This document shows, in pieces, positions 1-64,000 of a DNA stretch of 64,000 nucleotides. Made by a program: the position numbers and the translations under genes. The notes beneath the pieces were generated by a model. It made no database searches. It had not been told where the DNA came from and saw only the letters and a list, made by a program, of their open reading frames with translations. Position 1 is the first letter of the stretch. Every line of letters starts with the position of its first letter. The stretch covers positions 2,436,001 through 2,500,000 of the forward strand of contig JAKNDB010000088.1 of NCBI GenBank assembly GCA_024305405.1, given 5' to 3'. Source of the stretch: Dirofilaria immitis. Lineage: Eukaryota; Nematoda; Chromadorea; Rhabditida; Onchocercidae.

Positions 1-3000
1 TGTTCTTATAATTTTTCCATATCGATTTCCACTCCATAATTTAATTATAATAAAAATTTAACTTTGGAAGTGATAACTTTATTGTTCGCCCATTTTTATG
101 TGTGTCAAGAAAAAAATTTGAAAATTACTCATAAAACATATTGAAATAAAAATAAGCTCAAACTAAATATTCAAATTATTTAATGGAAATTAAAATTTTT
201 AGCTTTAATAATTAATTTTTGCTTTCGATTTTTTAAAAAAATTTTGAAAATTTTTCAGTTTAGAAATCGAAAATCTCAATATTTCACTGAAAGTTTAGTT
301 TAATTATCTTTTAATTTTAGTAGTAATTGATAATATTACTGTATATTTTCGACGCATCTGATGGAATAAATTTAATTCTAAAATTTTATATATTAAATTT
401 TTTTTTTTGGAGAAATAAAAGCTTTGCATAATTTTTCGTCGCGCTTGAAAATGTTCGTTAAGTTTCATTTATTTCCATTTCATTTTATCTATTCCACTTT
501 TTATAATTCATTGTTATTTGAATTTTTGCTAATTAAATTTTGGAATCTCGACATTCGTAACATTTTTAAGTAAATGTTCTTTTAATAATTAAATATTTAA
601 TTTTCAATTTCTAATTTTTATACCAAATTTTTTATCAGTAATAGATATGGATAATATATATTAGATATAGATATGTATAATAATGAAGAAACGAAAAAAA
701 CTGGTTAATTTAGTATATTTAAAAATAAAGTATTAGACATCACTAACAATGTAGTAAACAACATTTATTCAATCTTTTAAAATTATTTTATATTAAATAA
801 TTAATTTTGGGACTGTTAAGCAAACTTTAAAAAAAGGTTTTATTAAGGTGGAATATATGAAATAGATTAATTTGTATTTTATTATATATTAAATCAATTT
901 TTTCTTTCCATTTCATATATTCATTCATTCACTAATTTGAATATTGAAATTTAAACTTTCAAGAAAAACATTTTTATTATAAAAAGTTCAATGACATCGA
1001 CGAACTTTTTATTTCAAGCATTATTTATTTTTATGCTTTAATGAAGTATAAACTTAAAATATTGTGGTATAAATGATAGTAGCTAAGAACAAAACAAATT
1101 GATTAAAAATGTAATAAACGCAAGATGACGTAATGAGATTGAAGGAGAAAAAAATAAAGTTGAAAATAATTTCAGCATTGAAAATAAACATAGAAACGAT
1201 AAATATTCTGAAAATAAAAAAGAGTTTTATTTTTTCTTCCTTTTTTTCTTTGATTTAAGTAAGCGATAAATTTCTTTTATTTTCATATTTTTAAGACGAA
1301 TATTAATATCGAATGATTATATTATTAATTATATAAATTATTGATTTTCCTTTTTTAATCTTTTTTCACTTTTAATTTATACATTTCGAAAATTTTATAA
1401 AATGTAATAAATGAAATTCTCAGAAATCGTTGCATTTTTTGTAGTAAAAAAAAAAATTAGAAAGAAAACGAAAAGTTCTCATTTCTATTTCATAGCTTTT
1501 TGTTTTAATTTCGAAAATTTCAACTTTACATAAAAATGCCAATTAATATAGGCATTAAAACTGTTTACTTAAAATTTTGTTGCGAGAATTTTGTAATATT
1601 AATTTTAAGTTTCGAACGAACTTGGATAATTTTAAAGGCATTAATTATTTCATTCTGTGCATTTTTTAAGAAGAAAATTCGAACAAATTTCTAAAACTTT
1701 TCGTTTTTTGCCACTTTATCTATTTCTGTTATTATTTATTTCAAATTTAAATTGTTTTTTTACTCAAAAGTTCAGCATTTTCATAATTCGATTAATTTTA
1801 TTAGAAATATTCGCAATTAAATAACAAATAATAATTGTATACTGTATTCGACAAGAAATCGATAATAGCATACTATATTTTACAAAAGTTTCAATGAGCA
1901 TATTAAATGCTAATGAATTGGTTAGTAAAAAAGAAAAAGGCTTCTGAAACAAAAAAAAGTTAAGAATAAGATGAGGAATGAAAAAGTTTTATTGTAACAA
2001 TGCAGCCTAACTTCTGAAGTTTTGAATCTTACACGGCAATGTATCTAATTTCTGAATCTTATAGAATATAATAGTCTTAATCTTTAATTTTATTTAATAA
2101 TAGAAGTTTTAATGTAATTTTATCATATCTCAGTCTACTGTTTCCATGTAAATATGTTAGTCTATCATTTATCTATAATTATTTCATTTATTAAAAAATA
2201 TAGTTTTATTTTTAAATCATTTATTAATACATTTAATTAGTAAAATCTTACATAGCAATTAGTTTATATTCTGAATATAAAATCTTATACAGTAATCAAA
2301 TCGAATAAACTAATAAGATTTAAATTTAATGCAACACTTTTTTAAAACAAAAATCGGAAAATTTTTTAGTTTCTTAAAAATTACATCTATAAATTTATTC
2401 TTAAAAAACTTATGAAATGTTAATTTTATTTACCAATTGTCAAAAACATCGATCAGTAATATTTTTTATTTACTTTTTCTTCCTTTTGTAAACAAAAATA
2501 ATGCCTATTTTTATATAATAAATATTAATAAAAGATTTATAGATATTGAATCTTTTAAAAGCGAAAAAATAATTTTCCAATTATTCATTAAATAGTTTAA
2601 TCGGAAACTAATAAATAATTCATTTAAATAAATAAACATTTAATAAACACATATTTTCATATATTAATAGAAGATATTATAAATTTATTTAGTTTAATTT
2701 TAAGTTTTTAAATATTGTAATTTTATTTGTTTATTTATTCGCTTATTTTCTTTCATTTAAAATTAATTATTCCAAATAAAAACATTAATATTAAAATAAA
2801 ATAAAAAAGAAAGAGAAGTTACCAATTTTCAAATTATCAATAATAAAATAAATAAATTGGTACGAAAGGATACGAAATGATCGATGTGAAACAAAACCCG
2901 ACAGCTGGTTGATTTAAAATGAAAGCATAAAAAAAAGAATTAAAGTTTGTTATAGAAAAAACTTTTTAAGTTGCTTTTTTTTTCATTTTTGTTTACTTCT

Positions 3001-3647
3001 TAAGAAAAAATAAACAAAAGTAGGGCTTTTTTTCTCTTTTTCAACCAACGTCATTTTGTTATATGATTGACGTGAAGTTCACTATTTTTAAATCAATGAA
3101 AAAAGTATAAACTTTGTTCTAGTACCAGTATTTAAGCATAACAATATGATGATAACATATGTAGTCTTGTTTTAAATTCTCTTTAACTATTTGATTAACA
3201 TTTACATATTTGTTAAAAAACTTTGTTATCATTAAGTTTATTAGCAAGAACCAATTGATGCATATAGCGGAAACTTTTCAAGTTTTATTTGTAGCTTTAG
3301 TTAGATGCTGATAAGCTGTTGCTGTTGTGTTTCATTCATTTTAGTTGTAATTTTTTCCAAATATTTGAAATTTATTTGTAGTACTATTTGAATTATTTAA
3401 TTTTAAGAATTACGCCATTCTATGAGTTTATTTAAAAAAATGATTTTATTTAAAATTTTATCCTTTTACATTTCAAAAATTTTTTTCATTTAAATAAACA
3501 AGCATGAATGAAACTAATTTATTTTTACTTATCGTTTATATAAAATATAAGAAGAAATCAATTATTAATTGTTATCAACAATAATGATAACAGTAGTAAT
3601 AATAATGATAGTGATAACAACACTAATAATAATAATAATAATAATAC

Positions 3648-3687
<40 letters not shown>

Positions 3688-4543
3688 TAACAATAATAGC
3701 ACTAGAGATAACAGTAATGATGATAATAAATAGTAGTAATAATAATGGTACTAACAATGATAACAAAAACGCTTATTATTTATTTGTCTATAATAAATAA
3801 ACGAATAGTAAATAATATTGAATTTTAACTATCCATTATTTATGATAAATAAAGAAATGATTAGATTAGCTATTATTATTGATAAATAAGCAAAAAAATA
3901 AACGAATAAATTGGTAAAGTAAAATTTTGATTTTAAATTGTGATTATAATTCGAAAATTTGATAACTATCATTAAGATAAACAAAACAAATCAATAGTCA
4001 ATTTTAAAAATTCTTGGTATTAGTTAGCGATTATTTACTTTACAAATTGCAAAAGCATTCATTAAGAGTCATATTTTCAAGAATTCTTCAATCTTCAACA
4101 TAAGTTTCAGCAGTTTAATATTTATTTATTTATTTTAAATATTTTCAAACTTATAAGTTTAGTTTTTATTACTATATAATTTCAATATTGTTTCGTTATT
4201 TTTTTAGCTCATTTAATTATTATTTATAGAAATATTATCATCAAAATAAAACAAAAATAGAACGAGGAAAATGTATCATTGATAATGATTGATAAAGCAT
4301 GATAAACATATAAAAATTATAACCGTATAAATAATGATCAAATAAAAGTTTTAAATATTATAAATAATATTTAAATAAATATTAAAAATAAAATTTCTTA
4401 TTTAGGATAAATAAATAAATAAAATTTGTTATATTAAAAAATGTTAACTTAATACTTCAGTAAGTAATTAGCAACCAATCAATTTATCGTATTTATTTAT
4501 CAGAGTTGAAAAACTAAGTAAAATAATGTCGAAATTATTTCAG
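1..4543. other. AT-rich gene-free stretch
   Basis: I see no exon with coding-like composition or a recognisable protein family on either strand. The few open frames are short and rich in Phe, Leu, Ile and Lys, as expected by chance in this composition. The stretch holds A/T homopolymers and one trinucleotide microsatellite (listed separately), and it presumably contains the promoter of the methyltransferase gene that follows. Confidence 0.6.
3570..3764. repeat. (TAA)n / AAT trinucleotide microsatellite
   Basis: This is about 195 bp of nearly continuous TAA/AAT triplets interrupted by TGA, CAA and TAG variants. The purest part lies around 3625-3683. It is a simple-sequence expansion about 0.8 kb upstream of the methyltransferase start, and the interruptions suggest an old, partly degenerate array. 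Confidence 0.9.
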
Positions 4544-4569
4544 AGCTTTCAAATTTACATATCCGAATA
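4537..4569 (+). promoter_or_regulatory. Probable spliced-leader acceptor and 5' leader
   Basis: A good nematode 3' splice site (ATTTCAG, AG at 4542-4543) sits 26 nt before the ATG at 4570. No matching upstream coding exon is seen, so trans-splicing of a spliced leader here is the likely explanation. A cis-spliced 5' UTR exon is the alternative. Confidence 0.5.
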
Positions 4570-7500
4570 ATGACATTTGAAGATGATGTTATTGTTGGAC
4601 AAGATAGGCTGGAAAGCAATTTCGATTCTCAAGCCTATCTTTGGGTTCTTTTTTTTGAATCTATAACTATAGCAAAAATTTATAAGTTACAGTAGATTTG
4701 AGAGATTTTTGTAGTTTACAATAGCAGTACATGGACTACGATGGATTCAGAAGATAAATATGTATATCTCTTCTGGAAAAGATTATGGAATTTATGGCAG
4801 AAATTTAAAATTTGAAAAATTATGCAGAAATTAAATAAGTGAACTAATAAAATTAATGCTAATTAGAGTTAGAAAATTTAGTATAAGTAAAATTTAATAT
4901 ATATTTCAAAAAAGAAAAACGATGGAATTTTAAATTTATAATATTAAATAATTATTTATACCAATTATAAATTTCTTTTTAATAGCTAATTTAATTAAAT
5001 TGTCGAAAAATTAAAAAATTTTAAATATATTTGAAATGTAAAAAGAAAGCTCAATTAAATTAGTTTAATCGTATTATAAGCTTATTTTAATATAATTAAA
5101 TTATAATTACGATAGCTATGATATTTAATGCTTTTCATCTAATTAAAATGTTAATGAACATTAAGCTTTTTTTTCCTATGTAAATTTTCTTCCTAACATT
5201 CAAAGTTAAATTTTGTATGAAAGAATAATTATTAGAAATTTGAGCTAAACAAATGAAATTATGAAAATATAATGGAATAATTAAGCAATTAAGAAATTTT
5301 TTTATAATATGAATTTAAATACTTCATTTTTTAATTTAATTTCTATACTATTTCAAATTTAGGATTTTTATCGATGTATTGATGATCCGGCAATGCAAAT
5401 GATGATCATGTTATTACCGATCGTTGCTGAACGTATCGATTATTGCGATTCACTTTTAGATTTTGGTGCCGGACCAACCATACATGTTTCAGTTGTTTTT
5501 AGGAATAAAGTAAACAATGTAAGTATATTATCGTTTTCCGGAAAATATATTCATTTTTCCGAATATCATTTCATTATTGGTATTATTTTTAAATCGTTAC
5601 ATGGAAGAAAAGAAAAAGCTAAAAATTCACAATAAAATTTTTATTTTCGTCTTAAAATATCATTGATATCATCATATTGTTTGTTTTTCTTTTTCTTGAT
5701 ATTATCTTTTTTCTCTTTCTTTTTTGTTTGAAATGAAATTTGAAAATATTTTGATTTTTAGTGAGACTTAGGTGAAAAATTTAAGTACAAATAAAAATTC
5801 AACAAAATTCTAAGTGCAATATTTCAATACTTAAAAAAAACAGCGCTGAAATTTTTTTGCTTCTTATTTTTCCTTTTTTTTCATTTATTTTTAATATTTT
5901 TAAAATAAAAATTTTTTCGAAAATCCAAAATTTTAATTAGCTATGATTCAAAATTCTATTTTTAAAAAATTTTGAGACACAATATTGAAATGATAAAAGT
6001 GATTTTAAAGAAAATAAGTTTTTAAATTTTTGTTTTATTTTGTCTTTTGCAATGTCTTTTAAATAGAATTTATCGTAATCTTATGATCTTAACTAGTTAG
6101 CATTAAAATTTAACCTTAAAAATTTGAAACGATAAAAATTATAAGAATTAAATTTTTCCACTTTTGTTTTGGAGTGGGCTATTAATGTGATTGGGTTGAC
6201 AAGAGTTAGGTTTTAGACCTTCTTTTTGTTTCTCATTTTTGGTATTTTTTAGGCAAAATTTTTAGTCGAAATTTTAATTAGTTGAAATAAAATTTTTGGG
6301 AAAAATGGCGCCCAAAAATCTTCACAAAAGTATCATCATAAAAAAGTTCAGAAAATTAAAAAATTTGTTTGCTAATCAATTGAATAAAAATGCAATCCCA
6401 AAAAGAATGAAAAAATTATCTCACTAGAGAAAACAAACAAGCACAGCTTCGTCAATGTATTACTGTAATTATTACTGTAACCAAAGTGTTACCGTAATTG
6501 TTTAAAAAGAAATTTTTCTTCTTTGTTTTTCATAATAAATGAGAGTAATTTATTTCTGTTTCTCTGAAATGTTATATAAAACAAAGAGTTAAAAAACGAA
6601 AACAAAAAGGAAGAGGAAAAAATTAACAATGATCAATGATGCTTTAGATAGGTATTCCTAAATAATTTAACAAAAATAATTTTTATAAATTTAGCAAATG
6701 CCGAACAGAAAATTGCAAAAATTTCAAAAGAAATCACCAACTATGAAAAAATATTTCGAAATATATTTTAAAAAAAATTTAAAATATTCAAGTAGTATTT
6801 GAGTTTTAAGAATTTATCGAATAAATAAATACATTTATTTTGTTTAAAAATTAAATAAATAATTTAAAAAATTCTTACTAAATTGCATAAATTTTTTATT
6901 ATTAATCGATGAATAATTTTGCTAATAAATTTAAAAATTTTTTTGCATTACAAATTAGTTTTAAAAATTTGATATGTTTTGGCTAAAAATTCCTCAATTA
7001 CCTAAAATTATTATAAAAAATGAAAAAAAATAAACAAACGTTCGTCTTTTTTTTAAATTCAAATTCCAAATTTTAATAGAAAAGAAATCTTTCAAAATAA
7101 TATATAAATGAATTCAAACAAATGAATATTTTTATTGTTATGATAAATCAAATAGATTATAAATCTTATTTTGCATATGCTTGTCGTTTTCATATGCTTG
7201 TCGTTTTCATATGCTTGTTGTTTTTAAATAAATATTGCTTAATAGACAAGATAAATATGAAATTGTATTTTGGACATACTTGGCTCTTTTTAGTTTTATT
7301 AGATTAATTTCAAATTCTATTTTGGGCATATTTAATTTTCTAACAAATACTATTTTATAAATGGAACATACTTGGCTCTATTAATTAGTTTATAAATGAG
7401 ATAAATTCCTAATTATATTTTGGAAAATTCGATTTTGAAATACTTAGCTTTTTAACAATTACTGGTTTATAGATGAGATGTGTTTGAAATTAATTATGTT

Positions 7501-9688
7501 ATAGATATATTTGGCTGATTATTTGCCACAAAATCGTAATGAATTATTTCGTTGGATAATTGGCAAGAATTCATTTGATTGGACTCAGTACTTAAAATGA
7601 TAGCTTCGGTGGAAGGTTCTGGTTGGTTACAACTTAAAGAAATTGAACAATTTACTAAATCAAAGGTTTAAATTTTAATATTATTTAAATTCAAATCATT
7701 AATGAATTTGGAAATGATAAAAGGATGAAAAAAATGGGAAGCGAAAATATGCTAATATTAATTAGTAATTGATTATAATAAAATATAACGAATTAATTGG
7801 AAAGAAATATTGTTTTAATTGCAAGAAATTATTATACATATATATAATTTCACGATAAATTATTGTTTTTAATTTACGATATGATAACATTAATTAATTA
7901 ATCAATAACTGATTAAAATGAAATACAATTAATTAATTGATTAATTGAAATGAAATATTATTAATTATAAGAAATTATTAATTTTATGATAAATTGTTAA
8001 TTTAATTTCTTTTTACAGGTTCGTTCAATTTTTCATTGTAATTGTCATACTAAACCATCGATAAAAGCACCGAAAATACTTCAAAATAATTTTGATGTAA
8101 GTTTAAAATAATAAGTAATTAAGTTAATATGCATCTTATCTAAAATCAATAATTAATTTTATTAAAAATTTTAAATTTTATATCAAAATAGGTATTATGA
8201 TATATTCTAAATTATACATTTAATATCCTATATAATTTAAAATGTTTTAATCAATGAGCTAATCGTCATTTAAAGATAAAACTTGAAAATTCTATTTTCA
8301 AGTTTTTCAATTTAAAATTTATTAGATGTTATCGGTGATCGATATTAATATTAATAATTTTGAATTATACATCAAAATAGTAATGGAATATTTTGAACTG
8401 TAAGTAATTCATGATGTTTTAAATTATTAATTGATTAATAATAATTGTTATTTTGATAAATTAATGAATATTCTAAATTAATATTTGATAATATTTAATT
8501 AATTTAATGAAAATTATAATTTTAGTTTTAAATTTTTTGCTTTAAAGTTTATGAAATAATATAAAATTAGGAAATTCATTTCTTATTTTTGAATTTATTC
8601 ATTTTGAATTTTTAAATAATTTCAGATAGTTGTAAGCATTTTTTGCTTGGAATATTGTTCTAATAATGAGATTGAATACAAAGAAGCGATACGAAATGTT
8701 GCAGATCAAGTAAAACCTGGGGTGAAACTTTACAACTTATTTTATTTTTGCTTTTAGAAATTTTAATACAACAAGAACAATGTCAATAGAAATTTAGTAA
8801 ACGGTAATACAATACTCAGATAATTAATTTAAATTGGAATTGCGTAAAAGTTTTGAGTAAAAAAATTTTTAATGTATTGTTTTTAAAATGCATGTGTATA
8901 TTTTATATTATAAAAGGAAAATGTTAGCCAAAACAAATTGATATTTAAATATTTAATTTAAATTAAAATTATATAAAAGTTTTTTAAAAAAATTTTTTTA
9001 ATTTTATATTATATTTAAGCGTACATATATTTTATGTAGAAAAATAGTTACCAAATGAGATTAAATATAAAATGATATTCGAAATAGTTATAAACGTAAT
9101 TTGAAATCAAAATCGAAGTGAAAATAATTAAGAAGAAAACTTTGGAAAAGGAAAGAACCATCAAAGTATTTTTTTTAATTTATTAAACAAAAATATTGCA
9201 TATATATCAATCAAAAATGAATAAATTAATCAAAATTTATTTTTATTTTTTCAAATATTTTGGAATAAAAAAATATTTTTGTAAATTTCTAAAATTGGAC
9301 GAATAATAAGAAATGATTAATCTGAAAATAGAAAATGGATGAATTCAAAATTTTCATTTTCATCAGTAAGCATATTTTTGAATTTTAATTTGAAAATCAA
9401 AATTTATATCCGATTATTTGAAAAAAAAAGTTATTAATTATCATTCTTTTTTTAAATTAATTTATTACTTCAGGTTGGTTTGTTATGGGTGGTATTTTAG
9501 AAGAAACGTGGTGCTCATTTGGTGGACATAAATTTGCGTGTTTATATATTACTGAAAATTTAGTATTTGAATCATTACGTGAAGCAAATCTTTCCGTAGA
9601 TGATAAACAATCGAGAATTTATTATTGTGCAAATGGTATTTTTCTTATTTGTTGTAAAAACAAATTTCAAATTTTGTATAAAATTTAA
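4570..9688 (+). CDS. NNMT/PNMT/TEMT-family N-methyltransferase (ANMT-like), two frame breaks
   Basis: The family transfers a methyl group from S-adenosylmethionine to amines or nicotinamide-like substrates in the cytosol. Exons: 4570-4644, 5363-5518, 7505-7665, 8019-8096, 8626-8721 and 9474-9688, about 260 residues, matching the usual length of about 264. Visible marks are a DSQAYL entry motif (residues 19-24), DPAMQM (33-38), the SAM-binding LLDFGAGPTIH (56-66), IYLADYLPQNR opening exon 3, and the late GWFVMGG...EETW block. The start is the only ATG that gives the family N-terminus, and it lies behind a strong acceptor. Two single-base problems exist. Exon 3 hits TGA at 7598 unless the A4 run at 7594-7597 is read as A5. 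The exon 5/6 junction needs one more G than the G4 run at 8719-8722 supplies. All exon boundaries are otherwise GT-AG. Assembly error or recent inactivation are the choices. The substrate is unknown. Confidence 0.85.
7174..7224. repeat. 17-bp x 3 tandem repeat in intron 2
   Basis: CATATGCTTGTCGTTTT is repeated twice exactly and once with one change, head to tail, within intron 2 of the methyltransferase gene. It is a small recent tandem duplication. Confidence 0.9.
7250..7520. repeat. Degenerate repeats ending in the exon 3 acceptor
   Basis: The phrase (A)TACTTGGCTCTTTTTA recurs with divergence around 7275 and 7370, with a further echo near 7441, at spacing near 70-95 bp. The series ends with the related ATATATTTGGCTGATTATTT that forms the start of exon 3 at 7505. 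The block looks like tandem duplication of the intron-exon boundary followed by decay of the upstream copies. Confidence 0.45.
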
Positions 9689-11418
9689 AAGTTTCTTAAT
9701 TTTTGTCTTTTAAAACGAAATAGACAAATTTTGTTTATTATGTCATTGCTTCACTTTTTAATTAATTAATATATTTTATTGTTTTCATATTAGTATATTA
9801 TTTATTATTTATTATATTATTCATTTGCTTACATTTTTATTTATTTATTTTTTTGTTTGTATGAAAAAAAATGATATCAAAAATATAAGATTAAATATCA
9901 AAAATAAAACGAAAAACAAATGTGATATTCAATAAATGAAATTAATCAATTATTTATTGTTAACATCTTTGATTTGTTATCTTCGAATTGCTATCATTTA
10001 GATATATTTAATTATATTTAAAAAAAAGAATAAAAAATCGGAAATTTTTTCAATGTTAATATTTACACTAAAATTTTTGAATGTAACTAATTAATTTAAT
10101 TTACTTTTTGGCACTTTTAATCGACAACTTTGATAAATTAATTATATTTTAAAATGGATTAGAATAATAAAGGAATTAATTTAAATGTAATTAATTAATT
10201 TGTATATTCATTTCCATTTAATTTATTAATTTCCATTTTTATATTTTTAATTATTTTATGCTCAATGAAAGTTTATTTCATTTTTTCAATTATTTAATCT
10301 TTGTGATAAGTTAGGTTACGCAAATTTTTTTATTCAAAAATATATCAAACGTTTTTGCAATAAACATTTATGATACATAAAATGATTCAATTTCTAATAA
10401 ACCATTAATAATGTGAAAAAAAAATCATCTGAGAACAATTAAAGAAATGCGTATTTCCGTGTTACGTGACATTTTATAAAATCAATTTTCATTTATTACG
10501 TTGACAACAAAATAGTTCAAAATATATTTGATAAGAGAAAGGATTGAAAAGAATTAAATCACCTTAATAAATGCAATTTAAAACATCGATTTTTCTTTCT
10601 ACTACTCTCGTTATTTCTCGTGAAAAAAAGTATATTTTGAGATTCAATAAAGAAACGTAATAACGTAAATTATAAAAATCATTGAGTTGAAAATTCGAGT
10701 ATCATCAAATTAGAAATTCGAGAATCATCAAGTTGAAGATGAAATTTTTTAATAAAATTTAAAATTATCTATCTGATAATATATCATTGAAAACTTTTAA
10801 TATTTGATTAAAACTTCGTTTTGAATTAAAATTTGCCAATAACTGACATTTAATTTAATTGCATATTTACCGTATCCGTTTCCATTGCAAAATCTCACAT
10901 CTATTAATTCTTCCCAATGAACTTTGAATATTTTCTGGAATTCAATCTTTTTCTGAATTATTAGTAGACTAAGCTTCCCTTGATCATAATGAGACAATAT
11001 AGATATAGTATTGCTTCTACCGTATATATTTCAGTAGTTTTTTTTTGAATTTTTCTCGGTAATTTTTGTAACGTCAATCTATTGAAGTCTCATTATTCTA
11101 TCACCAACTTTTTCCTAAATTATCAGTAGATTAAGTTACTTTTCTGTTTACAATGATTACCGTAATTATTCCTACCGTATTCCTTCCAATAGTTCCATAA
11201 CTATTTCGTTAATTTTTTCACTATTAATCAATTGAAATCATAATAATATGTCATCATTCGTTAGTTTCACATATTTGAAATAAATATTGAATGCAATTAA
11301 TTCCAGATAATATCTATTTGATTGAATAAAAAAAATTTGTAATAAAAATTAAAATGCAAAATGATATAACAAATGGAAGAAAAAAATTGATGTTTAAAGT
11401 TTAAATTTCAACAAATAT
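9689..11418. other. Intergenic region between methyltransferase and GPI-anchored-protein genes
   Basis: The flanking genes are convergent, so this stretch holds both 3' ends. An AATAAA at 9931-9936 could serve the plus-strand gene. A short duplication (AATTCGAG.ATCATCAA. twice, about 10691-10735) and a degenerate tandem repeat are present. No further gene is visible. Confidence 0.5.
10850..11260. repeat. Degenerate tandem repeat, unit about 165 bp
   Basis: Two diverged units can be followed: about 10940-11095 and about 11107-11250. Both contain a TCTGAATTATTAGTAGACTAAG-like block, followed 50-60 bp later by CTACCGTAT and TTTCGTTAATTTTT-like blocks. A fragment of a third unit (ACCGTATCCGTTTCC) lies near 10868. 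It could be a decayed transposable element or a minisatellite. The minus-strand open frame at 10797-10997 lies over this repeat and is not treated as a gene. Confidence 0.55.
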
Positions 11419-13151
11419 TTACAAATTCTTGATAATAATTATTGAACAAACAATTGAAATGGAAAATACTGATGGATTTACTGTGATAGCATTGTTCGTT
11501 GATATTTCTGTTTCATTTTGTTTAAATTTCAATCCGATCAATGATTTCATTTCCGCCGGATCGTTTTCTTGGTCAAAATTATCTGGTATTGAATTTAGTG
11601 TCGATTCATATTGAGATTTCGGTAATTCGGTTACAGGAATAAACTAAAATGTTTGCAGTACTTATTTGATTTTTGATTTTGATTTCAAATTAGCAATTTT
11701 ACCCATAATATCAGAATCAAAACTGTTTCAAATTTGTCATCGAGAAATTTTATCAATTTTGTGGAGAAATATTTGATTATTGCGTGAAAATTTTGTACTG
11801 TTTCATATCTATAAACGCTTGATTTTCACACGTTTTTTCGAATAGTTAATCATCTTGATTTTGTGATTAGTCATCTTGATCTTGAAATGTTCGGGAATAA
11901 TTTTTTATTTCTATTAGCAATAATCTGTATCATTTTTAATTTTAATATATTATCAATATCAATTAATTGATATACCAAATTATTGGACAATTGTGGTACG
12001 TTAATTACGTGTGTTGCTGTCGCAGCTGGTTTAACATGCATTGAACCATCTGCGCTTAATTCTGCTTCTAAATTAATATACATTTGACCGGAATTAATTT
12101 CCTCCATATCATTTTTGATACCTTTTGATTCTGCTATTATCATTATTGTTGTTATTATTGTTGGAATTGTTGATACTTCCTAAAAATTTTATTTTTTAAA
12201 ATATTTGAATTTGAAAAGAAATTTTTGAGTTAAAAAAGAAAAAGATTTTTCACAAATGAATAATTTGATTAAAAGTTTTTAGATTATTTTTTTAAAGTTA
12301 TCAATAATATTATCAAATAATTTTAATTGTTTAATTAAAAATTATAATTTATATTTTTGATTAAATGAAAAATGAAAAATCAGAAATCAAAAAATAAAAA
12401 TGAAAACTAATTAGATGTTAATTAAGTTAAATTATGTATAATATAATATATTCAATGAATTGTTGGGTTGCAATTAAATTTAGAAAATTTATGTTATAAC
12501 TTAATTTCATTCGCAAAAATTATTATCAACTATTTTTTAGATTTTAAAACTTCCCTTCCTGAGTTTTAAATTTTAAATTCAATTTCAATTATTCAAAATC
12601 AATTTATTATTATCAGAAATTATCCTATCATTCAATATTTTAAGTGATAATTTTGATATATTTATTGGATTATATGAATTTAACTAATAATAATAGTAAC
12701 ATTATACGATTACTATTAGATATTAAAAATTTGCCTGAATTTTTATCGAAGCGAAATTCAACGAAATTTTAAATCAACGAAAAATTAATTTTCAAAAATT
12801 AATATATTTATTCATATTATACAGTATTTTTTTAGCCGAAATAAAATATAAAGCAAATGAAGTGATTGTCAGAAAAATCCATTAATAATTAAATAATTAA
12901 TTTCATTTCAAAATTTAAAATTTTCAAATGTATTTTAAATTTTCAAATTTATTCAATGAATTTTTATATAAAGTTTAAATAAAATTAATATAAATTAAAT
13001 AATTAAATTAATTATTGAAAATTTCTTAGCAATTTTTAATTTCATATTAAATAATAATAATAATAATCATTACTTTTTTCTTTTTATCATTAACATTATA
13101 ATTTGTTTTTGAATTTTTCCTTTTTATCGCAACAAAATTTAATATCATTTC

Positions 13152-13187
<36 letters not shown>

Positions 13188-14167
13188 AAAAAATCGGAAA
13201 AAGATCAATAAGTTGGTTGAAATAAAAAAAAAAGTAAAACATATCAAAAATAAAGCTATACTTATCAATCATATCAAAAGAAAAAAAAAGAAAATTAAAG
13301 TAAAAACGTAGCCTAACATTTTCACCAAAACTGGTTATTATTAAAAGGACATATCTGATAATAATAAAAAAAAACAAAGTTCCAGTAAAATATTCATTCA
13401 TTTTTGTTTTTGTTTTTTTCCTTTAATTTTATTTTATATAAAAATTTCTAACTTTTTTTACTGAAAAAGTATATTGGAATTATTGATTAATTGAGAATAA
13501 TTTGTTGCAATAAAAATTTTAAACTAAAAATTAGAAAAATTAATTTAATCTAAAAAAAAATAAAGAAAGGAAAAAGATTTTTTGAGTTCACTTTTTCCCA
13601 ATTTAAAATGTTTCGGAAATAAGAAAAAAACGGAAGGAAAGTAAAAGTAATTATATAAGTAAATGAAAAACTTTTTAAGGAAGAATGGCTCCAGAAAAAA
13701 AGTTTCAGAGAAAAGAAAAAGCAATTTTTTTGTAAACACTAAACTTATCAAATTGATAAGTTAATTTAATAAAAATATAATGCTGAAAAGAAGAACGAAA
13801 TAAATAAGAATTATTAATTATTCTAATATTTTGTCATAAATGACAATGAAACTAATGTTTTCTATTAAATTCGAAAATAAACGATTAAATGATAAAAAGA
13901 TACGATATGATTTGGAACAATTTAACAAAAAAACAGACGAAAATGTAAACAGAAAGTATAGTAAAACGAAATATAACAATTTAAGAACGATCATTCAATG
14001 AATCATTCGAAAAATGAATTTGAAATTTTAGAAAAAAATACCTCAGTATTGTTGATTTTTGTTATTGAATCATTTGACCAAAATGAAAATTGATTGCTAT
14101 TAGTCAATCCTCCAGATAATATATTAATGGATAGCAAAACAAAGAGCAAAAATGCTAAATTTGTCAT
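11419..14167 (-). CDS. Small secreted, probably GPI-anchored protein, family unknown
   Basis: Three exons read from high to low coordinates: 14167-14042, 12179-about 11976, and 11643-11419, all joined in phase 0, about 184 residues. Residues 1-20 form a classic signal peptide (MTNLAFLLFVLLSINILSGG). The body is hydrophilic, with DMEEINSGQ and LSADGSMHVKPAATATHV in exon 2 and an acidic DNFDQENDPAEM stretch in exon 3. The last 15 or so residues are hydrophobic and end in a short Lys-Asn-Leu tail, the pattern of a GPI-attachment signal. There are no cysteines in the mature body. An AAG acceptor ends at 14178, ten bases before the start. The exon 2 donor (GTATAT at 11975) is a judgement: without it the frame runs to TGA at 11871, giving a shorter protein without the tail. 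I do not recognise the family. Surface or secreted function is inferred from topology alone. Confidence 0.65.
13155..13184. repeat. (AT)15 dinucleotide microsatellite
   Basis: Fifteen uninterrupted AT units lie within intron 1 of the minus-strand secreted-protein gene. Confidence 0.95.
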
Positions 14168-16679
14168 AATTATTTAGCTTAAACGGTAGTTTACAGTATA
14201 GTATGGATTTAAATTACAGTACCGAATAATAACTATATGAATTATTACCTCAACAAGACGCAAATGGGGAAAATTTGTTATTAGGACTCATAAAATAAAA
14301 ATGGGATGGGAAAATTGGAAAATAATGAAAAAGGGAAAAAACATCGTTCAGTCAATCACTGCCAATATTATCAATTTTAAAAATCGTAAACCAGTTCGAG
14401 ACTAAAGAAGAACAACTTAAAATTTAGCATTTTGCGAATAATAAGTATACGAAGAATTGTGCAATCTCAATTTTTTGATGCATATTCATAAGGTTTAAAA
14501 CGAAATTTCATCGTTTACTAGTATAATAATTACGGTACAGAGGAAATAATATTACAGTAATGAAGAAAATATGACATACTGTAGAGGAGTGGACGAACAA
14601 GTTTGCCATTCAGTTATCGGAAGTTCCACCAGAAAAAGTCAAAAACTTTTACATCATTCCTAAAAAAATCATTCTAAAGATAAAAATGATCATTCTTTTG
14701 CAATAAATTGACTTTTACTAAATTTAAATATATTTTTGATAAAAGCATTTGATAAATATTATAATGACATACATTATATGATTAGGAAATTTGATAAATA
14801 TTGATAATAATTTATTATATGAATAAATAATTTTTAGAAAAATCGTAGAAAAATAAATATATTATATGAAGAATTGAAAAAAAGAATTATAATTCATACT
14901 TATCTTTTATCCATTACAAAACAAAATTTTTCTATCTCCATACAAACAAATTTAATGATTAATTGATTAGAAATTCACAGTAATTAACTTTTTTACTTAT
15001 AATTTTTTTAACATATCAGTATTTGAATTAGTGAAATTTTTTTTGCTGAAAAAATTATTGGTATTATTTAAACTAGATTTTTCTGTTTGTTTTCTATCAT
15101 TATTTAATTACTGAATAAAATATATGATATGATTAAGTTCCAGGAATATTTTTTATATTGTATCACTGATCAAAAGATCAAAGATTATGTGATGTTAAGT
15201 TTTTTGCCGATTCAGTTTTTTATAAAAATTTCTCAAATTGAACAAAATATCAATCTTTTTTTTGTTCTTATTCAATCACGATTCCACTATTCTTAATTTA
15301 ACGCAATAAAATATTTCTCGAAATATTATGATGATGTATGACACGTGACTTGCATTTAATGTATGATTTTGAAATGAATTTATTTTGAAAAATCAAGTCA
15401 TAAGTTTCATGAAAAAAAAATCATAAATTTGTACCTATGATCTTATTAGAGTAAACATCATTGAACCATCAATGATTAAAGAGTATCTCGAGAGTACAGC
15501 AAAGATGTGATAAATTCAAGTATTCGTGTATCAGTATCAGTTGCGATTACGTTACCTTGTGATGCGAATTAGATGTATTAAAAGTTAGTTACTACCTAGT
15601 TGAGCAATAAATCAAGGTATTTGCTCTTCTTCCCAATTAATTTTAAATTTTCGCTTCTTAATTCTTAACCTTTTAATAAAACTTGTCAATTATCAACAAA
15701 ATTTTCTTGTTCATATTATTCACTTTGTCGCAAATAACACACCTAACTTATTGCTTAAATTTATCATCAGGTAAAAATGTACATTTACCAATAATTTTTA
15801 AGTGAAAAAAAACAATGAAGGAAAATATAAGGAAGATCAAAAACTGAGATGAAAATTAAAATTTTGATAGATACTGACAAAATCTATATCATTTGCATAT
15901 TTTATTGGATATTAATTTGATAAGAGATAAGTATCAATAAATTATCAAGCTAATAAAACGCAAAAAATTATTTAACAATTCACGTATATATCAGTAGAAC
16001 GCATCCAGTAAAAATTATCATCGAGAAAATTATGTGTAATGTTTTGTCTTAGCCAATTAAATATTAGGATACATGCAAGAAGTATGCAATCATTACTCCA
16101 TATATGCTAACACATAAATAAATGTAAAAATTAAATAAAATTAATAAATTGAAATTTATGTAGAAAAAATTTTACGTAAAATCTCACGTGGAATCAATAA
16201 AACACACGGAAATTGTAATGTCTTAATTAAAAAAATAAGGAGAAATTTGAAAAGAAAAAAAAGTAAATAAAAAAAGAGAGAGAAAGAAAGAAATTTTAAT
16301 AATAAGAACAATTTATTTATAAATAAAAGGAAATTTAAAATTTTCAATTTTTCAATATTTAAATGAAATGACGAAATACCTTATAATATTTTAATTATAT
16401 AAAAATCAGAAAGAAAAAGAAGTAAATTAAATTAAAATTTAAAATTAAAACCATTTTTTATTAAATAAAATGAATTTGAAATTTACCAAATTTTTAGGAA
16501 TTCAAAATAAATTTAAAAAATTTTCCAAATTTTTGTCAGAATTTCTTGGGCAAAATTTTTTTGGGTAAAAGATTTCTCGTGAAGAAAAAGAAAAATATTT
16601 GTTTTCGTCAAGACAATATTATTTGAAAATATTTTCCCAAATCAGGCAATCTTATAAAGTTTATTTATTTGTTTTTAAA
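14168..16679. other. Upstream region of the secreted-protein gene, otherwise empty
   Basis: It contains the presumed promoter of the minus-strand gene. TACTGTA/TACAGTA and ACCGTA words recur between 14190 and 14590 (for example TTACAGTATAG, ACAGTACCG, ACGGTACAG, TACTGTAG), resembling fragments of a palindromic repeat. A CACGTG E-box lies at 15342-15347. No coding exon is seen. Confidence 0.45.
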
Positions 16680-16840
16680 TGTTACTTGCGACATCGCCAC
16701 TCGTCAATCTTAAATGTCTCTTGCGACATTTGTACTCCTCTAATCTTAAATGTTTTTTTATAACGCCCTCATTCTTCAATCCTAAATGTCTTATTGCAAA
16801 TGCCATATGTGCGACATCTCCGCCTCGTACAATATCACTA
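16680..16840. repeat. Minisatellite, unit about 40-50 bp
   Basis: Three to four imperfect units share AATCTTAAATGTCTCTTGCG / GCGACATnTnCnCCTC. The array is relatively GC-rich for this window. On the minus strand it stays open for 71 codons and would encode a repeated HL(R/G)L(K/E) theme, but no splice or start context supports a gene. The open frame is most simply a consequence of a repeat unit lacking stops. Confidence 0.6.
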
Positions 16841-16969
16841 CTGATATAATCATTATCATCCCTTTGTAATGATAAAGCGATTAAATCCACCGATGAATTC
16901 CAATTATCTTTTTTTCTTTATTTCATCATAAACGGAGAAATATAGGCAGATTTTAATATATTCAATTAC

Positions 16970-18150
16970 ATGTATGTACACACATATATAAAATACACAT
17001 TTACATATATACACCTATACAAACATACATATAAATACACACGCATATATACTCATAAATATACACGCAAACACATACACACACATATATACGACATGCA
17101 CGCACAATCGTACATTTACCTCACATACACATATTACATACAAATAACTTACATATTCACATTCATACATCTACAATACATAAATATCCATACATTCGCA
17201 TACATACACATAATGTAATTATACACTACTCATCCAACATTCACACACATTTACACATTATACATATACATATTTATATATACTTATATATATACGTACA
17301 TCTACATATATATATATATCCATATATACATATACATATATCCACATACACACACATACATACGCACCCAATATTCACACATATACAGATATTAATATTA
17401 CACATTCACATACAGATATACATACACACGCAATAAACATACATCCACGCATTCACACACACATACACACATACACACATACACGCATACACAAGAACAC
17501 ATACACATATCCACACGAACACATACACACATATATAAATAGTATAGATGCACACACGCATGTACCCACATATTCCACACATGTGCATACACGGTATGCA
17601 TCCAGCACGCATTTACTCACATCCACGCATACACATATTGTAAGCATATATTCACAAATACAGTACCATACAATATATACACAGCCATGCATCTACACCT
17701 AAGCATGCACCTATTTTTACGATATCCATACAGTACATGGGGTACGCATACAGTGTGCATATACTCACACATATGATGCACGTGTAATGCGCATACATTC
17801 ACAAGTATACAGTACAATATAATACATACACCTATCATTAAAACACCATGCTATACACCCTACACCTACGCACGCACCCACACGCATTCGCACACAAATA
17901 CACGTAGAATAAAAACACACTTGTAGATATAATAAGTGTAGTAGGATACATCCATATCCCACATACATTCACATCTACAAATGCTTATAGAGTACACGTT
18001 ACATTTATAGATATGGTACATATAATAAGCATACACCCATATTCCCACACACACCAACACAAACACTTGCACAGACATACATGTACACGCACATATACAA
18101 TACACATATATTTGTTCATATACAAACATTTACGCATATGCATGCAACAC
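16970..18150. repeat. 1.2-kb CA/TA-rich degenerate low-complexity island
   Basis: The plus strand is almost entirely A, C and T in the form (ACATATACAC)n-like purine-pyrimidine alternation, with very little G until about 17580. The second half acquires GCATAC and GTGCAT words and a few longer repeated phrases (ATACAGTACA, TATAGAGTACACG). The edges are abrupt on both sides. It lies 0.35 kb upstream of the next gene. Overlapping minus-strand open frames rich in Cys, Val, Tyr and Met are composition artefacts. Confidence 0.9.
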
Positions 18151-18480
18151 GTAAACACACTTCCGTGAGATTTCGATTGTAATCGGTTGTTGTGCCAACG
18201 AGTAGTTGTTTTGCTTATTTCCCGCATTCTACCAATTTTATCGTAAAATTTGGCTTCTCTATGATTGTTTGTCTAATTTGTTTTTCATATAATATTATTC
18301 ATTTCATTATTTATTATCATTTGTTTATCTTTCCTTATTCAATTAATTATTTATATATTTATTTAGTTACTTATTAACATTATATCATATATTATTATTC
18401 ATAATTTATATGTAAATAATTATTTATTCTATTTTATACAAATTGTTAAATTGGAATATGTTTAATTTAAATTTTTTAAT

Positions 18481-18498
18481 TTTAGATTAAGGATTACA
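18481..18498 (+). promoter_or_regulatory. Probable spliced-leader acceptor
   Basis: TTTTAG (AG at 18484-18485) lies 13 nt before the ATG at 18499 after a T-rich stretch, and no upstream exon is seen. This is the typical geometry of a trans-splice acceptor in nematodes. Confidence 0.5.
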
Positions 18499-21400
18499 AT
18501 GTATGGTATCTATTATGTAGGCATTGTTTTGGAAATAGCCAATAATCGAATTAAAGTATTAAGACGAACTAAAATTTATCAATTTAATTGTGAAATACCA
18601 ACAAATATTGTACCAGGTAGTTGGATCAATTTTTCGGTAAGTATATTTATTTGAAATAAAATTATCATTCATCTAAAATTATTATTATTATTATTATTTA
18701 TTCATTCAAGAAAGTGAAAAATTGGAATACCAAAAAGTACTAAAAAAAAATTACAAACAGGTGGAATTATTAAAAAAAAAAAAGATTTATTATTTGAAAA
18801 TATAATTCTTCTTTTCAAAATATTTTAGAAGTAATTTATTTTTCATATTTTAGCAACATCTCATGTTACAATTAAACTTTTTTGAATAATCTTGACTATC
18901 GATTAATTTCAATTTCTTTCTTTTTCAATTGAAATTCAAACATTTTAGCTACAATTTTTTCCTGTTTGTTAAGATTTTTTTAAATAAATAAATAAAACAT
19001 TTATAACAAATAATCTGAACATTTCTTTTATTTAATTGTTATTAATGAAGAACGATATAATTTGAAATGCTATGTATCATTTCGTATTTTTGATTAGTTT
19101 TTTAACGTCCGTTCATTTCTAGAATATTTTATATTTCTAATATTAAATTATATTATCAAATGAAGTTAATTTCTGGAGCAATTTAAATGAAATATTATAT
19201 CGTTTATCTATAACAAAGTATTACATTGTTTTGAAGATATAAGATTAAATGTAAAGAAAAAATTTAATATAAGTTCATATATGGAATAAATATTATAATT
19301 TACATGTGAAGCAAAGGAACTGATTTAATTAAGATTTAATTTAAATATGAGTAAATAATATATTTTTTAATTTAAAAAATATAGAAAAACAGCCTTCATT
19401 TTTCGAATTTATATTAGTATTATTTTTTTTCAGTTTGATGATGATTCGATGATACCTAGCATTGAGTCTTGTTCGCCAGTTCTTCCAACTAAAATTATTA
19501 AATTACGTGATAGTGATGGAAATTCGACAAGTAACCGAATTTTGGTATGTTTTTCAATTTCTATTATAGATAGTTATTTAATATATGCGGAACTTCTAAT
19601 ATAGTTATTTTTTCCTAAAAAGATTTTTAGAATTATCTAATGTTTCAGTGTTAAATTTTTTTTTTCATATTCAAACAATCGCAGCTACTCCTTGTCGATC
19701 AGATTTAGATAATAATTTTGAGCAATATGTTTGGTCACCACATTTTGAGGTATCATTTTTCTTTCTGTAATATTGTTGGAAATTTATATGATTTATTTTG
19801 AGATAATTTTGTTGAACTTTATTTTGTTAACCTTTTGATTATTGGTTCTCTAATATTTATTTTTTGAATATGCTATGGTTCTGATAACTTTTATAAGTGA
19901 AGCGACAAAAAAAAGTACTTATTTTCGTTATTAATTCCCATAAAACATTTAACTGTGGAAAAATGCAACTATAAACTATTATTTTTATTGTAAATATTTG
20001 GATATTTAAAATAATACCAAATCATATATTTGAATCTTTTGTAGTTTCCAAAGAAAAGATACGACCTCTCAATAAGTATTAATCATTTGTAGTGGATTCT
20101 GGACAGCAGTGGAATATTTAACGATCAATATGTTATGCCAGACGTTGTTTATGTAACGTGGATCGAATTATTAAATGAACCATGTACACTGAATAGTAAT
20201 GTATTGATGAAAGTAACTGAAATTGTTCGGCCAGCATATGATCAACTTCCCATTTATGATGCAGTTAGTTTTTTCAAAATTGGTCGGTTATTTCTGTCCT
20301 TTTTTAAAACACAAAACAAAACTTATAACTTGTTTTTCTTATTGCTTTTATATTTTCGTCCGTAGTTTTGAATATGAAGGCAGTTTTGTCCAGGTTCAGA
20401 TTCTCACTGATATGCATTATTTTATTACGTTTAACACAATCTGATGTAAAATGATCAGTGCAGGTAAGAATAAGTTTCTTCTTCAGACGTAGGTTGATAA
20501 GCTAAAATAAAGACAATCTTTCGTTCACTTATAATATTACTTGGAACATAAAATTAGTGCTTCGGAAGTATAAAATATGATTCTTTGAACTTTATCAATT
20601 CTTCAAAAGAGAATTATTTGTAGAAACCACAAACGAGCGGGAAATATTTAAAAAATAGAATGATTTTTTGTGATGTAATATATTTTTATATTCCAGCATA
20701 TTATTCTTTTTTGCATAAGAACATCAGTGAGCTTATTATAATTATTAGCTTTTCATTATTTTTTCAGCCATGGATTGGATCAGAAATACTAGCTGATGCG
20801 GAATTGTTGTCAGTTCATTGTTTGGTATATTTTTTCATTGTCTTTTTTTTACAAAATTTTAAATTATTAAATATCATTGCAATTAATTTATCACTTTAGA
20901 TTGTTTTGTGCTATTTGCTATGTTAGCTAACTTGAATTTAATTTTTTTATTTTTTTAGCAAAATCGGCCTAAAATAAAATCAACCCTGCTACCGTGTATT
21001 CAGGATTAGTAATTTGGCGTGATGTGGAATGTAAACGAAGTAATTCCTTAAAATATTAGTCATATGAACATTATATGTTATTACTTAAAAATTTGCTGCT
21101 GCTGGAATACCGTAAATCTTTTTGTAATTTTAATTATTTTGTTGGTTGTTGGAACATTCGAGCATTAACAAAATTCGAAGTCTAACAAGAATAATTGGCT
21201 CAGCTAAAAGAATCCAAACTTTTAATATTTCAACAGTAACATTGAAATATCAGTAATTAGTTGCAATGTCGATATTCGTTGTCTTTTCTCTTTTCATTTT
21301 ATGTCTTGAACAAAGATTTTATTTGTTTTTTTTATTGCTTTAGTTATTCAAGTTTAAAACACAAATTTACCGAAACCAAATGTCTGAGAAAAGGATCATA

Positions 21401-22824
21401 CATCCCCCAATTTTTAGCTCTATCTCATTTATTCCTTTGAATCACTTTTTTGTTTTATTTAATATAATTGATTTCATTACAGAGCAAGTTGTCTTGTGGT
21501 CGATAGCAACCGGAATTGTTTACTTTCGTCATCAGCAATGTCAAAATATTGCTATAGGTGCTTGGCTTGATTTTGTTGTTCGAAGCGGGTTGGTTTTTAT
21601 TTTATATGTATTTATCCGATTCAATCATTTAATAATTTTATAGGATGAATTATTCATTATGTTCATTATTTTTTCAAAGAGTTTGACGAAGTTCAATGTC
21701 ATAAATTTCACTTCCTAATTTATTTCATTATGATATTTGCTTTATTTCATTATGATAATTGCGTACAAAAATCCATTCTTTTTTCAACTTAAAGGATAGT
21801 AAAGTGAGAGTTTTGGCGGTTAAACAAATAAGAAAATTTCGAGGATCACTGATATAAGATATGAAAGTTTTAGTTTTACAGGCGAGATGGTGTATTGGAA
21901 GCTCATAAATTGAAATATTCAAAGAGTCAAATGGTACCAACAAGAGAGGTAAAGGGTAAAGCTCAGGTAATTATTATTTCTGTTTTATAAAGGAAGATCA
22001 AAATAGTGGCATGAGATTGACTCAATTCACTTGAATTTATTTGATTGTAATATTTGTATTTATTTGAATAAGTTGCTACTATCATGTTTCAAATAATATA
22101 TATAGACGTTTTGTTCCTATTAGTCTTTTTAGGAAATGGAAAACTTTTATTTCTATTAATGTTATATTTATATGATATTCCTAAAAGTTTCAGGTATGTG
22201 AAAAAATGAAAATGCCAGAGAATTTGCCTGAAAAAAATTTCGTTTGGGTAAGTGATGTTGTTGGGAAAGTTTGGGTGGATGTCGAGGAATTTAAAAAGTC
22301 AGTGATGGATCGATGGAATGAATTAGCTGGAAATACCGTACGTGTTTGGCTTTCGTGTGACCAGTTTGATTTTACGATACACTGGAAATTTCATTCCATC
22401 GTCGACCCCAATGAATATGTTAGTATAATTTATATGATTTTTATGTGTTTACATTTGTTTATTTAATTTCTGAATTATATACATATACATAGCATAATTT
22501 GTATCAAATCCTTACTCTCAAAGGATATAAAGTAGATTTATTTCAAATTTTGTAATGGATGCTGTAGGATATTGAAAGGCATAGATAAAAATTTTTAGTA
22601 GTTGAATCAGAATTAAAAATGATGAGTTAATAAGGATCAAACATTATAATCCTAGTTATCACTGTATATTAAAATTTATTTGCTTTGAAAAAAAAGAGTT
22701 AATAGAAATCAAACTTTGTAATTCTATCTAGTACAGTATCATTAAAAACTTATATGCTTTTCAGGTAGATACTGAAGAAAACATTGAAAATATTGAACGT
22801 TTCGCAGATCTGGTTATACTATAA
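18499..22824 (+). CDS. Ten-exon protein of unknown function with a repeated G-x-V...G-(S/A)-W-(I/L)-x-F motif
   Basis: Exons: 18499-18636, 19434-19530 (or to 19544), 19685-19749, 20093-20263, 20768-20824, 20959-21039, 21483-21588, 21882-21966 (or to 21948), 22194-22418 and 22765-22824, about 360 residues. Nearly all junctions keep phase with canonical GT-AG sites. Exon 6 needs one extra A in the A4-T-A4 run at 20971-20979 to connect the frame before it to the clearly coding frame after it (GLVIWRDVECKR). No signal peptide or membrane span is seen. The N-terminal block (GIVLEI ... VPGSWINF, residues about 8-45) resembles a second block in exons 6-7 (GLVIWRD ... IAIGAWLDF), suggesting an internally duplicated domain, possibly a small beta-barrel. 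The C-terminus is rich in Trp, Val and Asp (exon 9). I do not recognise the family and assign no function. Confidence 0.7.
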
Positions 22825-24544
22825 TATAGAAATTTTCTTACTTTTGCTAAATTGTTGTAAGTTTGAGAAAAATCTTTAAGTATTTTCTAAAAATGTTTAA
22901 AGATTTTATGAATCATTATAGAATTCTACAACTTTTACATATTGATGTCTCTTGTCTCCTTTTTTTATTTTATTTTATTTATCAATATTTGTTTTCCCAA
23001 ACTTTTTATTTTACATTTTTGTTTTTATTAATTTTTACAATTATTAGAATAAGATCTCATATCACATCAGTGACGCCAGTGATTTAATCTTCCCTGATAA
23101 AATAATAACCATTGTGATACTGTAATTTTTCCGTAGTTTTTATCTGGTAATTGATCGGAAAGTTCATTTGAGTCTATCGCAACTGTTCCATGCTCAGTTT
23201 TTTATTTTGTAGGGATGATTTGTGCACGTGAATTTGAATCTCAATGTATACATATATAAGTTCATTCATAGATATTCCCAATAATGTCATCTTTATTTAA
23301 TTTTTTTTCACTACGAACGATACGATTTTAATTCGGATATTAATATTTGATTAGAGTTTAACAATTTGATTCATTTCATCGATCCACTTAATAGATGTTC
23401 GTGAATTTTTGTAGAAAGAAAGATTTATCAATTCTTAATTAACACATAATCTTATCAGAAAGGAAGAATTCCAAGAAACCGAATGATTCCTTTTTCATAC
23501 ATTGTTTTAATTGAATTTTTATTTCATTTCCTTTTTTGTTTTGTTCAATTTATAATATATTTGTACATTAAGAGAAAATGAATCATAACTTTTGATTCGT
23601 AATGACTTTTCATTTCGATTGAATTGATTGCAAGCATGAATTATAGGATAATCATTTTAACAAATTGATTAGTCAAAATGAATGATTTTAGAATGACTAT
23701 TTATCTTATCACATTATTTTCTTTTCAAAAGAATTGATGATTTCTTGTCATATTAGCTTGATCTTTATATTAAACAAGAAATGTACATGGGTAATTTTAA
23801 TAATTAGTAATTTTAGTCAATTAATACGAAATATATTGGATTGATTGATTGAATTATACATTATCCTTTGTGGAATTTTAATTCCCAAAAATATCGCAGT
23901 AAGGGAAATGAGAAGACACGGCCGTAATTTGACCACATAGGTATATTTCACATTATTTTAACTAATTTTAAGATTGTCATATCAAAATCTGAGTATTTTT
24001 AGACAGTTATATCTCAGGTTATTTGAAGTTATCTTTGGGATTATCGTGGCCAATATTTAAAATTTTGGTTGTGCCATATATGTGGGGTATATAGCTGTTA
24101 AGTACAATTTGTTTCACTGAAATGCGTCCTGAACTACGGTAGAGTCCCAAATTTGGGTATTAATGTTTCAGTTTTCGTGGTAGCTATGGGAAGTTTATGG
24201 GACTGGGGTTTTTGTGCACGTGAGTGTATTTGCTGTGATTGAGGAATACGCTTGCGCCACGTGAATAAATACATGTATTATATATATGTGCGCTAATATA
24301 TATATTTTATGTGTCTTTTTCTTTTTTTTTTGCTGAGATTTTTGAGATATTAATTTCTTCCTGAATTCTGTTCTCCAAACGCATAAATATTTTTGATTCT
24401 CTACGTAGAATAAGTAATATCATTTTTACGTATGCAATCTAGGACGTGACTTCTATTATATAACATTAGAACTTAGTGATTATGGTCGATATTTAATTTA
24501 TGCTATTTTGCAGGGTATTATTCAGTAGGCTCAAAATATTAAAA
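22825..24544. other. Intergenic region and RPL10A promoter region
   Basis: The first kilobase is featureless AT-rich DNA. From about 24060 to 24300 the sequence is less AT-rich (GTGGGGTATATAGC, GGGACTGGGG) and carries two CACGTG boxes (listed separately). This is plausible core promoter for the ribosomal-protein gene. AG acceptors at 24513 and 24525 precede the start codon by 31 and 19 nt and suit spliced-leader addition. Confidence 0.45.
24217..24263. promoter_or_regulatory. Two CACGTG E-boxes upstream of RPL10A
   Basis: CACGTG occurs at 24217-24222 and 24258-24263, 41 bp apart and about 290-330 bp upstream of the RPL10A start. Another copy is at 23225-23230. Such palindromes bind bHLH factors of the Myc/Max type, which in many animals control ribosomal genes. 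Use here is inferred. Confidence 0.4.
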
Positions 24545-26274
24545 ATGAGTAAGATTCCACGTGATACATTATTCGACTGCGTCAATGAAGTGTTGAAAGC
24601 ATCAAAGGAAAAGAAGCGGAAATTCCGTGAAACAGTCGAATTGCAAATAGCATTAAAGAATTATGATCCACAAAAGATAAACGTTTTAGTGGATCCGTAA
24701 GGTATTATCAACAAACTATCATCAGCAACAACTAATTCTTCGTACATAGTGCCTACTCATTCCATTCATGTGCAACACTTGCTAGGAATTGAGCAGGAAG
24801 TCGTTTGATAATTTAAACGGCGAAGACTTTAACCCAGAGTCTTGAAATAATGGGGAGGATTTCATGTATTACACTTTTTATTTGAAATCCGTTAAATTAA
24901 TCGTTAATAACGAAAATCGATAAACAACAGTAAGCATTATGTTTGCATTTTGCTAACAAACAGAGAACAAGAGAAGAATTATGAATTAGTATGAAAAAAA
25001 AATAACCTGAATTATTTGGATTAAAATAAGGAAAAATTTTCAATTTCTATTTCATTTGTTCAATTTCTATTTTATTTGATAACGAGTGATTGGAATAAAG
25101 TATAATAATAAATGGATAAAATAGAATTAAGGGAATAGGAAGATATGTTTGAGTAAGGTATTATTTATTTATAATTTAATTTTTATCTCATTTATTATAT
25201 TTTAAATTTCGCTGTTTAATTCAGATTGATTAATTTAGCCTAATATAGTTGTCAGTTAGCATGTTTAAATATATGTCCAACTAGGAAACTTCATTTAGGT
25301 TCGAAATGAAATAAAAAAATAGAATTCCTCATGTTTTAAAAATTTAAATTGGCAGGGTTTTCTACTATTAATTTTTATTCAGTTCTTATTTATAAATATT
25401 TATAGCTTCATGGATTATTTCTACAGAATTTTGATTGTCATTAATATTTCTAAATTCCTATGATTCAGGTTGAAAAATATCCCAAGACCAAACATGAAAG
25501 TTTGTATATTGGGCGATCAGCAACATTGTGATGAAGCTAATGCAAATAGCATACCATGCATGAACGCCGATGAGTTGAAAAAATTGAATAAAAACAAAAA
25601 CTTATTAAGAAGTTGGCAAAGGTTTGTGCATTTTTTTATTTCCCTTTTCGTTCATTTTAGTTGATGTTAGATTTTCCACTGATTAGTATTCTATATCAGA
25701 CAAGCAAATATGGAACCGTTTATTGTTTATTCTCGAAAAAAAGAAAAGATCATTGATTATTCGTCATTACATAGAAAAACATTTTGGAAAGATGTTTTTG
25801 CATTTTTAAGGGATATGATGCGTTTTTGGCTTCGGAGGCTTTGATTAAACAAATCCCGCGTATACTTGGACCAGGATTAAATAAAGCCGGTAAATTTCCT
25901 ACTGTTGTTGCTCATTCCGAAACGCTGGTAGCTAAAATTGAAGAGATCCGTTCAACGATCAAATTTCAAATGAAAAAGGTAGAGTGTTTTTTTTTGTATT
26001 ATTCGCAACGATCAGTTAATGTTATCAAAATTTTAAAAATTTAATTTCAAGCATCGACGGATATTTTTTCTTGACATTTACCAAAGTAAGATTTTAATTA
26101 CAGGTATTATGCTTGTCGGTAGCAATTGGACACGTTGGAATGACACCGGAAGAACTTGTTTCCAATATCGCACTTTCCATCAATTTTCTTGTGTCGTTAT
26201 TGAAGAAGAATTGGCAGAATGTGAGGTCATTACATATAAAGAGTACAATGGGGCCACCTCAACGGCTCTATTGA
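24545..26274 (+). CDS. RPL10A: 60S ribosomal protein L10a (uL1)
   Basis: This protein forms the L1 stalk of the large ribosomal subunit, which moves deacylated tRNA out of the E site. Exons: 24545-24701, 25469-25621, 25811-25978 and 26104-26274. Allowing for two missing bases the product is 216 residues, the usual length. Family landmarks are [19 protein letters not shown] in exon 1, [19 protein letters not shown] in exon 2, [19 protein letters not shown] and [11 protein letters not shown] in exon 3, and [20 protein letters not shown] plus [15 protein letters not shown] in exon 4. Two single-base gaps disturb the frame. The A4 run at 24672-24675 must be A5 to read DKRFSGSVR, and the A5 run at 25596-25600 must be A6 to read the lysine-rich KKLAK end of exon 2. 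Every splice phase then agrees. Because the protein is essential and otherwise perfectly conserved in pattern and introns, sequence error is far likelier than a pseudogene. A processed copy is excluded by the introns. Confidence 0.97.
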
Positions 26275-26475
26275 TTTTTATCATGTTAATCGTTGGTATT
26301 GTTGCATTATCGCAAATGATAAACATTTTGTAATTTCTTCTTTTGAATGCATGAAACCAGGTATGACATTATTAATCAGTAGAATTTGGTAATATTTATT
26401 GAAAGATAATCTGAACAGTGTCTTATTGGAATAGTAAGCATATGGTGGTATGAATGATGTTTTATAATGTTCACA

Positions 26476-26481
26476 AATAAA
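26476..26481 (+). terminator. Candidate poly(A) signal for RPL10A
   Basis: AATAAA lies 202 nt after the RPL10A stop and is followed by a TG-rich stretch. AATAAA is frequent by chance in this composition, so support is weak. Confidence 0.35.
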
Positions 26482-28210
26482 TAGTGGGTATTAAATGATG
26501 TCGACAATATATTTCTGCAGTTCTGATCGGAAATAATCCTGTTTCTTGAGTATTAAAGCGGATAGTATTTTGTTACCTATTTTTCGTACAGAGGAATGAA
26601 GCTGGAAGTTGGATATGATATTTTATCACGTTATGACATCAGAAGAGGGATTTCTTTTAAACTTTGATATTATAGATTTTTATATTCGACTATGAGAAAC
26701 TTCTGGAATACGAATTCCTCCAAAAAAAAATTTAATCTTTTGTATTTGCTGGCATTTTTGGTCATAAATTGATCGATTTCTTTGATCATTCAATGTATTT
26801 TTTTAATGAAGTGTCTGGTGGATATTTTACATGCCAAGTATGCTCGTTCTAAAAATCCTATTGCTTCATGCAAACTGATTATATGCTTTCCAAAAATAAT
26901 CTTTTAGATCCGTGCAAATTTTTCAAATGGATCTTTCAAGTCACGCAATCATATTAAACGAATCATTTCATTTTTTTTTTTTGTTTTATTGTCAATTTAT
27001 TATACGTTTATTGATTATTTCAAAAAATATGCTTATTTTTCAATTAAAATTTCACTTCATATTTTATAATATCATTTCTTAATCATTTTTTTCTTCATTC
27101 TCTAAATAGTTCTCTAGTTAAACTTCATTACAGACCTTGATATAATTAAAAATAACGCGGCCATTGAAAGACTGGCATTTCTTTTAAATGAATTTTTCGC
27201 TTAAATATCATTCTGTTAAATTCAACTTGTCAAATATAAGCTGAAATAGAACAAAAAGATAAAGATTAGAAGGAAAGAAAAGAAAGAAAGAAGGAAAAGG
27301 AAAAAATATAATAACGAAATTAAAAAGAATTTCATTATTAAATATAATAATGAAATATCGACATGATAAACATATGTATGTTGAATTACTTATTGTTCTA
27401 CAAAAACGATTAAGTCAATTCAAAAAAGGAAAATAAGAATTTTTCAATTTATATCTTCCCCTTCAATTCTTAGATGTTTAATTGAAATTTTTGTTAATTA
27501 TTTAATTACTTTAATTATTATCTTTAATAAAGAAAACAAATTATAAAATTAAGTCAAAATAAAAGAGCAAATAAATTGGGAAAACAATCATTTGTAATGA
27601 AATGTTTCTAAGAATAGTTTAAAATTTAAAATGATAGAAGCGTAGAAGGAAGTAAAGATTTGATGTTATTTTAAAAAGTTTTAATCCTTTTTCACTGAAG
27701 TTTATATTTACTATTTTTTAAATGAAAAAATGACATCTGAAATTGGTAAGTTTAATTTAGTTTTTATTAGAAATGTGTTATTGAAATTTTATCATTCAAA
27801 TATCTATGCAATTTCAATTTTTATTAAAATTGTTTAATGTTTAATAAAATGAGAAAGTTAATAATAAAAAAATAAAACTTTCAAACTATTCAATAAAATG
27901 AAAAAACATTTTAAATTAAAAAAAAGTGATAGACAAGTCCTTTTATGAAAAATTTTGAAACAAACATTTTAATTTAAAATGAAAGACATTTCAAACTGAA
28001 AAAATATTACTTTAATAATATTAAAAATGAGTTGGTGAATTATTATGAATTGGATATATATATACACGAAATTTTCATGAAAGAAATTGTTTATTTGGAA
28101 GCTAACAATAGCAACAACTATCATAATAGGTGATAAAATTCTCGGGAATGAAGCAGATATAGGGAGTGAAAAATATATACATACAGCAGGGGACCTTATT
28201 GAGAAAACGA

Positions 28211-28230
28211 GGGAAAACAGGGCGGGCGGG
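28211..28230 (+). other. Canonical G-quadruplex motif
   Basis: GGGAAAACAGGGCGGGCGGG is four G3 tracts with loops of 6, 1 and 1 nt, meeting the G3N1-7 rule. It is embedded in a G-rich island (about 28160-28240, including AGCAGGGGACC and GAAGAAGAGG). In this AT-rich neighbourhood such a cluster is exceptional. Confidence 0.8.
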
Positions 28231-28341
28231 AAGAAGAGGATAAATAATAGAGTGAATTATTGATTTTTAGAAAAGATTTGAGAATAAATATTTCCCTTTA
28301 TATGACTTATTGTTACTGAAAAAAGCGACCCTTTTACCTTG

Positions 28342-28387
28342 ATAATTATTACTTCAATTTGCTTTCTGAAATTGAAGTAATAATTAT
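28342..28387. repeat. Perfect 19-bp inverted repeat (hairpin), 8-nt loop
   Basis: Arm one (28342-28360, ATAATTATTACTTCAATTT) is the exact reverse complement of arm two (28369-28387), with the loop GCTTTCTG between. It lies about 110 bp after the G-quadruplex motif. A second, imperfect foldback built from TTGGCT...AGCCAA and AGGCT...AGCCT follows at about 28420-28477. The stem is shorter than a usual microRNA precursor and is AT-rich. A small palindromic element is a reasonable alternative. Confidence 0.8.
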
Positions 28388-30808
28388 GTTTGTATCGGAA
28401 GTACCATATTATTTGCATTTGGCTCCTAGCTTTAAGGCTAAATTTAAGCCTATTTAAGCCAAGCTTCCAGTGTATGTATTTATCTCATAGCTTAGATTTT
28501 ATATAATCTCTTGTTTTTATTTTATATTATCAAATAAATTTGATAAGAGAAATGAATGAATAAAACGAATATTTCTTCTTTATTGTATTGTTCTTTTTTT
28601 TTTCAAATTAATTTCTGTCTACAATTAATGAATTTGTTACTATAAAATTGTCGTTATGCTTCAGATAATTAAGTTAACAATTTCAGATTAAAATAAATTT
28701 CATTTTGTTTTAAAAATATTATACAGAATAAACTTTTCAATAATTTTTAATAACGCATATCTCTCTATCAGTTTAATATAAACTAAATAAATATTAATTT
28801 ATTAAAAATATATAAATTAAATAAATATTTAATTTTTAAGTTGTAAAAAAATAGCCGAAAATGTTTTATTAATGTTTATTATTTATGTTTTTTATTTTGT
28901 TTACATATTATTTAAATAAAAAATTAATTTCTTTCCATAAATGACAACTCTCTCATTTTTTTAATTTTTTCTTTTAGATATTCAAATATAGAACAAAGCG
29001 AAAAGTTCGCATTAACAAGCAATTAAATTGTTTGTTTTCTTTTTTATTGGCAGATCGAGTTTTTAATAAACAAAAAAAACTTTATCCCATGCTTATTTAG
29101 GATATGAGAACTTCTTCATTTAATATTTACGATAAAATTTCTTTCATCAATCAATCAATTCTGATAAGAATGTTTTGATATCAAAATTGATAGTTTTTTC
29201 AATTATTTAAACCTTAAATAATTAACAAACGAAAAACAAAGAGAGAGAAATTATCCACCTATATTATAATAATAATTATTCAATCATTAATAAGTAAAAA
29301 TCCTCTTAAATTGTCTTATTTGCTTAGCAAATTAATAGAACAATAAAGCTTTTTATTTGTATAGTAAATATGTATACAATAAGAGTTATATGCTTACGAA
29401 AAAAATATTTAATGTACACAATATGAAATATAAATTGAAAATAATTTTTTATTTAATAATACATTAAATAAGACATGGGAAGAAAATTTACGATAACTGA
29501 TAATGTTGAAAGTTGGCTAAAATAATTTTTATTTGTTTATTTGTTTATTTACTTCTTACTTGTTTATTTGTTTATTCATTCATTTAGCTATTTGTTTTCT
29601 ATAACAATCATTTTTATTTCATGCCATTTTCATGAAAATATGTCATTAATTGCCGGAAACTATATGCTACAAACATGTTTCCGGAAACCAGCCATAAATG
29701 ATCGATAAAATATTGTTAGAAATTTTACTAAGTAAATAAAACTCTGATAACATAAATTATCATACAATTAATTTTCCAGGAATGAATTATGAAAATTTAA
29801 TCAAGTTTCTAACTTATCATTTATTATATGTATTATAACTAATTTTCAATTTGATTTTTGTCTTTTAAAAATTAATTTTATTTTTATAATTTTTTTAAAA
29901 ACTTATTTTTTGCATAAATTCTTTTAGAATATTAGAAAATTTTGCAATTTTTTGTTTATTAGAAATTAATTTTCATTTTGTTTGAATTAAAATTTTAATT
30001 TGCAAAAACAATTTTAATTTTAAAATTATAAAATTAAAATTTAAACAAAAAAAATAAACAATTACAGTTAACATATATAATTTGCATAATACTAATTAAC
30101 TTTCTCTCATTTTAATTGATATTTTTATAAAAAAAAATTTTATAAATGATATAAATTTTATAATTTTCTATATATGTATAATTTGTATAGTACCAATTAT
30201 ATTTTTCCTTATTTTAATTAAAACACCACGTATATATAATAATTCTTATAATAGTAAATAATTTCGCTTATACTTTAATAATTGATATTGTTTTATGGTA
30301 AAATTTGATAAATAATATAAATTTTAAAAATTTCCATTCATTTATACGTAATATTAAATTATTTTTCCCATATGTTTGTTTGAATAATTTTGCAAAATAA
30401 AATTTTAAAATTTAATTTATACGTACATATTTATAATTAATACAATATTTATTAATAAAATAAGTGAGGAAAAGATAATGATAATTTGATATAAATTAAA
30501 CTTTAATTTGAAATATGTTTAATTTTTTTTTCTCCATTTTATCAAGCACATCTCTAGATCGATTATATATATATATATATTGATAATTATAATATCTATT
30601 ATCAGTTACCAATGAAATGAATAAGAAAAAGATAATGATAATTTGATATACATTTAATTTCTTTCCTCCTTTTAATAAGTATATCTAAGAAATAAAATAT
30701 TTAATTTTACTACTGCCAACGATAGGAATAAAAATTATTGAAAAATAAAGTTTATTTTTTTTAAAAAAGGAAAAAATAAAAGAGCAAAGAAACGGAATAA
30801 AATAGTAA

Positions 30809-30832
30809 GAGAGAGAGAGAGAGAGAGAGAGA
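30809..30832. repeat. (GA)12 microsatellite
   Basis: Twelve GA units lie within a purine-rich stretch, followed about 150 bp later by a CT-rich stretch (30990-31100) of opposite polarity. Confidence 0.9.
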
Positions 30833-31356
30833 AGCAAAGGATGAAGGAAAAGAAAGAAAATACAAATAATTATTTTTTATTTTTTCCATCTAATGGGAAA
30901 AATATTATAAAGAAATTGTATAGTAAGATTTTAATAAGTATTGTTAAATGCATTTCTATGAAATAATTTTGCATAAATATTTAACTTTATTTTCTCCTTC
31001 TCCTCCTCTCTTATCTCCTCTCTCTGCTCTTCTTCTGTTTCTTTTTCCCTCTCTTTTCATCTCTTTTAAATTTCATTTTTTTCTTCCAACTTTTTCTTAT
31101 TCCATTCTATATTTAAAGAGAACAGAAGGCGAGAAAGAAAAGTTATGACTAAATTTTTATGTAATTTAGTATTTAATTAATAGATTTTAATTTTAATTTC
31201 AAGAAGAAGGAAGCTTTTTATTAATCGTTTTTTTTGTTCCAGTCAAGTTGTCAAATCTGTTAAGAAATGAAATAGTCATTCCAAAGTTAAATGTACAAAT
31301 ATATAAAACGAATGCTATTTGAATACGTAGAAAAGTAAATGGAACACTATACGATA

Positions 31357-31386
31357 ATACAGTACTAATTGTTAGAAGTACTGTAT
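31357..31386. repeat. 9-bp inverted repeat (ATACAGTAC / GTACTGTAT)
   Basis: Perfect 9-bp arms at 31357-31365 and 31378-31386 enclose a 12-nt loop. The same TACAGTA/TACTGTA theme recurs elsewhere in intergenic DNA, suggesting relics of one palindromic repeat family. Confidence 0.7.
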
Positions 31387-32346
31387 GCTACAAATAAGTG
31401 ATTAGCCGGATACAGCATCATTACTCTATGATGTTGTCATTATTTGCAATTATGATATTATTATTGTTAGTAAGTTGTAATAGTGTACTATTTTTTGATA
31501 TTTTCCTAATAACACGATGATAATATAATGCTCCAATTGATAAACAAATGAAATATTATTAGTTTTTTTTATTATCCATTTTTCCTTTGATTATTCTTTA
31601 TTATTTCTTAAACAAATTTAAAATTTTTACTTTTTTACTATAATTTTAGAATTCAATAACATCGAAAATCTTATCACAATATAATTTTAACAAATTATAC
31701 AATTTCTAATAATTCAAATTTGCGCCTTTTATCAAAATATTATGTAAGCAATCTTTAATTTCGAAAAAAAAGTTTTTCATCTACTTAACAATAATTTAAA
31801 TTAATTTTAAATCAGAAATTTAATTAATTTTAAATTAAATAGATATAATATTAATCATTGAATGATGAAAAAGTTATCATAAAATTTAGAGAATTATTTC
31901 AATCATATAAGTACTGAGTATATATTTCAATTTCAAAAATGTATAATTCTGATATTCTAATTATTATTCCGATTAAATGTAATGATTTCTCCAGAAGGTT
32001 ACACTAAGAGAGAATTATTTTAAATTACTTAATTTTTTCGTTCTTCTTGACACGCAATATTTTCCTCTTAAAAAATATTTTATTTTATCGTTTTATTTCT
32101 AATCGACAAACGGCAAATTAATTTCATATTTCATTTATTGTTATTATTTTGAAATTTAATTTTTTAAAGTTCAAAGATTTTATCAATTATTTCTTTATTT
32201 GATAAAATTATCATCATTCGATGAAATAATAAATGGAATAGTTTATATCTAACAAAATACTTATCATTATTATCATTCTTCTTTTTCGGCTTGAATTTTG
32301 AAATTTTATTTATTTCAATTTTAGCAGCAATCAACACTTCATACTT

Positions 32347-32369
32347 TTCTTCTTCTTCTTCTTCTTCTT
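32347..32369. repeat. (TTC)n microsatellite
   Basis: About seven TTC units lie within a pyrimidine-rich run in the gene-free region. Confidence 0.85.
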
Positions 32370-33100
32370 TTTTCTTTTTATTTCGCAGCTATTTAAATTT
32401 TTAATGAAATAAGTGATAGCTCAAAATGAAAATATATAATTTATAAATTTTTAGTTCTATCGAAATTTTTTTGCGAATTTTATAAATGAATTTTTATTCA
32501 TCAAATAAATTATATGCTTTTTCTTCCAAGTCAAAAAAAACAATAAATGATAATTTATTTTGTTATTTTAGTAAAAAAAAAAACAAACAAACAAAAATTT
32601 CCATTTTAAAAAAACAATAATATTGCGAAATTGTGTGTTCTTTTTCTAATTAATAAAAATTTAAAATTATAAAATGCATTCATTTCATTTATTTTTATTG
32701 AAAATGTGTTATTATTTATTTTTAAAATTAATCGATTTTTTTTCCTCCTTTCTCTTACCTTTCTTTTTTCTTCGAAATAATTTTTTCATTTTTCACATTT
32801 GAATGAAGGGAAGGAATAAATGAAGCGATCATGATTCTTCATTTATGCATAAATTTTTATATGAGAAAGTGATTATGCATTAATTTAATTTTAATGAATT
32901 TTCATAAAATTTAACGCTTTTTCTTCTTTCCTTTTTTTTTCTTCCATTTCTTTATAAATATGATATTACTGATAAAATCAATCTGTTTCTTATTTTATCA
33001 CAAAAAAAACTTATTTGATGTAATTGTTAGAATATTAAAATATATTTGATCATCTTATCCTCCTAAAAAAAAAAGAATTCGTAATCTTCTTATCTGGTGG

Positions 33101-33411
33101 ATTATAAAAGTAATAAAATAATCAGTGAGAAGCAATTCATTATCCACTTTACTAAATGATAACATAATTATTAATAATTATGATAATAATTGAAATGATT
33201 TGATAAAAATATTTTCAGCCATTTATAAATAATCTTGATTTTTATCTTTTCCTCATAATCATTAATTTTCTTTGTTTAGTATATTATAAAAATAATAAGG
33301 TAATCAATCAAAAATAGCTATTTTATCAAATCAGTCTATTTTATCAAATAATAACACAATCATTGATAATTATGATAAAATAAAGTGATTTGATATACAG
33401 TGATATTATCT
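33101..33411. repeat. Diverged tandem duplication, unit about 180 bp
   Basis: ATTATAAAAgTAATAAaATAATCA (33101) and ATTATAAAAaTAATAAgGTAATCA (33283) begin two units. Each continues with CTATTTTATCAAAT / CCACTTTACTAAAT, then ATAACA.AATcATTgATAATTATGATAA, then GATTTGATA. Identity is moderate and the ends are not sharply defined. Confidence 0.55.
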
Positions 33412-34015
33412 ATTGTTCGTAATAAGCAATTTTACTTTTTATAATTATAGTTCATTTAATTGTTTAACTTTTTTTATTCTGTTCTTTTATTTCATTATCA
33501 ACAATTTCATCGACCTGTTTTCAAACAATGCATGAAATTTTTTTCTTGCAAACTTTTACATATTACATAAATCTATTACACATATATTATATCCAAACAA
33601 AAAAAAAAGAAAAGGAAGAAAGGAGAGAGGAAAAAGAGAAATAGCTCATTTTACTTTTTAATTAAACTTTATAATTGTGTCTATTTAGCTTCGAAAAAAA
33701 AAGTAAAAAAGGGAAGAGAAGAAGCTTCTGAAAAGACAAACTTTTTTTTTTCAAATTATAATTTCAATTTATTATATTTTAAAATGTATTATAATGATGT
33801 AACAAAATGAGAAATGAAAAAGAAAAAATTATTCAATTTTTGGAAATAATGTAATTGAGAAATATCTTATTATATATACGAAATGATCAGAAAGTAATTT
33901 ATAAACAAAAATTACTCGAATAGATTATATTGAATTAAATGATATTCATTAAGCTAGCAAATATTCTTCTCAACTCTCTTTCCCTCTCATTCATGTATAT
34001 ATATTTTTTTAAAAA

Positions 34016-34325
34016 TTTTTATTATGAAAATAACAAACAATGAAATTAATTTATAAAAGTCACGTCTCATAAATGTGCTTATTAAAAAAATCACGTAATA
34101 CAATAATACGTGTTTTTATTGCCTTAGTAAAAATACATTTTTTCCATCCATTTACATACGTAGTAAGTATATATTTTTGATTCTTTCTATTATGAAAATA
34201 ATAAAACGATGAAATTGATTTGTAGAAAATCACGTAGCATAAATGTACTTCTTCAAAAAATCACATCAAATGTATTTATTTTTCTATATTTTTTTATTGT
34301 TCTAAAATAAAGTACATTTTTTTCT
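34016..34325. repeat. Diverged tandem duplication, unit about 155-170 bp
   Basis: The two units share ATTATGAAAATAA.AAAC.ATGAAATT, then AAAATCACGT..CATAAATGT.CTT, then AAAAAATCAC, and end in a TTTTTATTG / ACATTTTTTTC block, at about 34016-34145 and 34185-34325. The copies differ at many positions, so the duplication is old. Confidence 0.65.
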
Positions 34326-37300
34326 AATATTATTAATAATTTTATTTGTAAATTCAATCATTTCTCTTAGAAAATATTTTGTTGTAAAATTACATTTATT
34401 ATATTATTTTAATTCAATTCAATTCATTTCGTATGTGTTTGCCTTCTTTTTCGGATTAAAAAAATGGGTTGAAAAAGTTTCCTTTGTGATAAAAACTATA
34501 ATTTGTGAATTAGGGAATGATAAAAAAAAGAAATGTCCCAACTACTAAGTAAATAAATAAATCAATTCCGCTCTATTTAAATTCAGATTATACAAATGAA
34601 ATATTCTACAATGCTTATTTACACGTTTGTCAAAATATTTTTAGAGAAGGCATAATATTTAATATATTTTCCAAACACGCACGTCTTAATAAGTACGTGG
34701 ACGTTGAAGTAAATGATTGTTTATCATTTAAATGATATGATTCTTTCATTTGTTCGTTCATGACAGAAATGAAAAAATTGAATTAATTTCCGATTAATTG
34801 CGATATTTAATTTATATTGTCGAGAATATTTGATTTTTGGTATAAAAATATTTTTATAAAAGTTTATTGAATATTTAATGAAAAAAATTTTTTTCCAAAA
34901 AACTTTTTCCTATATAATATTTAATAATTTATAAAAAAGAATTTTTAATCACTAATAATTTAGCAGTAATATAGTAAAAACTAATTAAAAGTGATGAAAA
35001 AAAGGAAAGAAATTATTATGCGCTATATTAAATTAATTATACTATTTTCAATTTTTGGGTTTAAAAATTTCCAAAAACTTTTCCTTTCCTCCTAATATCT
35101 AAGTTTAGATGACAGAGTAAAAGTTTATGAAAGAAATTACCGCTTTTTTTCTTGTTTTTTTCTTTGCCTCATTTTGTTATTTACATTTCTTATATCGCAT
35201 ATGTAACTTTTCCAAGATTTAAATCTCACATGGCTTTTAAAATTCTTTTTATATTTTCAAAAAGTTTAAACTATTATGGCTTTTAAAGTTCCTTTTAAAT
35301 TTTTAAAATGCATAAATCGATGCAACTTCTCTCAAATTCCTCTTTTTTGGTTTTTTTAAAACATTTTATAAAGTCCACAATAATATTATGGGTTTTTCTT
35401 TCTTTTTTAAATCTTAATACTATAACTTTTAAATTTAGAAAATTGAATGGAATTTTATGCGAAAACTTATTTTTATATTAATGACATCTGCGTTAATTTA
35501 TATTTATTTCTTTCTTTTTTATTAAAAGTTAGAAAAAAACAATCAAATAAAAAATAAATAAAATAAACAACAAAAAGATATTTCGAATTAAAGGAAATAT
35601 CAAAAAAATGAAAAAAACTTTAAATAAAATTATTAAAATAACTTTCAAACTTTTTCCGACTAAATAAGTTATTTTTTTCGATAGTAATTTCAATAAAAAT
35701 TTTGAATTTTCCATTATAATCAATGAATATATCATATTTACGTGATTAGTTTGATAAATTTTTCTTAAATTATTTAAATTAATTATTTTATTAAAGTTAT
35801 TTTTTGTTTTAAATTCGTTTTAAAAACTTATTTCAACAATAGTTTGTTTTAGGATTTTTATTTATTTTATTTCTAAAAAATTTCTTCTTTAAATTCAATT
35901 TAAAAATTCAAATGCAATAATTTTAAAATGATGAAAAATAAATTATTCGGCTAATTTTTTGTTGTAAAATTGTATCATCTAAAAAGAAATTTAAGTTATT
36001 TTTTTCGAATTTATTTTGAATATTTGAATGTGATAACTTTAAAATTAAGAATAAATTAATCTAATTTATAAGAAATCGAAAAAGAATAGACAGAGTTGGA
36101 CAACATGCGTAAGTTCATTTTAAAAAAATTTTTTTTTTAAATTATTCTATTTTATTTTATTTTATCTTAAGTATAATAAGAAATTTATTATGTTTTATAA
36201 TGTTTGTTTTTTTTAAAATAAGGCCTTATTTAAAAAGAATAGAATAGTTTTAAAAAATTAAAAAAAAAAACAAATTTAAATAATTTAAAAGAAATAAAAA
36301 TTTGATATTTGTAATAGGAAAGGAAGGAAATAAAAATTTTGGAAAAGTTTTCATATATTTGTTGATTTCATTTGTCTATTTTTAAAATTGTTTTTCTAAA
36401 AATTTTTATGATAATTTAAGTTCGTTTTTTTTCTTTTTCTTTTTATTATAATATTTGCTCTATCAAATTTGAATCGAAAAAAGAAGAGAAGCAAAGAATG
36501 AAAAGAAAAGGTGCAATCTAATAAATTTCAAGTTTTTTCAAAAGTTTTTTCTTACTGAGATAAAATTATTGAGATGATTTGGAACATTATTCTAAAATTC
36601 ATTAAGTAAATTTTATACTCTTTGCACTTCTCTCGTTTTTTCCATTTCGATTCTTTCTTCGAGATCTTTTTTACATCATTTTTTTCTCATTTTTATTTTT
36701 CATTTTTTACGTAATATAATTTTTATTTTTATAATATTCCTTTCAATATAAATATGGGAATTAGTTACTTAAAAATGCAACAATTTTACGCTAACAAAAT
36801 TTTTTTATTTTCTGTGATTTTATTAATGAAAATGAATTGTTTGGTGAAAAAAATATATAATTAATATAGGAATGATTTTTTTAACCTAAAATTAAATTAG
36901 AAAAGTATTGGAATTATGAAATAAATGAATGAAATTTTTAAATTAAATTTTATCCTCTTTTATTATTTTTCTCATTCATTCTTTTAATTATTATGCCAAA
37001 TTAATAAAACTATTTGATTGGAAGAATTGAATTTAATTCTTATATATATGTGTATATATTATTTAATCAATTAAAATCATTAATAAAATTACTTAATTAA
37101 GTGATCAGCCAGTATTTCTATAACTTGGGGAAAAAGAGGAAAGTGATAAAAAGTGATAGAAAAATATTCCTAAATAAAAAAGAGTAAAAATAATTGGTAA
37201 AAAGCAGAAAGTTTCTGATAAATAATTTCTGATAAATTAATCAATCTTTTATATTACATATTCTTTAGAAATTATTAAATGTCAATTAAATTACTGACTT

Positions 37301-39361
37301 ATTTACTTGTTTAATTTACAATTTTTTTTTGAAATTTCAAATATCTTCAAAAATTAATGTTTACATGTAGACAATAATATATAAGAATATATTAAATATT
37401 AACTTAAATAATGAAAGATCAACGAAGGATTGATATATTAATGAAATTTTGAAATTATTAATCAGTTCGAATTTATTTTATTTTCTGGTCTCTAATTGCT
37501 AATTTGTTGGTTGATACTGTACTAGATAGCTATTTTAATAATTTGATAAATTATTGATTAGTCTGACCATTAAATTATTAACTAACTAATCAGTTGATTG
37601 ATATTGTTGGTAATGAGTTAAATTTTTAAAGCCTTTCAAGCCAAGAGAATATTAATATATAAAATAAAAATAATTGGAAAAAAGTGGACAATCGCAATTA
37701 TGTATTTATCATTTAACTCTCAAATTTTTTTCAAAAATTCATTAATTAATTTTATAATATTTAATCAACTTTTATAAGCATTTCATATAGTTCTAATTCA
37801 ATTTCATTTAAATTATTTCATCAATTTTAAATTTTTTATTTAACATTTTGTATATATTTGTTATTGAGGAATAGTGTATATTATGATAATAAAATATATA
37901 ACTTTTATTGTAATCAATAAAGTATAATTTCTGTAATTCTTTTCAAACTAAATAAAATTGCTATATATTCTATGCATAATTTCGAATTTAAACAAGTTTT
38001 TTTAATCAAAAGTTCAAGTTTTAATTAACTTGGTGACAGAAAGTTTTAGCCATCCTCTTTCTTTTTTGTCACATATCACTTCATTTCATTTCTTCTTCAT
38101 CATCATTTTCTTTCTCCTTTTTTCATTTTATTCTCGACAGAAAAAAACGGAAGTACCCTCGTTTTGTTCTCAAGAGAAAAAACGAAAAAATGAGAGACGA
38201 ATTATTTTAGAAATTTCAATTCTAATATGTGCTTGCAATTTTTATACGTCATCAATGATAGAATTAAAAACTTTTAATAATTTATTAAAAAGATAAACAG
38301 AATTATTTTTAGAATAATTTTAAATATTTCTCTTTTTTTTGAGTTTACGCAAAAGTTGTTTCTTTCGTTTTCAAATTTTTTTGATCGGATTTTTTTAGAT
38401 TTTGATTATTTTAATTTATTTATATTAATAATTTTGATAATTTATCTTAACAATTTAATTTGTGTCTTTCTTTTTTCCTCCTTTTCAGATAAAAAGAATT
38501 ATAGAAAGTAATGATATGTTTCATTATAATGAAAATTTATATGAAAATATTTATTTTACATTAATTTAAAATTTATTTTTCTTTATCTTTTCATTGACAC
38601 TTTAAATACGGAATAAATTGGTGCAAATTAAAACTATCAAACGGATAATAAGTATGAATTAAGATAAGCTAAAATAAAATAATTCCATCTAATCTTTCTT
38701 AACAATGTTGTAATCATCGAAGAAAAAGCGAAAATCAAATTCATTTAAATTTATTAATTACTTAAATTAATTTTGATCGAAAACATTAAAATAAAATTGG
38801 TTAGTGAAATTAAAAAATATGAAATATCTCAATAGTTCTTCTTTTTGTGAAAAAATTTAAAATTAAATTTAAATAAGTTGAATTAAGTTCAAATATCACA
38901 TATGCATTATTTACAGTTTAGAAATTTAATTGCTTCATAAGATTGTTTTTTATTATAATTATTTTTGCCAAAAATAATTTTGATATTAAGCGATATATAT
39001 CTTTCTTTACTTTTATCAATTATTAATATTGTAAACCTATCAAATGAATCCCAAAATTTCTCTAACATACAGTAATGACGATAGTATTTACTGTTATGTA
39101 CTGTATATCATATTCTCAAGAAAATATTATGTATCTTTATGAAATTACTAAAAATTGATTTCATTTAAAGTATTTAATAAAATAAACTTTTCTCTCAGTA
39201 AAATTAATTGCAAATATTATTAAACATGTTGAAATACCAAAAAAATTATTTTAATTATTTATTCATTTATTTTTAGATTATATCAAAATTATTTCATCAT
39301 CAGTCTAAAAATAATTGCAATGATGAGAAATATAATGATGAAATGACAATGCGATATACAA

Positions 39362-42300
39362 ATGATTACGATAATTACAGTAACAACTAATAATTCTTTT
39401 ATATTTCCATTACTGTTCACATTATTACTACCAACCATGGCATTCTTCTTCCGATCTGATACTAATCAAAATCAGTGCAATCGATTGAAACTTGAGCAAT
39501 GCTTCGAAACTGCTTTTCAGGTATTTAGATTTTATATTTTGACTTCAAATTTTTTTTGAGTATTTTTTAATTTTTAAAAATTTTTGTTCTACGAAATTAT
39601 ATTTTATTACGAATATATTAATAAAATAAATTATGAAGTTTTCAAAAAAAGATTCAACTTTCTCCGAATAGCTTAACGCATTCTATTTCTCATCTGTTTT
39701 GATTTATTCTTATGAAAAATTTTTAAAATTTCAAATTCTTACAAAAAAAAACAAGCAAAGAAAGTTTGTATTATATTTTGAATTAGTAATTGTGGAATGA
39801 AATGAAATTACGATACATCACATTATTATCATGTATGATAATGATAAAGTAATAATATATTGTGGTAATAACCATACGACTTTTTAGAGAAGATAATGAT
39901 GGAAAAAAGAAATTAATTCTCGATAATATAAAAATACAAATATGTGATTGGAAACAAAATAAAGCTAATTATTTTAGACAATGCGTATTAGACGAAATAT
40001 TGACAAAAATCAAAATCAGTCATTTGGAACGTTTAATATACGTAATCAACGTTCGCTAGCTAGCGTAAAACATGTATTGATGTCAAGAAATCAACATCTA
40101 TGTGCTGCAAATCGACATTATTTATCATGTTTCAACAATGATGAATGCCAAGATGATTATACGGCACATGTAAATTAATTTCTTTTCTTTTCTTTTTTCT
40201 TTCTTTCTTTTTTGAAAAAATGTTTGATAAATTATTTTTATTAAAAATTTTATTTCATTTCATATTTTCATCAATGCTATAAATTATTGAAATTTTTGAT
40301 TTCATAGAATTTTTCCTTTTTTTTTAACAATTCGTTTACAAATAAACAAAAACTTTTTGAAAAAATCTTTTTTCTAGATTTATAATTGTTTTTTTTGTTG
40401 CATTTATCTTAAATAGATAATTTGAATTTATAGATAGCATCAATTATATTTAATCAAATTCATGGACGTTTTTTACCGATACAAATGTTTTTAGCACATA
40501 AAGGATATGCTATACGGGTAATGATTATTTGATATTATCTAAAATTTGTAAAATATAATTTTATTTAGTTTAATCAAATCCTTGTAAAAACTCTTCTAAA
40601 TAATTTTTTTATCAGCAAAAGACAAATCTACCTTATATATATATAAATAGTTAAATACAAATTGTTATTTCATTTATCAACTGATAAATGATAAATGAAG
40701 TAAAGTTGTTTATAAAAATGACAATTATGAATTATCAGTCCGTTATCAGGAATGTTACCTATAGAAGACGACAGCTATGAGTTATCATTGCCTTGTTAGA
40801 GAGGTTACTTATGAAAAAGTAATGAATTATTAATGCCTTATTCAAATGATAGATGTGAATTATCAATCTCTTATCAATAAATCAACTATCTCTGTTTGAT
40901 ATATATCACATAGGTTTGCCTTTTGCTGAAAAAAATTTTTAGAAAATTATTACGAAGAACTGATTTATAATAATAATAAATTATCAGTTTCTTTTCAATG
41001 AAGTTACTTATGCAAAACAATAGTAATGAATTATCAGTCCCTTATCAATAAGGTTGCTTATGGCAACAAAAAGTAATGAATTATTAATTATTTGCCAGTA
41101 AATTTTTTCATGAAATTGAAAATAATAATTTATCAATCATTTGTCAACAATATTATTCATTTGTCACTAATGCTGAAAACAAAACTAATCAATTATCAGC
41201 CGTTTATCAACAATGTTTGCTAATAAAAAAAGCTTACTATCAATTTATTTGTCACTTATCAATAATAAGTGATTGATAGTTTACTTTAGAAACAAAAATA
41301 ATGAATTAATCAATCATTTTATTAGTAAACAGAATTAATAAATTATCAATAACTTATCAATTAGTTTAAATGAGTGATTGTATGAAAACCTTAGGATTAA
41401 TTCTGATAAAATCTACGAAAAACTGCATTTATCCATTTTTTTATCTTATCACTACTTATATTGGCCACTCTCGAAATAATCGAATACGAATGTAAATAAA
41501 AATTGAATTTAAAAAAATTATTTTTCGTTTAATCATATTGTTGTATCAAATTAATTATCATTGATTATTTAGTTATGCTCACAAACATGTTCGCATGAAA
41601 GTCGCATGAAATGTCAACAAATGCTAAATATTGAGGGACGACAGGAAGAACATGGAAGTTATTTGAAATTGGTAAAAATATCAAAACGAATAAGCTTATC
41701 AGGATTTATTGATGAAATCAATTTATGTCATCGTTTTAAATTAATCCTAAGGAAGGTAATAAAAGACATTTTTTCAAAACAAAATAATTCTAAAAAGATA
41801 ATAATTAAAAAAACTTATTAAAATATATATATTTTAACATGCATAATAATATTCTTTTATAATTTTTTTAAATAATAAATACTAAAATTATAGAATTGAA
41901 TTAAATTAAATTCGATTTTCGGATTATTTATGTTATGAAATTTTTTTTTTAGCCTATTATGTTAATTATTACTATAGCTAGTAATATTCAGGCCTATTAA
42001 TTGAACGTATTTGATAAATTATGGAGCCAAAATTCATTAGCCTGTTTGGGCTTAATAACCGAGCATATTTGATAAATTATATAATAAAATTTAATTTAAT
42101 TTTGAATTTAGCAGTCATTTTATATTCGGATTATAAATATATAAATTATATAATAAAATTAAAATTTATATTTATATTAGTCAAAATTTTTTTAAAAATT
42201 AATTTAGTATTTAAATAAAAAATTTCTTAATCCATCAAAAAAGAAACTTAATTCTTCAGCTTGTTCAATATCGTAAACAATTTTGTGGTGAAGTAGCAAA

Positions 42301-42481
42301 ATGTGTTTGCGTTGATACGAATGTTCAAGCAGGTGTGATACATTGTAAAATAGGCTGTGATAATATTCTTGAAAGAATAACAACTATTAAATCGAGAAGG
42401 AATAAAATTTTATCAAAAGCAAATACATATTCATTTAGTAATGTTATTATTATTTTATTTATTTTATTTAGGTTATCATAA
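39362..42481 (+). CDS. Secreted cysteine-rich, probably GPI-anchored protein, family unknown
   Basis: Exons: 39362-39520, 39978-40169, 40434-40517, 41573-41755 (or to 41671) and 42260-42481, all phase 0 with GT-AG sites, about 279 residues. A hydrophobic stretch at residues 13-30 (FIFPLLFTLLLPTMAFFF) acts as signal peptide. Fourteen cysteines follow, in pairs or clusters: QC..., EQC in exon 1; HLC, YLSC, NDEC in exon 2; LCSQTC, MKC, NLC in exon 4; FC, KCVC, HC, GC in exon 5. The final 17 or so residues (SFSNVIIILFILFRLS) are hydrophobic, suggesting GPI attachment or a single C-terminal anchor. An even cysteine number fits a disulfide-bonded extracellular domain. Spacing is loosely reminiscent of GDNF-receptor/GAS1-type helical cysteine domains, but I cannot claim membership. 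Upstream ATGs in the leader (near 39320) open only a very short frame. The exon 4 donor choice decides whether 28 residues with one cysteine are included. Confidence 0.72.
40670..40691. repeat. 10-bp palindromic foldback
   Basis: TCATTTATCA and its exact complement TGATAAATGA are separated by 2 nt, at the upstream edge of the intronic minisatellite. Confidence 0.6.
40720..41350. repeat. Degenerate intronic minisatellite, unit about 50 bp
   Basis: This lies in intron 3 of the cysteine-rich gene. The clearest unit, at 41029-41079, reads TAATGAATTATCAGTCCCTT followed by ATCAATAAGGTTGCTTATG and CAACAAAAAG. Related units with TGAATTATCA, CTTATCAATAA and GTTACTTATG words run on both sides with increasing divergence. 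It makes up most of the long intron. Confidence 0.65.
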
Positions 42482-42542
42482 AATTTGTAAGATCTAACAA
42501 AATTATACCAAATTAAATGATTAAACATGTATCGCATAATAG

Positions 42543-42722
42543 ATTCATGTCATCATTTTCTACTGTTGATGATTATATCGCATAACATTCATGATATCAT
42601 TTTTTATTATTAACTGATTATATCGTATACTATATTCATGTTGTCATTTCTCATTGTTAATGATTATATCCCATGACATATTCATGTTATCATTTTCTAT
42701 TATCTTATGATCGATGATTAAT
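42543..42722. repeat. Tandem repeat, four units of 43-47 bp
   Basis: Units start at 42543, 42587, 42634 and 42680 with ATTCATG, followed by (T/A)T(G/C/A)TCATTTTCTATT and GATTATATC(G/C)CAT. The array begins about 60 bp after the stop codon of the cysteine-rich gene, so its first part is probably transcribed as 3' UTR. Confidence 0.8.
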
Positions 42723-43919
42723 CAATTCTTAAATGTATATGTATGATGTAATTTATGTAATTTTGTATTATTCGATTACATAATTGATCCTGGTGTTTAA
42801 AATCTTTAAAATATTGTTACAAATAATCGAAATAAATATATCGAAAGAAAATTATCATAAAAGTAGATGAATATATGAAATTAAGGAATGATTATTATAT
42901 TATTATTTTCATATAATTCTATTCATTGATAAGATTTGCATTTAATAAGAGAATGTGGCTAATGCAAATTGATAATATATTTAAATAAGCAAAATATAAA
43001 TTTTAGAAAAATAAATTACGAAATAAATATAATTTCTATTATATCTCATAATTTTTCTTATATCTAACTTAAAACGAAAACAAAAAAAAACTAAATACAT
43101 TTCATTTTCACTTTTTGTTCTTTCTTCCATTTTGTCTTTTTTTTTGGTAGTAAAAATAAAATAAATTGCTAAATAAATAAATTGCCATAATATTTATTGT
43201 TGAACATTGGTTGAATAAATAAATAAATAAATTGGTAAAAATTAAATGCGTTTCATTTAAAATTGAATTTTTATTATTCACTATTTCGATGTGTTTTCAG
43301 TAAACGTAATAATATAAGATGAAACAAATGAATTTTTTATCAGATTATTTTATTATCAATTCATTGTTATATTTTTAGCAGTAATTTTAATTTACCAACA
43401 TAAATTACAGTGCTAACAGTCGTTGCTATTTGGATTATAAATTTTCGCTGTAATATTTTCATGCTAGCTCATAAATATTTATTTTACTAGCTTATAACTG
43501 AAATAGAAGATTTGAACGATTGTTATTACAATAACCAATACTTTGTAGTATCTACTATCCCACTGTATCAGTTATTATATCGAGATCACCTGCCAGTAAA
43601 CACCTATACCGTTACTTAAAGAATATTATAGGCTGATGAGCATTGATAAGATGATTAGGAGTCTGGCTAAGATTTAATAAATATTTGTATTTGAATAAAA
43701 AGTTTCTTTTTGTTTGATACGATAAACTTATTCGTGCTAATTTCTGTCAATCTATTGTATCGGTCTTTAGAAATACTTGACAATTATGATATTTGAAATA
43801 TTTGAAACATTTGCATAAAGAAATATTTTTTTCCTCGCGTAACACACAAGACTCTTCTTGATAATTTCTATCATCATCCTATTTATATCGATTTACTGTA
43901 ATGCTTGCTGTTGTGTGTG

Positions 43920-43943
43920 TACTGTAACTTAGTGGTTACAGTA
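43920..43943. repeat. 9-bp inverted repeat (TACTGTAAC / GTTACAGTA)
   Basis: Perfect arms at 43920-43928 and 43935-43943 flank the 6-nt loop TTAGTG. It belongs with the other TACTGTA-type inverted repeats of this window. Confidence 0.75.
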
Positions 43944-44630
43944 TTGCTTCGATAAGCATCAATAAGAGAATAATTCAAAAATGGAAAATTGCCAAAAATT
44001 TAATATGTATAGAAATATCGGGATAGTTGTAATTTTATGAATGAAAAAATCTCTTTGTTTTTTGTTTATCAACATCCAAGTAATCGAAAAAGACAACTGA
44101 ATTTTAATGTTTTTATTATTGCAATTTGAAAAATTCTTTTTTAATTTTCCATTATTAAAGACCGTTTTAACAATATTAAATATTATATGAAAAATATTAA
44201 TAAAAAAATCAAACGAAACTTTTTTGTTGAATGAAAAGATTAAATTGTCTGAAATAACATTTCTTTTTTAAAAATATTAATAAAAATGAGAATATAAATG
44301 AAACTTTTTCGGTTGAACGATTCATTTTATTTCATCTTTAATATCTAAAAAATATTAGAATCTTTTTAAATTATAACAAAATTAAATATTTATAACTAAA
44401 GATTACTTATATGCTATATTGCAATATCAGCAAAAAATTTAAAGTAATTTAATTTTTTTAGTCAACATTCTTCATTTAGATATTAGAAAAGTTCTGAAGA
44501 AAAAAATCCAAATAACTATTTTTTTTTCTTTTAAGAAGGAAAACTAAATAAAAGAAAAAAATCTGAAAAAAAGATTGTTTAAAATTTAAAGATTTTTTGA
44601 ATTCCATTTATTTCAATAACGTTTTATTTC

Positions 44631-44711
44631 AATATTTTTTCAGAAAAATACTTTTTTGAATTTTTACTATTAATATTTTTTCAGAAAAATACTTTTTGAA
44701 TTTTTACTATT
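44631..44711. repeat. Nearly perfect 40-bp tandem duplication
   Basis: AATATTTTTTCAGAAAAATA plus the following CTTTTTTGAATTTTTACTATT is repeated immediately. The copies differ essentially by one T in a homopolymer, so the duplication is recent. Confidence 0.9.
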
Positions 44712-44940
44712 AATGAAAAATAATCGCTAAATGAAATAATTTATTTAAATATATTATATAATTATTTTCACTAACGATCTTTCATCAATATAAATATCAA
44801 TAATTGAGTACATTATTCCAAATTAAATATATTTTTGCAAAATGATTTATTTAGTAAAATTACAGCAAAATGATCATTTAAAATTTACCACATTTCAGTA
44901 CGATGATAATAGTGCTAATTTTCAATCAAAGTATATTTTT

Positions 44941-47900
44941 TTAATCAGATTCCTCCATAGCATCATAGGTATACAATGATTGTGGTGCAGGAGAAATTTT
45001 GAAAGGATTCCTTTCAGGCAATAATGTTGGTAGTGGACTAGGCTCTGGTATATTAGACATTAAGCCTTGGCCAATCCATTTAAATACTTGCTTACATTTA
45101 GCCTTTAATAATTCAATTCGCTCTAGCGGTGAAATTTCTGATACCATCGGATCAGCCAAATTATCACGTTCAACATTCATTTCATAATTAATACGAGCTT
45201 GAATTATTTCATCTATAATATGCGGTTGCTCGGCGACATTTAAATGTAAGCTGAAATTATGAAATTTAATTAAAAATCACGACGAAAAAGAAGACGAAAA
45301 TAAATTAAATTTAAATTTGAAATAAAAATTAGGAATTATAAATAATAATTTTTAAGCCAAATACAATCAAATAATCAAAGATTATTTGCTATATTTTTTT
45401 GCTTTCGATTTCATAATCTTTTCAAAAATTTTAATAAAATATTATAACTTTTAATTATTTTATTTAAAATTTAAATATTTTATTTACAAAAAACATTTTC
45501 TTGCAAATTAATTTGTAAAAATTTTTTTCCGTTAAATTTGAATTAATTTAAACACAAAAATAAATAGAACTTTTGATAATATTTTCTTTTTCTTTTTCAC
45601 ATTCAAATAATTTTATTTATAATTTTTAATTATTTTAAATAATTTCTAAAATATTATTAAAAGCTTATTAATTTTGCGAAAAAATTAATCATACTGATAT
45701 GTATCAGGAAATACTGCAACAAGTCTTGCTATTGTGCAAGCTTCAAATTTCGGAAAACCCCATCGTATCGCAAAACGCAAAAATTGAAGCGTATTAATTT
45801 CGCATGGTGGTCGTGTTGCGTTACATTGCTAAAAATTTCATTAAATAAATTTTATCTTCAATTTTTTTCTATAAATAATTTTTTATTGTGATAGATGATA
45901 AATTATAAGACTAATAAAGAAAATAATAGATAAGGAAAATTACACGTGTTCGATGTTTTGTTTCCTGATAATATAACTTAATTAGAAACTTAAAATAAAC
46001 AAACTAGATGATAAGCCAATATTAATATTAGGAATTGCTAATGAAAGTTAATATATTGATAAAAATTGTCATTCAACTAAATAAATTTCATTTTGTAATC
46101 AATAACCGATAAATAATATTTAATGGTCATTATTTGATATCCAATTAAATCAGTTTCATTTTATAATCATTAACTGATAAATAATATTTAATAATCAATA
46201 ACAAATATGCATGAAAGAAAGCATTAATTCTGATTAATTTCATACTACGTAATTGATAAAGAATATTCAATAATGAAATAAAATTTGATATATTCGTAGG
46301 TAAGAAGAGTTTCGAACAATAAATAATTAAGTAATTAAGTAAACAAGTGTTGTTTAGATTAAAAAAAGTTTCAAATAACAAGTGCTTGAGGAATTAAGTT
46401 AATAAATAAATAATCGTTAACAAATTATTTAATGTTATTATTTAACAATTAACAAATTATTTAATGAAAAAAGTAAGGTTGATATATTAATGAATGAAAA
46501 TAATTCCACGATAATAAATAATTAGGTAAATAGGCACTATTTAATTAAGACAAAATAGGTGTAATTGATTAATTAATTAATTAATCGAATGACTTTTATA
46601 ACCTTTTGAAAGATACGACAACAATCTTCATCGTGCATTTGCAATAATTCTCGATACATTAATGGTTTGAGCAAATTCAAGCAAGCAATAAATTGATGAT
46701 AATTAGCAAAATCACTAGAATTTAAATTGCCACCATGATATTTTACCTGACAAATGCCAGTAAATGCAAATGATAATACCTGCAAAAATTATAGCAAATT
46801 TAATATTTAATATTTAACAAATTTCTCTTTACTAATTATTTAAAACTTATAATAAATTTAAATGCTAAAATTAGAATTGATTAAAATCATTAATTAAAAT
46901 TAAAATCGATTATTCCGAATGTTTCTTTAATTTTCTGGTTCAAATTTTCCAAATTAAATCATTTCAAATCATTGATTAAAATTGTGACTGATCATTTGAA
47001 ATTTTTATTGATTTCTTAGTGAATTTCAATTATCCAAAAAAAAATTTGCGAACAATTAACTTTACGATTTGCTTAATAAATTACATAACTTAAATTAAAT
47101 TATTATACAACAAATTATGTAATTTATTCGACGAAAAATTCTTTTTACTGATAATTTTTAATAAATTTACAAATTTTCAAATGTTATTCTTCAATAATTT
47201 GAAATAAAATGAAACAAAAAAATTTTTTATCGGAAACTTATCAATCTTCTCCCTCTCGCTCTCCCTCTCTTTCTCTCTCTCTCTGTCTCTCTCTATCTCT
47301 ATCATCCTCTTTCTCTCGTTTTTTAAATTACCTGTTCGATTGCATCTGATTCAAATTCTAATAAGTCTATCGAATTTTCATCAGGATTATTATCAATATA
47401 ATCATGAAAATATCGACATGTTATATATAAGCAATATTTATCGTACGATACTATTTCATCCGAACATCGAATATAAAACATTCTATAAATATATTTGTAA
47501 TTTTTATCAATTAACAGAAATTTATTACCGGTTTGCTGATAAAAATACACCTTAGAATTTAATTCCAAATTTATTAAATTAATATTTTATTATATTTAGC
47601 ATTATTATCAAAAATTTTTTACTTAATTCCGAATTTATCAAAACAACATTTTACTATATTTGAAATATCTATCAAAAATTTCTTACTTTTCTTTCAAATT
47701 TATCAAATTAATGCTTTACTATAATTGCAGTTACTATCAAAAATTTTTACTTATTTTTTTAAGTTTATCAAATTAATATTTTGTTGTATTTGAAATTATT
47801 ATCAAAAGTTTTCTTCTTCTTAGCAGAAAAATAGGAAAATAAGAAACTTTTTTTTCTATTTAGGTAATGTAATTTGTATAAGTAATTAAGATATAAAAAT

Positions 47901-50900
47901 TTTTGAAAATTTTATTCAAATATTGTGAATTTCATCATCGTCATAGGTAGTATTTTAATACTTCCATTATCAAATGTTAAAATATTTTTCTAACATCTAA
48001 TTATTAATATGTCATTTATCTAATTATTTAATTAATTATTATTAAATATTGTAGATAATTTAATATAGTACATTACCAAATTCTGTTTGCTAAAAGTTTT
48101 ATTGACTTCCTAAAAATTATTTTTTTTTCCTACCCTTCATTACGGACAATAAAAGAAAAGCAATTACCCCAAGTAAAATAATGGATAATCAAAAAAAGTG
48201 ATCTTCCCGGCATTTGATTTAAAAAATATTAACTAATGAAATTTTGGCATAAAATTAGCTTTAATTAGTAAAATTTTGATATAATATCATTAATTACTAA
48301 GACTATCAGATTAAAATTGCTTGCCAATAAAAATAATAAATCAATTCGATTGACTAATTTGCTAATATTAAAAATTTTGAATTTCTAAATTCTCGAATAA
48401 ATTTTCAATATTATTAGGAAAAAAGAAAGAAACAAAAAAATTGTTAAAAATAAAAATTATGATAAACATACGATTTAGTCATTTCATTTACAAATATCAT
48501 TGCTTCCAATCGTTTATCAGTCGTACTTTCTGGTTCCAAATTTAATAATGGATTTAAATTAATTTCCGGTACAATATAATTGAAATCATCTAATGCAAAT
48601 GCTAATCGTATTTCAATTTTTAATTGACCCAAATGAAATTCATCATTTTGATATAATTCTGATAATTCTTCCATATAATGTGGAATATATTCAACACGAT
48701 GCTTTAATTCATGCCAATGTGCTGGGAAGCATTCAACTTGAAAATTGCGTATTTAAACTTCTTTTTTAATTTTTAAATAAATGAATAAATCATATCAATA
48801 AGTTGGGAGAGATTAGAGAGAGAAGTAGAGAAGGAGGGTGAAAGAGAGAAAGAGGGAGAGATAACAAGAGAGGGAGAAAAAGAAAAGTAAATTTGAAATT
48901 TAAAATTGTAGAAAAAATTATTTTTGATATACAAAATGAAATATAAGCAATAATTTGCAAATAAAAAATTATAAATTGATTTTTCGTAAAAATGAAATTC
49001 ACTTATTTGATTAAAAATAATTGATTGATTATTTCTTTAATAATCGAAATATATCGATTGATTTTTTTCTTAAATATTTTATATTCAACAGGAAAAAAAG
49101 TAAACTGTGGCAATGCTCAGAAATAATAGAATTATAAGTTGATTATTATCTTATTTTAAAATGAAATGTAGGAAAGAGTTAAGATATTGATTGATGTTAT
49201 TAATTGATTTTATTTTAAAAATATCTTGTATAAAATAATTAGTGATTCATGAAAATAATAAATGGTTTATTTTATCAACCCAAAATTATTAATTGATTTT
49301 TATATTCTATATTTTTTTAGCATGAAAGATGAATGAATGAAATAAAATGATAATCTGAAACAAACAGAATTATTGACTGATTTTTATTTCCATATTTTAT
49401 ATTTAGCATAAAAGGGTATGAATAATGAGTGATTTAAAAATAATGACTGATTTTTATTGATCTATAATTATTGATTGATTTTTATGGCACGAAAATAATG
49501 AATTATTGAATGATTTAATCTTTCTCTTGTAAGCTTATATTAGCAAAAATTATATGTTAATTTCATCGTTTTTTTCGTTATTTCTTTATTTCAAATTTAT
49601 TTTTAATTTCGCATTCTAATTTCTATTTAAATTACTATCATATTTTTTCGTTTATAACAATTTAAAAATTCATTTCAAATCAAATGATACATTCAAAAAT
49701 TTATTTAAGTTTCATTTCGTCATAAAAAAATTATTAAAACTAACTTCTTCGACTAGTTTTTGATTGTGCCCGAAATTGTACTCGAAATTCACCTCTAATA
49801 TTAGTATCCGTTTCTCTTACCAATTCAATCGAAAAATCTCTTTGCTCTTTTCTAATATGTAATGTCCTATAGTAAAAATATTTTGCTTATATTTTATTAA
49901 TACCAATTTTCCTAGCAAAAATCGGAAATTAAATACTTTTTCATTAAAACATATATTTGAAAAAATATTAATTTAAATATGCACACGTATTAAATATCAT
50001 TCAGATAATAAAATCATCCTACGTAATAGTTTTATCAAACCGGTAATATCTATTGATATTGTTGACATTATTCTACACAATAATCAAAGATGTGTTAACC
50101 AAATAATATTATTAATCTTGAAATAATAATCGGAATAATGTCATCTTTCATATGTAATTAATTTGATTAGATATCGCAATCTACCATTCAATATATCGTA
50201 TGCCATGAACGGTTGCAAACAATGAACGACCAATTTCCGTTGTAATTACATCTTTGAGCATTTTAAGATGATAAGAATGCGTGAATATGATTAACATATC
50301 ACTTCGTTGCATATAATCAGTAGTAAAATTTGGATACATTCGACGAGATGGTTGTTCATGTTCAGGGTATCTAAATTTAAAAATAAAAATTTTTTTTCAA
50401 GAATAAAGGAACTAAGTAATTTGAGTATATTTATACTATTATTAATTAGAAGAAAATAATTATGAAAGTTACTGTCGCTGATACATGCATAAATATATTT
50501 GTAAAAAGTTTTGATTATCTTATTGAAATATAATTATATTTATTTACATATTTATTATTTGAAAATAATATTATAATTTAAATTTAAAAATATTCAATGA
50601 AAAATAATATTAGTTACAAAAAAATAATTTATAATTTCAGTGATAAAGGGAATGGATTAATTTATAATTTATGCCTTATTTTATTAACTAATTTAGCTTA
50701 ATAATAATTATTATTAAAAACATTCTAAGGAATTAACAATAAACCAATTAAATTATCAATCAATACTTCCAATTTAATTAAAAGAAATTAAATGATAAAA
50801 TACATATTTATACATTTGTCTGAAGTTAATTTTTTCAAATTTGCTACCAAATAGTTTGAAATTAAAAGTAAAATTGAGAAAGGAAGAAAAAAAGAATGAA

Positions 50901-50970
50901 TTTACCCCAGTCTATAAGGTGCACCAAGATCAATCTCTAGATCGCTAAATGGAGTAGTAATTAATGACAT
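44941..50970 (-). CDS. BTB/POZ-like protein, possibly MATH-BTB (BATH-type)
   Basis: Eight exons on the minus strand: 50970-50906, 50370-50185, 49866-49745, 48736-48468, 47550-47332, 46779-46603, 45828-45695 and 45250-44941, 493 residues, with every splice phase agreeing. Residues about 232-302 fit a BTB/POZ core: YCLYITCRYFHDY in the place of the usual H..VL..(R/C)S.YF, then DLLEFESDAIEQVLSFAFTG like the (L)..V....F..(L)L.(Y/F)(I/L)YTG signature. The region after it is helical and cysteine-bearing, as in BACK-like extensions. Around residues 79-125 alternating strands (IEWTLHIRKEQRDFSIELV, GEFRVQFRAQ) could be a MATH-like beta domain. BTB proteins usually act as cullin-3 substrate adaptors, and that role is inferred only. 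The C-terminus is Pro-rich and acidic. The start ATG directly follows an ACAG acceptor (50971-50972), so either a spliced leader is added there or an upstream exon exists. Donor 48467 (GTTTAT) was chosen because it alone keeps phase. Confidence 0.7.
46075..46200. repeat. Partial tandem duplication in intron 6
   Basis: Two diverged copies of TTTCATTTTnTAATCAnTAACnGATAAATAATATTTAATnnTCA lie about 65-75 bp apart inside an intron of the BTB-like gene. Confidence 0.55.
47246..47318. repeat. CT-rich tract next to exon 5 donor
   Basis: About 73 bp are almost purely C and T on the plus strand, mainly CTCT with CCCTCT variants. It starts 14 bp beyond the exon 5 donor of the minus-strand BTB-like gene, so the pre-mRNA carries a GA-rich tract at the start of intron 5. 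Confidence 0.9.
47556..47820. repeat. Four diverged 64-bp tandem units ending at the exon 5 acceptor
   Basis: The repeated phrase is AATTTATCAAATTAATATTT, then TACTATATTTG, then ATTATCAAAAATTTTTTACTT. Units begin near 47556, 47627, 47691 and 47757. The array fills the 3' end of intron 4 directly against exon 5 (start 47550) of the minus-strand gene. Confidence 0.7.
48804..48888. repeat. GA-rich tract upstream of exon 4
   Basis: About 85 bp are almost purely A and G on the plus strand (GAGAGATTAGAGAGAG, GAAGGAGGG, GGGAGAGATAAC). In the minus-strand transcript it is a CU-rich tract about 70-150 nt upstream of the exon 4 acceptor. Confidence 0.9.
50515..50880. repeat. Dispersed repeat, copy 1 (intron 1 of BTB-like gene)
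   Basis: This is a block of about 370 bp matching 60985-61352 in the same orientation. Shared phrases in the same order are ATAATTTCAGTnATAAAGGnAAT, TTATTATTAAAA, AATTAACAATAAA, AAAAGA.ATTAAATGATnAAAT, TTTATACATTT and ACTATCAAATAATTT-like. Both copies lie in introns of minus-strand genes. No coding capacity or obvious terminal inverted repeats are seen. Confidence 0.75.
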
Positions 50971-50972
50971 CT

Positions 50973-52189
50973 GTTTGAAAGGTCAGTAAAATTAGTGAAG
51001 TGAAAAGAAACGAAATACTATAAAATGAAGCAAAAATATTCTTACCACTATATTTTATGGTAATTAATTTTATAAAATTTTGCATATTCTAATTAAAAAT
51101 TTGCATAAAAATTTCAAAATTTTTATTAATTTATCAAAATTTCATAATAATTTTTGTAGCATAAAATTAAAATGACTAATGAAATAGAAAGAGAAAAATT
51201 TCGTTAATATTTAGCATTTAATAATTAAACTTAATAGAAATGTAAAATTAGAAATGGGAAGAGAAAATATTTTACAGTATGAAATAAAATTTGTAATATA
51301 AAAAGAGATGATAATAATCGGGCAGAGTGAAAAGTAGAAAATCGCTGTAGATTTATGAGGAGATTTATTCCGATGAATTGTTTGTCGAAGAACGATGAAA
51401 GGAAAATTGAAGAATGAGGAAATCACGATAGAATTATAAAAAATTGCGGTGAAATTTTTCAATGATAGGAAATAAGAAATTGGATTAGAATTTATTCAGA
51501 TGGCAGATAGGCGAGATAGAAGAAAATAAATAAGAAAATCGCGATAAAATTATGGTAAATCTTATTCAGATATAGGAAGAAAAAAATAACGATAATTTTT
51601 TATATTCATAACTCATCTATTTCAAATTATGAATATTAATTACTATATACAATAATTCAATTGCAGAACGATTGCAATTAAATGAATGACACGTAATTAA
51701 ATAAAATTCGAAATCGAATACTTCTATTAAATATTTAACCTTTTTTCGTTAATGGTACATTAAAAAAATGAAAAAGAATGAACAAAGTTGTTAAAAAATA
51801 AGTTACATAAAATTTTGCTAATAATTAATCGATAATAATGCTAAATAATAAACAAACTACATGCAGTAGTAATGAATGCATAGTTTATACATTTTATAAA
51901 TTAATTTTTAATTAAGGAGTTTATTTCTCTTTTTATTTTAATTTCTAATTTTTGATTAAAAATTACAAATTGTTTCAAAAATATTTCAAATGGTTCCGAA
52001 ATTAAATTATTTTAATACAAAGCTTTCTTTTTTAGTTAAAAAATTTCAATCTAGCTCTAAGCAATATCAGTAATGTAAACTTTTTCTGTTATCACTACTC
52101 GTTTGCTATTTATCGATTATTTATTTATTATTTAAGATTATCATGATAATGCAATATTTTGTAATATAAATATGTTGGAAATAATGAAA
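50973..52189. other. Upstream region of the BTB-like gene
   Basis: No convincing exon is seen. The minus-strand open frame at 51211-51462 is Phe/Ile/Ser-rich and lacks splice support. The stretch is presumed to hold the BTB-like gene promoter, with retroelement-like sequence beginning at about 52190. Confidence 0.4.
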
Positions 52190-53660
52190 ATAAAAAAATA
52201 TTAAATATCTTGTACCATAAAATTGTTTTCATATTCCCTAATAAAAGATCGATCTTATAATTATTAAAGGTATATTATAATTATTAAAGGTATATTATTT
52301 AATGCATTATAAATAAATAAATTAAAACCATCTATCCGTCAAGCATTGTAACCAATTAAATCTGGACATCCAGGTCATTGGTAATAAAATTGTAAATATC
52401 TTAACTGTAAAAGAGGTCATTTGTCGTTGAAGACTCATCATTACTTCTTATTTATTTTTTACAGCGTAGGAATGTTTTTTCAAAAATATCTTCATTATAA
52501 AAAGAATCTTTACTGGTTGAAGAGTAATTTTCGTCACCTTAGTTCTTCGTAAGCAGTCCCTCTAGCGATATTCAAATTTCTGATTTTACTTCAATGTAAC
52601 GATATTTTAGAAGTAGAAGACAATAGAAATTAAATTGAAGCGTATCGTTTGTGATATTCTGTTTATCGTCTTCAATCCCTCATAAGAAATAGGCGACAAG
52701 ATATATCATTCTTCAGGTCATAGGGTCATTGTTTATAATTGATGATTACTTCTTTATTACTTCTTTTACTGTACTGTCTAATAGTAGATGCCAATAGAAA
52801 TTAAACTGGACAATATCTTCCAAGATATTCTATCTATCATCTTCACTCCTTAAAACAAAGAGAGAACTTTTATGACAGGTCATGTCATTCTGCCAATCAT
52901 AAAGTCATTACTTTATCATTACTCATTTTAACTCTTTCTGACCATAATCGATTGATTATTCAATGAGTGTTTCTTTCCAACTCCTAATATCAACAATATC
53001 AAACGACTTTTTAATTTGTAAAAGGAAATTTATTTATTCTTATATTTCTACTAAATTTTTGTATCATAATTGCAATAAATAAAATTCGTCACTGTAAAAT
53101 TTAGCTATACTACAAATCTCTATCCAAGCTAAATCGTATCCCTCAACATCACGAGAAAAATCTTTCACAACATGTCAATCGAAATATATCACATATTAAA
53201 GGGAGGAGATATTGAGAGGTATAGGAAGAAAGAGATTTTCTCCTATATACGCACCTCCTTCTCTTTACCATATCGGAGTGTATCATTGTCAAAAAACTAA
53301 GACGCAAAGTTGGCTTGTTGATATAAGTTCTTACAGTTGTTGTGTTTGTTTTTCGTTGAAGTAATAGTTTTCCTTCTTCTTCATCCCTGAACGCATAATT
53401 TGGGAAAACTTAGAGTTATAAAATAGCTATCGCTTTGGAATTTTCTTTCTTTAAATGCGGCAACCTTTTCCGTACTATCTTCAATTATCATGAAAATGGC
53501 TCTGTTATCGTTACCGACCGATAACCAGCATTAAGCAAATATTAAGAGGAAATCTATCGTTTATCGCTTTACTTTCAAATCTTTTTCTCATAATCTTTTC
53601 TCTATCTATAGAACTCATTAATTTATTGCAATTCAAATATAAATAAAAGTTTAATGTATT
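52190..53660. mobile_element. LTR-retroelement debris upstream of the KH-like gene
   Basis: Segments 52190-52440 and 52940-53150 match 55510-55945 in the same order: ATTTAATGCATTATAAA, TAAAAGAGGTC.TTT, CGACTTTTTA.TTTGTAAAAG, CAAATCTCTATCCAAGCT. Between them is an internal tandem duplication of about 175 bp (about 52595-52940; AATAGAAATTAAA, TATC.TCTTCA.TCC, GGTCAT). At 53199-53225 AAAGGGAGGAGATATTGAGAGG looks like a polypurine tract followed by an LTR start, as in BEL/Pao elements. No open coding sequence survives. The debris ends within about 30 bp of the next gene's start. Confidence 0.5.
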
Positions 53661-53680
53661 TCGTTTTCAGCTCGCTAAAA
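53661..53680 (+). promoter_or_regulatory. Probable spliced-leader acceptor
   Basis: TCGTTTTCAG ends at 53670, ten bases before the ATG at 53681. There is no upstream exon in frame and retroelement debris lies immediately upstream, so this is more likely a trans-splice than a cis-splice acceptor. Confidence 0.55.
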
Positions 53681-54897
53681 ATGCCTTTATCATTTAATTA
53701 CTCAGCATTTCAGAAAAGTATGGAAGAATGTCTTAGAGTGAGTTTATATTACGATTTTATTTTTTAAGATTTAATTCATCTTTTTAACTCTATTTCTTAC
53801 TTCCAGCTGTTTAATTTTCTTAATTTGAATTACTTTTCTAATCAATCTTTTAGGCTTTTTAAAGCAATTTTTATATTCTATACATTAAAATTTCTCCATA
53901 TTAAGTCTAAGCTTAATTTTTACTAGTAAAAATTAGAACTTAAAGCATAAGCTCCATTATATACCAGTTTAGTAATTTTGTCAGCAGTAAATTGCAATAT
54001 ACTAACTATATCGGTGCTAAAAAGGAAAGGCAATTTTTTCTTTTTTTTTTTGCAGCAGCAGCAGCAGCAACAGCAGCAACAAAGAGTTGTTCCTCCATCA
54101 GTGGCAGGAATAGCTCTGTGTAATGAACATTTTAATTTAGTTACACGTTTAATAGCGGAACAAATTCATTATCATGATGAACAACGACAGAATGAAATGA
54201 ACTCGTCTGTTCCGACTGTCGTTAGTTTCAGGTAAGTTAAGATTTTTCCTTATTTTATCTATTTTGTAGGGTAATTCCTTAATTATAAATTTTTCTGAAA
54301 ATAAATATAATCTTCGTAGTACCCTAAAAAAATACTTAAGAGTGTTTTCAATTGTTTGGATTTATAGCATTTAAGTATTAAATTTTTTGAAGATTTCAAT
54401 TCAATGAACAACTAATTAACAATATCAATTTTTATTCAGGATACCCGCTATGATGATTGATACATTGCTTGGCACTGAGGATGAACAAGCTCTTTTGATA
54501 GCTTATGTAACTGAGACTGAGCTAACGTTGCCACGCCGCTTTCAAAGCTGTACATTTACAATTAGTGGATATGATAATAATATTCGTAGAGCTCTACGGA
54601 TTATTGAAAGAATAATTAATGATAAATATTGCGATTCGAATTCTTCTTCAACTTATGCTTTTGTCGCTGACCCGAATAGGGTAAGATATATTTGAATTCA
54701 TTTAGATGGTAACAGTTTAAAAAAAAAAATTTAAAAATTATTTTCTTTAGCGAATTTTTTTAGAATAAATTCATGAAAATTATTTAAGTAAATAGTGAAT
54801 TTTATAGCATCAAAGTGGTACCGACTATATTTTATGCAACGGATCCATTCATGAAGCAAAATATAGGCCTGGAAGAAAAGGTATGCATCGAGGTTAA
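53681..54897 (+). CDS. Small KH-like protein with N-terminal polyglutamine
   Basis: Exons: 53681-53737, 54056-54231, 54440-54680 and 54808-54897, 187 residues, with phases 0, 2, 0 all consistent. Residues 20-28 are a run of glutamines encoded by CAG/CAA directly after the exon 2 acceptor. Residues about 79-137 resemble a degenerate KH RNA-binding fold: LGTEDEQALLIAYVTETELT, then PRRFQSCTFTISGYDNNIRR, then ALRIIERIIND, that is, strand, helix, strand, strand and a long amphipathic helix. The GxxG loop typical of KH domains is not seen, so nucleic-acid binding is uncertain. The C-terminus (YRPGRKGMHRG) is basic. No signal peptide is present. The start is fixed by a strong acceptor ten bases upstream. 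Exon 2 has several possible CAG acceptors in a row, giving 9 or fewer glutamines. The family is not recognised further. Confidence 0.65.
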
Positions 54898-55509
54898 GAA
54901 GATCGAATGTTTCAAGAAGTATTTGCTTGTCAAGATTTTATGTGTATTGTGTATAAATCGTAGTTGTGCAATATTTTTAAAAGTGCATTTTATTATACGT
55001 TCAATTGTTGATAAAATTATTTTTATTTAAAAATTTTTTCATAAAGCTATTTCGTTTTGAAATTGAATCTCCTTTTGCTGAATCATACCATAGAATTCAA
55101 GCTGAATAAAAAAGTAGAATTCCTCCATCGGAAATCGTAATTTTGTCTTCAAAATTTATTTTTCTATTTTTTTTTTTTTGCAATATGTTTTCCACAAATA
55201 AAACCTATTTATTTAAAACCTATTTATTTATGAGATAATAAAAGGTAGTTTCATCCGAAAAAATTAGCTTGGATAGAAATTTCGTGTGTAACGAAATTTT
55301 ATGATGGATTTTATTGATCGTAACTACGATACACAAATTATATTAGCAATATTGATGATACAATCGATAGCATGAACTTTCCTTTAGTTGTAAGAAGTCA
55401 TCGGAGGCTTATTGATGTTGGAGTCATGAATTTGGAAGCATGATAACGTATGATGAAGAAAAATCATTGGATCGAAAAGAAATATGTATGTTGGAATAAC
55501 CGAGATATT
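54898..55509. other. Intergenic stretch before the retroelement
   Basis: No gene is visible. Part of it (about 55290-55500) may belong to the retroelement, since its composition is more balanced than usual for this window, but I recognise nothing specific. Confidence 0.35.
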
Positions 55510-56170
55510 TATTATATAAATTAATCAGGAGATTTTGTAATATAAAATGCTCTCATGTTCCCTGACAAAAATATATCTCTTTAGAGGTTTAATGCATTAT
55601 AAAAATGCCATTGTTGAGATCATAAAGCGTTGCTAATAAAATTATGAACATTTTTACAATAAAAGAGGTCGTTTTTCATTGGTGAGATTACTTCTTAGTA
55701 TTCATTACTTCTTTTACTTCTTCCTTATTTTTAATTCAATCTAACACGATTGATTAGTCGATATTTTCCAATTCCCATTATCAGCGAAAATATCAGCTAA
55801 CGACTTTTTATTTGTAAAAGGAAATTTATCTATTCGATATTTCCAATAAATTTATGCATCGTTCTTACAACGAATAAAATCCGTCGCGATAAAGCTTAGT
55901 TACATTGCAAATCTCTATCCAAGCTTTCATTTCCTCGGAATCATAATATAAACCTTTCAAGATAATTTCTCGGTACGAGATGAAGTAATGTCCATCAGTC
56001 TTTTAATTAAATCAGTTTGAGCACCCTCTATCATCACTAGATTAAAACCTGCCAAAAGAAGAATTATAACCCAGTACAAGTCAAGATAATAGTTATCAAA
56101 GAAAAAATCAAACGTGTCGAATTCTATATTAGATATTGAATCAACCATTCAAAATAGACTGGAACTCATT

Positions 56171-56192
56171 AAAAAAAAAAAAAAAAAAAAAA
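56171..56192 (+). repeat. A22 homopolymer
   Basis: Twenty-two consecutive A residues lie within the gag-like region. In the likely gag frame they read as a lysine run. Length is probably unstable and hard to sequence. Confidence 0.9.
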
Positions 56193-57200
56193 CCGGTAAT
56201 GCTGCAGAAGAAAAATATGCGGAAATGGTCGATTATAGACAAAATGTTTTGCAATTAATGAATACCGAAAAATAAACCATCATCACTTCAAATGATTTCG
56301 AATTTAGATGATACAACATTTAGGCCATGGCGAAGGAGTTTTAGGACAAACATTATCAACCATTGTCATTTAACAATAAGTTTGTCACAATTGTTATTAC
56401 TAATCTTTAAAGGTGATTCGAAGTTGCCGAGGGAGCCTCAATGCAGCAGTGCATCTTCAAAATCCCAGACATTAAGAAATTAAATTATTTAATTTCATTT
56501 CTGAAAAGAAAAGCCCTGTTAGCTGTAAGAAGTTAACGTCGATGTGGAGAATTATGAATTAATAGGAAAGGTATTAATCGATGAATATGTCAAATCTATA
56601 ATAATAAAGAGATCGCTCTATAACGAGTTCTACTCTTTCAAGAAGAACGATAAAGACTGGAGATCAGTCGTTGAAGCGATGGAAGAAATTTTCCGACAAC
56701 TAAAAGCAATAGATGAAAATCTAGAGAATTCTTGCATTCAAGTAGTAATAAAAAGTAGATTGCCAGAACAAGAAACTTAGACTGTGAATCTTTGATAGTT
56801 CTTGTCAAAATTAGTTCAAAGAAATGAAAAACTAATCAGAAGCCAAGTTTTCTGTAGGGAGAAAGGATATAGCAAAAATCGAAAAAGATGCTATAGGAGA
56901 GAAACGTCCGACTTAATTATAACAAATCAAAAAGATGTGAGCTAAACACAAACCAAAGGAAAATAAATACCTTATGCCTTTTGTAACAAGGACTGTTTGG
57001 GATAGCGAATGTCAAACTTGTCCAATACTCAAATAACAAATAGAATATTTTAGAAAAGTAAAGCATGTATTAACTGTCTCCAAAAGGACATGTGTCAAAT
57101 GCACTGGAATGGAAGTTTGTACTTTCGTTCCAGAAGCTCATGTAATATCTTCTTGTGTCATGACAAACATATAGGTTAGAAATGGCTGGTCCAAATAATG
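56180..57200 (+). pseudogene. BEL/Pao gag remnant (DUF1759-like plus zinc-knuckle region)
   Basis: The segment at 56544-56780 is open for 78 codons and matches the order of the BEL/Pao gag core (the Pfam DUF1759 family): an ENYELIGKVL start, a central WRSVVEAMEEIFRQL helix and a closing IKSRLPEQE like the family's (S/K)KLP ending. Just upstream, in another frame, lies a KLNYLISFL-like piece of the same domain. Near 56975-57180 cysteine and histidine codons (CNKD..W.SECQ-like, then further Cys pairs) correspond to the nucleic-acid-binding knuckles. Several frame changes and stops separate these pieces, so the gene is dead. Confidence 0.75.
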
Positions 57201-58780
57201 AAAAATTGGGTCCGACGATAATAATTTATCAATTGAAAAAGAATGCTATGATGCATATCTAATGATTTAGTGGGTCGATTAGAACTTAAGAAATTCAACG
57301 AACAAGTTCTTACCACTTCCCATGGAAGTTGTACAAACTATCCCAGCAAACAAAAATAAAAGAAAGTGGCTATTAAACGAAGTGTAATCAGGTGGAATTG
57401 TCGTGAAAGGTTATCAGATCATGGTGGCAACGAGCTAGCAGATGTATGCCCCCAGTTTGCAGGAAAATTGCCACCACCGAAATAACATACCATATTATTC
57501 CTGTAAACGCAATTCAATAACCCAATCCGATGCAAAGAATGGGCCAATGATTTCAGCATGATAGGCATTGGGTCTCTTTTCGTCTTCAGCGATATATTAT
57601 TATATAAACTATTCTTACGGTCTGTGAAACAATCAAACGATTAATAATAATCGTGTCTGTACACAAGTTCAAGCCCAAAATTGTTGTACCGTAACCTAGC
57701 ACAACGGTATATATACGACGCCAACAATATGTTCCGCACTCTAGGTAAAGCTCCAAAATTGAAAGCCTTGTTCGGCATTTTTATGCTGTTTCTATAAAGT
57801 ACTGATCTTTCTCTCAATATCAACCATTAACCTTATTAATTCCGCATTTTCTACTACCTCCTCCCATTCTTAAAAGGTTTCATATTATTATCAATATTAT
57901 CTATTGTATCCACTATCGCAATTATTAAAAACATTATGAGTCTTTTGTTCCAGTTGACTATCTGATATATGATTTAGGAGAATCGATCCCACATACGCTA
58001 GTGCCATGTTTAACTCTGATATAGTCCAAGAGCAAGTTCTCGGCACCTCGAAGCAAATTTACTACGGTGTGCATTAAACCTCCGACACTTTCATGTTTAA
58101 GTTTGGCGATAGCCTCAACAGCAGAACATATTCGATTAGCCTAATGCTGCTCTATTAATAGCGTTATCACTAATTTAGATAAAGCATTATTAAAAGATAT
58201 TTTACTCCATTTAAGGCAGCAGAATTGTGTACAAGATTTCTTCTCAGCAACAACGAGTTCTCATATACTTTATTCGTAATATCCATGATTCTGTTATCGA
58301 GTGGATCAGCCGCAACTCTTGAGTTCGGAATGATGCTCATCATTAGGGATAGATTACCACTTTCCCAACTATGTGATAAGTGCGGTCTAGGACGTGAGTG
58401 TGCTACAATCCGCATGTGTAGTGAAACTTTTAGCAAAAATCCCGTCAAACTGACGTAGAATTTTGTGGCGCTTTCCTGCTTCACGAGAGTGCCATCGGCT
58501 CGTTTCCATCATTATACTTCTTAAGAGTAAGATTATTTAACGACAAATTAAAAATCGTTTATGACACATCAAATCTTAAAGGAATGAAAAATCAACGATA
58601 TTTTATATCGTGTCCAATAACGCTAAATGAGTTAATCCGAATATTACTTCGCTTCCGAGAATGAAAAATGTGAGCTGATATTGAAAAAGGATTTTTCCAA
58701 AAGAATTATATCCATTAGAAATCAAATGAATCATAAGCAAATGCGTGGCTTGTAAACGATAGACTCTTTAAAGCATTCAA
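57201..58780. other. Unrecognised middle part of the retroelement region
   Basis: Composition is less AT-rich than the surrounding introns. A minus-strand frame is open for 104 codons at 58170-58484 and a plus-strand frame for 77 codons at 58225-58458, overlapping. On the minus strand further protein-like pieces continue at lower coordinates in other frames (around 57960-58130). I cannot assign either strand to a family. The piece may be a second, inserted and decayed element, or divergent pol sequence. Confidence 0.4.
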
Positions 58781-58789
58781 AAAAATTCA

Positions 58790-59150
58790 TTAAGTACTGG
58801 ACTAATACTACTAAAAGTTAGGACACATTCTGAGAAATATGGAAAAATGAATATCTAATTAGTCTTGAGGAGCGAATACAGAATAAATATATTTCCCTAG
58901 AATGGTAAAAACAAGAATCTACAAGAAGAAATAATATAATATTAGTCAATGAATCTGACGTTCCACATTATATCGAAATTAGCTAAATTAAAGGAAACTA
59001 TAAGGAATAGAGATTGAATCAGACGATCCATATTATATAGAAATTAGCTAAATTAAAGGAGACTATAAAGGATAGAGATCGCAAAATAAGACCCTGATAG
59101 AAATGCCAGATGGAAGGTCCTTAATAATCCGCAACGACTCAATCAATAAT
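58790..59150 (+). pseudogene. BEL/Pao integrase C-terminal remnant
   Basis: Around 58830-58890 the plus strand reads FWEIWKNEYLISLEERIQNK, matching the W..W..EYL..L.(E/K)R block of the BEL/Pao integrase C-terminal domain (DUF5641-like). Near 59095-59150 a MPDGRSL-like piece fits the later part of the same domain. Stops and a 65-bp duplication interrupt it. Confidence 0.6.
58951..59080. repeat. Tandem duplication, 2 x 65 bp
   Basis: 58951-59015 and 59016-59080 are adjacent direct copies starting GAATC(T/A)GACG(T/A)TCCA, differing at about 8 of 65 positions. The duplication arose inside the dead integrase remnant. Confidence 0.9.
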
Positions 59151-59988
59151 CGCAAAAGAAATTGAAGAATATAAAGAACTAATGCACTAAAAATATGAAG
59201 TCCTATAAGGCAACGAATGCAAGTAGAAGCAACAATCAAATCGAACAGCGAAAATATTATCGTTGATGGTAGTATCGGAAAAATAGTACAAATGTATATT
59301 CTGGCATCCTAATGTAATGCACGAGAAAGATGAGAATTCTCAGAAACCAACCTCACTTCTGTCAAAAACTGTATATAAAGGATGCACGTATAAAATGCAT
59401 CAACATTATGAGAACACTAAATCCTTTCTTGGACAATTGTTTTTTAATGTCAGTAAAGATTACATATTTTCCTTACGATTCTTTTAATTCCTGATGCAAT
59501 TTTTCATTCCTTGGAAGCGAAGCAATACGCCGATTAAATCGGGAGCGTTATTGATCCACGAAATAAAGCATCGTTTAGATTTTAAGATCTGATGCGTCAA
59601 AAACAATTCTTAATTTGATATTAAATAATTTTGTTATTAAGAAAGTATGATGATTGGAACAAGTAATAAGCTACAATGGATAAAAATGGAACTAAAAATT
59701 AAAATAATAATGTTTGTAGGTAAAATTTTGTATATAAAAAATATGTATAACAATATTTATATACTTATTAAGAGTTTGATTACAATTTCGGAATATTTCA
59801 GCAACTTACTAATATATAACTTTGAAACAAAGGAATAATACGGGTAGTAATCATTGAAATGTTCAAACATTAATCAAACTAAAATTTAATTTAGATAAAA
59901 TTTTCCAAGAATCTATTCTGTCTTGTAGCCTAGAATAATGGTGATTATTTTTTATAATAAAAAATTACCATAATTAATTTAATTTAAA

Positions 59989-62787
59989 TTAAATTATAAT
60001 AAGCTTTTGATAAATGCGTAATCCAAAGAAATCGGACGCAGATTTCGGTAGAAATTTCATCGCATTTCTTGCCCAATGATGTTTTACAATGTGCCAACGC
60101 CACTAAAAAAATTAATTTTCGAATTGTAACAAATTTTTTCAAAAAAATCATAATTAAATAATAAATTAAAGCTGATATTTAAACTGATTGAAATTAAATA
60201 ACTTTCTTGTAAAATTAATTTACAAATAAAAAAATAAGAAGTGGATAAATAAATCTTTTAATGAGAAATGAATATATTTTATTCTAATCCTTCTGCATCT
60301 TTTTTACCTTAATATTATCATACAAAAATTTTTCTGATCAAATAAGCTTTGTAAGCACAAATTATTATTATTATTATTATTACAATTACATCTAAAATTT
60401 CAATAGCTATTACACCATTTTAATATTGTCTTACAAATTTTTCTAATCAAATAACTATTTGTCAAGCATAAATTATTCTTATATCTAACAAACATTTTCT
60501 GATGAAATAAGCTATTTGTTAAACATAAATTATTTTATTATTATTGTTACAATCATATTTAGCATTTTAATAGAACAATAAATCGCTATTATTATTTGTA
60601 TTAATTATAAACTGACCCTGACCTTCGCAGAACATTTTGAACATTCAGCATATTTTTCCTCATATTCACATTCATTTTCATCATTACTTAATTGTTTAAC
60701 GTAACCAAACATAGGAAATTTCCTTAAAAATTATTTTTAAATTTTTCAAATTTTAAATTTTGTAAATTAAACATTCCAAATTTTCTTTCATCGTTTTTCA
60801 ACCATTTTTTTGGAAAAGAATTTTAGCAATTTTAAAATTCTTACCTTCGTTGTTTACATATCGAAAATTGTTGTTTATTTGCTTCACTGAAGCAAACTAA
60901 TTGTGAACATTCCATTCTTGTCAAGTTATCATAATAATGAAAGGAAGTTATTGCCTATATATATTACGAAATTTTAATTATTTATTGGAATATAATTACT
61001 TATTATTCGAAAATAATTTTGCAATCGAAAAACAAAAATTTTTGAATTTCAAGAAAATTATTTAATTAAAAGAAGATAATTATAATTTCAGTCATAAAGG
61101 AAATAGATTGACTAGAATTCATGCCTCTCATATTCACAATTAATTCTTACATTATTTGGACCTAATATTTATTATTAAAATAATTTTAAAAAATTAACAA
61201 TAAAATTTAATTTGGATAATTCATTTATCAAATTTAGCAGTTTGTTTAAAAGATATTAAATGATGAAATATTTTTATAAATACATTTTTCTAAAACCATA
61301 CTTTTTAAATTTACTATCAAATAATTTTTCAAAAGATAAAACTAAAAATTTTGGTTATGCGTTTTCCTTGTTAAATTATAATTGTTTGCTTATTAATTTA
61401 CTTGTTTAACAATTTCCTTAAAGCAATTCATTGCTTTACCAATTTCTTTAATGCTTTTTTTTGGTAAAAACAACAACTTTTTCTCAAATAAATGAAGCAA
61501 ATTGTTTCTCACTCGAGCATAAACTGCTGATTCATTTAATCCAGTCATATCAGAAAATGATATGGGTAAAGCAATATTGTTATCATTTGTTATTAGATTA
61601 TCATGTATCGGATAACAATAGCGAAAATTACCATTTTCATCCTTACTAACATAATTTAATGCATCATCTTCATATCGCATTTTTCGATTAACCTAAAAAT
61701 TAAATTTTTAAGAATTTTCCGAAATGCAAAATATTATAATTTTTGAATTGAAAAAAAAATTTTTCATTCTTTGTTTCTATAAACTTATTCCTATTTTTTC
61801 ATTTTCCTTTTTTCTCCAATTTAATTTATCCTTGTAACTTTATCTGATTAAATAAAAATTACCTGTACTAGCGCGTAACCATTATTATATACAGCTAATC
61901 GAAGTATATTAACAATTTGATCACACGTTAAACGACGTACATCAATACCATTCACTTTCAATATTTGATCACCTTTGTAGAGAATTTTTGACTGTAACAT
62001 GCGGAAAACACTGAATGGAAAAAGGATTTTCAATTTTTATTATCGGGATATAATTGCTCGTAGATGAATTGATTAACAAAAATATTCGAAAGATTGAAAA
62101 TAAATATATATTTAATTTCAAATATAATTGACTTAAGTTTATATGTTTAATTTTAAAGAGATATTCCTCTTTCAATTTTACTAAATCTAGACTTAAGATG
62201 TCTATTCTATGCAAAAAATTTTTAGGCAGATTTTTTTTTATAATTCACAAATTTATTCATTTAAATATTAGTAGCTATGGAATAGAAAAAGATAGAAGAA
62301 AGAAAAAATAAAATACTCAATTTAATTACTTCAATTTAATCAATCAATTCAAATAAATTTAATTGATCAATTAAATTTTTATCATTGCTTCTCTTGATAG
62401 ATCACATTATTTTTAATCCCTTTTTAATTTTCATTTTTATTTTTATGAATTACAAGTCATTTTTATACTTCTTTTTTTTTTATTTTGAATTATTGTGATA
62501 CAATATGCAATGAAAGGAGTCATTTATGTTTTTTCTTTTTCCAATATCATATCATATGTACACAATCACTTTTCGTTTTTTCAATTTCATAATATCAGAT
62601 TGTTTATTATTAATACCTGTTTTGATTTTTGATTTATATATTGTATGAAGACACCACGTGTTTTACTTCCGCCTAATCGAAAAGCTAACGCACCGCTAAT
62701 AGATTTATCTGGTTCAAGACATATTTCGTGTTCCAATTTGCGATCGTATTCATCGAATTGATCAGTGAATAAATTTGTAGCATTCAT
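59989..62787 (-). CDS. PDZ-domain protein, nematode-type, function unknown
   Basis: Six minus-strand exons: 62787-62617, 61991-61863, 61692-61402, 60954-60845, 60722-60623 and 60102-59989, 304 residues, all phases agreeing. Residues about 18-100 are a PDZ domain: EHEICLEPDKSISGALAFRL with the LAFRLGG carboxylate-binding loop, GVFIQYI, GDQILKVNGIDVRRLTCDQI and VNILRLAVYNNGYALVQ. PDZ domains bind C-terminal peptides of membrane or scaffold proteins. The following 200 residues are not a family I recognise. They include a basic KKLLFLPKKSIKEIGKAM segment, and a CSKCSAK pair in exon 5 could bind metal but is short. The start ATG lies 52 nt after a TTTTCAG acceptor (62840), consistent with a spliced leader. 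The exon 5 donor is GTCAGG, weaker than the rest. The gene is likely intracellular (no signal peptide). Confidence 0.82.
60329..60585. repeat. Diverged tandem repeat in intron 5 of the PDZ gene
   Basis: Three units begin with CT(G/A)AT(C/G)AAATAA(G/C)CT.TTTGT.AA.CA.AAATTATT and two contain a (TTA)n core plus ACAATnACAT and TTTTAATA. Unit lengths differ (about 60-110 bp). Confidence 0.65.
60985..61352. repeat. Dispersed repeat, copy 2 (intron 3 of PDZ gene)
   Basis: This is the counterpart of 50515-50880, same orientation. The best-conserved parts are ATAATTTCAGTCATAAAGGA (around 61083), TTATTATTAAAATAATT, TTAACAATAAAATTTAAT and AAAGATATTAAATGATGAAA. It lies close to the exon 4 acceptor side of the intron. 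Confidence 0.75.
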
Positions 62788-62840
62788 TTGTTTTTTTTTT
62801 TTATTTCAAATATCGAGCTAATAATTTATTACACAGATGC

Positions 62841-64000
62841 TGAAAATCATTTTTAGATATATTACTGATTTACATTAATTAATTTGATGAAACAAACTGA
62901 TTTGATAAAACAAAATTAACTTGATAAAACAAATCACCAATATTTAATAAATAATCTGCTAACACACTTATGTACAAATTTTTCATAGAAAAATTTATTT
63001 TTATTTAAAACGCTATGCATATGTAAAAATTCATTTTGTTATCATTATCAGTACGGTAAGCAAAATTATAAATTATCAGAAGATTTCTTCTATTATTATT
63101 ATTGCAAAACAATTTCATCGAAACATTTCAAATTTTTTCATTTAATACGTCATTTTATATATGTAAAATTCATTTTTCTTATCATTTATCAAAAACATTT
63201 TTTCATCTATATATATATATATAAAATTAAAAATCTTTTTTAAGTAGGAATTTTAAAATTATTTTTTCATGCAACAAAAGAGCATAATTATCTAATATAA
63301 AACTTAAAATTATTTATTTTGATAAACATTTATATATAGACATATACATATATTAATCTAATTAAGCATATTATAATGAATTAAAAACAACCGAAGTTTC
63401 TTCCAACTAGAATCTCTCATTTTTTCTTTTTAATAAAGGTACAAATTAAAAGATATGATTAAGTGATATTATGAGTGCTTATGAAATAGATTGATATTAT
63501 TATAAAGCATTACGAAATAGGCAGGAAATAAAGTGGTGAATTTTGCTCCTAATTGTATGAGCCAAAGAAATAACAAAAAAAATAGCCTTAGCTTTTGGCG
63601 AATTACATAAAATACTCATGGGAATGAACGATCTGTAGCCAAAAGGAAAAGAAAATGAAAGCAAATATAAGATACAAATTATCCTATACTAAATTCAATT
63701 TATAATTTTACTATTATCCTATATAATAAATTAATTAGAAATATAATATATATTTACTGAAATAAACAATTAATTAGTAAAATAGCATTCACTCAAAAAA
63801 TTAAAACAAAGTCTTTTAATTATAATAATTAAAATATTTACTTTTTTATATTAAAAATTTTTTCAAATTTAAAACGAAAGAAGAAGAATTGCGGATCAAA
63901 AAAAAGAACTACGATAGCAAAATATGATAACAAAATAATCAATAATATAACTATCAATGATAATGTTAGCGATTAATTCATAACAATAAATTAATCAATT
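62841..64000. other. Upstream region of the PDZ gene
   Basis: No exon is visible. It contains several AT-rich runs, a (TA)n stretch near 63212-63221, and recurrent TTATCA words. The promoter of the PDZ gene is presumably here. Confidence 0.4.

Follow-up and report, generated by a model that had tools for sequence, protein, structure and literature searches.

The stretch of Dirofilaria immitis DNA analysed here (the window: 64,000 nucleotides of contig JAKNDB010000088.1, assembly GCA_024305405.1) contains five short homopolymer runs at which the reading frames of three genes appear to be interrupted, and the question is whether these frames are broken in the worm or only in its written sequence. 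The preliminary description of the window had proposed that one base is missing at each run as a result of homopolymer under-calling, and had named -1 ribosomal slippage or insertion of A into the mRNA as a biological alternative. When the sequence is inspected, the five runs are located exactly where they had been reported. Frame changes and introns were reported separately by a purpose-written spliced, frameshift-aware aligner, which is unable to put a loss at a splice junction. The genes and sites are listed in Table 1.

Table 1. Genes and short-run sites in the window, with the evidence for each
Feature	Position	Strand	Evidence
NNMT/PNMT-like methyltransferase gene, part spanned by the PNMT alignment	5450..9604	+	Pfam, PNMT alignment
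A4 run with one-base loss, methyltransferase exon 7505-7665	7594..7597	+	Spliced alignment to PNMT; PNMT colinearity
G4 run at the 3' end of methyltransferase exon 8626-8721; splice phase short by one base at this junction	8719..8722	+	Residue register
DUF7038 gene, ten exons, D. immitis orthologue P0121	18499..22821	+	Spliced alignment
A4-T-A4 run with one-base loss, DUF7038 gene exon 20959-21039	20971..20979	+	Sole discrepancy with P0121
RPL10A (uL1) gene, exons 24545-24701, 25469-25621, 25811-25978 and 26104-26271, plus stop	24545..26274	+	Homologue alignment
A4 run with one-base loss, RPL10A exon 1	24672..24675	+	P0003, P0004, P0005, P0010
A5 run with one-base loss, RPL10A exon 2	25596..25600	+	P0003, P0004, P0005, P0010
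Second-half gene, eight exons, conserved in filariae, without one-base loss	44944..50970	-	Five filarial homologues

The gene for ribosomal protein RPL10A was aligned to the proteins of four nematodes, Ascaris, Toxocara, Onchocerca and Steinernema (P0003, P0004, P0005 and P0010). Against all four, the spliced alignment contains exactly two one-base losses, placed at 24671-24672 and 25596-25597, within or touching the A4 and A5 runs. Three of the four references give the same four-exon structure, while with the Onchocerca protein the alignment is pushed into spurious additional exons and one codon gap at insertions in that protein. In the latter, a model from Onchocerca flexuosa, two short stretches of 12 and 5 residues are inserted at exon junctions and are probably gene-model errors. 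Apart from its two breaks, the coding sequence is conserved and agrees with Ascaris at 193 of 213 codons.

The broken frames in the assembly could also be those of true pseudogenes whose intact counterparts lie elsewhere in the genome. A check for a second intact RPL10A locus, which had been suggested with the original observation, was run as a protein search of 65 contigs (86.69 Mb); no second locus was found among them, and all four matches of the protein query lie inside the window. The published assembly comprises 110 contigs and 87.90 Mb (PMC9179477), so that a copy could reside on one of the 45 contigs outside the search; we assume that the difference consists of small contigs left out. 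The conservation of the RPL10A coding sequence speaks against decay, as do breaks of the same kind in actin, chaperonin and proteasome genes described below, and we regard pseudogenes with other, intact copies as very improbable. RPL10A is an essential gene. Being essential, broken twice and the sole locus found, it points to a fault in the assembly and not in the worm, in agreement with the earlier opinion that its real inactivation is unlikely.

One L1-family match on another contig (C10) was considered as an RPL10A paralogue and rejected, as it is of the bacterial type (rplA-like). It is a frame-broken bacterial-type ribosomal protein L1, situated at about 1377-1890 of locus L003 (G000:C10:4704072-4707260) in a nematode contig, and is likely a remnant of Wolbachia DNA in the nuclear genome. 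Broken GroEL-like fragments are present on the same contig (L015, G000:C10:9536462-9537217 and flanks); these are probably another, putative, Wolbachia-derived insertion.

The DUF7038 gene can be compared with a protein of the same species. Its ten exons agree with the D. immitis protein P0121 at all 357 aligned codons, and the alignment contains one frame break only, a one-base loss at 20971-20972. P0121 originates from another D. immitis record, which has a contig of 15.1 Mb, as against 12.5 Mb for the largest contig seen for this genome; in that record the region of the A4-T-A4 site is encoded in one frame. This same-species comparison covers one of the five sites. The exon in the window scores 26.5 bits, slightly below the Pfam cut-off of 27 for DUF7038. 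P0121 carries the label 'Amino acid permease' and several of its filarial relatives bear other, unrelated names, all of which look like misannotation. The degenerate CA/TA-rich tandem repeat at 16980-17535, upstream of this gene, belongs to a strongly strand-skewed stretch. An Rfam search of the window gave no match at gathering scores.

In the methyltransferase gene, one exon exceeds the cut-off of the Pfam family NNMT_PNMT_TEMT. The spliced alignment to PNMT has 50 of 176 codons identical, and PNMT is colinear across both sites once these are written as X. The first loss is placed at 7592-7593, directly before the A4 run. For the second, the aligner gives 9489-9490, just past the next acceptor, because it has no way to set a loss at the junction itself; the residue register locates the deficit between PG and WFVMGG, which corresponds to the G4 run or the junction after 8721. 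The proposal of a one-base break at each site is confirmed for RPL10A and the DUF7038 gene; in the methyltransferase gene the spliced alignment bears it out for the A4 site, and the residue register for the G4 site.

Whether such breaks are peculiar to the window was addressed with a sample of TCP1-ring chaperonin genes, proteasome subunits and one actin gene (L081) from the same genome. Nine of 12 TCP1-family places, 11 of 12 proteasome places and one actin match were taken, and EF-Tu matches were left out; three of 24 genes, with identities below 48% or less than 150 codons, were excluded. Identities to the human reference proteins are approximate. In 19 genes (6,851 codons), a single base is lost 18 times and gained twice, and two bases are lost once, with penalties of 20 and 26 alike; the loosest penalty gives 20 one-base losses, three one-base gains, two two-base losses and two two-base gains. 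When a loss is called well supported if at least five of 12 codons are identical on both sides, 17 of the 21 events in the former count are well-supported one-base losses. Both +1 events have just five of 12 identical codons per side; together with the -2 event they fit poorly to a simple loss of one base.

Inclusion of the DUF7038 gene and of one gene from the second half brings the count to 19 one-base losses in 21 genes and 7,670 codons, or about 0.8 per kb. The losses are spread over ten contigs and 12 of the 21 genes have at least one; among these are actin and six of the eight CCT subunits, and CCT2 and CCT7 contain three each. A local unpolished patch or a degenerate region, considered as an explanation for the window, was rejected in view of the ten contigs.

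The losses are bound to homopolymers. Events were attributed to the longest run no more than about four bases away, and all 17 well-supported losses are at runs of four or more (P = 2e-12, for a null of 0.205, the share of coding positions at such runs); this assignment biases the lengths somewhat upward, for which the null allows. By inferred true length, the runs called one base short number 0 of 260 at four, 8 of 78 at five, 8 of 28 at six, 2 of 5 at seven and 1 of 1 at eight. The share called short is therefore zero at a length of four or less, 10% at five, 29% at six and 40% at seven. The longest runs by the 17 strong events are composed of A (12) or T (5), and as written they are four to six bases long in 16 cases and seven in one.

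The restriction of these strong events to A and T runs is what would be seen if transcriptional slippage or insertional RNA editing put A or T into the mRNA, a base being added to the transcript at a run. Transcriptional slippage normally needs runs longer than four to seven bases, and the runs observed here are shorter than that requirement. The G4 site in the window is at odds with insertion of A, the frame of the A4-T-A4 region is intact in the other D. immitis record, and the rate of loss tracks run length as a sequencing error would. Addition of bases to the mRNA is thus extremely improbable.

Programmed -1 ribosomal frameshifting would leave the DNA truly short and let ribosomes slip back at the runs to make full-length protein. 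A slip of this kind at each run would restore the conserved frame of RPL10A and of the DUF7038 gene, with one base read twice as in known programmed frameshifting. Here, however, no slippery heptamer is present: the in-frame motif X XXY YYZ (Y being A or T and Z not G, within a few codons) is found near none of the 19 losses, compared with 160 of 7,670 background codons, a frequency at which fewer than one would be expected. Many genes would have to be shifted, actin, proteasome and chaperonin genes among them, and some repeatedly, with three efficient shifts per gene in both CCT2 and CCT7; in addition, P0121 has the A4-T-A4 region in one frame. We give frameshifting practically no credence. 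For neither form of the biological alternative put forward in the preliminary description was support found. Two findings count against each of ribosomal slippage, mRNA insertion and pseudogenes: losses on ten contigs whose frequency depends on run length, and a D. immitis protein that is intact. It is likewise hardly to be believed that the worm truly carries one or more of the short runs as an allele, tolerated through compensation at the run by the mRNA or the ribosome.

It had also been noted that the genes in the second half of the window need no added bases. Exons for a homologue search in this half were chosen with a coding-potential scan, and one of the four genes, at 44944-50970, shows no loss of a single base when aligned to five filarial homologues. 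One of these, P0134, forces a +2 event where the P0134 model is without residues. At the genome rate about 1.1 losses would be expected in this gene, and zero has a probability of 0.32. The five losses in the three first-half genes (746 aligned codons, chosen post hoc) have P = 0.04 at the same rate, which is slightly high and counts somewhat against a pure artefact. The absence of losses therefore holds for the gene compared, while the contrast between the halves is not shown as real and requires no explanation.

The source of the sequence is in keeping with the remaining reading, homopolymer under-calling. The window almost surely derives from the D. immitis assembly of 2022 (N50 3687191, 110 contigs), for which a single MinION R9.4.1 flow cell, Guppy 2.3.5, Flye in nano-raw mode and Pilon fed with raw reads were used (PMC9179477). 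The excerpted methods of that paper make no mention of short reads, and describe correction by the assembly's own raw reads alone. Base-calling of R9.4.1 data would have shortened some homopolymers of about five bases upward by one base, and this systematic error would persist because the correction consists only of re-mapping the same raw reads. According to another report, assemblies made from R9.4.1 data only contain homopolymer consensus indels that lead to frameshifts in gene calling, and they are improved by short-read polishing (PMC9262707). Our case resembles those assemblies in having frames broken by homopolymer indels and differs in that they are of microbial genomes, while the present one is of an AT-rich nematode. 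Reports of frameshifts in this assembly were also sought in the literature, and none of the papers listed contains the accession term JAKNDB.

Losses bound to runs, a rate that depends on run length, a spread over the genome and a long-read assembly without short-read polishing are found together. As the losses are nearly all in one direction, are confined to runs on ten contigs and become more common with run length, the under-calling first proposed for the window is borne out. We are close to certain that the five frame breaks are consensus errors of nanopore sequencing caused by homopolymer under-calling. In the worm, each of the five physical runs would then have one base more, and the missing bases are almost certainly an ordinary artefact rather than unusual biology.

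For D. immitis, this means that gene models, and claims of gene loss or of pseudogenes, are unreliable when made from this assembly alone, because about 0.8 frames are broken per kb of coding sequence and 12 of 21 tested genes are hit. The run-length pattern is a fast way to spot windows of this kind.
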